NCBI GenBank assembly: GCA_006218025.1
Contig: VBWA01000022.1
Coordinates: forward strand, 1-64,000
From: Rhodocyclaceae bacterium
GTDB taxonomy: Bacteria; Pseudomonadota; Gammaproteobacteria; Burkholderiales; Rhodocyclaceae
DNA: 64,000 nt
Reading direction: 5' to 3'
The notes beneath the pieces are model-generated. The model did no database searches. It was given only the letters and a program-made list of their open reading frames with translations, and was not told where the DNA came from. A program made the translations under genes and the position numbers. Below, piece by piece: positions 1-64,000 of the stretch; the first letter of the stretch is position 1, and each line of letters opens with the position of its first letter.

Positions 1-104
1 GCCACCACCTCCAGCACAGCAAGCACCTACACCTATCGGTTGTTTGGTTTTTAAAGAACTCCCGCCCCTTTCACTTCCTTCAGCGGCTCCGCAATCAGCA
101 GAGA
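1..104 (-). promoter_or_regulatory. Probable rRNA operon leader with boxA-like element
   Basis: Read on the minus strand, this non-coding stretch contains TTCTTTAAAAA (complement of about 48-58), which resembles the boxA antitermination element. It is followed by an ACCGATAGGTGTAGG-like segment that, from memory, resembles the bases just upstream of 16S rRNA genes in betaproteobacteria. It lies directly downstream of the promoter at 111-139. No mature rRNA sequence is inside the window. Confidence 0.5.
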
Positions 105-110
105 AGGGAG

Positions 111-139
111 ATTATAGGGGGCCATTTCCTTTGTGTAAA
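111..139 (-). promoter_or_regulatory. Strong sigma-70 promoter, probably of an rRNA operon
   Basis: On the minus strand a TTTACA -35 box (134-139) and a perfect TATAAT -10 box (111-116) are separated by exactly 17 bases. Transcription would run left, out of the window. The next 100 bases hold no ORF but look like an rRNA leader. The 16S gene itself would lie beyond position 1 and is not seen, so the rRNA assignment is inference. Confidence 0.65.
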
Positions 140-263
140 CCCCTTCCCTCTTTTTTCTTTCCGGTTCGTGCAGAAGACGACGCGAAGCCGAGCTTCAGTG
201 CCGTCCCGCACGTTGCGCTGAAACTGAAATCTTCTGCTCGCGGGCATCGTAGAATCCTGCGCC

Positions 264-1277
264 ATGAGTCCGTACGCCCTGGTCCGACCCTTCCTCTTTG
301 CGCTTGATGCCGAGCACGCCCATGAGTTGACGCTTCGCCTTCTCGCGATTGGCGATTCACTGGGACTTCCCCTCTCGTCGCCTGTAACCGGCAAGCCGAT
401 CGAGGTCATGGGACTCCGGTTCCCCAATCGTGTCGGGCTGGCCGCCGGCCTCGACAAGAACGGGACCGCCATTGACGGCCTGAGTCGCCTCGGCTTCGGC
501 TTCCTGGAAGTGGGCACTGTGACGCCGCGCCCTCAACCCGGCAATCCCAAGCCCCGCCTGTTCCGGCTACCGGAACACGAGGCGATCATCAACCGCATGG
601 GCTTCAACAACGAGGGAATCGACGCGCTGCGCGGGCGACTGGCGTTGGTGCGTTATCGCGGCATCCTCGGCATCAACATAGGAAAGAACTTCGATACGCC
701 CATCGAGCGGGCGGTCGATGATTACCTGCTCTGCCTCGACAAGGCTTATCCGCTGGCCAGCTACATCACGGTCAACATTTCGTCGCCCAATACCAAGAAT
801 CTGCGCCAGCTGCAGGGGGTATCCGAGCTCGACGCCCTGCTGGGCGCCCTGAAAGCCCGGCAAACCGCCCTTGCCGACATGCATGGCAAGTACGTTCCGC
901 TGGCGCTCAAGATCGCGCCTGACCTCGACTCGGGCCAGATCGCCAACATCGCGGACGCCCTCAGGCGACATCGTATCGACGCCGTCATCGCGACCAACAC
1001 GACATTGGGTCGCGAAGGAGTCGAAAAATCGCCCCTGGCGGCCGAAGCGGGTGGGCTGTCCGGCAGCCCGCTGTTCGAGAAATCAACGGCCGTGATCCGC
1101 AGCCTGGCGCAGGGATTGGCCGGCGAGTTGCCGATCATCGCCGCCGGAGGCATCACCAGCGGCAAGCGAGCGCGGGCCAAGCTGGAGGCGGGCGCCGCGC
1201 TCGTGCAAATTTACAGCGGACTGATATACCGGGGCCCGCAGCTTGTCGCCGAGTGCATCGAAGCTACCAGCATCTGA
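264..1277 (+). CDS. pyrD: Dihydroorotate dehydrogenase (quinone), class 2
   Basis: Oxidises dihydroorotate to orotate in pyrimidine synthesis and passes electrons to quinone at the inner membrane. The 337-residue length and the N-terminal extension ([16 protein letters not shown]) fit the membrane-bound class 2 enzyme. Visible motifs are [52 protein letters not shown] (with the class 2 catalytic Ser region), KIAPDL, ATNTT and IAAGGITSG for FMN and substrate binding. It is divergent from the putative rRNA promoter and is followed by the rnf operon after about 100 bases. Confidence 0.96.
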
Positions 1278-1281
1278 GCGC

Positions 1282-1296
1282 GGTACAATTTGTACC
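1282..1296. other. 15-bp palindrome between pyrD and rnfA
   Basis: GGTACAA-T-TTGTACC is a perfect 7-bp inverted repeat just after the pyrD stop codon. It contains TACAAT, a possible -10 box, but no convincing -35 is seen. It could be an operator or a small hairpin. A second short inverted repeat, GAGAT-N6-ATCTC, lies at 1322-1337. Confidence 0.3.
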
Positions 1297-1376
1297 CGCA
1301 TGAACAGATACCTTTAAAAGCGAGATAAATTGATCTCCACCAATTGTTGCGGAGCAATCGTGGCTCTCCGCACGTC

Positions 1377-1961
1377 ATGACCAGCTATCTCTTCGTTGTT
1401 CTCGGCGCCGTCCTGGTCAACAACGTCGTCTTCGTCCGCATACTCGGCTTGTGTCCTTTCATGGGCGTCTCGAAGAAGCTCGAGACTGCCGTCGGCATGG
1501 GGGCGGCCACCACCTTCGTCCTGACCATGGCCTGCGGGGCGAGCTTCATCATCGATCGCTGGCTGCTGATACCCAATCAACTCGAGTACCTGCGCACCCT
1601 GTCGTTCATCGTCACGATCGCCGCCATCGTGCAGCTCACGGAACTGGTGATCCAGAAGACCAGTCCGCTGCTTCATCAGGTGCTGGGCATCTACCTGCCC
1701 CTGATCACGACCAATTGCGCGGTGCTCGGCATCCCGCTGCTCAACGTGAGCCTGCGTCACAACTTTCTGGAGTCGCTGCTGTTCGGCTTCGGCAGCGCAG
1801 TCGGCTTCACGCTCGCGCTGATCCTGTTCGCCGGCATCCGCGAAAGACTCGAAGCCGCAGACGTTCCAATCCACTTCCGCGGTACGGCGATCGCCATGAT
1901 TACCGCGGGCCTGATGAGCCTCGCCTTCATGGGTTTCGCCGGCCTGGACAAGTACAAGTAA
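1377..1961 (+). CDS. rnfA: Rnf electron transport complex subunit A
   Basis: Polytopic inner-membrane subunit (194 aa, about six hydrophobic segments) of the Rnf ferredoxin:NAD oxidoreductase, also called Rsx when it reduces SoxR. It has the family signatures [18 protein letters not shown] and [15 protein letters not shown], whose cysteines are conserved in RnfA/RnfE. I chose the ATG at 1377 (MTSYLFVV) because it matches the usual N-terminus. An upstream in-frame TTG at 1344 would add an atypical leader. It opens the rnfABCDGE operon and shares its fold with RnfE. Confidence 0.95.
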
Positions 1962-1984
1962 TGCCCCCCCACGCTCGCAGAATC

Positions 1985-2044
1985 GGCTCGCTGCCCCCCA
2001 CAGGGGGGCGCATGCTTCCTTGGGACGGCCCGGCGGAAGCATAG
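1985..2044 (+). repeat. Betaproteobacterial double-hairpin repeat carrying the rnfB ribosome-binding site
   Basis: Two adjacent hairpins fill the gap between rnfA and rnfB. The first is CCCCCC-ACA-GGGGGG. The second is ATGCTTCC...GGAAGCAT, with 8-bp arms around a 15-base loop. The right arm GGAAG lies 7 bases before the rnfB ATG and is the only Shine-Dalgarno candidate. A related sequence lies in reverse orientation before nirB (47840-47878). Confidence 0.75.
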
Positions 2045-2046
2045 CC

Positions 2047-2598
2047 ATGCTCGAAGCGATTCTGGTCATGGCCTTCGGTGCCCTCGTGCTGGGCGCCGCG
2101 CTCGGCTACGCGGCGGTGCGGTTTCGCGTCGAAGGCGATCCGCTGGTCGAAAAAATCGACGCCATATTGCCGCAGACGCAGTGCGGGCAGTGCGGCTTCC
2201 CGGGCTGCAAGCCGTACGCCCAGGCCATCGCCAAGGGCGAAGCCGACATCAACTGCTGCCCGCCGGGCGGTGAGGAAGGCATCCACAAGCTCGCCGATCT
2301 CCTCGGCCGCGAGTTCAAGTCGCTTTCCGCCGAACACGGCGTCGAAAAACCGAAGGCCGTCGCGGTCATCGACGAGCAGGTTTGCATCGGTTGCACGCTG
2401 TGCATACAGGCCTGCCCGGTCGATGCGATCGTCGGTGCCGCAAAGCAGATGCACACAGTGGTTAGCGCGCAGTGCACGGGCTGCGAGCTCTGCGTTGCTC
2501 CCTGTCCGGTGGATTGCATCCACATGGAGCCAATTGAGGAAACGGTCGACACCTGGAAGTGGAAGTATCCAGTGGTCCCGATCAGGCAGGTCGCATGA
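2047..2598 (+). CDS. rnfB: Rnf electron transport complex subunit B (Fe-S protein)
   Basis: Membrane-anchored iron-sulfur subunit, 183 aa, that passes electrons inside the Rnf complex. It has an N-terminal hydrophobic anchor (residues 1-25) and then the four-cysteine cluster [13 protein letters not shown]...CCPPGG. Two [4Fe-4S] ferredoxin motifs follow, [16 protein letters not shown] and [16 protein letters not shown]. The start at 2047 (MLEAILVM) follows GGAAG contributed by the repeat before it. Its stop overlaps the rnfC start as ATGA. Shorter RnfB proteins with two C-terminal clusters are normal in proteobacteria. Confidence 0.96.
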
Positions 2599-4265
2599 TC
2601 CCGAAGCTATTCACCTTCAAGGGTGGCGTCAAACCCGCCTCGCACAAGGACGAATCTGCAGACAAGCCGATCCGGATCGCGCCGCTGCCGTCGCATCTGA
2701 TCATCCCCTTGCGCCAAAGTGCGCGCGCGATGGCGCGCTGCCTGGTGCAACCGGGCCGGGCCGTCCTGAAGGGCGAGGTGATCGCCGCCGCAGAAGGTCC
2801 GCTATGCACCGCCGTCCATGCGCCGACCTCAGGCACGGTGCGCGCCATCGAGCCGCAACCGGTGCCGCATCCCTCGGGCTTGCCGGCGCCCAGCATCATC
2901 ATCGAACCGGATGGCAAGGACCGCTGGATCGAACGGAAGGCCTTCGACTACCGTGCCGCCACGGCCCAGAAGACGCGGGACTATCTGCGCGACTGCGGCA
3001 TCGTCGGGCTGGGTGGCGCGGGCTTTCCGAGCCACGTCAAGCTTGGCCCGGGCGAAAAGGGCATCGGAACCCTGATCCTCAACGGTGCCGAGTGCGAACC
3101 ATGGATCACCTGCGATGACCGGCTGATGCGCGAGCGTGCCGAGATGGTTCTCGCCGGCGCCGCAATCATGCGTCGTGTAACGGGCGCCAGTCGAATCCTG
3201 GTCGGCATCGAGGACAACAAGCCGCAGGCGATCGAATCGATGCGAACCGCCGTCGAGAAGCTTGGCGAGAGCGCCATGGAAGTGATCGCGATCCCCACCC
3301 GTTATCCCGCCGGCGGCGAGAAGCAGCTGATCCGCGTGCTCACCGGCATCGAGATTCCCTACGGCAAGCTGGGCACGCACTTCGGCGTCCAGTGCTTCAA
3401 TGTTGGCTCCGCCCACGCCGTTTTCCGCGCGGTCGCGCATGGCGAACCGCTGGTTTCGCGCATCCTCACGCTCTCCGGCAACATGGCGAAGCCGGGCAAC
3501 TTCGAAGTTCTGATCGGTACGCCGATCAGGGAACTACTGCCGCTGGCCGAACCGCGCGCCGATACCGACCGCTATCTGATGGGCGGACCGATGATGGGCG
3601 TCGCCCTGCAATCTCTCGACATCCCGGTGGTCAAGGGCACCAACTGCATCCTGGCCGGCTCTCCCACCCTGTTTCCGCCGCCTCCGCCGGAAATGCCCTG
3701 CATCCGCTGCGGCGAATGCGCCAAGGTATGTCCTGCGGAGCTGCAGCCCTTCGAACTCTACTGGTTCAGTCGGGCGAAGATTTTCGGCAAGACTCAGGAA
3801 TACAGCTTGTTCGATTGCATCGAATGCGGCTGCTGCTCCTACGTCTGTCCGTCGCGCATTCCTCTGGTGGACTACTTCCGCTTTGCCAAGGGCGAGATCT
3901 GGGCGCGGGAAAAGGAAAAGGCCGCGGCCGACGTTGCCCGCCAGCGCTATGAACTGCGTCTGGCCCGCGAGGAACGCGAGAAGGAGGAGAAGGCCGCCAA
4001 GCTCGCCGCCAAGACCGCTGCCGGACGCGAGAAGGCGGCGGCCACCTTGGCCGTTGCCGAAAAACCGGCTGCCACACCGGAAGATGAGGCCAAGAAGGCA
4101 CTCATCGCGGCGGCCCTTGAGCGTGCCAAGGCGCAGAAGGAGCAGGTGCATCCCGGGAACGTGAGCAATCTGACGCCGGAACAGGAAGCCGAGGTTGCTG
4201 CCATCGAGGTGCGCCGCACAGAGATTCGCGAAATGGCCAAGCCGCACCTGCGGCAGGACGACTAG
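2595..4265 (+). CDS. rnfC: Rnf electron transport complex subunit C
   Basis: Peripheral NADH/FMN-binding and Fe-S subunit, 556 aa, the NAD-facing end of the Rnf complex. It has an N-terminal barrel-sandwich domain, an FMN/NADH Complex-I 51-kDa-like domain ([26 protein letters not shown]), an SLBB-like part, and two [4Fe-4S] motifs, [12 protein letters not shown] and [13 protein letters not shown] long Ala/Lys/Glu-rich, probably coiled-coil tail covers about residues 430-556. That tail is common and variable in proteobacterial RnfC. Start ATG 2595 overlaps the rnfB stop by four bases. Confidence 0.96.
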
Positions 4266-4283
4266 ACGGAATAGTGAACCCCA

Positions 4284-5306
4284 GTGAATAACTCGCCCTA
4301 CTCGCTCAAGCCGGCCAGCGTGCAATCCGTGATGCTGCGCGTGCTGGTCGCTCTGCTGCCCGGAATCGCCGCCTACGTCTGGTTCTTCGGCGCCGGGATA
4401 CTGGTGCAAATCGTACTGGCCTCCGTAACGGCGTTGGTCGCCGAGGCCGTGATGCTGAAGCTGCGCGGCAAGCCGCTGAAGCCCTTCCTCAGCGACGGTT
4501 CCGCGCTGGTCACGGCCTGGCTGATCGCATTGACCTTCCCCTCGATCGCACCCTGGTGGCTGACCGTGCTCGGCACGCTGCTCGCGATCGTCGTCGCCAA
4601 GCATCTCTATGGCGGCCTGGGACAGAATCCCTTCAATCCGGCCATGGTGGCCTTTGCCCTGATGATCGTCGCCTATCCGCTGCTCATGTCGCAATGGCCG
4701 AGAGTGGGCGCCGCCGACTTTGCCGTGCAATGGGAGGCGATTTTCGGCAACCGCCAGGTCCTCGATGCCGTGACCATGGCCACACCGCTCGACGCGCTGC
4801 GCACGGTCCTGCGCGATCCGGAACAGCGCGCGATGATAGCCGGCGTGTTGGGCGGCAAGGCCACTTTCGGCAACATCGGCGGCCGCGGCTGGGAATGGAT
4901 CGCAGCCGGCTACTTCCTCGGCGGCTTGTATCTGCTCCAGCAGCGCATCATCACCTGGCACATGCCTGTCGCCTTCCTGGCGACGCTGTTCGCCGTATCG
5001 GGCGCATTCGCCCTCTACGAGCCCGACCGCTTTGCCGGACCCGGCTTCCAGCTATTTACCGGCGGCGCCATGCTTGCCGCCTTTTTCATCGTTACCGACC
5101 CCGTTTCCGGAGCCACCACGCCGCGCGGCAAGCTGATCTTCGCCGCCGGCGCCGCGGTGCTGACCTGGATCATCCGCACTTTCGGCGCCTACCCGGATGG
5201 CATCGCCTTCGCGGTGCTGCTGATGAACATCGCCGCGCCGCTGATCGACATGTACACGCAGCCGCCGGTGTTCGGGCACAAGGACAAACGCGGAGACTCG
5301 CCATGA
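4284..5306 (+). CDS. rnfD: Rnf electron transport complex subunit D
   Basis: Membrane flavoprotein subunit of 340 aa with about ten hydrophobic segments, related to NqrB. The segment VTMATPLDAL (T167 in this reading) sits where RnfD/NqrB proteins carry covalently bound FMN on a threonine. GLGQNPFNPAMV and TDPVSGATTPRG are family motifs. The start is a GTG at 4284, 18 bases after rnfC; no in-frame ATG fits. Its end overlaps rnfG by four bases. Confidence 0.94.
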   Translation: MNNSPYSLKPASVQSVMLRVLVALLPGIAAYVWFFGAGILVQIVLASVTALVAEAVMLKLRGKPLKPFLSDGSALVTAWLIALTFPSIAPWWLTVLGTLLAIVVAKHLYGGLGQNPFNPAMVAFALMIVAYPLLMSQWPRVGAADFAVQWEAIFGNRQVLDAVTMATPLDALRTVLRDPEQRAMIAGVLGGKATFGNIGGRGWEWIAAGYFLGGLYLLQQRIITWHMPVAFLATLFAVSGAFALYEPDRFAGPGFQLFTGGAMLAAFFIVTDPVSGATTPRGKLIFAAGAAVLTWIIRTFGAYPDGIAFAVLLMNIAAPLIDMYTQPPVFGHKDKRGDSP

Positions 5307-6001
5307 GCGAACCCGTCGAAGTCACCCCCCGCGAATCCAGCGTGCTGCGCATTTCGCTGCGTACCGCCGCCATCATGCTGGCCTTCACGCTGGTGTTCAC
5401 CGCCCTGATGGCCGGCACCTACAAGGCCACCGAGCCGCTGGTCGCGGCCAGCTTGCTGGCCGAGAAGCTGCGCCTGATCGGCGAAGTGCTGCCGCCGGGC
5501 GAGTATGACAACGACCTGATGGCCGATGCGATCATGCTGCCGCCGCAAGGGAGCCTCGGACTCGACGATGAAACCCGGATCTGGCGCGCGCGCAAGCAAG
5601 GCGCTCCGGCGGCATTGGTGTTCGAAACCGCCGCGCCGGACGGCTATTCCGGTCGCATCGGACTGATCGTCGCGGTTGCCGCGGACGGCAAACTGATCGC
5701 CGTGCGCGTCACCGCCCACAAGGAAACACCGGGGCTGGGCGACTATATCGACCCGAAAAAGGACAAGAACAAGACGCGGCCGTGGATCACGCAGTTCAGC
5801 AACCTGGGCTTCGATACCGTGCCCGTCAAGAAATGGCGCGTGAAGAAGGACGGCGGCCGCTTCGACCAGATGAGCGGCGCGACGATTTCCGCCCGCGCCG
5901 TCACCAACGCCAGCGGCCGTGCGCTGGCCTGGGCCGTGGAACATCGCGATGCGCTGTTCGCCCTGCCGGCGAACGGCCGATTTGAGGAGAGGAAGCCATG
6001 A
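5303..6001 (+). CDS. rnfG: Rnf electron transport complex subunit G
   Basis: Membrane-anchored periplasmic flavoprotein subunit, 232 aa. One transmembrane helix lies near residues 15-37. The C-terminal FMN-binding domain carries the SGAT motif (MSGATISARAV, T194), where FMN is covalently attached in this family, and the preceding KETPGLGDYI segment is also conserved. Start ATG 5303 overlaps the rnfD stop. The gene is followed by an unusual 110-base repeat insertion before rnfE rather than the usual overlap. Confidence 0.94.
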   Translation: MSEPVEVTPRESSVLRISLRTAAIMLAFTLVFTALMAGTYKATEPLVAASLLAEKLRLIGEVLPPGEYDNDLMADAIMLPPQGSLGLDDETRIWRARKQGAPAALVFETAAPDGYSGRIGLIVAVAADGKLIAVRVTAHKETPGLGDYIDPKKDKNKTRPWITQFSNLGFDTVPVKKWRVKKDGGRFDQMSGATISARAVTNASGRALAWAVEHRDALFALPANGRFEERKP

Positions 6002-6007
6002 GCGCCT

Positions 6008-6104
6008 CGCACGGCCGCCCGAAGGGGCGCCAGTCAACACACGAAGCCGCGCAGCGGCGAACCGCTGTCACCCCCTCCATTGTGGAGGGGGCTGGGGGGA
6101 GGAA
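6008..6104 (+). repeat. Composite intergenic repeat between rnfG and rnfE
   Basis: About 100 bases of repeat DNA interrupt the otherwise tight rnf operon. The right part is a hairpin with CCCCCTCC/GGAGGGGG arms followed by CTGGGGGGAGG. The left part resembles the hairpin repeat upstream of nirB. The same two-part arrangement recurs at 47840-47950. ATGAGCGCCT flanks it on both sides (5998-6007 and 6111-6120), so the rnfE start sequence appears duplicated. Confidence 0.7.
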
Positions 6105-6110
6105 AGTCCA

Positions 6111-6812
6111 ATGAGCGCCTACAAGGACATCGCCTGGAACGGCCTGTGGAAGCAGAACAGCATCCTCGCCCAAGTGCTGGGCCTGTGTCCGCTGCTGGCG
6201 GTGAGCACCAGCCTGGTCAATGCGGTAAGCCTCGGCCTCGCCACCATCCTCGTCATGGTGCTTTCCAATTTCGCAATTTCCGCTCTGCGCGCCTTGATTC
6301 CCTACGAAATTCGCATTCCGGTCTTCATCCTGATCATCGCGGCGCTGGTCACCGTGGTCGACCTGGCCTTCAATGCCTTCCTGCACGATCTCTATCTGGT
6401 GCTCGGCATTTTCATTCCGCTGATCGTCACCAATTGCATCGTGCTGGCCCGCGTCGAGGCCTTCGCCGCCAAGAACGGCCTGCGCGCAGCGACGTTCGAC
6501 GGCCTGATGATGGGCGTCGGCTTTGTCTGGGTCATCGCTCTCTTGGGCGCCGTGCGCGAACTGATCGGCCAGGGCACGCTGTTTTCCGGCATCGAGATGA
6601 TCTTCCCGACGCTTTCCGGCTTCCAGATATTGCCGGTCGAATATCCGGGCTTCCTGATCGCCATGCTGCCGCCCGGCGCCTTCTTTGTCCTGGGACTGCT
6701 GATCGCGGGGCGCAACTGGCTCGACGCGCGCGCCAACGCGCGCATGCGCGAACAGCGCATCCACCATCAGGTCGAACACGCAACCGATCACGCAAATTCG
6801 GCACCGGCATGA
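6111..6812 (+). CDS. rnfE: Rnf electron transport complex subunit E
   Basis: Polytopic inner-membrane subunit, 233 aa, homologous to RnfA, with six or so hydrophobic helices. It shows the family segments NGLWKQNSILAQVLGLCPLLAVS and LIVTNCIVLARVEAFA with their conserved cysteines. The start at 6111 (MSAYKDIAWNG) follows AGGAAAG. Its stop overlaps the nth start as ATGA, so nth is probably co-transcribed, an arrangement also known in E. coli. Confidence 0.95.
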   Translation: MSAYKDIAWNGLWKQNSILAQVLGLCPLLAVSTSLVNAVSLGLATILVMVLSNFAISALRALIPYEIRIPVFILIIAALVTVVDLAFNAFLHDLYLVLGIFIPLIVTNCIVLARVEAFAAKNGLRAATFDGLMMGVGFVWVIALLGAVRELIGQGTLFSGIEMIFPTLSGFQILPVEYPGFLIAMLPPGAFFVLGLLIAGRNWLDARANARMREQRIHHQVEHATDHANSAPA

Positions 6813-7441
6813 CTCCGAAGAAGGTTCGCGAGTTCTTCGCCCGCCTTGCGGCGGCGAATCCGGAACCGAAGAGCGAGCTCGAATACGCGACGCCCTATCA
6901 GTTGCTGGTGGCCGTGGTACTTTCCGCGCAGGCCACCGACAAGGGCGTGAATCGCGCGACGCGCGCCCTGTTTCGCGACCACCCGACACCGCAGGCGATC
7001 GCCGCGCTGGGCGTGGAAGGCCTGGCCGAGTACATCCAGACCATCGGCCTCTATCCGACCAAGGCCAAAAACGTCGTGGCCCTTTCGCGCCTGCTGCTGG
7101 AACGCCACGGCGGCGAAGTGCCGCACGATCGCGCCGCGCTCGAAGCCCTGCCCGGCGTCGGCCGCAAGACTGCCAACGTGGTGCTCAACATCGCATTCCA
7201 CGACCCGACCATTGCGGTCGACACGCACATCTTCCGCGTCGGCAACCGTACCGGGCTGGCGCCGGGCAGCACGGTCGAGGCGGTCGAACAGAAACTGCTC
7301 AAGGTGGTGCCCGCCGAATTTCGCCTGCATGCCCACCACTGGCTGATCCTGCACGGGCGCTACACCTGCAAGGCGCGCTCGCCGGATTGCGTGCATTGCA
7401 GCGTCTTCGACCTCTGCGCCTTCAAAGAGAAAAATGTTTAA
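6809..7441 (+). CDS. nth: Endonuclease III (DNA glycosylase/AP lyase)
   Basis: Removes oxidised pyrimidines and cuts the resulting abasic sites in base-excision repair. At 210 aa it has the usual length. The helix-hairpin-helix motif LPGVGRKTANVVLN, the catalytic Asp in VDTHIFRV, and the C-terminal [4Fe-4S] loop (Cys-x6-Cys-x2-Cys-x5-Cys, ending CSVFDLC) are all present. It overlaps rnfE and the following DUF1841 gene, so it belongs to the rnf transcript. Confidence 0.97.
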   Translation: MTPKKVREFFARLAAANPEPKSELEYATPYQLLVAVVLSAQATDKGVNRATRALFRDHPTPQAIAALGVEGLAEYIQTIGLYPTKAKNVVALSRLLLERHGGEVPHDRAALEALPGVGRKTANVVLNIAFHDPTIAVDTHIFRVGNRTGLAPGSTVEAVEQKLLKVVPAEFRLHAHHWLILHGRYTCKARSPDCVHCSVFDLCAFKEKNV

Positions 7442-7859
7442 CCCTTCCCGCGACCAGGCGCGCCAGTTTCTGATCGACGCCTGGGCCAAGCGCCGCAACC
7501 GGCTGCCCGGCACGCCGATGGATACCCTCGCCGCCGACCTCGTCGAGCTGCATCCCGAATACCACGCCCTGCTCGAAGCCGAGGATGCGCTGACCCGCGA
7601 ATGGACGCCCGAGCACGGCGAGACCAATCCCTTCCTGCATTTGTCGCTGCACCTCGCGATCGAGGAACAGTTGTCCATCGACCAGCCGCCGGGCATCCGC
7701 GCCGCCTTCACCCTGCTGCAAAGCCGGCGCGACGACCGCCACGAGGCGCTGCACGCGGTGCTCGAATGCCTCGGCGAAATGATCTGGCGCTCGCAGAAGA
7801 GCGGCCTGCCGCCGGACGGCGAAAGCTATCTCGACTGCGTTCGCCGCGCGGCCGGCTGA
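7434..7859 (+). CDS. DUF1841 family protein
   Basis: Cytoplasmic protein of 141 aa that matches the DUF1841 family (MFNPSRDQARQF start, NPFLHLSLHLAIEEQ core, DRHEALHAVLECLGEMIW). The function is unknown. In betaproteobacteria this family commonly follows nth. It overlaps the nth stop by eight bases, which supports translational coupling. No catalytic motif is evident apart from the conserved HLSLHLAIEEQ and histidine-rich stretches. Confidence 0.85.
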   Translation: MFNPSRDQARQFLIDAWAKRRNRLPGTPMDTLAADLVELHPEYHALLEAEDALTREWTPEHGETNPFLHLSLHLAIEEQLSIDQPPGIRAAFTLLQSRRDDRHEALHAVLECLGEMIWRSQKSGLPPDGESYLDCVRRAAG

Positions 7860-7860
7860 G

Positions 7861-7920
7861 AGTCGGCGCTGGCGTCGCTTTGCGTACCTGGGATTCCGCT
7901 TCGCGGGCAGGTAACGCCGA
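7861..7920 (+). repeat. REP-like repeat copy 1 followed by a cruciform repeat
   Basis: AGTCGGCGCTGGCG begins right after the DUF1841 stop. It is followed by a second palindromic repeat, TACCTGGGATTCCGC-TTCGCGGGCAGGTA (about 7885-7913). That second motif recurs at about 63501-63533 and, inverted, at about 61909-61937. Confidence 0.7.
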
Positions 7921-7970
7921 AATGCCCCGCTCTGGGATAATCTATTGCTTCAACTGTGAAAGAGAACACC

Positions 7971-8813
<843 letters not shown>

Positions 8814-8818
8814 TTTTG

Positions 8819-9373
8819 TCCGCAGATTTCGCAGATTTACGCAGATGAAATCAGGCGATGTCGCGCAAGCTCAGACCAACTACCCGGTGGGACATGACAG
8901 CTTTTCCCATTCGCCGTTCAATCTGTGCAATCTGCGTCACCTGCGGATTGGACTGAGGCTGCCTGGATGAACGCAGATACACCGATGAGAGATGCGCAGA
9001 CTCACGCGATCATTGGTGCCGCCATGGCAGTTCATGGAGAACTCGGGCACGGCTTTCTGGAGGCGGTCTATCAGGAGGCACTTGTCCTGGAATTCGCTAC
9101 CCGAGGCATCGCGTTTCAAAGAGAAGCGACCTTGCCTATTCATTACCGGGGCAAACCGCTGTCGTGTGCCTATCGCGCCGACTTTCTCTGCTATGACGAC
9201 GTAGTTGTCGAATTGAAAGCAATGAGCAAGCTTACAGCCGGCGACTCTGCCCAAGTCATCAACTATTTGAAAGCTGCGCGGCGAACCAAGGCGCTATTGC
9301 TTAATTTCGGCGCCCCAAGCCTCGAGTACAAACGTCTGGTCCTGAATCTGCGCGAATCTGCGAAATCTGCGGA
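8819..9373 (+). mobile_element. Inverted-repeat element carrying a GxxExxY gene
   Basis: Terminal inverted repeats begin TCCGCAGATTTCGCAGATT on both strands: left arm 8819-8855, right arm 9341-9373 read in complement. A further inverted copy (8920-8947) and direct fragments occur just before the gene. The enclosed gene encodes a GxxExxY protein. The whole unit sits between moxR and vwa, genes that normally adjoin. No transposase is encoded and no target duplication was recognised. Confidence 0.8.
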
Positions 9374-9395
9374 TAATTCCTCCCCACCATGCTGA
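8967..9395 (+). CDS. GxxExxY family protein
   Basis: Protein of 142 aa with the family signature G-F-L-E-A-V-Y (HGELGHGFLEAVYQEAL) and the later stretch YRADFLCYDDVVVELKA, which resembles a PD-(D/E)XK nuclease-like core (D, then E-x-K). LTAGDSAQVINYLKAA is also typical. The biochemical function is unknown. Its final 18 or so codons are formed by the right inverted repeat of its element, and the stop overlaps the VWA start. I chose ATG 8967; an upstream ATG at 8925 would translate repeat DNA. Confidence 0.88.
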   Translation: MNADTPMRDAQTHAIIGAAMAVHGELGHGFLEAVYQEALVLEFATRGIAFQREATLPIHYRGKPLSCAYRADFLCYDDVVVELKAMSKLTAGDSAQVINYLKAARRTKALLLNFGAPSLEYKRLVLNLRESAKSADNSSPPC

Positions 9396-10561
9396 TTGAC
9401 TTCTTCCTCCACCTCAAGGCCAAGAAACTCCCCGTCTCCACGCGCGAGTTCCTCACGCTGCTGGAAGCGCTGAAGGAGCATGTCGCGGGCAATTCGATCG
9501 ACGACTTCTACTTCCTCGCCCGCACCTGCCTGGTCAAGGACGAAACGCATTACGACAAGTTCGACCAGGCCTTCGGCGAATACTTCAAGGGCGTGACGGC
9601 GGTCCCCGGCCTCGAAGCCGACATTCCCGAAGAGTGGCTCAAGATGCTGATGAAGAAGCATCTGACGCCCGAGGAAAAGGCCAAGCTGGAGAAGCTCGGC
9701 TGGGACAAGCTCATGGAGGAATTCAAGAAGCGCCTCGAAGAGCAGAAGGAACGCCATTCCGGCGGCAGCAAATGGATCGGCACCGGCGGCAGTTCGCCCT
9801 TCGGTCACGGCGGCTATCACCCGGAAGGCATCCGCATCGGCGGCGAATCGGCGGGCAACCGCACGGCGATCAAGGTCTGGGAAAACCGCGAGTACCGCAA
9901 CCTCGACGACACCGTCGAGCTCGGCACGCGCAACATCAAGATCGCCCTGCGCCGCCTGCGCCGCTTCGCCCGCGAAGGCGCCGAGGACGAACTCGACCTC
10001 GACGGCACCATCGCCGGCACCGCGCGCAACGCCGGCTGGCTGGACATCAAGATGCGCCCCGAGCGCCACAACAAGGTCAAGGTGCTGCTCTTCCTCGACG
10101 TCGGCGGCTCGATGGACGACCACATCAAGGTCTGCGAGGAACTCTTCTCCGCGGCTAAGAGCGAGTTCAAGCACCTCGAGTATTACTATTTCCACAACTG
10201 CATCTACGACTACGTCTGGAAGGACAATCGCCGTCGCCATGGCGAGCGTTTCCCGCTATGGGACGTGATGCACAAGTACGGCGAGGACTACAAGGTGGTG
10301 GTGGTCGGCGACGCCACCATGAGCCCCTATGAAATCCTCCAGCCCGGCGGCTCCGTCGAATATTCCAACGAGGAAGCCGGCGCCGTCTGGCTGCAGCGCA
10401 TGCTCGACACCTGGCCGCGCGCCGTCTGGCTCAACCCCGAACCCGAGCGTTTGTGGGACTATCGACATTCCATCGAGCTGGTCCGCACCATATTCAACAA
10501 CCGCATGTTCCCGCTGACGCTCGCCGGGCTGGAGCGCGCGATGCGGGAGCTGAACAAGTAG
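9389..10561 (+). CDS. VWA-domain protein, MoxR partner (CoxE-like)
   Basis: Protein of 390 aa with an N-terminal helical domain (MLIDFFLHLKAKKLPVSTREF) and a C-terminal von Willebrand A domain. The metal-site motif reads LFLDVGGSMDDH. It is a variant of the usual DxSxS, with Gly in place of the first Ser, as seen in this subfamily. VVVGDATMSPYEI supplies a further MIDAS element. It presumably works with the MoxR ATPase at 7971-8813. The target enzyme is not evident in the window. The start overlaps the GxxExxY stop. Confidence 0.9.
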   Translation: MLIDFFLHLKAKKLPVSTREFLTLLEALKEHVAGNSIDDFYFLARTCLVKDETHYDKFDQAFGEYFKGVTAVPGLEADIPEEWLKMLMKKHLTPEEKAKLEKLGWDKLMEEFKKRLEEQKERHSGGSKWIGTGGSSPFGHGGYHPEGIRIGGESAGNRTAIKVWENREYRNLDDTVELGTRNIKIALRRLRRFAREGAEDELDLDGTIAGTARNAGWLDIKMRPERHNKVKVLLFLDVGGSMDDHIKVCEELFSAAKSEFKHLEYYYFHNCIYDYVWKDNRRRHGERFPLWDVMHKYGEDYKVVVVGDATMSPYEILQPGGSVEYSNEEAGAVWLQRMLDTWPRAVWLNPEPERLWDYRHSIELVRTIFNNRMFPLTLAGLERAMRELNK

Positions 10562-10583
10562 CAGTCTTTCAGGAGGCCACACC

Positions 10584-11264
10584 ATGAATCTGCGCCGCAC
10601 GCTGTTGAAAGCCCTCGCCGCCGCCGGCCTGTTCGGCCCGGCGGGAATCTCCGGACTGATCGGCAATGCCCTGGCCAAGGGCAGTGCGCCCGTGGCGCCA
10701 GGCCTGCACAAGCTGCGCGGCTCAGTGACCGTGAATTCGAAGCCCGCCAAAGAAGGCCAGCTCCTCGGCCCCGGCGACACAGTCGTGACCGGACCCGGCA
10801 GCGAAGCGATCTACGTCATCGGCCAGGACGCCTTCCTGCAAAGGGAAAGCTCGACCATCAGTTTCGGCGCCGATGTGGCGCAGAACCTGATGCGCGTGCT
10901 CAGCGGCAAGATCCTCTCGGTCTTCGGCAAGGGTGCGCGCACGGTCCAGACTTCGACAGCCACCATCGGCATTCGCGGCACCGGCTGCTACATCGAGGAC
11001 GAAGGCGCGGGCGTCAAGGCACGCACCTACTTCTGCCTCTGCTACGGCAGCGTCGAACTGACCCCCACTGCCGCGCCGCAGGAACGCGAAAGCTACAGCA
11101 CGACGCACCACGACAAGCCGATGTACGTGCACAACGACATGAAGATGCCGAAAATGATGGTGCCAGCGGGTGTCATCAACCACAGCGACGACGAACTCAA
11201 GCTGCTGGAAAGCCTGGTCGGTCGCTGGCCGCCGTTTTACGGCCAGGGCGGACCGAAGTATTAG
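10584..11264 (+). CDS. FecR-domain protein with N-terminal signal
   Basis: Protein of 226 aa with a twin-arginine-like or Sec signal (MNLRRTLLKALAAAGLFGPAG, shortened here) and a FecR domain (LRGSVTVNSKPAKEGQLLGPGDTV...GSEAIYVIGQDAFLQRES). This domain occurs in periplasmic sensing or surface proteins. A strong AGGAGG precedes the start. It follows the VWA gene by 22 bases and is probably in the same operon. The conserved IGIRGTG is typical of FecR-domain proteins not tied to sigma factors. Confidence 0.85.
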   Translation: MNLRRTLLKALAAAGLFGPAGISGLIGNALAKGSAPVAPGLHKLRGSVTVNSKPAKEGQLLGPGDTVVTGPGSEAIYVIGQDAFLQRESSTISFGADVAQNLMRVLSGKILSVFGKGARTVQTSTATIGIRGTGCYIEDEGAGVKARTYFCLCYGSVELTPTAAPQERESYSTTHHDKPMYVHNDMKMPKMMVPAGVINHSDDELKLLESLVGRWPPFYGQGGPKY

Positions 11265-11293
11265 CCCGATCTAAGCTCCAGACCGGTTGAGGA

Positions 11294-13081
11294 TCACTCC
11301 GCGTCGAACATCGGCGGCGCGACTTTGATGATCTCCGCTATCGTCGTCAGCCCCGCCGCGACTTTTTTCGCCCCGGCGATGCGCAACGGCTTCATGCCTT
11401 CGCGCATGGCCTGCTCGCGCAGCTTGGAAAGCTCGACACCGCCGGCCACCATTCTCTTGATATCGACCGACATCGGCATGATCTCGTAGATGCCGATGCG
11501 CCCCTTGTAGCCGGTCATGCGGCAATCGAGGCAACCCACCGGATGATAGAGCTGCGCCGGCTTGCTCGACTTCCACGGCGCCACCAGTGCCGTCCAGGCG
11601 GCCTCGTCCTCCGCGCGCAACCCGCCGGCCTGCTTGCAATGCGGGCAGAGCGTGCGGATCAGGCGCTGCGCCATGACGCCGAGCACGGTCGCCGACAGCA
11701 GATAGGGCGGCACGCCGAGGTCGACCAGTCGCGTGATGGCCGAGGGCGCATCGTTGGTGTGCAATGTAGACAACACCAGGTGGCCGGTCAGCGCGGCCTG
11801 GATGGCCATGTCGGCGGTTTCAAGATCGCGGATCTCGCCGACCATGATGATGTCCGGGTCCTGCCGCATCAGCGAGCGGATGCCCTCGGCAAAGCCCATG
11901 CCGATGTCCGGCAGAATCTGCACCTGATTGAAGGAACCCTCGACCATTTCGATCGGGTCTTCCAGGGTGCAGACATTCACCTCGGGCGTGGCGAGCTGCT
12001 TCAGCGTCGAATACAGCGTCACGGTCTTGCCGCTGCCGGTCGGGCCCGTCACCAGGATGATGCCGTTGGGCTGCACGGCCATGTCGTTCCACAGCTTCGC
12101 TTCCTCGTCGGCAAAACCGAGTTCGGAGAAATCGCGGACCAGCACTTCCGGATCGAAAATCCGCATCACCAACTTTTCGCCGAATGCGGTCGGCAGGGTC
12201 GACAGCCGCAGTTCGATTTCCTGCCCGTCCTGCGTACGCGTCTTGATCCGGCCATCCTGCGGCCGGCGCTTTTCCACCACGTCCATGCGGCCGAGCACCT
12301 TGATGCGGCTGGTCATGGCGCTGAGCACCGCCATCGGCATCTGATAGACCTGATGCAAGACGCCGTCGATGCGGAAGCGCACGATGCCCAGATCGCGCCG
12401 CGGCTCGACGTGGATATCCGAGGCACGCTGCTCGAAGGCGTATTGCCAAAGCCAATCGACGATGGTGACGATGTGCGAATCGTTGGCGTCGAACTGCTTG
12501 TTGCCCTTGCCCAGTTCAACCAGCTGCTCGAAATTCGAAGCGCCGCTGCTGACATCGCCCCGGCCCATGGCGCCCTTGATCGACTTGGCCAGGTTATAGA
12601 ACTCCACCTGGTAGCGCGTGATGTCGTCCGGGTTGGCGATGACGCGGCGGATGTCCTTGCGCAGGATTGGCTGCATCTCCGCCTCCCACGCCCGCTGGAA
12701 AGGCTCGGCGGTCGCGATCACCACTTCGTGGGCCTTGACCTCCACCGGCAGGATGCGAAAGCGCGTCGCGTACGAGCTGCTCATCACCTCGGTCACCGCC
12801 GAGAAATTGATCTTCAGCGGATCGATGTGCAGGTAGTCCAGCCCGGACCATTTCGCCAGCCATTGCGCCAGGCCATCCAGATCGAGCACCCGGTTGGGCG
12901 GCTGCAGCGACTTCCAGCGCTGGCCGGCAATCGCGATCAGGGGATGCACCTCGCCCTTGTAGTAGCGCCGCTCCTGCTTGAACTTGGCGGCTTCGTCGCC
13001 AGCGATCAGCCCGTCGGCGACGAGGGCATCGACGATTTCAGGCAGCGTCAGGCGGTGTTCCTTGGGCGGAGCTTGGGTCAT
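11294..13081 (-). CDS. GspE/PilB family secretion or pilus assembly ATPase
   Basis: Hexameric ATPase of 595 aa that powers type II secretion or type IV pilus assembly. It has an N-terminal GspE/MshEN domain and a central T2SSE ATPase with Walker A GPTGSGKTVTLYS, Walker B MVGEIRDLETAD and LVLSTLHTNDA. A zinc-binding CPHCKQ...CLDC motif is near the C-terminus. No pilin, GspF or secretin gene is near, so the partner apparatus must be elsewhere. I chose ATG 13081 (MTQAPPKEHRL) over an in-frame upstream start. Confidence 0.9.
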   Translation of the reverse strand: MTQAPPKEHRLTLPEIVDALVADGLIAGDEAAKFKQERRYYKGEVHPLIAIAGQRWKSLQPPNRVLDLDGLAQWLAKWSGLDYLHIDPLKINFSAVTEVMSSSYATRFRILPVEVKAHEVVIATAEPFQRAWEAEMQPILRKDIRRVIANPDDITRYQVEFYNLAKSIKGAMGRGDVSSGASNFEQLVELGKGNKQFDANDSHIVTIVDWLWQYAFEQRASDIHVEPRRDLGIVRFRIDGVLHQVYQMPMAVLSAMTSRIKVLGRMDVVEKRRPQDGRIKTRTQDGQEIELRLSTLPTAFGEKLVMRIFDPEVLVRDFSELGFADEEAKLWNDMAVQPNGIILVTGPTGSGKTVTLYSTLKQLATPEVNVCTLEDPIEMVEGSFNQVQILPDIGMGFAEGIRSLMRQDPDIIMVGEIRDLETADMAIQAALTGHLVLSTLHTNDAPSAITRLVDLGVPPYLLSATVLGVMAQRLIRTLCPHCKQAGGLRAEDEAAWTALVAPWKSSKPAQLYHPVGCLDCRMTGYKGRIGIYEIMPMSVDIKRMVAGGVELSKLREQAMREGMKPLRIAGAKKVAAGLTTIAEIIKVAPPMFDAE

Positions 13082-13088
13082 GGCAAAG

Positions 13089-13112
13089 AGTCGGCGCTGG
13101 CAACACGGCGAA
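13089..13112 (+). repeat. REP-like repeat copy 2
   Basis: AGTCGGCGCTGGCAACACGG lies 7 bases before the gspE-like start codon, inside the gap divergent from the cysteine-repeat gene. Confidence 0.7.
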
Positions 13113-13192
13113 CTATAGCCGACAACCCGGCTTCGCCTCAATGCCGGGGTATTATCCGGCACCTGATGCCACAACCATCAAGGAGAAGACGC

Positions 13193-13546
13193 ATGCAACG
13201 ACTGCTGATGCTGCTGACCGGCGCCCTGCTCGCACTGCCTGTCTCGTCCCAGCCCTCCGTCGACACCTGCGCCAAGGCGCGCGACCCGGTCCGCTGCGAG
13301 GCGCGCCAGGCCGCCCTGAAGAACTGCGCCGACAAGCGCGGCAAGGAAAAGCAGGTCTGCCTCGAAGCGAGCATCCCGCCCGTGGATTGCAGCAGGACAC
13401 AGAATCCCCAAAGCTGCGAAGCCGCACAAAAAGCCAGGGGAATCTGCAAGGGAAAGACCGGCAAGGAACTGAAAACCTGCCTGCGCGACGAACAGCCGCG
13501 GACAAAGAAAAAGTCCAGCAAGCACCGGACGACACAAGCAAGCTGA
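13193..13546 (+). CDS. Secreted protein with two four-cysteine repeats
   Basis: Protein of 117 aa with a clear signal peptide (MQRLLMLLTGALLALPVSSQP). The mature part contains two successive repeats with identical cysteine spacing, C-x8-C-x9-C-x10-C. The first starts TCAKARDP and the second DCSRTQNP. Both contain a GKE motif before the last cysteine. The tail is Lys/Arg-rich. AGGAGAA lies about six bases before the start. The function is unknown; a disulfide-stabilised periplasmic protein is likely. It is divergent from the GspE-type gene. Confidence 0.75.
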   Translation: MQRLLMLLTGALLALPVSSQPSVDTCAKARDPVRCEARQAALKNCADKRGKEKQVCLEASIPPVDCSRTQNPQSCEAAQKARGICKGKTGKELKTCLRDEQPRTKKKSSKHRTTQAS

Positions 13547-13569
13547 CTTTCCAGCAAACAAGGACACAG

Positions 13570-14028
13570 ATGATTGCGAGCATCAAGAATTTCTTCACCC
13601 AGATGATCGAGCCGGCGGCCGCGCAGTCGGGCGACGCGGCTGAACACGCACTGCATCTCGCGACGGCGGCGCTGCTGCTGGAAATGATGCGCATGGACAC
13701 CACGGTCACCGCCGAGGAAACGGCGACAGTGGCCAAAGCGCTGCAGACCCGCTTCGGCCTCGCTGCGGCAGAAGTCGACACGCTCATGGCGCTGGCCGCG
13801 GAAGAAGCGCAGCAGGCGACCGACTACTTCCAGTTCACGTCGCTGATCAACAAGAGCTTCAGCGCGGAGCAGAGAATTCAGCTCGTCGAATACCTGTGGC
13901 AGGTCGCCTTCGCCGACGGCCATCTCGATGCGCACGAGCAGCATTTCATGAGCAAGATCGCGGATCTGCTGTACGTGCCGCACTCGGCCTACATCGCGGC
14001 CAAGCAGCGCGCGCGGGAGAAGGACTGA
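13570..14028 (+). CDS. TerB-like (tellurite resistance TerB family) protein
   Basis: All-helical 152-aa protein of the TerB-like superfamily. The features are two helical repeats with acidic positions (MMRMDTTVTAEET, VAFADGHLDAHEQHFMSKIADLL), typical of TerB metal-binding or DnaJ-associated TerB domains. It starts 24 bases after the cysteine-repeat gene and is likely co-transcribed. No other ter genes are present, so tellurite resistance should not be inferred. Confidence 0.8.
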   Translation: MIASIKNFFTQMIEPAAAQSGDAAEHALHLATAALLLEMMRMDTTVTAEETATVAKALQTRFGLAAAEVDTLMALAAEEAQQATDYFQFTSLINKSFSAEQRIQLVEYLWQVAFADGHLDAHEQHFMSKIADLLYVPHSAYIAAKQRAREKD

Positions 14029-14031
14029 CGT

Positions 14032-14053
14032 GCCGTACCGCCGGCGCCGACTC
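14032..14053 (-). repeat. REP-like repeat copy 3
   Basis: GCCGTACCGCCGGCGCCGAC follows the stop of the TerB-like gene within three bases, in inverse orientation. Confidence 0.65.
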
Positions 14054-14120
14054 TTGCCGACTGCGGCGCCAGCGCGAAATCAGGTCTGCACCCGGCACAA
14101 ATCGACAGCCACCGCTCGCG

Positions 14121-14528
14121 CTACGAGGAAAGCAACGCCCAGGCCCAGTAGACGGCAATCCCGATCTGCACCGCAAACGCGGAAAACCTCGCGGTCACCG
14201 CGGTCTCGCTCAACGAGGCCATGTGGATGCCGGACTGGATGACCCGCGCCAGCATGAGCCAGGGCGCCAGGGGATCGGTGATCGCGCTGCGATCGGTAAG
14301 GAGCGCGACGATCAGCAGGCCGCCGAAGACAGGAAAGCTCTCGACGCAGTTCGCATGCGCCCGCGCCAGGCGCTGCATGAAAGGCGACAGGTTGGCGTTG
14401 TCTGGCTGAAAGCCGTTGGCCGGCACGCGCCCGGTGACGACGAGGTGCGAGCGCAACGCCTCCATGAGCAGGAGCAGGAACAGCGTCCAGGAAATGAAGA
14501 GCGTCAGGACGAGGGCGGTTGCATTCAT
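14121..14528 (-). CDS. MAPEG family membrane protein
   Basis: Inner-membrane protein of 135 aa with four hydrophobic helices and MAPEG-type signatures (RLARAHANCVESFPVFGGLLIVALL), the family of microsomal glutathione transferase-like proteins. The start at 14528 (MNATALVLT) follows AAGGAGAT on the minus strand. The reaction in bacteria is generally unknown. The neighbours give no further hint. Confidence 0.85.
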   Translation of the reverse strand: MNATALVLTLFISWTLFLLLLMEALRSHLVVTGRVPANGFQPDNANLSPFMQRLARAHANCVESFPVFGGLLIVALLTDRSAITDPLAPWLMLARVIQSGIHMASLSETAVTARFSAFAVQIGIAVYWAWALLSS

Positions 14529-14730
14529 CGTGAAATCTCCTTGAAGGTCGGTGCCGTGTCGGTGCAAGAAAGTCCGTTGCTTGATCTGCCAGCGTAAGGG
14601 AATCCCAGACTGACCCGTTTCGCCCGGAGAATCGCGGCGGGGGCGATACGGTCGAGATGGCGATCGACGGTGTCGGCTGACGGGTCAATCGCTTCGCCTG
14701 AAGCTTACCCCGGACCGCGGCGATCGGCAT

Positions 14731-14775
14731 GCCGTCAGCGCCAGCGCGGTGCGTCCCTTCGGGAACTTTTCAGCG
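14731..14775 (-). repeat. REP-like half-copy fused to a second repeat (copy 4)
   Basis: GCCGTCAGCGCCAGCGC is followed by GGTGCGTCCCTTCGGGAACTTTT. Almost the same right-hand block (GTGCGTCCCTTTGGGAACTTTT) follows another copy inside HK1 at 24602-24624, so the two parts travel together. It overlaps the 3' end of the lysE-family gene by a few bases. Confidence 0.7.
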
Positions 14776-15399
14776 ATGCGCCGATGACGCGAGCTTGAGC
14801 CCGAGGCCGATCATGACGCCGCCGGCCAGGCGATCCACCCAGACCTTGCTGCGCAGATAGACGCTGCGCGGACGCTCCGACGCCAGAGCCAGCGCCACCA
14901 GCGCGTACCACCCGGCTTCGACCAGGAAGACCAGCACGACGAGAGTAACGTCGAATGCCAGCGACTGCGCGCCGGGCAGGAAGGCCGCAAAGACGCTGGC
15001 ATAGACGATCGCCGTCTTCGGATTGCTGATCTGCGTCGTGAAGCCCAGCGCCAGCGCCCGCGTGGTCCGCGTCGCCGGCCGTTCGGCGAGGTCCCCGATC
15101 ATGAGCGGCTGCGCCGCCGACGCCCAGATGCGCCAACCCAGATACGCCAGATAAAGACCGCCGATCAGCTTGAGCACGAGGTAGAGCGAGGGCACCGCAA
15201 GCAGCAGGGCATGCAGGCCGAGCAGCGCGGCGACGGCAAACACCACGCCGCCCGCCCCCATGCCGAGCGCCGCGGCAATGCCCTCGCGCCGCGAAGTGCA
15301 GACCGCCGTCCGCGCCACCATCACGAAGCTGGGACCGGGGCTCACTACGCCAACGGTGAGCGCCGCGAGGATTCCTATCAGGGCAGGCAGGTTTTCCAT
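14770..15399 (-). CDS. LysE/RhtB family amino-acid exporter
   Basis: Inner-membrane translocator of 209 aa with six hydrophobic helices. The N-terminal family motif GVVSPGPSFVMVARTAV and the glycine-rich GMGAGGVVFA are diagnostic of LysE/RhtB exporters of amino acids or homoserine lactone-type compounds. The substrate cannot be read from sequence. A short repeat fragment overlaps its last codons. Confidence 0.9.
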   Translation of the reverse strand: MENLPALIGILAALTVGVVSPGPSFVMVARTAVCTSRREGIAAALGMGAGGVVFAVAALLGLHALLLAVPSLYLVLKLIGGLYLAYLGWRIWASAAQPLMIGDLAERPATRTTRALALGFTTQISNPKTAIVYASVFAAFLPGAQSLAFDVTLVVLVFLVEAGWYALVALALASERPRSVYLRSKVWVDRLAGGVMIGLGLKLASSAHR

Positions 15400-15454
15400 G
15401 GTTCGATAAAAGTTTGCTCGCTGCGTCCGGGTTCAGGGCCGCCGCAATGCAGTG

Positions 15455-15943
15455 TCAGACATGAAGTTCAAATCGCTGTTCATTTACCTCGGCACCCCAT
15501 TGTGTACCGCGTTGCTGGACGGCCAGGCGAAAGCCGAACCTCTCATACAGATGCCTTGCGGCATCAAGGCCTTCGAACGTCCACAGATATACCCGTTCGT
15601 AATGTCGTGATTGACAGAATTCCATCGCCGAAGTGAGCAAAGCCGTCCCGACGCCGGTTCCGCGCATGCTGTCCGAGGCGATGAACCAGCGCAGATGCGC
15701 CCCCTCCTGCCCGCCACGGGACCCGTCGACTGCAATCGACCCCTCGATACTGCCATCCTGCAGCGCGAGCCAGAGACCGTCGCGTTCGTCGACATAGCGT
15801 TCGCAGAATTCGGAAAGCTCGCGCGCCACCTTGCTCTCGAACGGGAGACCAAATCCGACGAGTTCGCGGTAATAGCGAGCGTGAAGCTCGACGATTCTTC
15901 CGATAGAGCCGGGCAGGTAGCCTTTGTGGATTGCAACAGTCAT
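15455..15943 (-). CDS. GNAT family N-acetyltransferase
   Basis: Acyl-CoA transferase of 162 aa. The acetyl-CoA binding loop is SMRGTGVGTALL (R-x-x-G-x-G), and the surrounding HLRWFIASD strand and ARHLYERFGFR helix are typical of GNAT enzymes. The substrate is unknown. The N-terminal YYRELVGFGLPFESKVARELSEF segment resembles GNAT domains fused to MarR regulators, but no regulator domain is attached here. Confidence 0.88.
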   Translation of the reverse strand: MTVAIHKGYLPGSIGRIVELHARYYRELVGFGLPFESKVARELSEFCERYVDERDGLWLALQDGSIEGSIAVDGSRGGQEGAHLRWFIASDSMRGTGVGTALLTSAMEFCQSRHYERVYLWTFEGLDAARHLYERFGFRLAVQQRGTQWGAEVNEQRFELHV

Positions 15944-15989
15944 GATGAAATTAGAAAGGGCCAGATGTTCATAACAGCCGGTCTACCTC

Positions 15990-16008
15990 ACTCCGACCCC
16001 TTTGGCTT
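15990..16008 (+). repeat. Left 19-bp direct repeat flanking the BrnTA module
   Basis: ACTCCGACCCCTTTGGCTT recurs with one change at 16737-16755, so the two copies bracket brnT/brnA. A 12-bp inverse copy of the core lies at 60166-60177. Confidence 0.7.
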
Positions 16009-16023
16009 ATCGCGCGGCAGGCT

Positions 16024-16374
16024 TTATGCGCGAGGTCCGCTCGAACGACGGGTTGGGGCCTGGGCGTCAACATACGCATCGATGAGCCGACGAATCATGC
16101 GTTGGTACTGAGTGTGATGCTTTGTGGCCTCTGACTTGAAGAACTCGATACTCTTCTTGCTCAGAGCCAGAGTTACTTTCACGCCTTCTTCACGAAATGC
16201 CAATTCGGCTGGTGAAGGGAGAAAGTCGGGAACCACCTGAACCTTGCCAAGAGGTTCATCGGTGTATTTGATTTTAGTTTCGGCGTAACCCCGGCCAGCG
16301 CCGGCATTAGCCTTCACTGAAACTTCGCTACGCTGCGTTTTAGCGAAACTCGCCTTGCTCGTTTTCGCGCTCAT
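16024..16374 (-). CDS. brnA: BrnA-like antitoxin
   Basis: Antitoxin of 116 aa with a C-terminal ribbon-helix-helix-type segment (VKVTLALSKKSIEFFKSEATKHHTQYQRMIRRLIDAYVD). It would bind the BrnT toxin and repress the operon. It starts at MSAKTSKAS (16374), inside the last codons of brnT, the usual BrnT-then-BrnA order. The N-terminal 50 residues are disordered and Lys/Ser-rich. Confidence 0.85.
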   Translation of the reverse strand: MSAKTSKASFAKTQRSEVSVKANAGAGRGYAETKIKYTDEPLGKVQVVPDFLPSPAELAFREEGVKVTLALSKKSIEFFKSEATKHHTQYQRMIRRLIDAYVDAQAPTRRSSGPRA

Positions 16375-16636
16375 AGATCGCCTTTCCTTTGCGCCAATAG
16401 CCGGCGCCGATGATTCGAATAACCGAAGCGCGGTAAGTGAACCGCACCGTGAGCACACCTCCATCAACTTCGCCGAAGCAATAGAACCGCTCCTCGGTCT
16501 GGCTGTGAGTCTCGTCCTTGGCAATCACGCGCTGCGGGTCCGCAAAGGCATATTGGGCACGGGAGAAAGAGACTCCGTGCTTTCCCTGATTCTCGGTGTC
16601 CTTGTCAGGATCCCAGTCGAAGCGGGCTTTTGCCAT
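16340..16636 (-). CDS. brnT: BrnT-like ribonuclease toxin
   Basis: RelE-fold toxin of 98 aa. The BrnT signature FDWDPDKDTENQGKHGVSFSRAQYAFADP is at the N-terminus, followed by SQTEERFYCFGEVDGGVLTVRFTYR and a final RIIGAGYWRKGKAIYER block. It would cleave RNA and be neutralised by the overlapping BrnA. Start ATG 16636 (MAKARFDW) is preferred. A longer in-frame start at 16672 is possible but atypical. Confidence 0.9.
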   Translation of the reverse strand: MAKARFDWDPDKDTENQGKHGVSFSRAQYAFADPQRVIAKDETHSQTEERFYCFGEVDGGVLTVRFTYRASVIRIIGAGYWRKGKAIYERENEQGEFR

Positions 16637-16736
16637 GGATACAGAGTAGCACTTGCCCATACAAAAAGCCATACGTTGATATGGAAGGCCCTAACGGTCA
16701 AACAAAACGAACCCGACCCGATATCGCGGCTAAATG

Positions 16737-16755
16737 ACTCCGACCCCTTTAGCTT
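16737..16755 (+). repeat. Right 19-bp direct repeat flanking the BrnTA module
   Basis: ACTCCGACCCCTTTAGCTT differs from the left copy (15990-16008) at one base. Together they delimit a 0.75-kb unit that contains only brnT and brnA. Confidence 0.7.
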
Positions 16756-16795
16756 TCTGGACTAACAACGATACAACCGGCCTGACGGCCGGCCT

Positions 16796-17482
16796 TCAAT
16801 CCGAGGGGTTGACAGGAAGTCCCTTAGAGATGGGTTGGGCGTATTGACTGTATGCCGATGCACCCTGATGGATAGTACTTAGCACTTCATGTGCTATTTG
16901 CCGCATGCATATAAGCTCGGGGCGGCCATCGAGAGGTGCTGACGATCTTCCGTTTGAAAACACCCAGCCAAGCGAGTTTTCGCGGGATATCGCCATATAG
17001 GCCTCGTCCAACTCCGGATCGACATGGGCTCCACCATCGGTGTCGGCAACGTGAAGGACTAGTTCTCGTCGACAGAACTTCCTGCCTTGGTTGTCCTTGA
17101 GTACCGGATCGTTCCACCAATTTACGAAAGATATGGGTTGCAAGCCCATCGGTCCGCCGCCCGTTGCAACGAGTGGTAAGTATCGCGCACCAGTATTGGA
17201 AAGGTGCATAGCGACAAGATTGCATTCAGTTGCGATATTTCTGGGGTTAAGCGGCGGAGCTGACGTCAGGTATCGCCCAGAACGCAAACCGAGTTGATCA
17301 AGAAGGGCGCGGGACTGCCGATGGTCGTGTAAGAGAACGCGAAGACTAAGAGCAATATGCTTTCCAACAGCTTCTAAGCCGTTGTCGAAGGCTTGGCAAG
17401 AATGGCGCAAAAGGGCGATCTGCTCGATCAGCTCACGTTTCAGTTCGTCTTTCGGTCTTTGGACTCGCTTCGGCTTGGTCAT
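16796..17482 (-). CDS. Hypothetical protein, possible integron-cassette gene
   Basis: Protein of 228 aa with no family I recognise. It is soluble, with a basic N-terminus (MTKPKRVQRPKDELKRELIEQ) and a tryptophan-containing middle (PISFVNWWNDPVL). The segment ELVLHVADTDGGAHVDPELDEAYMAI holds a histidine-aspartate pattern but is not a known motif. Its start lies 12 bases beyond an attC-like site (17495-17577), the position expected for a cassette ORF. No paired second attC is obvious at its 3' end. Confidence 0.6.
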   Translation of the reverse strand: MTKPKRVQRPKDELKRELIEQIALLRHSCQAFDNGLEAVGKHIALSLRVLLHDHRQSRALLDQLGLRSGRYLTSAPPLNPRNIATECNLVAMHLSNTGARYLPLVATGGGPMGLQPISFVNWWNDPVLKDNQGRKFCRRELVLHVADTDGGAHVDPELDEAYMAISRENSLGWVFSNGRSSAPLDGRPELICMRQIAHEVLSTIHQGASAYSQYAQPISKGLPVNPSD

Positions 17483-17494
17483 GGCAATAAAGAC

Positions 17495-17577
17495 GCCCAA
17501 CGAATAGCGTTTATCCGCCGCTGAGGGAGAGCAGGATGAGCACGGAGGGTCATGGCGGCGGATAAACCTCGTTGGAC
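17495..17577. repeat. Integron attC-like recombination site
   Basis: The 83-bp unit begins GCCCAAC (fits RYYYAAC) and ends GTTGGAC (fits GTTRRRY). Outer arms CCAACG/CGTTGG pair, then come unpaired spacers, then 13-bp perfect inner arms GTTTATCCGCCGC/GCGGCGGATAAAC around a non-conserved centre. This matches attC architecture (R and L boxes with an unpaired spacer). No integron integrase gene is in the window, so it would be an isolated or relic site. Confidence 0.65.
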
Positions 17578-17661
17578 TGAACCGCCAGTGTGGCGGTGGC
17601 TAAAGTCAAATAGGGTCAGCATCAACATACCGCGTAGGACTGAGCAGAAATCACTCCTCGC

Positions 17662-17686
17662 ACCGTGCCGCCAGCGCCGACTTCTG
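17662..17686 (-). repeat. REP-like repeat copy 5
   Basis: ACCGTGCCGCCAGCGCCGAC lies six bases beyond the glgP stop codon, in the space between glgP and the attC-like site. Confidence 0.65.
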
Positions 17687-17691
17687 GCCGT

Positions 17692-20166
<2,475 letters not shown>

Positions 20167-20481
20167 GGCACGCTCCCCGGAACGAGACGAATCACATGAT
20201 ACCCGCCGGGACCCAATCCGCCGACAGGGAATCTCTGTTGGCCCATGCGGCGAAATCCGTTTGCAGCACCGCGCGCCGCTGATCGCCAGATGCTGGCGGA
20301 ACTTTTTATGCCGATTACTACCCACGAATTTGTCTTGCGCGTATGCTGGAACCATGCTCGCTGCAACGCAGTATGCACAAAGTAATATGCGAGGTGGCTG
20401 CCATGAATGCTTCGGTGTCACATGTTCCCCCGTCATGACACGACCGGCTGCCGCCAGACAGCCAGGGAATGCCTGGGCCAC
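20167..20481. other. Intergenic region between glgP and HK1
   Basis: A 315-base stretch without a gene that must hold divergent promoters. I see no convincing -35/-10 pair, terminator or repeat. An in-frame upstream ATG at 20407 could extend HK1 but would add a non-conserved leader. Confidence 0.5.
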
Positions 20482-23400
20482 ATGAAACCCGCATTGACCC
20501 TTGGCCTGCGCGGCCGCCTGATTCTGTTGCTGCTGACGGCGTTTGCCATGTTGATCGGCCTGGTCGCATGGAACTTCGTCGGCGACCGCAACGAGCATAT
20601 CAACGCCGCGAAGGCGGAACTGCTCAGTCGGGCCAGAGTGATCGCCGCCCAGCAGCATTCCCTCGTCGATCAGGCCGACGCGATTCTCAACAATCTGACG
20701 CAGAGCCCGGAGTTGAGGCCGGGGATGCCCGCGGCGGCATGCGCGCGCTTCCTTTCGGTGCGGATCAAGCAGCAACCGGCGTTCGTCCAGGCCGGCCGGA
20801 TGCTGCCGAACGGCGAACTCGCCTGCTCGGCGGCTCCCGCCACGGGGCGCGTCAACCTGGCCGACCGCAGCTGGTTTCAGTCAGCCCTTCAGTCCCGCGA
20901 AATGGTCATCAGCGAAGTGATGCAGGGCCGCATTCTGGGCAAGCCGGTCATCGTCTTCGCCAAGACCATGCGCGACGAGGCCGGGGACATCACCGGCGTT
21001 CTTTTCCTGTCGCTCGACCTGGGTTGGCTGCAGCGCGAGCTGGCGACCGCCCACCTGCCGAAAGACACACGACTGGTGGTGGTGGATGCCCAAGGCACTT
21101 TAGCGGTGCGCCACCCCGATCCCGAGGGGTGGGTCGGCAAGAGTGTCGCCAACCAGCCACTGTTGAAACGCATTCGGGCTGCGGGTGGCGAAGGCACGGC
21201 GGAAGAAATCGACATGTTCGGGAAGCGCCGGCTGTTCGCCTTCACGAGGCTGCTGGACACCGTGTCCGGCCCGATTTACATGTGGCTGGGCCAACCGCAA
21301 GAAGTGGTCGAGGCCCCGGCACTGCACGCGGCCTGGCTGAACTTCGGCGTCACGCTGGCGGTCCTCGTCGCCACCCTGTGGCTGTTGGTCTGGGGCGGCG
21401 GCCGCCTGGTGGTGCGGCCCCTGTTGACGCTGTCGCAGGCGGCGGCGCGCTTCAGCGAAGGGGATTTGAGCGTGCGCACCGGCCTGCCGCATACCGACGA
21501 CGAGATCGGAAGGCTGGCGCGGATACTGGATGAAACGGCTGTCGGCATCGAGGAAAGGGAGCGCAGGCTCGCCTACGCCAACCGGGCCTTGCGCGTCCTT
21601 TCCGCCAGCAACCGCACTTTGCTGCACGTGCATGACGAGCAGGAACTGCTGCACGACATGTGCCGGGCCATCGTGGATGCCGGCGCTTACCGCATGGCCT
21701 GGGTCGGCTACGCGATGAGCGACAAGCGCGTGCGGCCGGTGGCCTCCTGGGGCGCCGAGGCGGACTTTCTCGACAGCCTGAACGTCACCTGGGACGAAAC
21801 GGCGTCGGGGCGCGGGCCAACCGGCACGGCGATTCGCCAGGGCATTCCCGTCGCCTGCAGCAATATGCAGACGGACCCCGATTGCGGCCCATGGCTGGAA
21901 CATGCGCAAGCTTACGGCTATGCCTCGTCGCTGGCCCTGCCCTTGCGACTCGACGGTATCGTCATCGGTGCGCTGAGCATTTACGCCGCTGAGCAGGATG
22001 CCTTCAGCGAGGACGTGATCGACATGCTCAGCGAGGCGGCGGGCGACCTGGCCTACGGCATCGCCGCGCAGCGCGCGGAAGGTGAGCACTTGCGCACGCG
22101 CGGAGAGCTGAAACGGCTGGAAACAAGAAATACTCTCATCCTCGACTCGACCGGCGAAGGCATTGTCGGTCTGGACCGGGATGGACGCGCCACATTCATC
22201 AACGCGGCGGCCGGCGCGATGCTGCAATTCAATGCAGAACAGGTATCCCGCCAGACGCTGCATGCCCTGCATCATCACACGAAGGACGACGGCACGCCGT
22301 ATCCGCCCGAGGAATGCCCCATCGAAGCGACTTGCCGCGACGGCGGCGTCCGTCGCGTGGCCGACGAGATATTCTGGCGCAGTGACGGCACGAGTTTTCC
22401 AGTCGAGTATGTCAGCACACCGATCCGTAACGAGCAGGGCGACGTGGCGGGCGCAGTGGTGATCTTCCGCGACATCACCGAGCGCAAGCTGGCCGAGCAG
22501 GATCTCCGCGACAGCGAGGAGCGCTTCCGTGTCGCCATGGAAAGCATTCGCGACGCCTTCATCGTCATCGCCGGCGAAGGGGGAAAGATCGTGCTGTGGA
22601 ATTCCGCCGCCGCGGCGATGTTCGGCTACGACAAGGACGAGGCGATCGGCCGGCCGCTGCACCAGCTCATCGTGCCGCCCCGCTTCCACGAGGCGGCGTA
22701 CGCCGGCCTGGCAAATTTCGCCCGCACCGGGGAAGGCGCGGCGATGGGCAGGACGATGGAGCTTGCAGCCCTGCGCAGGGACGGAACGGAGTTCCCGGTC
22801 GAACTGTCCCTCTCGGCGGTGCAGATCAGCGGCCGCTGGCATGCTGCCGGCATCATCCGCGACATCACCGAAAGCAAGCGCTCCGAGGATCTGCTGCGCA
22901 AACTCTCGCTGACCGTCGAGCAGAGCCCGGAGAGCATTCTCATCACCAATGTGGATATCGAGATCGAATACGTGAACGAGGCTTTCGTGCGCGCCACCGG
23001 CTACAGCCGCGAGGAGGCGATCGGCCGGACCCCGCGCTTCCTGCGTTCCCGCAAGACCCCGCCGGAAACCTATACGGCCCTGTGGGAAGCGCTGGCCGCC
23101 GGCCGGTTCTGGAAAGGCGAACTGCAAAACAAGCGCAAGGACGGCAGCGACCATGTCGAATTCGCCATCGTCACCCCCATCCGCCAAGCCGACGGGCGCG
23201 TCACCCACTACGTCGCGGTGATGGAGGACATCACCGAGAAGAAGCGTCTCGGCCTGGAACTCGACCGTCACCGCGAACATCTCGAAGAACTGGTGGAGAG
23301 CCGCACGGAGCAGCTGACGGAGGCACGCGAGCAGGCCGAAGCGGCCAACCGGGCCAAGAGCGCCTTCCTCGCCAACATGAGCCACGAGATCCGCACGCCG

Positions 23401-25245
23401 ATGAACGCCATCATCGGCCTCACCCACCTGATGAAGCGCGCCGGGGCGACACCCGAGCAGGCCGAGCGGCTGGCCAAGATCGACGGCGCCGCGCAGCACC
23501 TGCTGTCCATCATCAACGACATCCTCGATCTGTCGAAGATCGAGGCCGGCCGGCTGCGGCTCGAAAGCACCGACTTCCACCTCTCCGCGATACTGGACAA
23601 CGTCAGCTCCCTCATCGGCGAGCAGGCCGCGGCGAAGGGACTGAGCCTCGCCGTGGATACCGATAGCGTGCCCCTCTGGCTGCGCGGCGACCCCACCCGG
23701 CTGCGCCAGGCCCTGCTCAACTACGCCGGCAACGCGATCAAGTTTACCGAGCACGGCACCATCAGCCTGCGCGCCAGGCTGATGGAAGAGACCGACGACG
23801 AACTGCTGGTTCGCTTCGAGGTGGCAGACACCGGCATCGGAATCGCCGCGGACAAACTGCCCCGGCTGTTCCATGCCTTCGAGCAGGCCGACGCCTCGAC
23901 CACGCGCAAATTCGGCGGCACCGGCCTCGGCCTCGCCATCACCCGCCGGCTGGCGCAACTGATGGGCGGCGAATCCGGCGTCGATAGCACGCCGGGAGCG
24001 GGCAGCACCTTCTGGCTCACCGCGCGCCTGCAGCGCGGCCACGGCGTGATGCCTGCAGTCCCGGTCATGGGCGAAACAGACGCCGAAGCCCGGCTGCGCC
24101 AGCATCACGGCGGCGCGCGGCTGCTGCTGGCCGAGGACAACCTGATCAACCGCGAAGTGGCGCTGGAACTGCTGCACGGCGCCGGTCTGGCCGTGGATAC
24201 GGCGGCAGACGGACAAGAGGCTGTGAACAAGGCGCGGGGCAAGGACTACGCGCTGATCCTGATGGACGTGCAGATGCCCCGCATGGACGGCCTCGAAGCG
24301 ACGCAGGCGATCCGCGCCCTGCCGGGCTGGGAAACCAAACCCATTCTGGCCATGACGGCCAACGCCTTCGATGAAGACCGCCGAGCCTGCCTGGCAGCAG
24401 GCATGGACGACTTCGTCGCCAAGCCGGTCGATCCCGAGGCGCTCTTCGCCGCGCTGCTGAAGTGGCTGCCGCACTCCCATTCACCCTCTCCCCGGCCCTC
24501 CCCCGTCAAGGGGGAGGGAGCAGAAGCCCCTTTCCCCTGGCGGGAGAGAGGTTGGAGAGAGGGCGGAGAGGGTGGAGACGCCGTCCCGCCAGCGCCAGCG
24601 CTGTGCGTCCCTTTGGGAACTTTTGCAGGGGCAGCGACGGACGACGATGCCGAATGGCGCCGTCGCCTGGCGGCCATCCCCGGCCTCGACCTGACGCGCG
24701 GACTGGAGATCGTGCGCGGCAAGGCGGCGAAGTTCGCCCGGCTGCTGCGCATGCTCGCCGCCGGCCACGCGGAAGACACGCGGCAGATCGCCGAGCGGCT
24801 CGCCGCCGGCGACACGGAGCAGGTGCAGCATCTGGCCCATGCGCTCAAGGGTTCGGCCGGCAATCTGGGGGCGATGCAAGTGGCGGCGGCAGCCGACGCC
24901 CTGCAGGCGGCGATTCGCCATGACGCAGGGCAGGACGCGATCTCGCGTCTCGCCGACATCCTGGCCACCGAATTGCAGCCCCTGATCGACGGCATCCAGG
25001 GCCTTCCCGCCGATGCCGAGGAGTCGCCGGCGAATGCGGATCCGGCGCGCGTCACGGCCGTGCTTGCGCAACTGGAAGCCCTGCTGGCAATCAGCGACGT
25101 CGCCGCCAACGATCTGGCGCGACAGGAGGACAGACTGCTGCGCGCGGCCCTCGGCACCGCCGCCGAGGACATCCTGCGCCGCATCGCGGTTTTCGACCAC
25201 GAGGGCGCGCTCGCCGCCCTGCACGCCGAGATGACGCATACGTAA
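20482..25245 (+). CDS. Hybrid sensor histidine kinase HK1 (dCache-HAMP-GAF-PAS-HisKA-REC-Hpt)
   Basis: Membrane kinase of 1587 aa. In order: TM1 ([18 protein letters not shown]), periplasmic dCache-like sensor (about 32-280), TM2 (about 285-305), HAMP, GAF (about 370-530), three PAS domains, HisKA with [15 protein letters not shown] (His968), HATPase with [16 protein letters not shown] with [13 protein letters not shown] (Asp1262), and Hpt with [12 protein letters not shown] (His1453). It thus carries a full four-step phosphorelay. The REC-Hpt linker (about residues 1333-1385) is built from repeat DNA at 24478-24628. It is a close paralog of HK2, which starts 260 bases downstream. The stimulus is unknown. 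Confidence 0.9.
24478..24628. repeat. Repeat DNA inserted in frame in the HK1 REC-Hpt linker (includes REP copy 6)
   Basis: The left part (24478-24575) is a hairpin repeat of the CCCTCCCCC/GGGGGAGGG type encoding Ser/Pro/Arg-rich sequence ([13 protein letters not shown]). The right part (24577-24628) is an inverse REP-like copy fused to the GTGCGTCCCTTTGGGAACTTTT block. The reading frame stays open throughout. The paralogs HK2 and HK3 lack this stretch. Confidence 0.75.
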
Positions 25246-25504
25246 GGCGCCGGATTGCCGCCGGCGCGAGCGGCTCGACCCGCGCTCGCCCGTGCGGTCC
25301 GTCCGCACAGGAGACCTCAGGACCTAACCCCAACCGCAACCTGATGCAGATCAATACCACCCACCATGCCTTCGGAGTATGCTTCGACCCTTCCGGCGAA
25401 CTGGTTAATAGCCAAATGACGACCGTGAATGTTTCTGTATTGCCAATTTCCCTCGCCATGGCGCTGACAGCGGCCGCCAGTCAGCAAGCGAAGGCTTGGG
25501 CAGC

Positions 25505-28500
25505 ATGAAACCCGCATTGAACCTCAGCCTGCGCGGCCGCCTGATCCTGCTGCTGCTGGCGGCGTTTGCGATGTTGATGGGTCTGATCGCCTGGCACGGA
25601 ATCGACGACCATGCCGAGCGGGTGCGCGCCGCCTCCACACAACTGCTGGCCGATGCGAAGCTGATCGCGGCCCGGCAGCAATCCATTGCCGCGAAAGCCG
25701 ATGCGACCCTGGCGAACTTGATGTCGAGCCCGGAATCGCTGCCGGGCGCGCCCGCCGAGACCTGCGGGAGGTTTCTTGCGGCGCGGATCGAGCCGCAATC
25801 AGAGTTTGTCCAGGCCGCCCGGACGCTGCCGGACGGCGAACTCGCCTGCGCGGCCGTTGCCGCTGCGAGCCGCGTCAACTTTGCCGACCGCAACTGGTTC
25901 CAGGCGGCCCTCAAGTCGCACGGAATGGTCGTCAGCGAGGTGGTCACAGGGAAGATTCTCAACCAGCCGATCATCGTCTTCGCCAAGGCCATGCGCGACG
26001 AGGCCGGGGGCGTGGCAAGCGTTCTCTTTGTCTCACTGAGCCTGGACTGGCTGCACCGGGAACTGACGGCCGCCAGCCTGCCGAAAGGTACGCGGCTGGT
26101 GGTGGTCGATGCCAAGGGCATCGTCGCCGTGCGCCACCCCGATCCGGAAGGCTGGGTCGGGAAGAGCGCCGATCACCTGACGCTGGTCCAGCGCATTCGA
26201 AGCACAGGAGGCGAAGGTCTTGCGAAGGACGTGGGCCTGGAAGGAGATGCCAGGCTATTCGCCTACGCGAAACTGATGGATACGGTAGCCGGCCCCATGA
26301 GCTTATGGCTGAGCGTGCCGACAGCAGTGATCGAGGCTCCGGCATGGCGCGCGGCCCTGTTCAATCTCGCCATCACGCTCGCGGTGCTGCTTGCCACGCT
26401 GGGACTGCTGGTCCTCGGCAGCAACCGGCTGGTGGTGCGCCCCCTGCGGACCCTGTCGCAGGCCGCGGCACGCTTCAGCGCCGGCGACCTGAGCGTCCGC
26501 AGCGGGCTGCCGCACACCGAGGACGAGATCGGGTGGCTGGCTCAGGTGCTGGATGAAACGGCTGTCGGCATCGAGGACAGGGAGCGCAGGCTGGCTCAAG
26601 CCAACCGCGCCTTGCGCGTCCTCTCCGCAGGGAATCGGACCATGCTGCACGCGCATGACGAGCCGGGATTGCTGCAGGACATGTGCCGTGCCATCGTCGA
26701 GGCCGGCGGCTACCGCATGGCCTGGGTAGGTTATGCCGAAAACGACAGACGAGTGCGGGCGGTGGCATCCTGGGGCGCCGAAGCGGACTTTCTCGACAGC
26801 CTGAACGTCACCTGGGACGAAGCGGCTTCGGGCCGCGGGCCGACCGGCACCGCAATCCGCCGCGGCATCCCCGTCGCCTGCGGCAATACGCAGACGGACC
26901 CCGACTACCGTCCCTGGATGGAACAGGCGCAGCGTGCCGGCTATGGATCGTCGCTGGCCCTGCCGCTGCGGCAGGACGGCACCGTCATCGGCGCGCTCAA
27001 CATCTATGCCGCGGAGCCCGATGCCTTCGGCGAGGATGTGGTCGAGCTGCTCAGCGAAGCGGCGGCCGACCTGGCCTATGGCATCGGCATGCAGCGCGCG
27101 AAAGCTGCGCACGAACGCACCCAGGCCGAGATGAATCTGCTGGAACAGCGGAACACGCTGATCCTTCAGGCGACCGGCGACGGCATCTACGGCCTCGACC
27201 GGGAAGGACGGGCCACCTTCATCAATCCGGCCGGCGCGGCGATGCTGCAGCGGACGCCGGCAGAGATCATCGGCCAGACCATGCATGACCTGAATCACCA
27301 CACGCGAACCGACGGCACGCCGTATCCACGAGAGAAATGCCCGGTCTGCGCGACCTGCCGGGAAGGCGCCGTTCACCGGATTACCGGCGAGGTATTCTGG
27401 CGCAAGGACGGCACGAGTTTCCCCGTCGAGTATGTCAGCACGCCGTTGCACGACGGCCACGGCAATCTGACGGGGGCAGTAGTGAGCTTCCGCGACATCA
27501 GCGTGATCAAGCAGGCCGAGAAGGATCTGCGCCGAAGCGAGGCGCGCTTCCGCAACATCACGGAAACGGCCCGCGATGCCATCATCACCCTCGACGGGGA
27601 CGCCGGAACGGTCATCGAATGGAATCCCGCGGCCGAGGCGATTTTCGGCTACACGAAAAGCGAGATGGTCGGGCAACTGCTGCACGACATGATCACCCCT
27701 CCCCGCTTCCGCGAGGCGGCGAGCGCCGGCCTCGCGCATTTCGCGACCACCGGAGAAGGCGCGGCGGTCGGCAAGACGCTGGAACTACCGGCCTTGCACA
27801 AGAACGGAACCGAATTCCCCATCGAGCTTTCCCTGTCCGCGATGCGGATTCAAGGCAAATGGCAGGCCACCGGCATCGCGCGCGACATCACCGAACGCAG
27901 GAAGGCCGAAGAGGCGCTGCGCGAGAGCGAAGCCCGCTTCAAGATCATGTTCGACGAGGCTCCGCTGGGCATCGCCTTGATCGACTCGCTCAACGGGCAT
28001 CTGTATTCATTCAATCCCATGTTCGCCAGGATTGCGGGCAGAACCATGGAGGAAATGGCGGACATCGACTGGATGAGCATTACCCATCCGGATGATGTCC
28101 AAAAGGATCTGGACAACATGGCGCTGTTGAATGCCGGAAAAGTATCCGGGTTCCAGATGGAAAAGCGCTATCTCCACCCTGACGGCACCGCCGTCTGGAT
28201 CAATATGACCATTGCGCCGGTTTATGTCGAGGACAAGGCACATCCGCGTCACCTCTGCATGATCGAGGACATTTCCGAGCGCAAGGCTGCCGAGGTGCAA
28301 CTGCGCAAACTCTCTCTGGCGGTGGAGCAGAGCCCGGAGAGCATTGCCATCACCAACCTCGATGCCGAGATCGAGTACGTCAACGAATCCTTCGTTCGCA
28401 ACACCGGCTACAGCCGGGAGGAAGCGCTGGGGCAGAACCCGCGCATCCTGCACTCGGGCAAGACCCCGCATGAAACCCATGTTGCCATGTGGGCTGCGCT

Positions 28501-30550
28501 GACCCAAGGCCAGCCATGGAAGGGCGAGTTCCGCAACAAGCGCAAGGACGGCAGCGAATACATCGAGTTTGCCATCATCACGCCGCTGCGCCAGCCCGAC
28601 GGAACCATCACGCACTACGTCGCGGTGAAGGAAGACATCACCGAGAAGAAGCACGTCGGCGAAGAACTGGACGAGTACCGCCACCGCCTGGAAGAAAAGG
28701 TCAAGACGCGCACACAGCAGCTGGCCAAGGCCAAGGCCGCGGCGGAGACCGCCAACCAGGCCAAGAGCGCCTTCGTCGCCAACATGAGCCACGAGATCCG
28801 CACGCCGCTCAATGCCATTCTCGGGCTCACTTATCTGTTGCAGCGCAGCGCCGACCCGGCGCAGATGGACAAGGTCGGCAAGATCCGCAGCGCTTCCCAG
28901 CATCTGCTTTCGGTGATCAACGACATCCTCGACTTTTCCAAGATCGAGGCCGGCAAACTCACCCTGAATGTCGTCGACTTCGCGCTGGACCGCATGCTGG
29001 ACAACGTCGTTTCCATGATCGGACCGCGGGTGCGCGACAAGAAGCTGCAACTCATGGTTGACCGCGATGCAGTGCCGCCGGTGCTGGTCGGCGATTCCAC
29101 CCGGCTGGCGCAGTGTCTGCTCAACTATCTTTCCAATGCCGTCAAGTTCACCGAGAGCGGCACCATCACCGTGCGTCTTTCCAAGGTCGCGGAAACGGAC
29201 ACCGATCTGCTGGTGCGCTTCGAGGTCGCGGACACAGGCATCGGCATCTCCCGCAAGAACCAGGGACACCTGTTCGAGGCTTTCGAGCAGGCCGACGCCT
29301 CCACCACCCGCCGCTATGGCGGTACCGGCCTGGGCCTCGCGATCACCCGGCGGCTGGCACACCTGATGGGCGGAGAAGTCGGCGTCGACAGCACACCGGA
29401 CCAGGGCAGCAGCTTCTGGTTCACCGCGTGCCTGTGCAAAAGCCAATACACCGTGGAGGAGCTGGCCGAGGTACCCACGGTGTCCGAAGGGACGGTACGC
29501 ACGCTGCAGAGCGGTCACCGCATCCTGCTGGCCGAGGACAACCTCATCAACCAGGAAGTAGCGATGGACCTGCTGACCGAGGCCGGCCTCAGGGTCGACG
29601 TGGCCAACAACGGCCGCGAGGCGCTGGAGAAGGCGCAGACCGGCGACTACGACCTGATCCTCATGGACATCCAGATGCCGAAGATGGACGGCCTCGAAGC
29701 CACCCGCGCGATCCGCCAGTTTCCCGGCCTGGAGGCACTGCCCATCCTGGCGATGACGGCCAATGTCTTCGACGAGGACCGCGCGCGCTGCATCGCCGCC
29801 GGCATGAACGATTTCGTGGCCAAGCCGGTCGATCCGCAGCAGCTCTTCGGCGCGCTGCTGCGCTGGCTGCCGGAATTCAGGAGCGACGCCGCGTTCGACA
29901 GCGCGGCGAAACCGGCTGCCGCCGTATCGCCAGCGCCGACTCTTGCCCTTGCGGGCATAGCCGGTCTCGACACGGCACAGGGCCTCAGGACGCTGAACGG
30001 CAATGTCGCCGCCTACACCCGGTTGCTGCGCCGCTTTGCAACCGACCATGCCGGCGACATGACCAGGCTGCGCCAGCGACTGACCGCGAAGGAGCGCGAG
30101 GAAGCGCGGCGCGTCGCCCATACGCTGAAGGGTGTCTCGGGCAACATGGGGGCAACCACGGTGCAGCGCCTGGCGGCCGAACTGGAGGCGGCGCTGAAGC
30201 ACGGCGGCGACGCGGCGCGGATCGAGTCATTGGCCGCTGCCGCCGAAGCCGAGCTGCAGGCGCTGGCCGCGGCGATCCTCGCCGCGCTGCCGGAGGAAAC
30301 CGCAGCCACGCCGGTGGAGGTGGATTGGGCGGCGGTGCACCGGGTGCTCGATGAACTGGAGCCGCTGCTGGCGACATCCAGCATGCAGGCCAACGATCTG
30401 TTCGAGGAAAACGCCGCCCTGCTCGAGGCCGCGCTCGGCCCCCTGGGCGCGTCGCTGGAGCTGCGCATCAGGGGCTTCCTTTACCCCGAGGCGCTCGAAA
30501 CCATCCGCGAAGCACGCGCGAAACATTCTGAATTGGGAGGCGGGATATGA
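25505..30550 (+). CDS. Hybrid sensor histidine kinase HK2 (dCache-HAMP-GAF-PAS4-HisKA-REC-Hpt)
   Basis: Membrane kinase of 1681 aa with the same plan as HK1 plus one extra PAS. In order: TM1, dCache-like periplasmic domain, TM2, HAMP, GAF, four PAS domains, HisKA ([15 protein letters not shown], His1096), HATPase ([13 protein letters not shown]), REC ([13 protein letters not shown], Asp1388) and Hpt ([12 protein letters not shown], His1539). The GAF domain is nearly identical to that of HK1, while the catalytic part is closest to HK3. A REP-like copy encodes part of the REC-Hpt linker. The stop overlaps the porin gene, giving translational coupling. Confidence 0.9.
29921..29946 (-). repeat. 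REP-like repeat copy 7 inside HK2
   Basis: GCCGTATCGCCAGCGCCGAC is read in frame as AVSPAPT in the linker between the REC and Hpt domains of HK2, the same linker that is enlarged by repeats in HK1. Confidence 0.65.
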
Positions 30551-31719
30551 AAACCTTACCGAAAGCCGGCGTTGTTCTTTTTCTCTTGTCAGGCGGGCCT
30601 GTTCTTGCAGGCGGGCTGTCCACCCCGGGCCAGGGTGCACGTGCCCTCGGCATGGCGGGTGCATTTACGGCCGTGGCGGACGACGGATCGGCCATCTACT
30701 ACAACCCGGCCGGAATCAGCCAGATCGATGGAACCGCGGTCGAGGTCAGCCTGGCCGCGATCTCTCCGGAGTTGCGATACACGACGCCCGGCGGTGCAAA
30801 CGAGACCAGCACCAAAAAAGCCCTCGCCCCGGCCTTGTTCATTACGCACCGCCTGACAGACAGGCTCAGCGCCGGTCTCGGCGTGTACGCCCCCTATGCC
30901 CGGGATGCGGAACTTCAGGACGACCTCGTCAACGGCTTCGCCTGGCAGCGGTCGAAGATGGTGAGAACAGACCTCAGCGCGGTCGTTTCCTGGCAGATGA
31001 GCGATACGTTTTCCATCGGGGGAGGACTGATAGCCGGCTTCAGCCAGGTGGATCGGTCGATCCCGGCGGGCCCCGGCGTGAGAATCGCCGACAAGGTCGA
31101 CGGCACGGGCTTCGGCGGCATCGTCGGCCTCCTGTGGAAAGTCGGCGACCGCCTCAAGGCAGGCGCCACCTACAGGAGCGGAATGTCCATCGACCATGAC
31201 GGCCAAAGAACCATGACCATCGCTGGAGTCGCCACCACGAGCAACGCACGGGCGGAAGTCCGCTATCCGGCATCGTTCGGTCTCGGCATCGCGTTCACCC
31301 CGTCGGAAAACCTGACCCTGGCCCTGGATGTGGACTGGTACGGATGGATCTCGATGGATCAGGTGACGACAAGGACGGACATCTGGCCCGATTCCACCAC
31401 CCAACTCAAGGCGGGAAACAGCCGTGATGTCAGGATCGGCGGCGAATACAGGCTGCCGGCGGGCTGGAGCCTGCGGGCAGGCTATGCCTATATCCAGGGC
31501 GCGTTTCCCGATACCCATATCACTCCTTCACAGCCGGATGGTGACGGCCATGAACTCGGTCTGGGGGTCGGGCGGAAAATGGGGAACTGGCGATTCGATC
31601 TGGCCTACCAGAACACCGTCGCTCGCGAGCAAAATGGGTCGGCCAACATTTTCGGCTACAACGGAAAACAAAACATAAGGCAGCATGTGCTCGGGCTCAC
31701 GGCCGGGTACAGATTCTGA
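30547..31719 (+). CDS. Outer-membrane FadL/OmpP1-family transport protein
   Basis: Outer-membrane beta-barrel of 390 aa from the family that moves long-chain fatty acids or other hydrophobic compounds across the outer membrane. It has a signal peptide, then the OmpP1/FadL start [34 protein letters not shown], repeated amphipathic strands, and a C-terminal aromatic residue (GLTAGYRF), as required for barrel insertion. It overlaps HK2 and precedes a STAS-like gene, so a signalling operon includes a hydrophobic-substrate porin. Confidence 0.93.
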
Positions 31720-31737
31720 AGGGCAAGGTGCGCGGAA

Positions 31738-32123
31738 ATGGAAAACCGGGAAGTCGTCAACATCACCAAGGCCGGCATGTGGCTGGGAGAGGACGGCATC
31801 GTCCGCATCATGTGGATTCCCGGCGCGGAAGTGACGCTGGAGGACGCCGAGGAGAGCATGGCGGCCTACCTGCAGATCAACCAGGGCAAGAGGCGTCCGA
31901 TGGTCGTCGACACCAGCCAGATGAAATCACTGGCCCGGGAAGCCCGTCACCTTTATGCAAGCGAGGAGGCGGCGAAGGTTGCCAGCGCGGTGGGCCTCAT
32001 CGTCGGCACGCCGGTCAGCCGGGTGCTGGGCAACTTCTACCTCGGCCTCAGCAACCCGCACCTGCCGACCCGTCTGTTCGATTCGGAATCCGAAGCCCTG
32101 GAATGGCTGAAGGGGTATATCGA

Positions 32124-32127
<4 letters not shown>
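31738..32127 (+). CDS. STAS/SEC14-like small protein
   Basis: Protein of 129 aa that resembles the STAS/SpoIIAA-like family (DUF7793 type). A short N-terminal strand pair ([27 protein letters not shown]) is followed by [24 protein letters not shown], where STAS proteins place their regulatory Ser/Thr loop, and a C-terminal helix. A partner-binding switch role is inference. It starts 18 bases after the porin, and its stop overlaps the HK3 GTG start. Confidence 0.6.
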
Positions 32128-35278
<3,151 letters not shown>

Positions 35279-35282
<4 letters not shown>

Positions 35283-36421
35283 GCGCCGGCGCGAAAGCCC
35301 CACCGACCCGCCCGACCATCCTGGCCGTCGACGACGACACCACCAATCTGGCCATCCTGGGCCGGCTGCTCAATCCGCATTACAGAGTCCTCGCCGCGCC
35401 CTCGGGCGAGCGCGCACTTGCCATTGCCGCCGGCGAACCGCGCCCGGACCTGATCCTGCTCGACGTGCTGATGCCGGGCATGGATGGCTACGCCGTGCTG
35501 GGACGGCTGCGCGAGAACCCGGCGACGCGCGACATCCCGGTCATTTTCGCCACCGGGCTGGACTCGACCGAGGACGAGGAGAAGGGGCTCGCGCTCGGCG
35601 CCGTGGATTACATCGCCAAACCCTTCCGGCCGCCGGTCGTGCTGGCGCGCGTGCACACCCACCTCGAACTCAAGCTCGCCCGCGACTGGCTGAAAGACCA
35701 GAACGTCTATCTGGAGGCCGAGGTGGCGCGACGCACGCAGGACATCCTGCTGGTCCAGGACATCACCATCGACGCGCTGGCCGAACTGGCCGAGACGCGC
35801 GACCCCGAAACCGGCAACCACATCCGCCGCACCCGGGAATACGTGCGCATCCTCGCCACGCGTTTGCAGGCCCATCCGCGCTATTCGGACTTCCTGACCG
35901 TTACGACCATCGAGCTTCTGACCAAGTCCGCCCCGCTGCACGACATCGGCAAGGTGGGCATCCCCGACCACATCCTGCTCAAACCGGGCAGGCTCGACCC
36001 CGAGGAGTGGGCCATCATGCAGACCCATGCCCGGCTGGGCGCGGACGCCATCGAGCACGCCATCGCGCACGCCGAGCGGGATGCCGCCAGGCCGGTGGCA
36101 TTTCTCGCCCTGGCCCGGGAAATCGCCCATTGGCATCACGAGAAGTGGGACGGCAGCGGCTACCCGGACGGACTCGCGGGGGAGGCCATCCCGGTGTCGG
36201 CCCGGCTGATGGCGCTGGCCGATGTCTTCGACGCCCTGATCTCGCCGCGCGTCTACAAGCAGCCGATGCCCTTCGATCAGGCCCGCGCGATCATCGTCGA
36301 GGGTCGCGGCGGCCATTTCGATCCCGACGTGGTGGATGCCTTCCTCGCCGGCTTCGACGAATTCACGGCCATCGCCGGACACTACCGCGACGACGAAGCG
36401 GCAGCGACGGGACCAGTCTGA
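35279..36421 (+). CDS. Response regulator with HD-GYP c-di-GMP phosphodiesterase domain
   Basis: Cytoplasmic protein of 380 aa. An N-terminal REC domain ([21 protein letters not shown] with Asp62, YIAKPF) is followed by an HD-GYP domain containing [10 protein letters not shown] (His221-Asp222), the metal-site [14 protein letters not shown] and ADVFDAL. It would hydrolyse cyclic di-GMP when phosphorylated. It overlaps the HK3 stop and is the only separate output protein in the locus, so it is the natural phosphoryl acceptor of the Hpt domains. That link is inference. Confidence 0.94.
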
Positions 36422-36432
36422 TTATTCTGTAA

Positions 36433-36933
36433 TCATTGGCCCGGCAGCAGCGTTGCCCGCCACGCCGAGAGCTTCCTCTCGAACGACCAGGTCGCGTTGG
36501 CCGGGCTGGTCGAAGGCAATACCGCCGCCTCGAAGCCCAGGGCCTCGACCTCGCGAACGCGCCGCGCGGCCATGCCGCCGTTGAAGCAGATTCGCCGTAG
36601 CGCCGGCGCCGACTGTCTCAACTCAGCGAAGTCATTCGGGACCGCATCGCGGATCGCCGTGTCCAGGCTGCCGGCCCGCTCGCAGGACGCGAACACGTCC
36701 CAGATGGCAATGCCGGCGGCCTGCACCGCGGCGATGCGTTGCGGGTAGTCCATTTCATTCAGCGGCTGCCCGATGACTTCGCCGAGGATGCGCCAGAACT
36801 GGTTTTGCGGATGGGCGTAGTACTGCTGTGCGGCCAGCGAGGCCGCGGACGGAAACGAGCCCAGGATCAGCACACGTGCACCCGGCCCTAGGATCAAGGG
36901 AAGACAGTTGGCTGTGACCCGGTTGTGACCCAT
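36433..36933 (-). CDS. Uracil-DNA glycosylase superfamily protein (hypoxanthine-DNA glycosylase type)
   Basis: Protein of 166 aa. GARVLILGSFPSAASLAAQQYYAHPQNQFWRIL and the C-terminal LPSTSPANA match the family 6 hypoxanthine-DNA glycosylases, which remove deaminated bases. NGGMAARR is the central strand. I chose the ATG at 36933 (MGHNRVTANC). The first seven codons lie in the 20-bp repeat that recurs at 39383, and starts at 36951 or 36972 are also in frame. The original N-terminus may have been replaced by the adjoining insertion. Confidence 0.82.
   Translation of the reverse strand: MGHNRVTANCLPLILGPGARVLILGSFPSAASLAAQQYYAHPQNQFWRILGEVIGQPLNEMDYPQRIAAVQAAGIAIWDVFASCERAGSLDTAIRDAVPNDFAELRQSAPALRRICFNGGMAARRVREVEALGFEAAVLPSTSPANATWSFERKLSAWRATLLPGQ
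36912..36931 (+). repeat. Left 20-bp direct repeat of an AT-rich island
   Basis: CTGTGACCCGGTTGTGACCC recurs as CTGTGACCCAGTTGTGACCC at 39383-39402 (19 of 20 identical). The unit is itself a tandem TGTGACCC. The DNA between the copies is clearly more AT-rich than its surroundings, which suggests attachment-site duplications. No integrase is present. Confidence 0.65.
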
Positions 36934-37041
36934 GGCTTGTGCTCTTCTCATCGTCGATCGTACTTGGCGCAAAATTTCTAGTTGAATTTGCCGCTATATG
37001 TATATACACTTCTATCAGGACTCAAACGCGGAGCACACCGA

Positions 37042-37326
37042 ATGGCTATCATCATCTCGCCAGGCATAGCGAAAAAACTTGCCGAGAAACATGGAGTAAG
37101 GCCCGAAGAAGTTGGCCAATGCTTTGCGAACAGAACCGGCAAGTACCTTCTGGACACCAGGGCCAAACACCTGACGAACCCAATTACACGCTGGTTTATC
37201 TCGGAAACCGACCAAGGGCGAAAACTGAAGGTGGCGTTTATTCCGGAGGGTGGAGACACATTTATTCGGAGCGCCTTTGAACCGGATACCAATGAGATCA
37301 GTATATACAGTAAATACGGAACATGA
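37042..37326 (+). CDS. Putative toxin of a small toxin-antitoxin-like pair
   Basis: Protein of 94 aa (MAIIISPGIAKKLAEKHGVRPEEVGQCFANR...). From memory it resembles a family of small proteins with GKYLLDTR, RWFISETDQGRKLKVAFI and EISIYSKYG blocks, RelE/BrnT-like in pattern and usually next to a ribbon-helix-helix gene. The next gene encodes such a protein. ATG 37042 is preferred over an upstream in-frame start at 36982. Codon and base use are more AT-rich than the flanks. The toxin role is inference. Confidence 0.6.
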   Translation: MAIIISPGIAKKLAEKHGVRPEEVGQCFANRTGKYLLDTRAKHLTNPITRWFISETDQGRKLKVAFIPEGGDTFIRSAFEPDTNEISIYSKYGT

Positions 37327-37412
37327 ACTAATTATTAGCAAAACAATCACATACTCTGTAAATACTAACGTTTCAAGTTATAGTTGTTAAACACTAAGTG
37401 AGGGAGTTACAA

Positions 37413-37763
37413 ATGAGCAAGCAAACGATCCCGGATACGGAAGAAGCGTGGGACAAAAGGGATTTGGGTGCAGATGAGAGCTTCGTTGGAGTTGTTGGAG
37501 ACGAAGAAGAGGCTAGGATTGACGAGGCGGCCGGCACTCAGCTCATATCCATTCGCATGCAAAAGTCCATGATTGAGGATTTTAAGATGATTGCGTCGAT
37601 CAACAATGGAATCGGATATCAGACCCTTATGAAACAGATTTTGCAGCGATTCGTTGACTGTGAAATGAAAAGACTAGCTCGTGAAATATTGTCTGAAAGG
37701 ATGGCCGAGCAGCACAGGAAAGAATCCGCTAAGCAGCCCAACAAGCAACGTAAAGCGGCTTGA
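37413..37763 (+). CDS. Putative antitoxin with ribbon-helix-helix-type segment
   Basis: Protein of 116 aa with an acidic N-terminus and the core TQLISIRMQKSMIEDFKMIASINNGIGYQTLMKQILQRFVDCE, which fits CopG/BrnA-like DNA-binding antitoxins. The C-terminal tail is Lys/Arg-rich. GAGGGAG lies six bases before ATG 37413. An 86-base AT-rich spacer separates it from the upstream toxin-like gene. An intrinsic terminator follows. Confidence 0.65.
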   Translation: MSKQTIPDTEEAWDKRDLGADESFVGVVGDEEEARIDEAAGTQLISIRMQKSMIEDFKMIASINNGIGYQTLMKQILQRFVDCEMKRLAREILSERMAEQHRKESAKQPNKQRKAA

Positions 37764-37776
37764 CAATCTCAACCTA

Positions 37777-37802
37777 AGAAACCCGCTTCGGCGGGTTTTT
37801 CA
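37777..37802 (+). terminator. Rho-independent terminator after the antitoxin-like gene
   Basis: AACCCGC-TTCG-GCGGGTT forms a strong stem with a TTCG loop and runs into TTTTT. It lies 14 bases after the stop at 37763. Confidence 0.9.
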
Positions 37803-38002
37803 ATTAAGTTCAATAGCATCCATCTGCCCATTCGCCCCTCAACCTCAAGGGAAATTCAACAATTGGCGTGCGAGACAGCAAGCTGCTTCAACCCACGTAG
37901 CAGCTTTGGAGTATCAAAGAATGGCGAAATTGCGCTTCGCGCACCAACTTTAACTCGAAATGTAGCCGCATAAGACGTTCGGGAAACTTAGGATGATTTT
38001 AG

Positions 38003-38028
38003 GATGAGTTGACACTCATCTTTTTTTT
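38003..38028 (+). terminator. Perfect hairpin with T8 tail, overlapping a promoter
   Basis: GATGAGT-TGAC-ACTCATC is a perfect 7-bp inverted repeat followed by eight T residues, the form of an intrinsic terminator. Its loop region holds the TTGACA of the promoter at 38009-38038, so it could alternatively be an operator over the -35 box. Confidence 0.6.
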
Positions 38029-38038
38029 CGCATACAAT
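38009..38038 (+). promoter_or_regulatory. Sigma-70 promoter of the 38077 gene
   Basis: A consensus TTGACA (38009-38014) and TACAAT (38033-38038) are separated by 18 bases. Transcription would start near 38045. An AGGGAG ribosome-binding site lies at 38065-38070 ahead of the ATG. Confidence 0.8.
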
Positions 38039-38076
38039 TCGCCTTAATCCATCCTTCGATGGTCAGGGAGCTACTA

Positions 38077-38898
38077 ATGGAAGCGGAAAAGAAGGTAGAC
38101 AACTTGCCGGGCGACGCTAAGGCCCCAAAGGAGCGATCAACCATCGAATTCCCCTACCTGGACGAAGAAAACGCGGTCCAGATCGCGGAAGGTGTTCATC
38201 AGGTTGGAGGGTCTGGCTGTGACTGGGATCAACTCGCGGCCCACGTTAAACAAGCCGCGCAAGGCGGTGGATTCAGGTTGCGGTTGATCTGTGCGAAGCA
38301 GTTTGGGCTTGTCCAATATGATCGAGGCAAGATTACGCTCACTTCTTTGGGCTTGCGGATAGTTGATCAGCAACAGCAAAAAGCCGCAAAGGTTGAGGCG
38401 TTCTTGCAGGTGGAACTCTACAAGGCGCTCTACGAGAAATTCCGTGGCAGCACGCTGCCGCCCGTAGCGGGTCTTGAGCGTGAAATTGCGACGCTAGGGG
38501 TAGCAAGGAAACAAGCAGATAAGGCGCGGCAAGCGTTTCAACGTTCGGCTAAATATGCTGGATTTTTTGATTTTGGCCCCGAGCGACTTGTCGCCCCATC
38601 GTCAGGATCAACTGCTAGCCCTCAAGACCAGCCATCTGACGAAGAGAGCAACACCCGCAATAATGGGAACTACAGCGCGAATAGGGGTGGTGACGAAGGA
38701 CTGCATCCGTTTGTTCGCGGGTTGATCGATAAGCTACCGCCACCAGAAACAAACTGGGCACTGGTTGATCGTGCTAAATGGCTAAATACCGCAGCAAATA
38801 TATTTGACCTTATGTACAAGGAGCCAGTTAGCTCAGATGAAGGAATCAACGTGAAGCTGGAAGGGAAGACCTTGTCAATTGTCAAAGGGAAGGCATGA
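38077..38898 (+). CDS. Hypothetical protein in the AT-rich island
   Basis: Protein of 273 aa, not recognised with confidence. The N-terminal 150 residues look helical with a winged-helix-like rhythm (WDQLAAHVKQ...FRLRLICAKQFGLVQYDRGKITLTSLGLRIV), followed by LYKALYEKFRGSTLPPVAGLEREIATLGV and KQADKARQAFQRSAKYAGFFDFG. A low-complexity Ser/Asn linker leads to a C-terminal LHPFVRGLIDKLPPPETNWALVDRAKWLNTAANIFDLMY segment. The start at 38077 has a good AGGGAG. It has its own strong promoter and AT-rich codon use, which suggests horizontal origin. Confidence 0.7.
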   Translation: MEAEKKVDNLPGDAKAPKERSTIEFPYLDEENAVQIAEGVHQVGGSGCDWDQLAAHVKQAAQGGGFRLRLICAKQFGLVQYDRGKITLTSLGLRIVDQQQQKAAKVEAFLQVELYKALYEKFRGSTLPPVAGLEREIATLGVARKQADKARQAFQRSAKYAGFFDFGPERLVAPSSGSTASPQDQPSDEESNTRNNGNYSANRGGDEGLHPFVRGLIDKLPPPETNWALVDRAKWLNTAANIFDLMYKEPVSSDEGINVKLEGKTLSIVKGKA

Positions 38899-38959
38899 CG
38901 CTATGACAACATAATTCGGCCCTAGTTTCATCCTCACCGGGCTAGGCCGGAAAAAGCAA

Positions 38960-39004
38960 GGCCCCAACGACTGAATACTCTTGGACGAGATAGTCGTTGG
39001 GGCC
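38960..39004. repeat. Perfect 13-bp inverted repeat
   Basis: GGCCCCAACGACT is matched exactly by AGTCGTTGGGGCC across a 19-base loop. It follows the 38077 gene by 60 bases and could act as a bidirectional terminator or be a recombination site. It lacks the unpaired spacers expected of attC. Confidence 0.7.
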
Positions 39005-39382
39005 GTGGTGAGTAGTACACGACAGCGCGTTAAAGCATGCCTCTGTCACTCACGCAGTTTCGGTCAGAAACTCTTGCCATTTTAATACGACAAGATGCTG
39101 TGAGCAAGAATTGCTTTCAATCTCCCCCCAAGGAGAGTAGCAATTATGCACAACACTTTGTTCGACAAAACGAAGAGCGTATTCGTACGGGCCTACATTC
39201 GTTTCAGGTTTGGCAAGCTTGAAAACGTTTGCCAGCACTGGCGCTCGTTTCCCAATCAACTGACGTTCAACTTCGATTAAGGAAAGGTTCAGGCCCCTAA
39301 GACGGGCCTGATTTCTTTTCTGACGCCAGCCTTCTATACATAGCCCCGAGCCCTTCGCCGGCCACAAAGGCGTAGCGCTTTT

Positions 39383-39402
39383 CTGTGACCCAGTTGTGAC
39401 CC
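39383..39402 (+). repeat. Right 20-bp direct repeat of the AT-rich island
   Basis: CTGTGACCCAGTTGTGACCC is the partner of 36912-36931. Beyond it, base composition gradually returns to the GC-rich norm and htpG follows. Confidence 0.65.
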
Positions 39403-39544
39403 TGAGGCGTCAATCAGGGCATATTCTGGGGCCAAAGCAAAAGGCTACTTCTAATTAATTCAATACCTTAGAAGTGGCGAATACAGGATCAGCACCCGGG
39501 CTCGTTCGTCGATGACGGGCGCGAGGCCCGTCAGCCTTGCAGAT

Positions 39545-41476
39545 TTACGAACCGCTCATCTCCAGCATTAGCTGATTCATGCGCTTGACGAAGGTCGCCG
39601 GATCGTCGAGCTGACCGCCCTCGGCCAGCAGCGCCTGGTCGAACAGCACCGCGGCCCAGTCGTCGAAGCGCTTGTCTTCGTACTTGAGGCGCAGCACCAC
39701 CGGGTGATGCGGATTGATTTCAAGGATGGGCTTGGCGTTCGGCGCCTTCTGCCCGGCAGCCTTGAGGATGCGCGCCAGGTTGCCCGAGACGTCGTGCTCG
39801 TCCGCCACCAGGCAGGCCGGGCTGTCGGTCAGGCGATGCGTGACGCGCACTTCCTTGACGCGCTCGCCGAGGCTCTTGGCGATCTTCTCGGTCAGGTCCT
39901 TGAATTCGCCGGCGGCCGATTCCTGTTCCTTTTTCTCGGCTTCGTCTTCCAGCTTGCCGAGGTCGAGCCCGCCCTTGGCGACCGAGACCAACTGCTTGCC
40001 CTCGAACTCGGTCAGGTGCGACACCACCCACTCGTCGACGCGGTCGGAGAGCAGGATCACTTCGATGCCCTTCTTGCGGAAGACTTCGAGGTGCGGGCTG
40101 TTCTTCGCCGCGTTGAAGGTCTCGGCGGTGACGTAGTAGATCTTTTCCTGCTCCGGCTTCATGCGGCCGATGTAGTCGGCCAGCGAGACGGTTTCGTCCG
40201 GCGTGTCGGCCTGCGTCGAGGCGAAACGCAACAGCGCGGCGATCCTGTCCTTGTTGGCGTGGTCCTCGCCCATGCCTTCCTTGAGCACCTTGCCGAACTC
40301 GCCCCAGAACTTCGCGTACTTTTCCTTCTCGGCGGCATCCTCGCTGTTGGCCAGGTCGGCCAGCATGCCGAGGACCTTCTTGGTGCAGCCGTTGCGGATA
40401 GCCTCGATGTCCTTCGATTCCTGCAAAATTTCACGCGAGACGTTGAGCGGCAGGTCGTTGGAGTCGACCACCCCGCGCACGAAGCGCAGATACAGCGGCA
40501 TCAACTGCTCGGCGTCGTCCATGATGAACACGCGGCGCACGTAGAGCTTGACGCCGTGGCGGGCGTTGCGGTCCCACATGTCGAAGGGCGCACGGGCCGG
40601 CACATAGAGCAGTTGCGTGTACTCCGTCTTGCCCTCGACGCGGGCGTGGGTCCACGTCAGCGGGTCTTCGAAATCGTGGCCGACGTGCTTGTAGAACTCG
40701 GTGTACTGCTCGTCGGTGATTTCGCTCTTGGGACGGGCCCACAGCGCGGAAGCCTGATTGACGGTTTCGTCTTCATCGCTGACGACCTGCTCGTTCTTCT
40801 CCTGATCCCACTCTTCCTTCTTCATCACGATCGGCTGCACGATGTGGTCGGAGTATTTGCGGATCACGGAGCGCAGCTTCCAGCCGGAGAGCAGGTCGTC
40901 CTGGCCTTCCTTCAGGTGCAGGGTTATCTCGGTGCCGCGCGTGGGCCGATCGACCATCTCGATGGTGAATTCGCCGCTGCCTTCGGATTCCCAGCGCACG
41001 CCCTGGTTGGCTTCGGCGCCGGCGCGGCGGGTCAGCACGGTAACGCGGTCGGCGACGATAAAGGAGGAATAGAAGCCGACGCCGAACTGGCCGATCAGGC
41101 TGGCATCCTTCTGCTGGTCGCCCGAGAGCTGCGAGAAGAATTCGCGCGTGCCGGACTTGGCGATGGTGCCGAGGTTAGTAATCACTTCCTCGCGGCTCAT
41201 GCCAACGCCGTTGTCGGCGATGGTCAGGGTCTTGGCATCCGGGTCGAAGGCGATGCGAATCTTGAAATCCGAATCGCCCTCGAACAGGCCTGCGTTGTGC
41301 AGGGCCTCGAAGCGCAGCTTGTCGCAGGCGTCCGACGCGTTGGAAATCAGCTCGCGGAGGAATATCTCGCGGTTCGAATACAGCGAGTGGATCATCAACT
41401 GCAGGAGCTGCTTGACCTCGGTCTGGAAGCCGAGGGTTTCTTTGGCGGTGCTGGAGTCTTGGGTGGTAGCGGTCAT
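39545..41476 (-). CDS. htpG: Molecular chaperone HtpG (Hsp90)
   Basis: Dimeric ATP-dependent chaperone of 643 aa. The N-terminal GHKL ATPase shows [46 protein letters not shown] and [17 protein letters not shown]. The middle domain ([22 protein letters not shown]) and the C-terminal dimerisation domain are full length. I chose ATG 41476 ([18 protein letters not shown]), which lies downstream of a sigma-32 promoter, rather than the longer in-frame start at 41638. Confidence 0.97.
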
Positions 41477-41511
41477 CGAAAATCCCCTGAAGAACAGAAT
41501 GTACCGCCCGG

Positions 41512-41539
41512 ATATGGGGGCGGCCAAATCCTTTTCAAG
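41512..41539 (-). promoter_or_regulatory. Sigma-32 heat-shock promoter of htpG
   Basis: On the minus strand CTTGAAA (41533-41539) and CCCCATAT (41512-41519) are 13 bases apart. Both match the RpoH consensus CTTGAAA / CCCCATnT. The site lies about 35 bases before the htpG start. Confidence 0.85.
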
Positions 41540-41569
41540 GGGAGGGACATGTCTGCGGGTCGCAGGCGG

Positions 41570-41597
41570 AAAAGTCGGCGCTGTCGAGACGGCGAGC
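41570..41597 (+). repeat. REP-like repeat copy 8
   Basis: AAAAGTCGGCGCTGTCGAGA lies between the htpG promoter and the divergent RelBE-type module. Confidence 0.65.
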
Positions 41598-41652
41598 GTA
41601 TTCTTTCCGGACATCGACGTAAAATATAATGATCGCAACGAAGGAGATTGGC

Positions 41653-41859
41653 ATGGGACGTCGCGAAATTATCGAATTGGCAATGCAGTTGAAACCTGCG
41701 GAGCGGTTCGAGGTAGCCGAGGAACTGTTGCGCAGCGTAGAAGAGGTCGATCCGGAAATTGATCGGCTCTGGCTTGAGGAGGCGGAACGCCGGCTCACTG
41801 CGTATCGGGCTGGCAGGGTCAAGGGGATTCCCGCCGAAGACATCTTCGGCAGCCTTTGA
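41653..41859 (+). CDS. RelB/ParD-like antitoxin (addiction module protein family)
   Basis: Protein of 68 aa of the addiction-module antitoxin family. The sequence [45 protein letters not shown] is characteristic. GAAGGAG precedes ATG 41653 by eight bases; an in-frame ATG at 41629 has none. Its stop overlaps the start of the RelE/ParE toxin gene. Confidence 0.88.
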
Positions 41860-42152
41860 TGCGGGTGATATTTTCGCCTGAAGCGCGAGCCGAATTCGAT
41901 GAAGCCATCCAATACTATGACCAGCAACGTCAGGGACTCGGCGATGAACTGCGTGCCGAGATTCGTGAATTTCTGCCGCGACTGCAAAGGTCCCCACTGA
42001 CATTTCCGGTGGAACGTGGCGATATTCGCCGCCTGATTCTGGCGCGATTCCCCTACAAATTGCTGTATTCGGTGGAAACCGATCACGTCTATGTCATCGC
42101 ACTCGCCCATCGACGCCGGGCACCGGGCTATTGGGTGGATCGCACCGAGTAA
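41859..42152 (+). CDS. RelE/ParE family toxin
   Basis: RelE-fold toxin of 97 aa. The ParE-like opening [35 protein letters not shown] is followed by RRLILARFPYKLLYSVETDHVYVIALAHRRRAPGYW. It could poison DNA gyrase (ParE type) or ribosome-bound mRNA (RelE type); the sequence does not decide between them. The start overlaps the antitoxin stop as TGATG. Confidence 0.92.
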   Translation: MRVIFSPEARAEFDEAIQYYDQQRQGLGDELRAEIREFLPRLQRSPLTFPVERGDIRRLILARFPYKLLYSVETDHVYVIALAHRRRAPGYWVDRTE

Positions 42153-42195
42153 GCGGTAACCGCCGTTACACCCAAAACCTGCACGCGCAGCTACT

Positions 42196-44931
42196 TCAAC
42201 CGCTGACCGGAAGCAGAACTTCCGTCTGCGCCGCCAGGCGCTTCAGCTCCGGCAGGCAGGAACCGCAGTTGGTGCCGCACTGGCTTTTTTTCTGCAGCGC
42301 CGCGAGGTCGAGGCCGGCCGCCAGATCGGCGCGGATTTCGCTTTCCGAAACATCGAAGCAGTTGCAGACGATGCGGCCGCGCGCCGGGCCGGCGGCGGGC
42401 GGCGTTGCCAGCGGGGCGAACAGCCATTTGCGCAGCTCGGCGGTGCTGCCGCCCCTGGCGATGAGGTCGAGCAGCCAGTCGGTGGCGCGGATTTCATTGC
42501 ATAACAGGGCCCCGGCGAGGCGGTCGTCCTCGATCAGGGCGCGCTTGGCGATGCCGCGCCGGGCATCGTTGAAGGCCAGCATTTGCGTAGAGTCGAGACC
42601 CATTGCGGCGGCGAGTTCGGCCAGCAGTTCCGGCGCCGGCAAGGCGCTGCCGGCGCCGCCCCAGGCGCGCAGCACGACCACCGTGGACTCGCGGCCGGCG
42701 AGGGTCAGCGTGGCATGGTCGAAGCGGGCCAGCCATGAGTGCAGGGCGGCATGCAGGCCGCCACTGTCGTCACGGCGCATGGCGACGAGCTGCCAGCCGG
42801 TGGCGAACTTTTCCACCTGCACCGCGGCGTGCTTGAATTCGGGCTGGCGCGAGACCGGATCGGTGGCCGGCAGGGTCAGGGCATTGATGCCGAGGCCGCT
42901 CATGTAGCGTCCGCCCCAGTGCATCGGCACATAGGTCTGCGCCGGACGCAGCGTGGCCGAGGCCGCCGCGCGCAGCAGCAGCGAGCCGCGCTTGCCCTTG
43001 AGCCGCACCAGGTCGCCCTCGACGATGCCGCGCCGTTCCATGTCGCGCGGATGCATTTCGATGGCCGGTTCCGGGGCGTGGGCGTGCAGGCGCGAGACGA
43101 CGCCGGTACGGCTCATGCCGTGCCACTGGTCGCGCAGGCGGCCGGTGTTGAGATGCAGCGGATGGCGCGGGTCGGTGGCCTCGGCCGGCGGCCGGTGCTC
43201 GACTTTCGTGAAGTGGGCGCGGCCGCTGGCGGTGGGATACAGGCCATCGGCGTAGAGACGCGCCGTACCGCTGGCGGCGCCGGTGGGCAGCGGCCATTGC
43301 TGCGGCCCGGCCTGTTCGAGCAGCGCATACGAGAGGCCGCCGATGTCGAGGTCGCGGCCGACGGTGCTGGCGCGGTGCTCGTCGAAAATCTGCTCGACGT
43401 TCGCGTAGGGAAACAGCGTGTCGCCGTCCCGTGAGCGCCGACTCTTGAGCTTGGGTTCCAATCGCCGTGCGAAATCGACCGCGATCTTCCAGTCGGCGGT
43501 CGCCTCGCCCGGTGCGGCGACCGCCGCGCGCACACGTGAAATTCGGCGCTCGGAGTTGGTCACCGTGCCCTCCTTCTCGCCCCAGCCGGCGGCCGGCAGC
43601 AGCAGGTCGGCGAAGGCCGCCGTGTCGGTATCGGCGCTGACTTCCTGAACCACGACAAAGGGACATTTCGCCAGTGCCTCATGCACGCGGTTCAGGTCGG
43701 GCAGCGACTGCGCCGGATTGGTGCAGGCGATCCACAGCGCCTTGATCTCGCCGCGATGCACGGCCTCGAACAGCTCGACCGCAGCGAGGCCCGGCGTGGC
43801 CGGCACATCATCCACACCCCAAAGCCGTGCAACTTCGGCACGATGCTCCGGGTTGCTCATGTCGCGATGCGCTGACAGCAAATTGGCCAGGCCGCCGACC
43901 TCGCGCCCGCCCATCGCATTGGGCTGGCCGGTCAGCGAGAAGGGGCCGCAGCCGGGCTTGCCGATCTTGCCGGTGGCGAGATGCAGATGGATGATGGCGG
44001 CATTGTTGTCGGTGCCGTGGCTGGACTGGTTGAGGCCCTGACAGTAGAGCGAGAGCGCGGCCGGCGCCTGGCCGAACCAGCGCGCGGCGGTGGCGATGTC
44101 GTCCGCTTTGACACCGCAGATGTCGGCCGCCATGGCCGGCGTGTAGTCGCGCACCAGGGTCTTCAGCGCGTCGAAGCCTTCGGTGTGGGCGCGGATGTAG
44201 TCGAGGTCGACCATGTCTTCCCACAGCAGCACGTGCAGCATCGCGTTGTAGAGCGCGATGTCGGTGCCTGGCAGGATCGCGAGGTGCAGGTCGGCGGCCT
44301 CGGCCGTGTCGGTGCGGCGCGGGTCGACCACGATCAGCTTCATCTGCGGGTTGGCCGCGCGCGCATCCTCGATGCGGCGAAACAGCACCGGATGCGCCCA
44401 GGCCGTGTTGGACCCGGCGATCAGCAGGCAGTCGGCATGGGCGATGTCCTCGTAGGAACACGGCGGCGCATCGGCGCCCAGCGTGGCCTTGTAGCCGGAC
44501 ACGGCGGAGCTCATGCACAGGCGCGAATTGGTATCGACGTTGTTGGTGCCGATCAGCCCCTTGGCCAGCTTGTTGAAGACGTAATAGTCCTCGGTCAGCA
44601 ACTGGCCGCTGATGTAGAAGGCGACGCTGTCGGGGCCATGCTCCGCGATGGCTTGCGCGAACTGCTCGGCAGCGTGATCGAGCGCGGCGTCCCAGCTCAC
44701 GCGTTCGCGCACCGCTGTTTTTTCGCGGCGCAGTTGCGGATGCACGAGGCGCTGCGCCATCGCCTGCGGCGTCATGGTCAGGTGCAGCGTACCGCCCTTG
44801 GTGCACATGCGGCCGAAGTTCGCCGGGTGATCGGGATCGCCGCGCACGCCGGTGATGCGGGTCTCATCGTGTTCGATGATCACACCGCAGCCGACTCCAC
44901 AGTAGGGGCAAGTACTCTTTGTTTCCTTCAT
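42196..44931 (-). CDS. nasA: Assimilatory nitrate reductase, catalytic subunit
   Basis: Cytoplasmic molybdopterin enzyme of 911 aa that reduces nitrate to nitrite. The N-terminal [4Fe-4S] motif CPYCGVGCG, MopB domains (SSHGTDNNAAIIHLHLATGKIGKPGCGPFSLTGQPNAMGG) and the C-terminal molybdopterin-dinucleotide domain are followed by a BFD-like [2Fe-2S] domain (CNCFDVSE...CGTNCGSC), the NasA arrangement that takes electrons from a flavoprotein. A REP-like copy is read in frame near residue 500 (KLKSRRSRDGDT). I chose ATG 44931. It lies last in the nitrate operon, after a mini inverted-repeat element. Confidence 0.95.
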   Translation of the reverse strand: MKETKSTCPYCGVGCGVIIEHDETRITGVRGDPDHPANFGRMCTKGGTLHLTMTPQAMAQRLVHPQLRREKTAVRERVSWDAALDHAAEQFAQAIAEHGPDSVAFYISGQLLTEDYYVFNKLAKGLIGTNNVDTNSRLCMSSAVSGYKATLGADAPPCSYEDIAHADCLLIAGSNTAWAHPVLFRRIEDARAANPQMKLIVVDPRRTDTAEAADLHLAILPGTDIALYNAMLHVLLWEDMVDLDYIRAHTEGFDALKTLVRDYTPAMAADICGVKADDIATAARWFGQAPAALSLYCQGLNQSSHGTDNNAAIIHLHLATGKIGKPGCGPFSLTGQPNAMGGREVGGLANLLSAHRDMSNPEHRAEVARLWGVDDVPATPGLAAVELFEAVHRGEIKALWIACTNPAQSLPDLNRVHEALAKCPFVVVQEVSADTDTAAFADLLLPAAGWGEKEGTVTNSERRISRVRAAVAAPGEATADWKIAVDFARRLEPKLKSRRSRDGDTLFPYANVEQIFDEHRASTVGRDLDIGGLSYALLEQAGPQQWPLPTGAASGTARLYADGLYPTASGRAHFTKVEHRPPAEATDPRHPLHLNTGRLRDQWHGMSRTGVVSRLHAHAPEPAIEMHPRDMERRGIVEGDLVRLKGKRGSLLLRAAASATLRPAQTYVPMHWGGRYMSGLGINALTLPATDPVSRQPEFKHAAVQVEKFATGWQLVAMRRDDSGGLHAALHSWLARFDHATLTLAGRESTVVVLRAWGGAGSALPAPELLAELAAAMGLDSTQMLAFNDARRGIAKRALIEDDRLAGALLCNEIRATDWLLDLIARGGSTAELRKWLFAPLATPPAAGPARGRIVCNCFDVSESEIRADLAAGLDLAALQKKSQCGTNCGSCLPELKRLAAQTEVLLPVSG
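43421..43447 (-). repeat. REP-like repeat copy 9 inside nasA
   Basis: TCGCCGTCCCGTGAGCGCCG is translated (minus strand) as SRRSRDGD between the predicted strands ARRLEPKLK and LFPYANVEQIF, a place where related enzymes seem to be shorter by memory. Confidence 0.6.
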
Positions 44932-44946
44932 GACAAAACCTGTATA

Positions 44947-45025
44947 TCCGCAGATTACGCAGATTGACGCAGATGAGTTCAAACCCGGTCTGCTTTTATC
45001 TGCGTCAATCTGCGAAATCTGCGGA
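44947..45025. mobile_element. 79-bp miniature inverted-repeat element (GxxExxY-type ends)
   Basis: The termini are inverted repeats of about 30 bp starting TCCGCAGATT(A/T)CGCAGATTGACGCAGAT. They are almost the same as those of the GxxExxY-carrying element at 8819-9373. No coding capacity. It sits in the gap between nirD and nasA, 15 bases before the nasA start on the transcribed strand. Confidence 0.8.
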
Positions 45026-45038
45026 CTGCCTTTCATAC

Positions 45039-45066
45039 AAAAGTCGGCGCTGGCGACACGGCGATC
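45039..45066 (+). repeat. REP-like repeat copy 10
   Basis: AAAGTCGGCGCTGGCGACACGG lies right next to the miniature element and ends at the nirD stop codon. Confidence 0.7.
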
Positions 45067-45376
45067 ATGTGAGCTGCAACCACACCGCGCCGCCGTCCAG
45101 CTTCACCTCGAAGCGGCGCGCACAGCCCTCGTCCGGCGCCGCGGCCTCGCCGTCCTTGAGGCCGATCTTGAAGCCGTGCAGCGGACAGGTCACGGTCTCG
45201 CCATGGACGATGCCCTGCGACAGCGGCCCGCCTTTGTGCGGGCATTTGTCGTGCAGGCCGAAGACCTTGTCGTCCGCAGTGCGGAAGATCGCGATGTCGC
45301 CCTGCGACGAAGCCACGACGCGGCTGCCCTGCGGCGCGATCTCGTCGAGCGCGCACACCTTGATCCAGCCGTTCAT
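45065..45376 (-). CDS. nirD: Nitrite reductase (NADH) small subunit
   Basis: Rieske-type small subunit of the assimilatory nitrite reductase, 103 aa. The sequence shows CPHKGGPLS...CPLHGFKIGLKDG, i.e. a full Cys-x-His and Cys-x2-His pair. Many NirD proteins lack these ligands, so a [2Fe-2S] cluster may be bound. ATG 45376 overlaps the nirB stop by four bases. Confidence 0.93.
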   Translation of the reverse strand: MNGWIKVCALDEIAPQGSRVVASSQGDIAIFRTADDKVFGLHDKCPHKGGPLSQGIVHGETVTCPLHGFKIGLKDGEAAAPDEGCARRFEVKLDGGAVWLQLT

Positions 45377-47841
45377 GCCGTCACCTCCGCCGCGACTTCC
45401 TTGATCCTGATGACTTCGTACTCGCGGCGCACCGCCGGCTTGGCCACCGCCGCCTGCCACGGATCTTCGTAGTCCTGCAGCGCGAACAACAGGCGCTCGA
45501 ACAAGTCCTTGCGCTTCTGCGGATCACTGACCACCGCCGCCTTGACATGGTCGAGGCCGACGCGGGCGACGTAATGACAGGTGCGTTCGAGGTAGAAGCC
45601 TTCCTCGCGGTAAAGCTGGAGGAAGGCGCCGGAATATTCCATCACCTCCTCGTCCGACTTCACCTTGCAGAGAAACTGGGCCACCTCGGTCTTGATCCCG
45701 CCGTTGCCGGCGATATACAGCTCGTAGCCGGAATCCACGCCGATCACGCCGATGTCCTTGATGCCGGCCTCGGCGCAGTTGCGCGGGCAGCCGGAGACGG
45801 CGAGCTTGACCTTGTGCGGCGCCCCCATGCCGAACAGCATGCGCTCCAGCTTGACGCCCATCGCCATCGAACGCTGCGTGCCGAAGCGGCAGTGCTCGGC
45901 GCCGACGCAGGTCTTCACGGTGCGGATGCTCTTGCCGTAGGCATGGCCGGAGACCATGCCGGCGGCGCCGAGATCGGCCCAGACCTTGGGCAGGTCTTCC
46001 TTTTTGATGCCGAGCAGGTCGATGCGCGCACCGCCGGTCATCTTCACCGTCGGCACTTCGTACTTCTCCGCCACGTCGGCGATCACGCGCAGCTCGGCCG
46101 GCGTCGTCAGCCCGCCCCACATGCGCGGCACCACCGAGTAGGTGCCGTCCTTCTGGATGTTGGCATGCGCGCGCTCGTTGATGAAGCGCGACTGCGGATC
46201 GTCCTTCGCCTCGCCGGGCCAGGTCGAGATCAGGTAATAGTTGAGCGCCGGGCGGCAGGACGGGCAGCCGCTGGGCGTCTTCCATTCCATGTAGTGCATC
46301 GCGTCGGGGATGGTGATCAGGTGCCGCTCGCGGATGGTCTGGCGCACGACGCCGTGCGAATGGTCGGTGCAGCCGCACATCGGCTTGTCCTTCGACTCGG
46401 ACGGCGTGTAGGCGCCGCCGACGGTCGAGGCCAGGATCTGTTCGACCAGGCCGGTGCAGGAACCGCAGGAACTCGACGCCTTGGTGTGCTTGCGCACATC
46501 CTCCAATGTGAACAGTCCGTGGCCCTTGATCGCCTTGACGATGTCGCCCTTGCACACGCCGTTGCAACCGCAGACCTGGGCATCGTCGGCCATGGCGGCG
46601 GCCTTCGACACACCGGCATGGCCGACGTCGCCGACATGATTCTGGCCGAACATCAGGTGATCGCGGATTTCGTGGATGTTCTGGCCGTCCTTGACCAGCT
46701 GGAAATACCAGGCGCCGTCGGCCGTGTCGCCATAGAGCACGGCGCCGACGAGAACGTCGTTCTTCACCACCAGTTTCTTGTACACGCCGCCCGAGGGATC
46801 GTTCAACACGATCTCGTCCGCGCCCTCGCCGCCCATGAAGTTTCCGGCGGAGAAGAGGTCGATGCCGGTCACCTTGAGCTTGGTCGACGTGACCGATCCC
46901 GTATAACGCGCGATGCCGAAGTTCGCCAGATGGTTGGCGCAGACCTTGGCCTGCTCGAACAGCGGCGCCACGAGACCGTAGGCGATGCCGCGGTGCGCCA
47001 CGCATTCGCCGACGGCGTAGATGCGCGGGTCATAGGTCTGCATCGTGTCGTTGACCACGATGCCGCGATTGCAGTAAATCTTTGCCGATTCGGCCAGCGC
47101 GGTGTTGGGGCGGATGCCGGCCGCCATCACCACGAGGTCGGCGGGAATTTCGAGGCCGTCCTTGAAGCGCAGCGCGGCCACCCGCCCCGATTCACCGCGG
47201 ATCAGCGCCTCGGTCTGCTTCTCCAGCAGGAACTTGAGGCCGCGCGCCTCCAATGAGGTCTTCAGCATGTCGGCCGCGGCGCGGTCGAGCTGGCGCTCCA
47301 TCAGCCACGGCATCAGATGCACCACGGTGACGTCCATGCCGCGCAAGCGCAGGCCGTTGGCCGCTTCGAGCCCGAGCAGGCCGCCGCCGATCACCACCGC
47401 ATGCTTGTGCGTGGCGGCGGTGGCGATCATCTCGTCGGTATCGCGGATGTCGCGATAGCTGATCACGCCGGGCAGGTCGCGGCCGGGTATCGGCAGGATG
47501 AAGGGCGTCGAGCCGGTGGCGAGCAGCAGGCGGTCGTACTCTTCCTCGGTGCCGTCGCTGGCGATCACCTTGCGCGCGGCGCGATCGATCTTGGTCACGG
47601 TCTTGCCGGTGTACAAGCCGATCTGATTGTCCGCGTACCACTGCAGCGGATTGAGGATGATGTCCTGGATGGTCATCTCGCCCGCCAGCACCGGCGAGAG
47701 CAGGATGCGGTTGTAGTTGCCGTGCGGCTCGGCGCCGAAGACGGTGATGTCGTAGAGGTCGGGCGCGAGCTTGAGCAGCTCCTCCACGGCACGGATGCCG
47801 GCCATGCCGTTGCCGACGACGACTAGTTTTTGCTTTCTCAT
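45373..47841 (-). CDS. nirB: Nitrite reductase (NADH) large subunit
   Basis: Siroheme enzyme of 822 aa that reduces nitrite to ammonium. It has FAD (VVVGNGMAGIRAVEEL) and NAD (HAVVIGGGLLGLEAANGL) domains, then a BFD-like [2Fe-2S] domain (CGCNGVCKGDIV...CGSCTG). The sulfite/nitrite reductase half has siroheme/[4Fe-4S] cysteines in CVGAEHCRFG and GCPRNCAEAGIKD. The start at 47841 follows GGAGG, contributed by a hairpin repeat. It overlaps nirD. Confidence 0.97.
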   Translation of the reverse strand: MRKQKLVVVGNGMAGIRAVEELLKLAPDLYDITVFGAEPHGNYNRILLSPVLAGEMTIQDIILNPLQWYADNQIGLYTGKTVTKIDRAARKVIASDGTEEEYDRLLLATGSTPFILPIPGRDLPGVISYRDIRDTDEMIATAATHKHAVVIGGGLLGLEAANGLRLRGMDVTVVHLMPWLMERQLDRAAADMLKTSLEARGLKFLLEKQTEALIRGESGRVAALRFKDGLEIPADLVVMAAGIRPNTALAESAKIYCNRGIVVNDTMQTYDPRIYAVGECVAHRGIAYGLVAPLFEQAKVCANHLANFGIARYTGSVTSTKLKVTGIDLFSAGNFMGGEGADEIVLNDPSGGVYKKLVVKNDVLVGAVLYGDTADGAWYFQLVKDGQNIHEIRDHLMFGQNHVGDVGHAGVSKAAAMADDAQVCGCNGVCKGDIVKAIKGHGLFTLEDVRKHTKASSSCGSCTGLVEQILASTVGGAYTPSESKDKPMCGCTDHSHGVVRQTIRERHLITIPDAMHYMEWKTPSGCPSCRPALNYYLISTWPGEAKDDPQSRFINERAHANIQKDGTYSVVPRMWGGLTTPAELRVIADVAEKYEVPTVKMTGGARIDLLGIKKEDLPKVWADLGAAGMVSGHAYGKSIRTVKTCVGAEHCRFGTQRSMAMGVKLERMLFGMGAPHKVKLAVSGCPRNCAEAGIKDIGVIGVDSGYELYIAGNGGIKTEVAQFLCKVKSDEEVMEYSGAFLQLYREEGFYLERTCHYVARVGLDHVKAAVVSDPQKRKDLFERLLFALQDYEDPWQAAVAKPAVRREYEVIRIKEVAAEVTA

Positions 47842-47950
47842 GCTGCCTCCGCAGGGCCGCCCCAAGGGGGCAGCAAGTCATTGAACCGGAGCGGGCAAGG
47901 CCCGCGAACCATAGTCACCCCCTTCCTCGGGAAGGGGGATGGGGGGAAGG
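47840..47950 (-). repeat. Composite hairpin repeat upstream of nirB
   Basis: The part adjoining nirB (47840-47878) contains GCTGCCTCCGCAGGGCCGCCCCAAGGGGGCAG-type hairpins. On the minus strand it supplies GGAGG just before the nirB ATG. The distal part (47916-47950) is CACCCCCTTCC/GGAAGGGGG plus ATGGGGGGAAGG. The same two-part order is found at 6008-6104 between rnfG and rnfE. Confidence 0.75.
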
Positions 47951-47956
47951 TCATAT

Positions 47957-48751
47957 TCAGGCCGCCTTTTTCAGTTGCTTGCGGTAAAGGAATTCGAACA
48001 CCGCGGCGCGGTAGTCGGCGAAGCGGCTGTCGTGCGCCAGCGCCAGGCGATCGCGCGGGCGCTCGAGCTGCACCTCGACGATCTCGCCGATGGTGGCCGC
48101 CGGGCCGTTGGTCATCATCACGATGCGGTCCGACAGCAGCACGGCCTCGTCGACGTCGTGGGTCACCATCACCACCGTGGCGCCGGTCTTGGCCATCACG
48201 CCATTGAGCTCGTCCTGCAGCGCGGCGCGGGTCAGCGCATCCAACGCGCCGAAGGGCTCGTCCATCAGCAGGATCTTCGGCTCCATGGCGAAGGCGCGCG
48301 CGATGCCGACGCGCTGCTTCATGCCGCCCGAGATCTCGTGCGGGAACTTGTGCAGGGCATGCTCCATGTGCACCATCGCCAGCGCCGCCTCGACGCGAGC
48401 CTTGAGCTTCGGCTTGCCCTCCTTGCGGCCGAAGACCTGCTCGACGCCGAGCATGACGTTTTCGAAGCAGGTCATCCAGGGCAGCAGGCTGTGGTTCTGG
48501 AACACCACGGCGCGCTCCGGCGCGGGACCCGCGATCTCGCGGTTGTCGCAGAGCAGCAGCCCGCTGCTGGGCAGCGTGAGGCCCGCGATCAGGTTCAGCA
48601 GCGTGCTCTTGCCGCAGCCGGAGTGGCCGATCAGCGAGACCACCTCGCGCGGCCGGATGTCGAGATTGATGTCGCGCAGCGCAGTGAATTTTCCGCTGCG
48701 GGTGTTGAAGGTCTGGCCGACGTTCTCGATCTTGACGATGGGCTTGTTCAT
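47957..48751 (-). CDS. nrtD: Nitrate ABC transporter, ATP-binding protein
   Basis: ATPase subunit of 264 aa of the nitrate/nitrite importer. Walker A is GHSGCGKST, signature is SGGMKQR, Walker B is ILLMDEPFGALDAL, and the H-loop is VTHDVDEAVLL. It has the NrtC/NrtD-like substrate-family sequence VVFQNHSLLPWMTCFENV. It lacks the extra C-terminal NrtA-like domain of cyanobacterial NrtC. It lies 12 bases after nrtB in the operon. Confidence 0.93.
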   Translation of the reverse strand: MNKPIVKIENVGQTFNTRSGKFTALRDINLDIRPREVVSLIGHSGCGKSTLLNLIAGLTLPSSGLLLCDNREIAGPAPERAVVFQNHSLLPWMTCFENVMLGVEQVFGRKEGKPKLKARVEAALAMVHMEHALHKFPHEISGGMKQRVGIARAFAMEPKILLMDEPFGALDALTRAALQDELNGVMAKTGATVVMVTHDVDEAVLLSDRIVMMTNGPAATIGEIVEVQLERPRDRLALAHDSRFADYRAAVFEFLYRKQLKKAA

Positions 48752-48763
48752 GATGTCGGCTCC

Positions 48764-49666
48764 TTAACGGGATTCGTAGCTGAAGCGTTTGGCCAGCATC
48801 AGCAACATGGTTTCCAGCACCAGGCCGACGATGCCGATGACGAAGATGGCGATGACGATGTGCTCGACCTTGAGGTTGTTCCACTCGTCCCAGACCCAGA
48901 AGCCGATGCCGACACCGCCGGTGAGCATTTCCGCGGCGACGATCACCAGCCACGCGGTGCCGATCGACAGGCGGATGCCGGTCAGCATGTAGGGCAGCAC
49001 GGCAGGGAAAAGGATCTTCGTGATCACCTTGGTTTCCGGCAGGCCGAGCACACGCGCGACGTTGAGGTAATCCTGCGGCACGCGCTGCACGCCCTGTGCG
49101 GTATTGAGGATCATGGGCCAGATCGAGCAGATGAAAATGGTCCAGGTCGCCGCCGGATCGGCCTTCTGGAACACCAGCAGGCCGATCGGCAGCCAGGCCA
49201 AGGGCGAGACCGGACGCAGCAGGCTGATGATCGGCTCGAACATGCGGTTCATGAAGGTGAAGCGGCCGAGCAGGAAGCCCATCGGAATGCCGACCAGGGC
49301 GGCGAAGCCGAAGCCGATGCCGACGCGCTGCAGCGACGAAAGCACGTTCCAGCCGATGCCCTGGTCGTTCGGCCCGTTGCGGTAGAACGGATCGGCGAAC
49401 AGCTTGAGCGCCGCGGCCCAGGTCTTGTCCGGACCCGGGATGTTGCCCGACTTGATCGCCACCAGCGCCCAGATGCCTATCATCAGCGCGACGCCGAACA
49501 AGGGTGGAATCACCACCCGCAGGACCTCGCGCAGGCGTTCGCCGGGCCGCGTCGCCGGCTCGACCAGAGCCGACGCAGGAGTCGGCGCTGGCACTACGGC
49601 GGCTTTGACCGCCACAGGCTCCGCCGCGGCAGGCGCTTCGACCAGCTTCAATGCAATGGTACTCAT
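48764..49666 (-). CDS. nrtB: Nitrate ABC transporter, permease
   Basis: Inner-membrane permease of 300 aa with about six helices and the EAA-type loop (ARVLGLPETKVITKILFPAVLPYMLTGIRLSIGTAWLVIVAAEML). It forms the membrane channel for NrtA-delivered nitrate. The N-terminal 30-45 residues are Ala/Pro/Val-rich and include a segment encoded by a REP-like repeat (VVPAPTPA). ATG 49666 is preferred (MSTIALKL) over the upstream in-frame 49678. Confidence 0.92.
   Translation of the reverse strand: MSTIALKLVEAPAAAEPVAVKAAVVPAPTPASALVEPATRPGERLREVLRVVIPPLFGVALMIGIWALVAIKSGNIPGPDKTWAAALKLFADPFYRNGPNDQGIGWNVLSSLQRVGIGFGFAALVGIPMGFLLGRFTFMNRMFEPIISLLRPVSPLAWLPIGLLVFQKADPAATWTIFICSIWPMILNTAQGVQRVPQDYLNVARVLGLPETKVITKILFPAVLPYMLTGIRLSIGTAWLVIVAAEMLTGGVGIGFWVWDEWNNLKVEHIVIAIFVIGIVGLVLETMLLMLAKRFSYESR
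49580..49603 (+). repeat. REP-like repeat copy 11 inside nrtB
   Basis: AGTCGGCGCTGGCACTACGG is read on the minus strand as AAVVPAPTPA in the N-terminal cytoplasmic tail of NrtB. The frame (PAPT) is the same as in HK2. Confidence 0.65.
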
Positions 49667-49699
49667 TTCGCTCTCCATTTCATTGTCTAGGCGGCGCGC

Positions 49700-50113
49700 T
49701 CACGCGGGAGCGCAGGCGGCCTGCTTCATGACCGAGGCCAGCGTGCCGTAGGCATGGGTCCATGCTTCCCGGGTGGCCGGGGTGAAATGCTCGCCAAGGC
49801 CTTTTTCCAGGGTCCACAGCAGCGCGGTGCCGACGGTGTCGTAGTGCGATTCGGTCACGCCGTAGTCGACGTGGCGGCGGCCGAGATTCTCGACCGCCCC
49901 GAGCAGGGGCTCGAGGTTATCGAGGCTGTTGACGACCATGTTGAGCATCGTCATCAGCTTGCTGCCCTGTTCTGCCATGTCTCCCTTGAACATGGGACGC
50001 AGCGAGGGATCGAGCTCGAACAGGCGCCCGTAGAACAATTCCGCCGCGGCTTCCTTGATCGGGAGGACCTTCTGCCAGCTGACGCGTACCAGTGCAATTT
50101 TTTCCGGACTCAT
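49700..50113 (-). CDS. Single-domain bacterial globin
   Basis: Heme protein of 137 aa related to Vitreoscilla haemoglobin. The proximal His is in GRRHVDYGVTESHYDTVG. A distal glutamine fits AEQGSKL, and the CD-corner Phe fits SLRPMFKGD. It may scavenge NO or O2. It sits between nrtA and nrtB in the nitrate operon, so NO released as a by-product of nitrate/nitrite reduction is the probable target (inference). No reductase domain is attached. Confidence 0.9.
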   Translation of the reverse strand: MSPEKIALVRVSWQKVLPIKEAAAELFYGRLFELDPSLRPMFKGDMAEQGSKLMTMLNMVVNSLDNLEPLLGAVENLGRRHVDYGVTESHYDTVGTALLWTLEKGLGEHFTPATREAWTHAYGTLASVMKQAACAPA

Positions 50114-50135
50114 GACTGATTTCTCCTGTGAATGT

Positions 50136-51425
50136 TCAAGCTCTGACCTTGAAGGACGCCGCGTACTTCTTCGGGTCCTTGCCGTCCCACACCACGCCAT
50201 CGATCAGCTTGTGGCTGCGCATGTCGCTCTTCGGCACTGCCACGCCGGCGGCTGTGGCCGCCTGCTTGTAGATGTCGATGCGATTGACCTTCTTCGCCAC
50301 GGCCAGGTAATCGGGGTCGTCCTTGAGCAGGCCCCAGCGCTTGTGCTGGGTCATGAACCACATGGCATCCGACAGGTAGGGGAAGGTCGCATTGCCGTCG
50401 TTGAAGAACTTCATCGCGTTCTTGTCGTCCCAGGTCCGATTCTGCGCACCCGGCAGGCCGTTGTTGTAGCGGCCGAGCATGCGCGCCACGATCACGTCGG
50501 CATCGGTATTGACGTAGGCCTTGCTCGCCACCGTGTCGGCGGTCTTCTGCTTGTTGGCGAGTGAGGCGTCGATCCACTTGCCGGCATCGATGATCGCCGC
50601 CGTCATGGCGCGCGCGGTGTTGGGGTTCTTCGCCGTCCACTCCGCCGTGGTGCCGAGCACCTTCTCCGGGTGGTCGACCCAGATGTCCTGCGTCGTCACC
50701 GCGGTGAAGCCGATGTTATCCACGATCGCGCGGTTGCCCCAGGGCTCGCCGACGCAGAAGCCGTCCATGTTGCCGACGCGCATGTTGGCCACCATCTCCT
50801 GGGCCGCCAGCCAGTAGTAGAGCCACATCGCGTGGGTACCGGTGGGGAAGGTCTGGGCGAAGGTGTATTCGCGTTCCTTCTTCGCCACCAGCTTGGCCAG
50901 GGACGCGCCGTCGATGGCGCCCTTGTCCCTGAGCTGGTTCGACAGCGTGATGGCCTGGCCGTTCTGGTTCAGGGTCATCAGCACGTTCATGTCCTTCTTC
51001 GGCCCGCCGATCCCCAGTTGCACGCCATAGACCAGGCCGTAGAGCACATGGGCGGCGTCGAGCTCACCGTTCACCAGCTTGTCGCGCACGGAGGCCCAGG
51101 AGGCTTCCTTGGTCGGGATGATCTTGATGCCGTATTTCTCGTCGAACTTATTCACCGCCGCCATGACGACCGAGGAGCAATCGGTCAGCGGGATGAAGCC
51201 GATGCGCACTTCCTTCTTCTCGGGCGCATCGGAACCGGCGGCCCAGGCGCCCCCGCTACGTAAACCCGGTACTCCGGGCGGCACCATGCTCATGAGCGCC
51301 GCTCCGCCGGCGAGTTGCAGGAAGTCGCGCCGCGAAGGCCCCGTACCGGCAGGTGCGGAAAGCTCGACAGTAGGGGTAGGCACGCTGGTCGCAAAGTTTG
51401 TGGGGTGCTTGTCGTCATGGCTCAT
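50136..51425 (-). CDS. nrtA: Nitrate ABC transporter, substrate-binding protein
   Basis: Periplasmic binding protein of 429 aa. A twin-arginine signal (SRRDFLQLAGGAALMSM) is found after a long N-terminal extension of about 30 residues. The mature part has the NrtA/SsuA-type fold, with VRIGFIPLTDCSSVVMAAVNKFDEKYGIKI at its start and MDGFCVGEPWGNRAI in the binding domain. It is the first gene of the nrt-nir-nas operon, behind a sigma-54 promoter and a terminator-like leader. Confidence 0.94.
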   Translation of the reverse strand: MSHDDKHPTNFATSVPTPTVELSAPAGTGPSRRDFLQLAGGAALMSMVPPGVPGLRSGGAWAAGSDAPEKKEVRIGFIPLTDCSSVVMAAVNKFDEKYGIKIIPTKEASWASVRDKLVNGELDAAHVLYGLVYGVQLGIGGPKKDMNVLMTLNQNGQAITLSNQLRDKGAIDGASLAKLVAKKEREYTFAQTFPTGTHAMWLYYWLAAQEMVANMRVGNMDGFCVGEPWGNRAIVDNIGFTAVTTQDIWVDHPEKVLGTTAEWTAKNPNTARAMTAAIIDAGKWIDASLANKQKTADTVASKAYVNTDADVIVARMLGRYNNGLPGAQNRTWDDKNAMKFFNDGNATFPYLSDAMWFMTQHKRWGLLKDDPDYLAVAKKVNRIDIYKQAATAAGVAVPKSDMRSHKLIDGVVWDGKDPKKYAASFKVRA

Positions 51426-51602
51426 CTCGATCTCCGTAGTGGTGACACCTCATCCCGCCAGGGGATACCGTCTCCAGCTTTCGCTGGAGACATAAAAAAA
51501 CGGCGCCCGTTGCGCATCTCCGGGAACAAAATCCCTGGGACGCAACAGACACCGTTGTCATTTGCACCGAACCGCCTTTGATCCGGCACTCAGGCCTTAC
51601 TT
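51426..51602 (-). promoter_or_regulatory. nrtA leader RNA with intrinsic terminator and further hairpins (candidate NasT antitermination target)
   Basis: On the minus strand the RNA from the sigma-54 start site has a long stem (AACGG...CCGTT, TGTTGCG/CGCAACG, TCC/GGA) ending in seven U residues at 51493-51567. This is a terminator ahead of nrtA. A second perfect 9-bp stem with a GAAA loop (51471-51492) and a third (ATCCC/GGGGAT) follow. The adjacent gene encodes a NasT-like ANTAR protein, so antitermination is the likely mechanism. The exact RNA folds were read by eye. Confidence 0.7.
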
Positions 51603-51618
51603 AGCAACCCCTGTGCCA
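51603..51618 (-). promoter_or_regulatory. Sigma-54 (RpoN) promoter of the nrtA operon
   Basis: The minus strand reads TGGCAC-AGGGG-TTGCT, a full match to the TGGCAC-N5-TTGCW consensus with the -24 GG and -12 GC. Transcription would begin near 51591 and enter the leader hairpin. Nitrogen control by NtrC is therefore expected. No clear NtrC site is assigned. Confidence 0.85.
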
Positions 51619-51668
51619 CACCCGCCCCAATTGTCCGAAAGCCTTGCCGGCAGGGAGGATTGATAGTG

Positions 51669-51694
51669 AAAGTCGGCGCTGGCGGGACGGCGAC
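51669..51694 (+). repeat. REP-like repeat copy 12 (near-consensus)
   Basis: AGTCGGCGCTGGCGGGACGG followed by CGAC is the best copy of the family. It lies between nasT and the sigma-54 promoter of nrtA. Confidence 0.75.
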
Positions 51695-51771
51695 GGCAGC
51701 TCGATGCTGCACCGCAATAGCGCGTTCCGGCGCGCCGGCGCACCGGAACGGGGCGTGAAGCCGGGGAGGAA

Positions 51772-52347
51772 CTACAGCAGAAGCTTGGCCATCGCCAGCA
51801 GATCGCCAGCGATCTTGCCGATCGGCTGCGCCCGCTCCATGGAAAGCTTGCGCAGCGCGGCGTAGGCCTGATCCTCGTCGAGGCCGCGCGTCTTCATCAG
51901 GATGCCCTTGGCCTGTTCGACGAGCTTGCGCTCCGAGAGCTTCTGGGTCGCCATGGCCAGTTCCTGCTTGAGGTTCTGGTGCTCCTCGAAGCGCGCGATG
52001 GCGACATCCACGATCGGCTTGAGCCGCGCCAGGTCGAGGTTATCGACGACATAGGCCGAGACCCCGGCCTTGAAGGCGGCGCGCATTACCGCCGCGTCGC
52101 TCTCCTGGGTGAGGATGATCACCGGACGCGGCATGTCGCGATTCATCACCGCGAGGTTTTCCAGCGTGTCGCGCGACGGTGAATCGGTTTCGATCAGGAT
52201 TACGTCGGGCTTGATCGCCTCGATCTGCGCCGTCAGGTCGAGCGCCGAGGGCAGCACGGCGGCTACCTGATGGCCGGCCATGGCCAAGCCCGCGCAGAGT
52301 TCGGCGGCACGGGCGCGGGATTCGTCAATGATAAGTATGCGTAACAT
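51772..52347 (-). CDS. nasT: NasT-like antitermination response regulator (ANTAR domain)
   Basis: Protein of 191 aa with a pseudo-receiver N-terminal domain (ILIIDESRARAAELC, VILIETDSPSRDT) and a C-terminal ANTAR RNA-binding helix bundle (AMATQKLSERKLVEQAKGILMKTRGLDEDQAYAALRKLSM). It would bind the nrtA leader RNA when nitrate is available. The usual NasS partner is not in the window; NrtA is a transport protein and would not substitute with certainty. ATG 52347 or 52356 may be used. Confidence 0.9.
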   Translation of the reverse strand: MLRILIIDESRARAAELCAGLAMAGHQVAAVLPSALDLTAQIEAIKPDVILIETDSPSRDTLENLAVMNRDMPRPVIILTQESDAAVMRAAFKAGVSAYVVDNLDLARLKPIVDVAIARFEEHQNLKQELAMATQKLSERKLVEQAKGILMKTRGLDEDQAYAALRKLSMERAQPIGKIAGDLLAMAKLLL

Positions 52348-52409
52348 CCGCAGCATGCACGCAAGAGGCGTGCCGCTGCGTTGAAATCCCTGTTTCCGCG
52401 AGTTCGGTG

Positions 52410-52733
52410 CTAGCCCGTACTCCAGCCGCGCGGCCGCCGCATGCCGGCAATCTTGCAGGCCTGCTTGACGTAGCCGTAGGGAAACAGTTCGAAGATCAGG
52501 TTACGCGAACCGCCGATGCTTGCAGCAAGGTGGCGGGTGACGAAGCGCACGTCGGGGATGACCTGATGCTCCTGGTAGAAATCGCGCATGAAGCGCAGCG
52601 CTTCCCAGTGAGCCTCGGTCAATTCGATATTTTCCCTGGCGGCCAAAACCTCGGCCAGATCTTCGTTCCATGCGGCCGGATCGATCAGGTAACCCTCGTC
52701 ATCGGTCGCCGGCATTCTCGTTGTCACTTCCAT
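52410..52733 (-). CDS. TusE/DsrC/DsvC family sulfur carrier-like protein
   Basis: Protein of 107 aa. Family blocks DEGYLIDPAAWNEDLAEVLA, ELTEAHWEALRFMRDFYQEHQVIPDVRF and VKQACKIAGMRRPRGW are present. DsrC and TusE end with a conserved penultimate cysteine; this one ends GWSTG and retains only the upstream cysteine (ACKIAG). A thiol-relay role needing two cysteines is therefore unlikely, and a regulator or one-cysteine carrier may be meant. Confidence 0.88.
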   Translation of the reverse strand: MEVTTRMPATDDEGYLIDPAAWNEDLAEVLAARENIELTEAHWEALRFMRDFYQEHQVIPDVRFVTRHLAASIGGSRNLIFELFPYGYVKQACKIAGMRRPRGWSTG

Positions 52734-52847
52734 CGAGCCTCTCCAGAAGGTTGGGGAACAAACTTCGGAGCGAATAATACATCATGCCGTGATAGAAGCA
52801 CAATGTGATACGTTATACGCCCATAAAGAATTTTGGATAATTTTGGC

Positions 52848-53267
52848 ATGGCGAAACCGGCGCTGAACAAAAAGGAATTCGAAGCCCTGTCCCAATTTCG
52901 CTACCAGCTGCGCCGCTTCCTGCGCTTCAGCGAGGAGGTGACGCGCCAGCACGGCATCACCCCGCTGCAATATCTGCTGCTGCTGCACATCAAGGGCTTT
53001 CCGGGGCGCGACTGGGCCACGGTGGGCGAACTGGCCGAGCGACTGCAGGCCCAGCACCACGGCGTCGTGGCGCTGATATCGCGTTGCGAGATACGCGGCT
53101 GGGTGACGCGCGAACAGGGCAAGACCGACCGCCGCGAGGTGGAAGTCCATCTCACCGCCAAGGGCGAGCGCATGGTGGCGCAGATGGCACAGTTGCACCG
53201 CGACGAACTGCTCAGCCTCGAAGGAGGCTTCCTGCTGCCCCGGCTGCAGGAGCTGCAGCAGGACTGA
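52848..53267 (+). CDS. MarR family transcriptional regulator
   Basis: Winged-helix DNA-binding protein of 139 aa. The MarR helix-turn-helix (WATVGELAERLQAQHHGVVALISRCEIRGWVTREQGKTDRREVEVHLTAKGERM) includes the wing DRREVEV. It is divergent from the DsrC-like gene, so it could control it. The inducer is unknown. ATG 52848 (MAKPALNKKEF) is preferred to 52833. Confidence 0.93.
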   Translation: MAKPALNKKEFEALSQFRYQLRRFLRFSEEVTRQHGITPLQYLLLLHIKGFPGRDWATVGELAERLQAQHHGVVALISRCEIRGWVTREQGKTDRREVEVHLTAKGERMVAQMAQLHRDELLSLEGGFLLPRLQELQQD

Positions 53268-53286
53268 CCACGAAGGAGCGCCTGCC

Positions 53287-53559
53287 GTGACCCACCCGAT
53301 AGCCATTGCCCAAGCGGTGCGCAGCGCCTGCGTCGCGGCGGCGCTGGAGGGCTACGAACGCGCGCAGATCTCCGGGCTGTGCCAGGAAGGCGCCTGGGAA
53401 GTCGCGGTCGATGCCATACGCATGGTCGACCTCAAGACGGTTCTTCAGGCAATGACGGAGAATCGGCCGGCTCGCTGCGTTCATCCAGTGCCGCAAGCAC
53501 CAGATCCGGATTCATCGACTGCTGCAGTGCCACCGCCTCTGAATCGTGACGGTTTCTGA
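53287..53559 (+). CDS. Small conserved hypothetical protein
   Basis: Protein of 90 aa. Its N-terminal 55 residues (IAIAQAVRSACVAAALEGYERAQISGLCQEGAWEVAVDAIRMVD) look like a short helical protein common in proteobacteria, often labelled as acetyltransferase without basis. It starts 19 bases after the MarR gene. The last 40 residues are Pro/Ala-rich and overlap the end of the opposite DUF1003 gene by 128 bases, so the true end may be shaped by that overlap. Confidence 0.6.
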   Translation: MTHPIAIAQAVRSACVAAALEGYERAQISGLCQEGAWEVAVDAIRMVDLKTVLQAMTENRPARCVHPVPQAPDPDSSTAAVPPPLNRDGF

Positions 53560-54034
53560 CATTGGGCAAATCACGCCGCAACTCTTCCATCAGGTCGATG
53601 AGCTTGGCGGCCTTCTGCTCGGTCAATAGATTCACCTTCAGCTCGAGATGCGCCCGCTGTTCCTCGAGCTTGGCGAGCCGGTTCTGTTTGCCCAGCACCA
53701 CGGTCGTGATCAGCAAGGCACTCAGCGCGACAATTCCCTGCAGCCAGAAATACGGAGCCGGATCGAATTCGGTCCGGCCAAACGCTCGCAAGGCGATATT
53801 GGCGAATATCCAGAGCGTCACGAAGAGCAGAATGATGCCGAGAAACGCCGGCTGCCCGACAAAACGGCTGATGCGCTCCATGACCCGTTGCGAGCCGGTC
53901 ATCTTCTGCTCTTCACGCGCGTAGAAGTCCAGAACCGCTTCGATGTTCTGGCTGATCTGGTCGCGTTCGGATTCGGCGGGGATGCCGCCGGGATGCTTGC
54001 GCCGCTCCGTGCGAACGGCGGATTCGGGTTTCAT
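53432..54034 (-). CDS. DUF1003 family membrane protein
   Basis: Membrane protein of 200 aa. It has a cytoplasmic N-terminus, two transmembrane helices (FLGIILLFVTLWIFANIAL and GIVALSALLITTVVLGKQNRLAK) and a coiled-coil C-terminal tail (EEQRAHLELKVNLLTEQKAAKLIDLMEELRRDL), the DUF1003 layout. The function is unknown. ATG 54034 (MKPESAV) is preferred; an earlier in-frame start is at 54073. The last 43 codons overlap the preceding small gene in the opposite direction. Confidence 0.85.
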   Translation of the reverse strand: MKPESAVRTERRKHPGGIPAESERDQISQNIEAVLDFYAREEQKMTGSQRVMERISRFVGQPAFLGIILLFVTLWIFANIALRAFGRTEFDPAPYFWLQGIVALSALLITTVVLGKQNRLAKLEEQRAHLELKVNLLTEQKAAKLIDLMEELRRDLPNVRNRHDSEAVALQQSMNPDLVLAALDERSEPADSPSLPEEPS

Positions 54035-54100
54035 TCGGGCGTGCCGGTACAGAAGGCGGCGGATTACCCGCAACCGGCCCGGGCGGACCGCCGGACTTGC

Positions 54101-54286
54101 CTACAGTGCATTGAAAACGGCTTCCACGGTGTCCAGTTCGCCGAGTACGTCTACGGTCTGGTCGAGCCCGAAATGAATCTTGGTGTAGCCGCCTTCGATC
54201 GATACCAGATAATTTACGCGTAGGGGATTGATCTTGATCTGCGACTTGCCGTCGTGCGTGGTGAAGGTGACGAATTTGACGCTCAT
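54101..54286 (-). CDS. Small FlbD-like hypothetical protein
   Basis: Protein of 61 aa (MSVKFVTFTTHDGKSQIKINPLRVNYLVSIEG...) with beta-strand-rich sequence. A KFVTFTTHDGKSQIKINPLRVNYL stretch is similar in style to FlbD-type or other small RNA- or protein-binding folds. AAAGGAAAT precedes the start. No flagellar genes are near. A real gene is likely, function unknown. Confidence 0.6.
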   Translation of the reverse strand: MSVKFVTFTTHDGKSQIKINPLRVNYLVSIEGGYTKIHFGLDQTVDVLGELDTVEAVFNAL

Positions 54287-54525
54287 TTGGATTTCCTTTC
54301 GACAACGGGACTGCCACCCGAGATGGAGACAGCCCGGTCTGGACAGTACGCCGATCCGACTCACCGTTATGTTCGGCAGCGAACCAATGCTGTCTTGAGT
54401 TTCATGCGATGATTTCCCGCAATCGCAGATGCTGCAGCGAACCCGACGTCATCATCAAGAGCGCGCGCTCACGGTTTCAGGAATCGGAACCGTAGTGGCT
54501 AGTCGATCGCATCGATGGAGGCTTG

Positions 54526-54759
54526 ATGGAAAATTCATTTCACAGGCTTTGTGAGCTCTTCGGGCAGTTGGGCCTGCCTGACGACGTCGCGTCCATCGAG
54601 CATTTCATTCTCACCCATCGACCGCTGCACAACTCGGTTCACGTGGCGGACGCGTATTTCTGGAGTTCGAGCCAGGCGCAGTTCCTGCGGGAAGAAATCG
54701 CCAAGGACGGCGACTGGGCGGAGGTGGTGGATATTCTCGGCTCGCTGCTCAGCCGCTAG
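54526..54759 (+). CDS. DUF2789 family protein
   Basis: Protein of 77 aa matching DUF2789 (MENSFHRLCELFGQLGLPDDVASIEHFILTHRPL, FWSSSQAQFLREEIAKDGDWAEVVDILGSLL). The family is short, helical and of unknown role. It is convergent with the NsrR-like gene, 14 bases away. Confidence 0.85.
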   Translation: MENSFHRLCELFGQLGLPDDVASIEHFILTHRPLHNSVHVADAYFWSSSQAQFLREEIAKDGDWAEVVDILGSLLSR

Positions 54760-54773
54760 CGAACAGCGGCCCG

Positions 54774-55208
54774 CTACTCGCGCGCCAGCAGCATCTTCAG
54801 TCCGCGCGGCGATTGCACCAGATCGGCCAGGGTGTATTCATCCAGCGCCGCGTAGAGCGCATCGAAAGCGCGCACCAGAATTCCCGCGAGCCGGCAGGCC
54901 GGCGCAAGGCGGCAAGTGTCGGCACCCTCGGAGAGGCATTCGACGATCGGCGCATTGCCTTCGCTGGCGCGAACGATCTGCCCCAGCCGGATGCCCTCGG
55001 GCTCGATCGCCAGGCGGATGCCACCGCCCTTGCCGCGCACCGATTCGACGACCCCCGAGCGCGCCAGCTGATGCACCACCTTCATCAGGTGGTTCTCCGA
55101 GATGCCGTAGGCGGCCGCGATCTCGGGGATCGTGGCGAGGCGGTCGCGGTTGAGCGCGAGGAACATCAGCACGCGCAGGGTGTAGTCGGAAAAGGTGGTC
55201 AGCTTCAT
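54774..55208 (-). CDS. nsrR: NsrR-like Rrf2 family Fe-S transcriptional repressor
   Basis: Winged-helix regulator of 144 aa. The Rrf2 N-terminus MKLTTFSDYTLRVLMFLAL and helix-turn-helix AAAYGISENHLMKVVHQLARSGVVESVRGKGGG are as in NsrR. Three cysteines (C-x7-C-x5-C in VECLSEGADTCRLAPACRL) provide cluster ligands that react with NO. Two palindromic sites in the divergent promoter region suggest autoregulation and control of the genes to the right. Confidence 0.88.
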   Translation of the reverse strand: MKLTTFSDYTLRVLMFLALNRDRLATIPEIAAAYGISENHLMKVVHQLARSGVVESVRGKGGGIRLAIEPEGIRLGQIVRASEGNAPIVECLSEGADTCRLAPACRLAGILVRAFDALYAALDEYTLADLVQSPRGLKMLLARE

Positions 55209-55228
55209 GTCCGCCAGTTTACGCCCAT

Positions 55229-55251
55229 AAGCAGTAAAAATGATATTGCTT
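55229..55251. promoter_or_regulatory. Palindromic operator 1 in the nsrR divergent region
   Basis: AAGCAGTAA...ATATTGCTT forms an imperfect 23-bp palindrome (7 of 9 arm positions) 20 bases before the nsrR start. It is similar to operator 2 and consistent with a homodimeric repressor site. Confidence 0.65.
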
Positions 55252-55274
55252 TAATAAAAGGGCAGTGGTACGAT

Positions 55275-55299
55275 AAAGCTGTATTATTTTTACTGCTTT
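55275..55299. promoter_or_regulatory. Palindromic operator 2 in the nsrR divergent region
   Basis: AAAGCTGTA-N7-TACTGCTTT is a 25-bp palindrome with 8 of 9 arm positions matching and an AT-rich centre, just ahead of the DUF59 gene. It resembles the AT-rich NsrR-type operators. The spacing to operator 1 is about two helical turns. Confidence 0.75.
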
Positions 55300-55308
55300 A
55301 AAAAGGCC

Positions 55309-55650
55309 ATGACGAAAGAAGCCGCCGCCTCCGACCGATCCGCGCTCGACGAGCAGCAGGTGCGCGACATCCTGCGCCAGGTCATCGACCCCGAGGTCGG
55401 CCGCGACATCGTTTCCCTCGGCCTGGTCTATCGCGTCGAGGTCGCCCCCGGCAGCCTGATGATCGAGATGACCATGACCTCGCCGGCCTGCCCGATGGGC
55501 GACATGATCGTCGATGACGTCCATGCCGCGCTGGCGAAAGCTCTCCCCGCCACGATAGCCCCCGACATACGCCTGGTCTGGGAACCGCCCTGGAACCCCT
55601 CGATGATGGACGAAGCCACCAGGCAGCACTTCGGCTGGGAACCCGAATAG
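55309..55650 (+). CDS. DUF59 / SufT-type iron-sulfur assembly factor
   Basis: Protein of 113 aa of the MIP18/SufT/PaaD family, which helps mature Fe-S proteins. The DUF59 core is DPEVGRDIVSLGLVYRVEV followed by MTMTSPACPMGDMIVDDV, with the reactive cysteine in ACPM. As the first gene of an operon facing the NsrR-like repressor, it may repair clusters damaged by NO. AAAAGG precedes the start. Confidence 0.9.
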   Translation: MTKEAAASDRSALDEQQVRDILRQVIDPEVGRDIVSLGLVYRVEVAPGSLMIEMTMTSPACPMGDMIVDDVHAALAKALPATIAPDIRLVWEPPWNPSMMDEATRQHFGWEPE

Positions 55651-56742
55651 ATGAACGATCTGCGCCCCGCCGCCCGCGTGCCGCTGCTGGTGCTCGGCAT
55701 GCTGTCCCTCGTGGGCGGCGTGCTGGCCGGCCTGGCGCGGCTGGACTGGAACATGCCCGCCGTGGCGGCCAATGCCGCCGGCTGGCACGGGGCGCTGATG
55801 ATTTCTGCTTTCCTCGGCACCGTCATCAGCCTCGAACGCGCCGTCGCACTCGGCCGCGGCTGGGCCTACGCGGCGCCGGCCGCTGCCGGCATCGGCGGCA
55901 TTGCCCTGCTCGCCGGGGCGCCGCTGATCGTGACGCAAGTGCTGACGGTCGTCGCGGCCGCGATACTCGTCGCCGCCAGCATCCAGGTCCTGTACCGGCT
56001 GGTGGCGCCCTTCACCGTCATCCTCGCCGCAGGCGCCTTGTGCTGGCTGATCGGCAACACGGCCTGGCTCGCGGGCGGCGCACTCACCGCGGCCGTGCCG
56101 TGGTGGCTGGCCTTCCTGGTGCTGACCATCGCCGGCGAACGCCTCGAACTGACGCGCTTCCTGCCCACCCCGGCCGTGGCGCAACGGCTGTTCTTCGCCA
56201 TCGTCGGCGGCATCCTGGCCGGCGCCGTGCTCAGCTTCCAGCAAGAGGACGCCGGCCTCGCGCTGTTCTCCGCGGGCCTGCTGGCGCTGGCCGCCTGGCT
56301 GCTGCGCTACGACATCGCGCGGCGCAATGCGCAACAAAAGGGGCTGGTCCGCTTCATCGCCCTGTGCCTGCTCTCGGGCTACGGCTGGCTGGTGCTGGCC
56401 GGCCTGCTCGGCATCAGTGGCGGCTTCCTGCCCGGCCACCCGTGGCGCGATGCGACGCTGCATGCGGTCGGCCTCGGCTTCGTGTTCTCGATGATCTTCG
56501 GCCACGCGCCGATCATTTTTCCGGCCGTGGTGCGGGTGAAGATTCCGTATCACCCGTTCTTCTACCTGCCGCTGCTGGTGCTGCACGCCTCGCTGGCGCT
56601 GCGCATTCTCAGCGGCCTCGGCGATGCATTTCCGCTGCGCCGCGAAGGCGGCCTGCTCAATGCCATCGCCCTGCTGCTGTTCATCATCACGATGCTGGCC
56701 AGCGTCGTGCGCGGCCGCCGCGAGACCCCGGGACCCGCATGA
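55651..56742 (+). CDS. Polytopic membrane protein, NnrS-like
   Basis: Inner-membrane protein of 363 aa with about eleven hydrophobic segments. Histidines in or near helices (GWHGALMISAFLG, ATLHAVGLGFVFSMIFGHAPIIFPAVV, YLPLLVLHASLALRI) resemble the NnrS family of heme-binding membrane proteins that relieve nitrosative stress. That match is by feel, and the family may be separate. It directly follows the DUF59 gene and overlaps the reductase gene, so they are one transcriptional unit. Confidence 0.6.
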   Translation: MNDLRPAARVPLLVLGMLSLVGGVLAGLARLDWNMPAVAANAAGWHGALMISAFLGTVISLERAVALGRGWAYAAPAAAGIGGIALLAGAPLIVTQVLTVVAAAILVAASIQVLYRLVAPFTVILAAGALCWLIGNTAWLAGGALTAAVPWWLAFLVLTIAGERLELTRFLPTPAVAQRLFFAIVGGILAGAVLSFQQEDAGLALFSAGLLALAAWLLRYDIARRNAQQKGLVRFIALCLLSGYGWLVLAGLLGISGGFLPGHPWRDATLHAVGLGFVFSMIFGHAPIIFPAVVRVKIPYHPFFYLPLLVLHASLALRILSGLGDAFPLRREGGLLNAIALLLFIITMLASVVRGRRETPGPA

Positions 56743-57575
56743 TGGGCGCGATACAAGAATCCGGCCTGGCAGTGTTCGGCAAGAGCAACGACGCCGGCCC
56801 ACAGGACAAATGGACCACCGAGCGCGTGCTGTCGATGCGCTGGTGGACGCCGACGCTGGTGACCCTGCGCACCACGCGCTATCGCGGCTTCCGCTTCACG
56901 CCGGGACACTACACGCGGCTCGGGCTCGGCGCCGCCGACGCGAGTTTGGGTGACTGGGTCTGGCGGCCCTTCTCGCTGGCCTCGGCGGCCTATGACGATT
57001 TCCTCGAATTCATCGCCGTGCTGGTGCCGGGCGGCGCCTTCTCGGAGCAATTGAAGCACCTGTGCGCCGGCGACAGGCTGCGCGTCGACAAGGCCAGCTA
57101 CGGCTTCCTCACCGTCGACCAACTGGCCGCCGGCCAGGACCTCTGGATGCTCGCCAGCGGCACCGGGCTCGGGCCCTTCCTCTCGATACTCCAGGACCCG
57201 GCCGTCTGGCAGAACTACGAGCGCCTGATCGTGGCGCACAGCGTGCGCCACTCTTCCGAGCTGGCCTGGCGCGACGAAATTGCCGACATCCCGAAACGCG
57301 AACTGTTCGCCGACGCGAAGGCCAGGCTCACCTATCTGCCGGTCGTCACCCGCGAGCCGGGCGCGACCCAACTGGCGGAACGCATCCCGCTGCTGCTCGC
57401 CGACGGTCGCCTCGAAGCCGCGGCAGCCTGCCCGCTCGACGTCGCCACCTCGCGCGTGCTGGTCTGCGGCAATCCAGAAATGACCCGCGAACTGCGCCAA
57501 TCGCTGGCCGCGCGCGGCTTCGCCACCAACCGCCGCGGTGTGCCGGGCCAGATGGCTTTCGAAAAGTACTGGTAG
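56739..57575 (+). CDS. Ferredoxin/flavodoxin--NADP reductase family protein
   Basis: FAD- and NAD(P)H-binding reductase of 278 aa. FAD binding fits GHYTRLGLG and RPFSLASA, nucleotide binding fits LASGTGLGPFLSIL, and CGNPEMTRELRQSL is the C-terminal NADP motif. The terminal FEKYW resembles Fpr-type enzymes. ATG 56739 overlaps the upstream stop. It probably supplies electrons to an NO-stress or ferredoxin-type partner (inference). Confidence 0.92.
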   Translation: MMGAIQESGLAVFGKSNDAGPQDKWTTERVLSMRWWTPTLVTLRTTRYRGFRFTPGHYTRLGLGAADASLGDWVWRPFSLASAAYDDFLEFIAVLVPGGAFSEQLKHLCAGDRLRVDKASYGFLTVDQLAAGQDLWMLASGTGLGPFLSILQDPAVWQNYERLIVAHSVRHSSELAWRDEIADIPKRELFADAKARLTYLPVVTREPGATQLAERIPLLLADGRLEAAAACPLDVATSRVLVCGNPEMTRELRQSLAARGFATNRRGVPGQMAFEKYW

Positions 57576-57661
57576 CCCGCGGAATCGAACGAGCCGGGCT
57601 CGACATCCAACCTCCTTCAATTTGAGCCGCACTCCATTCGGATCGCAGCCATCGGAATACC

Positions 57662-59068
57662 ATGACCCAGCAAGCCGTCGCCAGAAGAATCATCGAGATA
57701 AAGCCCTACGCCGATCCGGAGGCCAAGGTGTACCCGCGCTCGATCAGCGGCATCTACGCCCGCTGGCGCTGGATTTTCGTCTGGCTGACGCAGGGCATCT
57801 TCTACGGCCTGTGCTGGATACCCTGGCGCGACCGGCAAGCCATCCTGTTCGACATCGACACGCGCAAGTTCTACCTCTTCGATCTGGTGCTCTGGCCGCA
57901 GGACACGATCTACCTCGCGCTGCTGATGATCATCGGCGCGCTGGCCCTGTTCCTGTTCACCGCCGTCGCCGGGCGCCTGTGGTGCGGCTATGCCTGCCCG
58001 CAAACCGTCTACACCGAAATCTTCCTGTGGTTCGAGAAACTCATCGAAGGCGAGCGGCGGCAGCGCATCGCGCTCGACGCCGCGCCGTGGTCGCTGCACA
58101 AGCTGTCCGTCAAGGCCGCCAAGCACGCCACCTGGCTCGCCTTCTCGCTGTGGACCGGCTTCACCTTCGTCGGCTACTTCACGCCGATCCGCGAACTGGC
58201 CCACGATCTGCTGACGCTGTCGCCGGGCGGCTGGTCGGCCTTCTGGGTGGTGTTCTACGGCTTCGCCACCTATGGCAACGCCGGCTTCCTGCGCGAGCAG
58301 ATGTGCCGGCAGATCTGCCCCTACGCGCGCTTCCAGTTCGTCATGCTCGATCCCGACACGCTGATCATCGCCTACGACGCCGCGCGTGGCGACGCGCGCG
58401 GCCCGCGCGCCAAAGGCGTCGACCCGCGCACGGAGAACCTCGGCGACTGCGTCGACTGCAGCATCTGCGTCCAGGTCTGCCCGACCGGCATTGACATCCG
58501 CAACGGCCTGCAGAACGAATGCATCGGCTGTGCCGCCTGCATCGACGCCTGCGACCAGGTGATGGACAAGATGGACTACCCGCGCGGCCTGATCCGCTAC
58601 TCCACCGAGAACGCCGTCAGCCAGCACCTCACGCCGATGGACATCGTGCGCCGCGCATTCCGGCCCCGGGTGATCATCTACGCCGCAATCCTGCTCTCGC
58701 TCGCCGCCGCCACCGCGTGGTCGCTGTCGACGCGCATTCCGCTGAAAGTGAATGTGCTGAAGGACCGCGGCACGCTGTCGCGCGAGGCGGACGACGGCTC
58801 CGTCGAAAACATCTACCGCCTGCAGATCATGAACACCGGCGACAAGACCCGGACCTTCCGCATCCGCATCGCCGGCGTCGACGGCATCCGCCTGCACGAC
58901 GACAAGATGATCACCGTGCCGGGCGGCGAGATCGGCAGCCGCACCGCCAGCGTCAGGGCGGACCAAGGCGCGGCGAAATCCGGCGCCAGCCCGATCAGCT
59001 TCAGCGTCGAGGACGTCGCCGATGCCGCCGTCGCCGTCACCGAACAATCGAAGTTCTGGATGCCTTAG
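57662..59068 (+). CDS. ccoG: Cytochrome cbb3 oxidase accessory protein CcoG (RdxA/FixG)
   Basis: Membrane ferredoxin-like protein of 468 aa needed for copper delivery to cbb3 oxidase. About five transmembrane helices are present, plus CGYACPQTVYTEIF, CRQICPYARFQ, and the bis-[4Fe-4S] domain CVDCSICVQVCPTGIDIRNG / CIGCAACIDACDQVM. The C-terminal IgG-like periplasmic domain (PLKVNVLKDRGTLSREADDG) is complete. It lies 86 bases after the reductase gene and may be in the same transcript. No cco structural genes are near. Confidence 0.95.
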   Translation: MTQQAVARRIIEIKPYADPEAKVYPRSISGIYARWRWIFVWLTQGIFYGLCWIPWRDRQAILFDIDTRKFYLFDLVLWPQDTIYLALLMIIGALALFLFTAVAGRLWCGYACPQTVYTEIFLWFEKLIEGERRQRIALDAAPWSLHKLSVKAAKHATWLAFSLWTGFTFVGYFTPIRELAHDLLTLSPGGWSAFWVVFYGFATYGNAGFLREQMCRQICPYARFQFVMLDPDTLIIAYDAARGDARGPRAKGVDPRTENLGDCVDCSICVQVCPTGIDIRNGLQNECIGCAACIDACDQVMDKMDYPRGLIRYSTENAVSQHLTPMDIVRRAFRPRVIIYAAILLSLAAATAWSLSTRIPLKVNVLKDRGTLSREADDGSVENIYRLQIMNTGDKTRTFRIRIAGVDGIRLHDDKMITVPGGEIGSRTASVRADQGAAKSGASPISFSVEDVADAAVAVTEQSKFWMP

Positions 59069-59109
59069 CGGGATTTGACGCAAACCGAAATTCCTGTTCC
59101 GATAGATCC

Positions 59110-59340
59110 ATGGCGAAGAAATTTCCCTTGCACCCGAAGCATCCCGAGAGAATCTGCTGGGGCTGCGACAAATACTGCCCGGTCGATGCGCTCGAATGCG
59201 GCAACGGATCGGACCGCACGCAGCACCCGGTGGAGCTTCTCGGGGAGGACTGGCTCGAATATGGCGACTGGGATATAGACACCGCAACGGAACCGCCCCG
59301 CACTACCGGCGGTTGCGATAAGGGGCCGGCTTCGGATTAG
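59110..59340 (+). CDS. DUF3079 family cysteine-containing protein
   Basis: Protein of 76 aa. The DUF3079 signature is FPLHPKHPERICWGCDKYCPVDALECGNGSDRTQHPVEL. The four cysteines (C-x2-C-x3-C-x6-C) could hold a metal ion or Fe-S centre. It follows ccoG by 40 bases. The family is unknown but is often near redox genes. Confidence 0.85.
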   Translation: MAKKFPLHPKHPERICWGCDKYCPVDALECGNGSDRTQHPVELLGEDWLEYGDWDIDTATEPPRTTGGCDKGPASD

Positions 59341-59362
59341 TTTTCGCAGGATGCCCACCGCC

Positions 59363-59390
59363 AAAAGTCGGCGCTGGTGGGACGGCGATC
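59363..59390 (+). repeat. REP-like repeat copy 13
   Basis: AAAAGTCGGCGCTGGTGGGA and then CGGCGATC lie between the DUF3079 gene and the convergent membrane-protein gene. Confidence 0.75.
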
Positions 59391-59426
59391 AAAGCAAAAT
59401 CGAGCCTAATCCCTTATTGCTTTGGG

Positions 59427-60005
59427 CTAGGCGGACTTATGTAGATCGTTTATGAACATACCCAGCAACTGCCCAGGTGCGATGCCATGATTTTTGTGGC
59501 CCAAGTCTCGGCGGATCGCTAAGAAAAGGTCTTCGACTGAAAGTGCGAGAGGGAGGTAATTCTCTTGTTTAGCAAGGCTGGCAGCACGAAATTTGTGAAA
59601 TGCTTTTATGACGTCGTCGGACGCCCAAATAATGGCGTTTTGCGTAAGGCGAGAATAAGTGTCGACGATTTCTTTGTCTGATAGTGGCTCCGCGCCTTCT
59701 TTCTGTGCGTAGATGACGCGGAAAAGAAACGTTATGAGATCTTCGTAAACAGGAACCTTTTTTTCTCGGTGCTCCTTTCGAATATTGAGCTTCTGTTCGA
59801 GATGCTTGGAATACAAGACCGACACGACAGACACTAGGACAGTAGTAACCGCGGCCAGCATGCCGGCGGCCACTGTTGGATTTAGTTGGGTGAATGCTTC
59901 CCAGAAAGTTCGAGTGAGCACAATGAGTCCCCATGCAAGACCACCAACTAACGTGAACCCGATGGCGATGGCGAAAAAGCGTTTGAGTTGTTCGGATGTA
60001 AGCAC
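59427..60005 (-). CDS. Hypothetical membrane protein
   Basis: Protein of 192 aa with two N-terminal transmembrane helices (AIAIGFTLVGGLAWGLIVL and AAGMLAAVTTVLVSVVSVLY) and a soluble, charged C-terminal helical part beginning KHLEQKLNIRKEHREKKVPVYEDLI. Not a family I recognise. The sequence is lower in GC than its neighbours. Confidence 0.65.
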   Translation of the reverse strand: MLTSEQLKRFFAIAIGFTLVGGLAWGLIVLTRTFWEAFTQLNPTVAAGMLAAVTTVLVSVVSVLYSKHLEQKLNIRKEHREKKVPVYEDLITFLFRVIYAQKEGAEPLSDKEIVDTYSRLTQNAIIWASDDVIKAFHKFRAASLAKQENYLPLALSVEDLFLAIRRDLGHKNHGIAPGQLLGMFINDLHKSA

Positions 60006-60193
60006 GGGAACTCCTAGGCCAAACTTAAAGCGAACCGACGCTGGCTGGCTATATTGCGCAGCGTCCCGCGACTGAAGGGATCGAGGTTGAGCACCATATT
60101 AGGGAAAATAAAAGGAGCATCAGCTGGCCTCACGTTGATGTATACCAAACCGATGTCTCCCTATTAGGGGTCGGAGTCGTTTGAGTTTGCCAG

Positions 60194-60220
60194 AAGTCGG
60201 CGCTGGCGGGACAGCGATTC
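60194..60220 (+). repeat. REP-like repeat copy 14
   Basis: AAGTCGGCGCTGGCGGGACAG then CGATTC lies after a 12-bp inverse piece of the BrnTA flanking repeat (AGGGGTCGGAGT, 60166-60177). Confidence 0.7.
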
Positions 60221-60230
60221 GGCTGCGCCT

Positions 60231-60629
60231 TTAGGACGAACCCTTCTCCGTGTCCGTCCCAGTGATCAGGGTCTTCAATCCGACGTAAGGCTTTTCCGCA
60301 ACCGGCGTTGCGCCCGCAGGCGCCGGGGACAGGAGCGCAACTTCGCCTTCGAGTTCGCGATTGCGTTGCTGCTGCGCGGCCAATTGCCGCTCGAGATCGG
60401 CTACCTGTTTGCGCAGCCGGCCCATCGTCCATTGGCCGCGGATCACCGCAGGCGAAGACAGCAGGCCCGCAATCAGCGCGCCCAGGCCCAGGGACACCAG
60501 CAACACCAGCGCCAGCGAGCCCTCGAAACTCCAGAGCGCGATCGCCACCACCACGGGCAGGTTGTTCTGCAGGGCGAAGACGACGGCTGCGATGGCGACG
60601 ATGATGCCGAGAATCAGGATGAGCTGCAC
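60231..60629 (-). CDS. LapA-domain (DUF1049) membrane protein
   Basis: Protein of 132 aa with two N-terminal helices (LILGIIVAIAAVVFALQNN and LALVLLVSLGLGALIAGLL) and a cytoplasmic coiled coil (LRKQVADLERQLAAQQQRNRELEGEV), the LapA layout linked to lipopolysaccharide assembly in enterobacteria. The QNNLPVVV segment is the usual LapA motif. It appears to be an isolated gene with no lapB next to it. Confidence 0.85.
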   Translation of the reverse strand: MQLILILGIIVAIAAVVFALQNNLPVVVAIALWSFEGSLALVLLVSLGLGALIAGLLSSPAVIRGQWTMGRLRKQVADLERQLAAQQQRNRELEGEVALLSPAPAGATPVAEKPYVGLKTLITGTDTEKGSS

Positions 60630-60709
60630 GTTCGCCCTTTCGATTTGATTGGTGAAATCGCGGCTGACAGGAATCAGCTTCGATTCAGTCTAGCGCCGAT
60701 CGGTCGCAG

Positions 60710-60737
60710 AAGTCGGCGCTGGCGGTACGGCGATTCG
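60710..60737 (+). repeat. REP-like repeat copy 15
   Basis: AAGTCGGCGCTGGCGGTACGG and CGATTC. It is preceded by TAGCGCCGATCGGTC, which forms a hairpin with TCGGCGCT. The same preceding block occurs before copy 16 (about 61879-61896). Confidence 0.75.
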
Positions 60738-60764
60738 GGACGCCGTCCGGCCACATCGCAAAGC

Positions 60765-61088
60765 TCAAGCCGCGGTCAATTCGGCGTCGCGGCGCTTGCG
60801 TGCCACCTTCGGCTTCTTGATGGTGACATGGGGCTCCAGACCGGCGACGGTGGCCATGTCGATCAAGGCTTCCAGCGAGAACAGGCTGATCTTGCCGCGC
60901 ATGAGGTCGGACATGCGCGGCTGCGTGATGCCGAAGAGGCGGGCGGCGTCGGCCTGAGTCTTGCCGCTGGCCTTGACCCAACTCTGCATCGCCATCATCA
61001 GTTCCGCGCGTGCACGCATGCTGACGGCCTGCTGCGGCGTGTCTTCGATCGCGTCCCATACGCTGGCGAATCGTTGTGGCTTGCTCAT
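60765..61088 (-). CDS. XRE-family helix-turn-helix protein (HigA-like, orphan antitoxin)
   Basis: Protein of 107 aa with the XRE/HigA-type DNA-binding domain (KTQADAARLFGITQPRMSDLMRGKISLFSLEALIDMATVAGL). It is normally an antitoxin read after a toxin gene. Here the upstream bases hold no toxin-sized ORF with family features. It may be a remnant of a module or a stand-alone regulator. ATG 61088 (MSKPQRFASV) has GAAACAG-type spacing only, a weak ribosome site. Confidence 0.8.
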   Translation of the reverse strand: MSKPQRFASVWDAIEDTPQQAVSMRARAELMMAMQSWVKASGKTQADAARLFGITQPRMSDLMRGKISLFSLEALIDMATVAGLEPHVTIKKPKVARKRRDAELTAA

Positions 61089-61156
61089 GGCTGTTTCCTC
61101 ATCAATTCCTTGAAACGGCTGCGGGCCAATCGTGTTCGGTGACCATGGGCGGAATA

Positions 61157-61186
61157 TATAAGAACTGATAACTATTGCGCAAGGGG
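61157..61186 (-). promoter_or_regulatory. Candidate promoter of the XRE gene
   Basis: On the minus strand TTGCGC and TATATT are separated by 18 bases, about 65 bases before the XRE start. It is moderately AT-rich in an otherwise GC-rich region. Confidence 0.45.
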
Positions 61187-61192
61187 CGGAAA

Positions 61193-61216
61193 GAAAAAAC
61201 CCGGCCGAAACCGGGG
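61193..61216 (-). terminator. Rho-independent terminator of the GlcG-like gene
   Basis: On the minus strand CCCCGGTTTCGGCCGGG pairs into a 5-bp stem with a small loop and is followed by TTTTTT. It lies about 95 bases beyond the stop at 61311. Confidence 0.8.
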
Positions 61217-61310
61217 ATTCTGAGGGCGTCAATGCCCGCACGAAGCTTGCTAACGGGCGCGCGGCTCGCGCGGTGCTGCTCACGCCAGCCGCAGCCGTGC
61301 GAACGCGCTC

Positions 61311-61814
61311 CTACTCGAGTTCGAGCGAAGCCTGAATCGCCTTGATGCCGGCGTTGCCGCAAATGTCGTCGAGATGTCCGCCGGGTGCGCCGGATACGCC
61401 GACGGCACCAAGCAGAATGCCGCGTGCGCTGATTGTCAAACCGCCACCGAGCGCCACTACACCCGGAATATCACGAATGCCGGCCGAGGGCTTGCCCGCG
61501 GCGCTCATGTCCACCAGGTTGGTCGTGTTGTTGCGAAAACTCACGGCGGTCCAGGCCTTGCCGATCGCAGTCTTCGGCGTATGCGGGCCGGCGAGGTTGT
61601 CGCGCAGCAGCGCCAGCGGGATGCCGCTGCGGTCGACAACGGCAACGGCGACCACGTAGCCTCCCTTCTGGCATTCGCTCAGCGCCGCCTGCGCGACCTT
61701 GCTCGCCGCAGCCGTGCTCAGGCTAGTCGCCTGCGCGGTGAATTGTTCGGCGGCCAGCGCGCTGCCCGCCAGAAGAAATGATGTCAGTGCAATGGCGATT
61801 CTTGTGCGAGTCAT
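61311..61814 (-). CDS. Secreted GlcG/HbpS-like (DUF336) protein
   Basis: Protein of 167 aa with a signal peptide (MTRTRIAIALTSFLLAGSALAA) and a GlcG/HbpS domain (VVAVAVVDRSGIPLALLRDNLAGPHTPKTAIGKAWTAVSF, GGGLTISARGILLGAVGVSGAPGG). The family binds heme or small ligands. A Shine-Dalgarno GGAGAAG lies 5-8 bases before the start. It is probably periplasmic. Confidence 0.88.
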   Translation of the reverse strand: MTRTRIAIALTSFLLAGSALAAEQFTAQATSLSTAAASKVAQAALSECQKGGYVVAVAVVDRSGIPLALLRDNLAGPHTPKTAIGKAWTAVSFRNNTTNLVDMSAAGKPSAGIRDIPGVVALGGGLTISARGILLGAVGVSGAPGGHLDDICGNAGIKAIQASLELE

Positions 61815-61896
61815 GATGTCTTCTCCTTGGCTTCGGTTGGTGGTGCTGATCTTCTGGCAGCGGTCGGCTTCGGATCAGTTTAGCGCCGATCGGCTC

Positions 61897-61961
61897 TGAA
61901 AGTCGGCGCTTGCCGGCCCGCGAAGCGGAATCCCCGGCAGACAGAGTCCGGTACGGCGACC
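61897..61961 (+). repeat. REP-like repeat copy 16 split by a second palindromic repeat
   Basis: AAAGTCGGCGCT is separated from its right half GGTACGGCGAC by about 35 bases holding TGCCGGCCCGCGAAGCGGAATCC. The inserted palindrome is the inverse of those at 7885-7913 and 63501-63533. This looks like insertion of one repeat into another. Confidence 0.65.
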
Positions 61962-61981
61962 ACCAATGCCATCCAGCTTGG

Positions 61982-62263
61982 CTATCGCAGGGAAGCGACC
62001 TTGTATACCGCGTTGCGGTCGCGCCGGCCAATCGCCACAACGACGACGACGACTTCCTTGTCGCGGACTTCATAGACCAGTCTATAGCCGGCGCTTCGGA
62101 GCTTTATCTTGTAGCGGTCGGCGTGGCCACTGAGTTTCGCCGAGGGTACGCGGGGATTCTCCAGGCGCTCCTGCAATTTGGACTTGAACTGCTCACGAAT
62201 CGTCCGGTCGAGCTTGCCCCATTCCTTCAGGGCTTCTTCCAGAAACGCGAGCTCAAAGCTCAT
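61982..62263 (-). CDS. RelE family toxin
   Basis: RelE-type mRNA interferase of 93 aa. The order of family motifs is FELAFLEEALKEWGKLDRTIREQFKSKLQERLENPR, then SGHADRYKIKLRSAGYRLVYEV with the basic residues of the active site, and VVVVVVAIGRRDRNAVY. ATG 62263 (MSFELAFLEE) overlaps the antitoxin end. Confidence 0.94.
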   Translation of the reverse strand: MSFELAFLEEALKEWGKLDRTIREQFKSKLQERLENPRVPSAKLSGHADRYKIKLRSAGYRLVYEVRDKEVVVVVVAIGRRDRNAVYKVASLR

Positions 62264-62501
62264 CGAGTTTGACTTTGATCGCCGGCTGACCTGAACGTGC
62301 GTCGGCGATTGCATTCAGCTCAAGGTCTTCGAGCTTGTCCAGCAACGCCTCATAAGTCCTGGCCGGCACGCAATAGAAGGCGGGTTCGTTCCGGTTGAGG
62401 ATCGCCACCGCGAAACCCTCACCCGCCGCCACTGTGCGCATCGGATTCTTTTTGAGCTCGGATACGCTGGCCGTCGTTTCTGCAAGAACCTGGTTTGTCA
62501 T
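62253..62501 (-). CDS. RelB/StbD/YefM-type antitoxin
   Basis: Protein of 82 aa (MTNQVLAETTASVSELKKNPMRTVAAGEGFAVAILNRNEPAFYCVPARTYEALLDKLEDLEL), the Phd/YefM/StbD-like DNA-binding antitoxin. It precedes and overlaps the RelE toxin by 11 bases, the standard order. ATG 62501 is preferred; an in-frame ATG at 62507 is two codons upstream. Confidence 0.92.
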   Translation of the reverse strand: MTNQVLAETTASVSELKKNPMRTVAAGEGFAVAILNRNEPAFYCVPARTYEALLDKLEDLELNAIADARSGQPAIKVKLDEL

Positions 62502-62605
62502 GATCACTCCACAGCACTTTTAACAGTGCTCATTATGGCACGCACAACTGGTCTCCATCAAGTCCAGATGATCGGATTGACCGAAGAGCGCACTCGGCGC
62601 GCTGC

Positions 62606-63355
62606 CTACACCGCCAGGGTCAGTCCACCATCGACCACGAAGATGTGCCCCGTGGCATAGCGGGTGCGCAGCAGCCCGAGCGCGGCCTCGACGCAGTCGT
62701 CGGGCGTGGCGGAGCGCTTCAGCGGCGCTCGGGCCTTGACGCCTTCGTGCTGCGCCTGCCAGTCCTTGGTCCAGGGCGTTTCGACCAGACCGGGGGCGAC
62801 GGCATTGACGCGCACCGGCGCGCAGGACTTGGCCAGCAGGCGCGTCATCTGGTTCAGCGCGGCCTTCGCCATCGAATAGGCGATCGAGCTGCCCACCGGG
62901 CGCACGCCGGCGATCGAGGTGATGTTGATGACATTGCCGTCCTCGCTCCGCATCAAGTGCGGCATGGCCGCCTTGGTCAGCATCCAGGTGCCGGTGACGT
63001 TGATGTCGAAGGTCCTGGCGAAGATCTCGTCGGTCAGCGCCGCCAGGTCGTTGTGCGGCACGACCGTGGTCCAGCCGGCATTGTTCACCAGGATGTCGAG
63101 CTTGCCGAAGCGTTCGATGGTCGCCGCCAGCAGCCGCTCGCCCGCTGCCTTGTCGCTGATATCGGCCTGCACGTAAAGGGCATTGGCGCCGAGTTCCGCG
63201 GCGATGCGCCGGCCGGCTTCCACCGAGCTCGCCGAGTTGATCACCACCGATGCGCCGAGCGACGACAGCCGCCGCGCGATGGCCTCGCCGATGCCGCTGC
63301 TCGACCCCGTGACGAGGGCCACTCTGTTGGAAAACTCGCCTGAAAATTCGCTCAT
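62606..63355 (-). CDS. Short-chain dehydrogenase/reductase
   Basis: NAD(P)-dependent oxidoreductase of 249 aa. It has the Rossmann motif TGSSSGIG, the structural NNAG, the catalytic Ser in ITSIAG and Tyr-x3-Lys in YSMAK. The C-terminal [12 protein letters not shown] is typical. The substrate is unknown. ATG 63355 (MSEFSGEF) follows AAGAAACG-type bases; a longer frame to 63472 would translate repeat DNA. Confidence 0.94.
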
Positions 63356-63437
63356 CGTTTCTTCCTGGTTGGTTTCGGGACCCGCCCCTGCCGCGAAGTA
63401 TCTGGCCTTCGGCCTGCGGCGGCAAGCGCGCAATTGC

Positions 63438-63535
63438 GACGCCGTCCCGCCAGCGCCGACTTTGCCGGCCACGAATCAATGCGCGCCGGCCAGATGCTTT
63501 GCATGCCTGGGACGCCGCTTCGCGGGCAGGCAACT
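63438..63535 (-). repeat. REP-like repeat copy 17 and adjoining palindrome
   Basis: GACGCCGTCCCGCCAGCGCC lies upstream of the SDR gene. About 40 bases further is TGCCTGGGACGCCGC-TTCGCGGGCAGGCA, the palindromic partner repeat also seen at 7885-7913. Confidence 0.7.
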
Positions 63536-63593
63536 TGCCACATCCAGGCACTGTGCCTACAATGCATGCATTGCAATCACTGGAGGCAATCAC

Positions 63594-63836
63594 ATGGCCA
63601 ATCTGACCATCCGCAACGTCGACGACGAAATCAAGAGCTTGCTGCGCCAGCAAGCCGCCCGCCACGGCTGTTCGATGGAGCAGGAAGCGCGCGACATCCT
63701 GCGCCGGGCCGTGTCGGTGCAGCCCGCCGGAACCGGTTTCGCCGAGAGGATTCACCAGCGCTTCAAGGGATTGAACGCCGAGGACTTGCCTATCCCGAAG
63801 CGCCGAGCGGCGCGCCTGCCGGTGATGCCGGAATGA
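63594..63836 (+). CDS. fitA: FitA-like ribbon-helix-helix antitoxin
   Basis: Protein of 80 aa with an Arc/FitA N-terminal domain ([40 protein letters not shown]). The C-terminal tail ([25 protein letters not shown]) would wrap the PIN toxin. A GGAGG ribosome site precedes it. Its stop overlaps the toxin start. Confidence 0.92.
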
Positions 63837-64000
63837 GCTTGAACGGCATCCTGCTGGATACCAACGTTCTCTCGGAACTGATGCGGCCGAAGCCGGCCCC
63901 TGAAGTCCTGGATTGGTTTGAACAACAGCAGGGCGCGGCGTTTTTCATCAGCGCAATTACCCGTGCCGAAATTCTGCTGGGCATCGCGCTGCTGCCCGCC
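63833..64000 (+). CDS. fitB: FitB/VapC-like PIN-domain toxin (partial, runs off the window)
   Basis: The first 56 codons of a PIN-domain ribonuclease: [29 protein letters not shown], with the acidic D of LLDTN, and [13 protein letters not shown] with the second acidic residue. The remaining part, including the third and fourth acidic residues, is beyond position 64000. ATG 63833 overlaps the antitoxin stop as ATGA. Confidence 0.92.

What the first reader, a model, noticed from the sequence alone, without database searches (positions are those of the whole stretch)
25505..36421. Candidate signalling system: hybrid kinase, FadL porin, STAS-like protein, soluble hybrid kinase and HD-GYP regulator
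Five genes overlap or nearly touch (ATGA overlaps at 30547 and 35279, GTGA at 32124), so they are one operon, and a paralogous kinase (HK1) lies just upstream. Together they encode three complete phosphorelays (HisKA-REC-Hpt) but only one free receiver output, an HD-GYP phosphodiesterase. A hydrophobic-substrate porin in the middle suggests that uptake of a lipophilic compound is coupled to sensing and to lowering c-di-GMP. I know of no described system with this composition.
Basis: partly seen in the sequence, partly recalled or inferred. Interest (0 to 1): 0.7.

Follow-up and report, generated by a model that had tools for sequence, protein, structure and literature searches.

The report
STAS protein plus headless HAMP module
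The operon carries a portable two-gene sensor front end, a small STAS-like protein and a HAMP domain with no receptor of its own, that bacteria plug onto kinases, cyclic-di-GMP enzymes or gene regulators; here it sits on a kinase next to an enzyme expected to break down cyclic di-GMP, with a fatty-acid-type porin gene beside it.

Summary
The five genes are real, on one strand, with the overlaps stated. The kinase/HD-GYP pairing is ordinary: HD-GYP relatives (about 65-70% identical) lie near kinase-like genes in 21 of 24 loci fetched, and the locus looks like an expanded kinase-HD-GYP pair with a mosaic inner kinase. The interesting part is the junction read as STAS-like protein plus soluble kinase. 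The small protein is DUF7793 (SpoIIAA/STAS-like fold). The kinase begins with a HAMP-fold domain, unrecognised by Pfam, with no membrane segment or sensor before it. In the genomes searched this headless HAMP occurs only directly behind DUF7793: 24 of 24, including 8 of 8 in genomes not chosen for DUF7793 (four other hits were membrane chemoreceptors). The pair stays together while the output changes: HisKA kinase (7), HisKA_2 kinase (6), GGDEF cyclase (4), AraC-type regulator (7). I infer that DUF7793 is a detachable input subunit docking on the HAMP/coiled coil, as SiaC docks on SiaD. The FadL link is weaker: one distant relative has FadL-DUF7793-HAMP kinase-HD-GYP in the same order and another keeps a FadL remnant. 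No interaction, ligand or phosphotransfer was tested. RpfC/RpfG is the closest known output logic.

The parts
20482..25245 (+). paralogous membrane hybrid kinase upstream (HK0 in my scripts): dCache, HAMP, GAF, PAS, HisKA, HATPase, REC, Hpt
   Evidence: Pfam; a relative directly precedes the HD-GYP gene in same-genus locus L105
25505..30550 (+). membrane hybrid kinase, first gene of the operon (HK1 in my scripts): HAMP, GAF, PAS, HisKA, HATPase, REC, Hpt; dCache match below cut-off
   Evidence: Pfam; hydrophobic windows between residues 4 and 293
30547..31719 (+). FadL/OmpP1/TodX-family outer-membrane porin
   Evidence: PF03349 1.6e-42; 66-67% identical relative at the same place in L126; best NCBIfam model is PorV/PorQ family, below cut-off
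31738..32127 (+). DUF7793 protein, SpoIIAA/STAS-like fold; proposed detachable input subunit
   Evidence: PF25056 4.6e-30; AF2 pLDDT 86.6; Foldseek best 2q3l, then SpoIIAA, SiaC lower
32124..32372 (+). N-terminal headless HAMP domain plus start of coiled coil of the soluble kinase; no Pfam HAMP match
   Evidence: AF2 helix 13-26, connector, helix 42-82; 39 of the first 42 Foldseek titles name HAMP (E 0.06 and worse); DNA homology of L125, L126, L127 to the window ends at 32319-32322
32124..35282 (+). soluble hybrid kinase (HK2 in my scripts): HAMP, PAS, HisKA, HATPase, REC, Hpt; sequence mosaic
   Evidence: Pfam; front 83.5% DNA identity to L124 (31780-32683); catalytic half 81.1% to the first operon kinase (33465-35254)
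35279..36421 (+). REC-HD-GYP response regulator, predicted c-di-GMP phosphodiesterase (Asp62 in the receiver)
   Evidence: Pfam HD_5 and Response_reg; motifs; best NCBIfam model NosR-family HD-GYP regulator, 146 bits against a cut-off of 400

Best explanation
DUF7793 (31738-32127) and the HAMP domain that starts the soluble kinase (32124 to about 32320) form one split input module. The STAS-like protein acts in trans as the receptor subunit that the HAMP domain lacks: it binds the HAMP/coiled-coil stalk of the kinase dimer and sets its signalling state, as SiaC does on the stalk of the cyclase SiaD. In this operon the output is a HisKA-REC-Hpt phosphorelay that most likely phosphorylates Asp62 of the adjacent HD-GYP protein and lowers c-di-GMP; the membrane kinase encoded first probably feeds the same regulator. 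Shown: the genes, the pairing across lineages, the exchange of outputs; the folds are predicted. Inferred: physical binding, direction of control, phosphotransfer, phosphodiesterase activity.
For: Pairing: 16 of 16 HAMP-profile hits in 13 genomes lie 3-198 bases downstream of a DUF7793 match on the same strand; in 277 genomes of the phylum of G488, searched with the HAMP profile alone (E up to 0.001), 10 of 14 hits have no membrane part before them (two in G488 itself) and all 10 follow DUF7793, while the other 4 are membrane chemoreceptors with the match starting at residues 277-283 and no DUF7793. Exchange: Pfam on all 24 distinct paired proteins gives 7 HisKA kinases, 6 HisKA_2 kinases, 4 GGDEF, 7 AraC-type. 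DNA homology ends at the end of the HAMP domain in three loci. No membrane-like window in 22 of 24; of the other two, one window lies inside the GGDEF domain (L195) and one is marginal, 1.62 (L206). Helix-3 motif S[RK]xxGNF[YF] in 15 of 22 paired and 0 of 40 unpaired DUF7793. Fold: SpoIIAA-like, SiaC among weaker hits. Precedent: SiaC binds the SiaD stalk, 'functioning as a sensory domain of SiaD' (PMC8457831, passages and Discussion). Kinase-like gene near HD-GYP in 21 of 24 loci.
Against: No complex was modelled or measured. The 16 of 16 count comes from genomes picked because they hold DUF7793 and from a profile built on DUF7793 neighbours; only the 8 of 8 outside G488 is free of the choice of genomes, not of the profile. 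Most DUF7793 genes found are unpaired (73 matches in 12 genomes, 15 of them paired). Distance agreement is strong overall (r 0.92, 0 of 5000 permutations) but shared ancestry explains much of it; within the six proteobacterial and six HisKA_2 pairs it is weak (121 and 310 of 2000 permutations as good), only the seven AraC pairs stand out (0 of 2000). HAMP Foldseek E-values are 0.06 at best; SiaC hits are weak (0.016-0.032) and the one solved DUF7793 relative, 3bl4, superposes poorly on the model (TM 0.35-0.40). Two unpaired copies come close to the motif (L139, L165). The kinase also has PAS domains that could be its sensor.
Confidence: 0.6

Rival explanations
1. Lipophilic-ligand version: FadL lets in a fatty-acid-like compound, DUF7793 carries it in a Sec14/CRAL-TRIO-like cavity, and loaded DUF7793 switches the HAMP kinase and hence the HD-GYP enzyme. 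This adds a ligand to the best explanation.
For: Best structural match of DUF7793 is 2q3l, a SpoIIAA-like protein with a deep nonpolar cavity proposed to carry nonpolar substances (abstract and passages of PMC2954212). FadL-DUF7793-HAMP kinase-HD-GYP order in L126 with FadL 66-67% identical; FadL 3' remnant of 45-46 codons before DUF7793 in L123. A fadL mutant responded 39% less to cis-2-hexadecenoic acid in the Salmonella hilA assay (passage of PMC7504960).
Against: No FadL of this kind in three of the six proteobacterial genomes with the pair (G484, G485, G487) and only a fragment beside the pair in G483; none found beside the pair in the other paired loci annotated. The 2q3l match is distant (15% identity). 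The best NCBIfam model for the porin is PorV/PorQ (61 bits, cut-off 90); the FadL equivalog scores 38 of 585. No cavity was measured.
Confidence: 0.25
2. Partner-switch version: DUF7793 is controlled by serine phosphorylation, as SpoIIAA is (and SiaC by threonine), and only one form binds the HAMP stalk.
For: SpoIIAA-like fold; Ser64, just before helix 2 of the model, is invariant in 12 of 12 proteins of A1. In 23 paired proteins it is Ser in 15 and Asp or Glu in 7, the kind of replacement expected of a phosphorylated site.
Against: It is Gly in L197 and acidic in L196, L200 and 5 of 7 AraC-paired copies, so not a universal switch. None of 12 flanking genes of nine paired loci scanned with Pfam is a SiaB/RsbW-type kinase or PP2C phosphatase (2 of the 12 had no match); other flanks were not scanned.
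Confidence: 0.15
3. Genetic hitchhiking: DUF7793 and the HAMP protein travel together by translational coupling and transfer, without direct contact; the kinase is driven by its PAS domains.
For: Overlapping stop and start codons in the six proteobacterial pairs; DNA homology blocks cover both genes; the paralogous kinases of the locus have no DUF7793 gene before them; soluble kinase RpfS binds DSF through a PAS_4 domain (passage of PMC4504480) and the kinase here has PAS_4 matches.
Against: The AraC pairs do not overlap (gaps of 17-76 bases) yet stay paired. By record titles the pair spans three phyla while output domains, PAS number and scanned flanking genes change. The kinases of L126, L128-L134, L197 and L200 have no PAS match, so no other input is apparent there.
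Confidence: 0.2
4. Ordinary expansion: a common kinase-HD-GYP pair that gained extra kinases and two unrelated genes by recombination; the operon has no integrated logic.
For: Same-genus L105 has a relative of the upstream kinase directly before the HD-GYP gene; HD-GYP relatives near kinase-like genes in 21 of 24 loci; the soluble kinase is a mosaic.
Against: The DUF7793-HAMP pair, and in L126 FadL and an HD-GYP gene with it, recurs in unrelated genomes.
Confidence: 0.2

Closest known systems
SiaABCD of Pseudomonas aeruginosa (SiaC-SiaD), with HsbA-HsbD and BgrV-BgrR
   Same: A small protein with STAS-related fold controls a signalling enzyme; SiaD lacks an N-terminal sensory domain and SiaC binds its helical stalk (PMC8457831, passages and Discussion). 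Here too GGDEF outputs occur.
   Different: DUF7793 is another family than SiaC (DUF1987); the target would be a HAMP domain; outputs also include kinases and AraC-type regulators; no SiaB-like kinase or PP2C phosphatase among the 12 flanking genes scanned.
RpfC/RpfG (DSF sensing, Xanthomonas)
   Same: Hybrid kinase with receiver and histidine phosphotransfer domain feeding an HD-GYP phosphodiesterase, with a fatty-acid signal (PMC4504480, passages).
   Different: RpfC senses through five membrane helices; the passages mention no STAS-like partner, and FadL only as a possible uptake route for free fatty acids. No sequence comparison with RpfC or RpfG was made.
HAMP domains, including poly-HAMP of the soluble receptor Aer2
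   Same: Predicted helix-connector-helix; Foldseek hits are Af1503 and Aer2 HAMP; a sister domain in L201 matches Pfam HAMP at 2e-4, below cut-off.
   Different: No receptor part precedes it, and none of the 13 rows of A3 matches Pfam HAMP.
SpoIIAA-like proteins 2q3l and 2ook (DUF3478)
   Same: Fold and proposed nonpolar cavity (PMC2954212, abstract and passages).
   Different: 15-17% identity; the words histidine kinase and operon do not occur in that paper.
3bl4, Arthrobacter Arth_0117
   Same: The solved structure nearest in sequence, E 1.4e-23.
   Different: Uncharacterised; it superposes poorly on the model. Two actinobacterial plasmid DUF7793 genes that I looked at have no kinase annotated next to them (that gene table is incomplete).

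Membership tests
DUF7793 (PF25056), SpoIIAA/STAS-like fold | profile match over the curated cut-off and SpoIIAA-like fold | tested here: met
   104.4 bits against 26; Foldseek 2q3l 3.1e-6, SpoIIAA 1thn 1.5e-4
HAMP domain | helix-connector-helix fold leading into a coiled coil | tested here: met
   AF2 model and Foldseek; E-values 0.06 and worse, probability up to 1.00
HAMP domain | Pfam PF00672 profile match | tested here: not met
   no HAMP match in any of 13 rows of A3, only single matches to four other families, best E 0.029; a sister, L201, matches at 2e-4, below the curated cut-off
SiaC-SiaD type stalk-binding control | small STAS-related partner encoded next to a signalling protein without a sensor part of its own before the stalk | tested here: met
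SiaC-SiaD type stalk-binding control | partner belongs to DUF1987 | tested here: not met
   DUF7793 and a weak SpoIIAA-like match only
SiaC-SiaD type stalk-binding control | direct binding and activation | not testable with these tools
   no complex prediction available
Partner-switching system | conserved phosphorylatable serine or threonine with kinase and phosphatase genes nearby | tested here: inconclusive
   Ser64 in 15 of 23 paired proteins, Asp/Glu in 7, Gly in 1; no such enzymes in 12 flanking genes
FadL/OmpP1/TodX porin | PF03349 over cut-off, full length | tested here: met
   145.9 bits against 29.7, profile 8-421 of 421; far below the NCBIfam FadL equivalog cut-off
REC-HD-GYP phosphodiesterase | receiver Asp, HD and HHE..DG.GYP motifs | tested here: met
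   activity not tested
RpfC/RpfG | RpfC-type five-helix membrane input | tested here: not met
   the soluble kinase has no membrane-like window; the first operon kinase has hydrophobic windows between residues 4 and 293 and a sub-threshold dCache match, not tested helix by helix

The most novel reading that the evidence does not exclude
DUF7793 plus headless HAMP is a portable split receptor found in several phyla: a lipid-carrier-like STAS protein is the sensor in trans for any output joined to the HAMP, and with FadL it forms a complete route from outer-membrane uptake of a lipophilic signal to c-di-GMP control.
Probability: 0.2. Interest if true: 0.8.

Novelty: new variant of a known kind. 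Interest (0 to 1): 0.58.

Why it matters
HAMP domains are understood as relays between a receptor before them and an output after them (established knowledge). A HAMP whose receptor is a separate STAS-like protein, reused with four kinds of output, would give a function to part of the DUF7793 family, extend the SiaC-SiaD principle from cyclases to kinases and transcription factors, and offer a small soluble test system (HisKA_2 kinases of 262-264 residues with partners of about 130 residues) for how HAMP domains are switched. If a lipophilic ligand is involved, it would also link a FadL porin to c-di-GMP control.

Tried and rejected
Rejected: the whole five-gene operon as a conserved unit. FadL has no close relative in the 60 other genomes (best E 5e-30, 29% identity), nor in 368 other class-level genomes at 1e-50; the pair-type DUF7793 was found in 2 of 398 phylum-level genomes at 1e-10, the window's own and one weak, unpaired match. 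Rejected: DUF7793 next to such kinases as a general rule; in the loci L005-L033 and L074-L095, from the window's genus, family or order, my HAMP profile had no hit. Rejected: plasmid origin; the operon DNA has no long match in plasmids (best 13% covered), the first 81 residues of the soluble kinase none and FadL only about 26% identical ones among those listed. Rejected: Ser64 as a universal switch residue. Literature searches for DUF7793 (no paper), STAS with kinase, HAMP and partner switch, HAMP with STAS, SpoIIAA-like/SEC14, HAMP with AraC and anti-sigma antagonist, FadL with HD-GYP and hybrid kinase and FadL with kinase and chemotaxis (15 of 368 listed) showed no paper that by title and start of abstract describes this pair. 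Of four papers I read passages (PMC8457831 with its Discussion, PMC2954212, PMC7504960, PMC4504480); no other full text was read.

Not done: prediction of the DUF7793-HAMP complex (no tool), comparison with cellular AlphaFold models, measurement of a cavity, phosphotransfer prediction, Pfam of all flanking genes. In the distance test the row L196 used its first, degenerate HAMP.
Full report
What is there. On one strand lie a membrane hybrid kinase (25505-30550), a FadL-family porin (30547-31719), a 129-residue protein (31738-32127), a second hybrid kinase (32124-35282) and a REC-HD-GYP regulator (35279-36421), with a paralogous membrane kinase upstream (20482-25245). Pfam supports the assignments; only the dCache match of the first operon kinase is below its cut-off. 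Overlaps and the 18-base FadL-DUF7793 gap are as read. Catalytic and phospho-acceptor motifs are intact, and the second operon kinase has no transmembrane-like window. No coding-strand terminator-like site separates the genes. The organism was not identified.

The ordinary part. HD-GYP relatives of 61-71% identity are abundant in related genomes. I fetched 24 such loci, one of them the second copy in the window's own genome, and found a same-strand kinase-like gene within 1.3 kb in 21, nearly always downstream of the HD-GYP gene; the three without were L108, L109 and L121. In three of the 21 (L099, L107, L117) the neighbour showed only sensor-part similarity, with the end of the stretch or contig near. 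In same-genus locus L105 a kinase related to the upstream paralogue (64-71% identity) directly precedes the HD-GYP gene with a 4-base overlap; DNA matching the paralogue's end and the HD-GYP gene lie next to each other there. The operon's first kinase is related to the upstream paralogue (75.7% DNA identity over 2423 aligned bases), and the soluble kinase's catalytic half is 81.1% identical to that of the first kinase over 1808 bases. So the locus looks like an expanded kinase-HD-GYP pair into which FadL, DUF7793 and the front of the soluble kinase were added. This history is inferred from similarity, not from a tree.

The small protein. It matches PF25056, DUF7793, at 104 bits, and SpoIIAA-like weakly. 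The AlphaFold2 model (12 rows, pLDDT 86.6) is closest to 2q3l, a SpoIIAA-like protein, with SpoIIAA and other anti-sigma antagonists following; SiaC appears lower (E 0.016-0.032). By sequence the only clear solved relative is 3bl4 (E 1.4e-23), which however superposes poorly on the model (TM 0.35-0.40, rmsd 15); I did not resolve why.

The front of the soluble kinase. None of 13 related front ends matches Pfam HAMP; four other families match one row each, best E 0.029. The model (pLDDT 86.1) is helix 13-26, connector, helix 42-82. Of the first 42 structural matches 39 name HAMP in the title, the other three being WalK, Af1503 and chemoreceptor models; E-values are only 0.06 and worse. A sister domain in L201 matches Pfam HAMP at 2e-4, below cut-off. 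I therefore call it a headless HAMP: no membrane helix or sensor precedes it.

The pair. A scan of genome contigs with DUF7793 gave 14 loci; in 12 of 14 the next gene, overlapping or within a few bases, starts with the same HAMP; the two others, L135 and L136, are distant relatives at 26-30% identity. In the window's genome and those 12 genomes, 16 of 16 HAMP-profile hits lie 3-198 bases behind a DUF7793 match. These genomes were chosen for DUF7793, so I searched 277 genomes of the phylum of G488 with the HAMP profile alone: 14 hits in 12 genomes at E up to 0.001. Ten have no membrane part before them (two in G488 itself) and all ten have DUF7793 directly upstream, confirmed by Pfam for the eight outside G488 and for L196. 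The other four (L205, L208, L209, L210) are chemoreceptors by Pfam, with strong hydrophobic windows before a HAMP match that starts at residues 277-283, and no DUF7793. One of the ten (L196) has a degenerate HAMP first and a good one at residue 60. Together 24 of 24 headless HAMPs are paired; one partner, in G484:C48, is a DUF7793 matched over its C-terminal part only. Conversely most DUF7793 genes are not paired: 73 matches in the 12 genomes, 15 of them in pairs; G488 alone has 22 and two pairs.

Exchange of outputs. Pfam on all 24 paired proteins gives 7 HisKA kinases (window, L123, L126, L134, L196, L197, L200; in L134 the HisKA match is below cut-off but HATPase is over it), 6 HisKA_2 kinases (L128-L133), 4 with GGDEF (L124, L125, L127, L195) and 7 AraC-type regulators (L201-L204, L206, L207, L211). 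DNA homology of L125, L126 and L127 to the window stops at 32319-32322, the end of the HAMP domain; that of L124 (83.5%) runs to 32683, after the first PAS. Twelve flanking genes scanned in nine loci are of many kinds. DUF7793 of the kinase and cyclase pairs carries S[RK]xxGNF[YF] in the third helix: 15 of 22 paired, 0 of 40 unpaired; the seven without are the AraC type. The window, which has it, and L196, which lacks it, were not in that set, and two unpaired copies (L139, L165) come close. Distances of the two proteins agree (r 0.92 over 23 pairs), but within groups only the AraC pairs are clear, so I give this little weight.

How it probably works. The module behaves as one input with many outputs. 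SiaC, structurally related to STAS domains, binds the helical stalk of the cyclase SiaD and serves as its sensory domain (PMC8457831, passages and Discussion). By analogy DUF7793 would bind the HAMP/coiled coil and set the state of the dimer. Here this would gate a phosphorelay from His to receiver to Hpt of the soluble kinase and on to Asp62 of the HD-GYP protein. Every step after the gene arrangement is inferred. Whether DUF7793 is itself switched by a ligand or by phosphorylation is open: Ser64 before helix 2 is Ser in 15, acidic in 7 and Gly in 1 of 23 paired proteins.

FadL. The order FadL, DUF7793, HAMP kinase, REC-HD-GYP recurs in L126, by its title a proteobacterial MAG from a marine rock biofilm, with FadL 66-67% identical; there the kinase is not hybrid and the HD-GYP protein is a different, 506-residue type. 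L123 keeps the last 45-46 codons of FadL before DUF7793. L124, L125 and L127 show only short resemblances to the FadL end in the alignment, which could be chance. Genomes G484, G485 and G487 gave no match to this FadL. 2q3l-type proteins have a nonpolar cavity and were proposed as carriers of nonpolar substances (PMC2954212), and FadL matters for the response to a cis-2-unsaturated fatty acid in a Salmonella assay (PMC7504960). Against it, NCBIfam's best model for this porin is PorV/PorQ, below cut-off, not FadL. The lipophilic-signal idea is reasonable but unproved.

Known relatives. RpfC/RpfG is the closest described logic for hybrid kinase to HD-GYP (PMC4504480, passages); its sensor differs. 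The best NCBIfam model for the HD-GYP protein is the NosR family, well below its cut-off. I found no paper on DUF7793, and the searches listed in Tried and rejected showed none on the pair by title or start of abstract.

Noticed in passing
L135 (WOR-3 MAG contig), 9154-20333: A tandem run of DUF7793-like genes of about 110-135 residues, many with blastp hits to the window protein: an unexplained amplification of the family.
   Followed up: no
L201, L202, L203, L204, L206, L207, L211: The AraC-type pairs lie between similar neighbours, in L201 an aminotransferase-family gene on the other strand and a MauE-like membrane protein gene; Pfam was run on the L201 neighbours only.
   Followed up: partly
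G484:C48 (L195 4825-5238): A second DUF7793 copy in G484 matches only its C-terminal part, after an N-terminal part with a hydrophobic stretch, followed by HAMP-PAS-GGDEF.
   Followed up: partly
L196 5072-6943: Paired kinase with two tandem HAMP domains, the first degenerate.
   Followed up: yes
window 37036-37763: Small gene pair: a 96-residue frame without Pfam match followed by a CopG-like antitoxin match below cut-off; possible toxin-antitoxin pair.
   Followed up: no
window 47939-49690: 583-residue open frame without Pfam match; may not be a gene, as long frames on the other strand overlap it.
   Followed up: no
same-order DUF7793 loci of genus g89, e.g. L085-L087, L089-L091: A separate, unpaired DUF7793 group recurs in one genus of the window's order; function unknown.
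   Followed up: no
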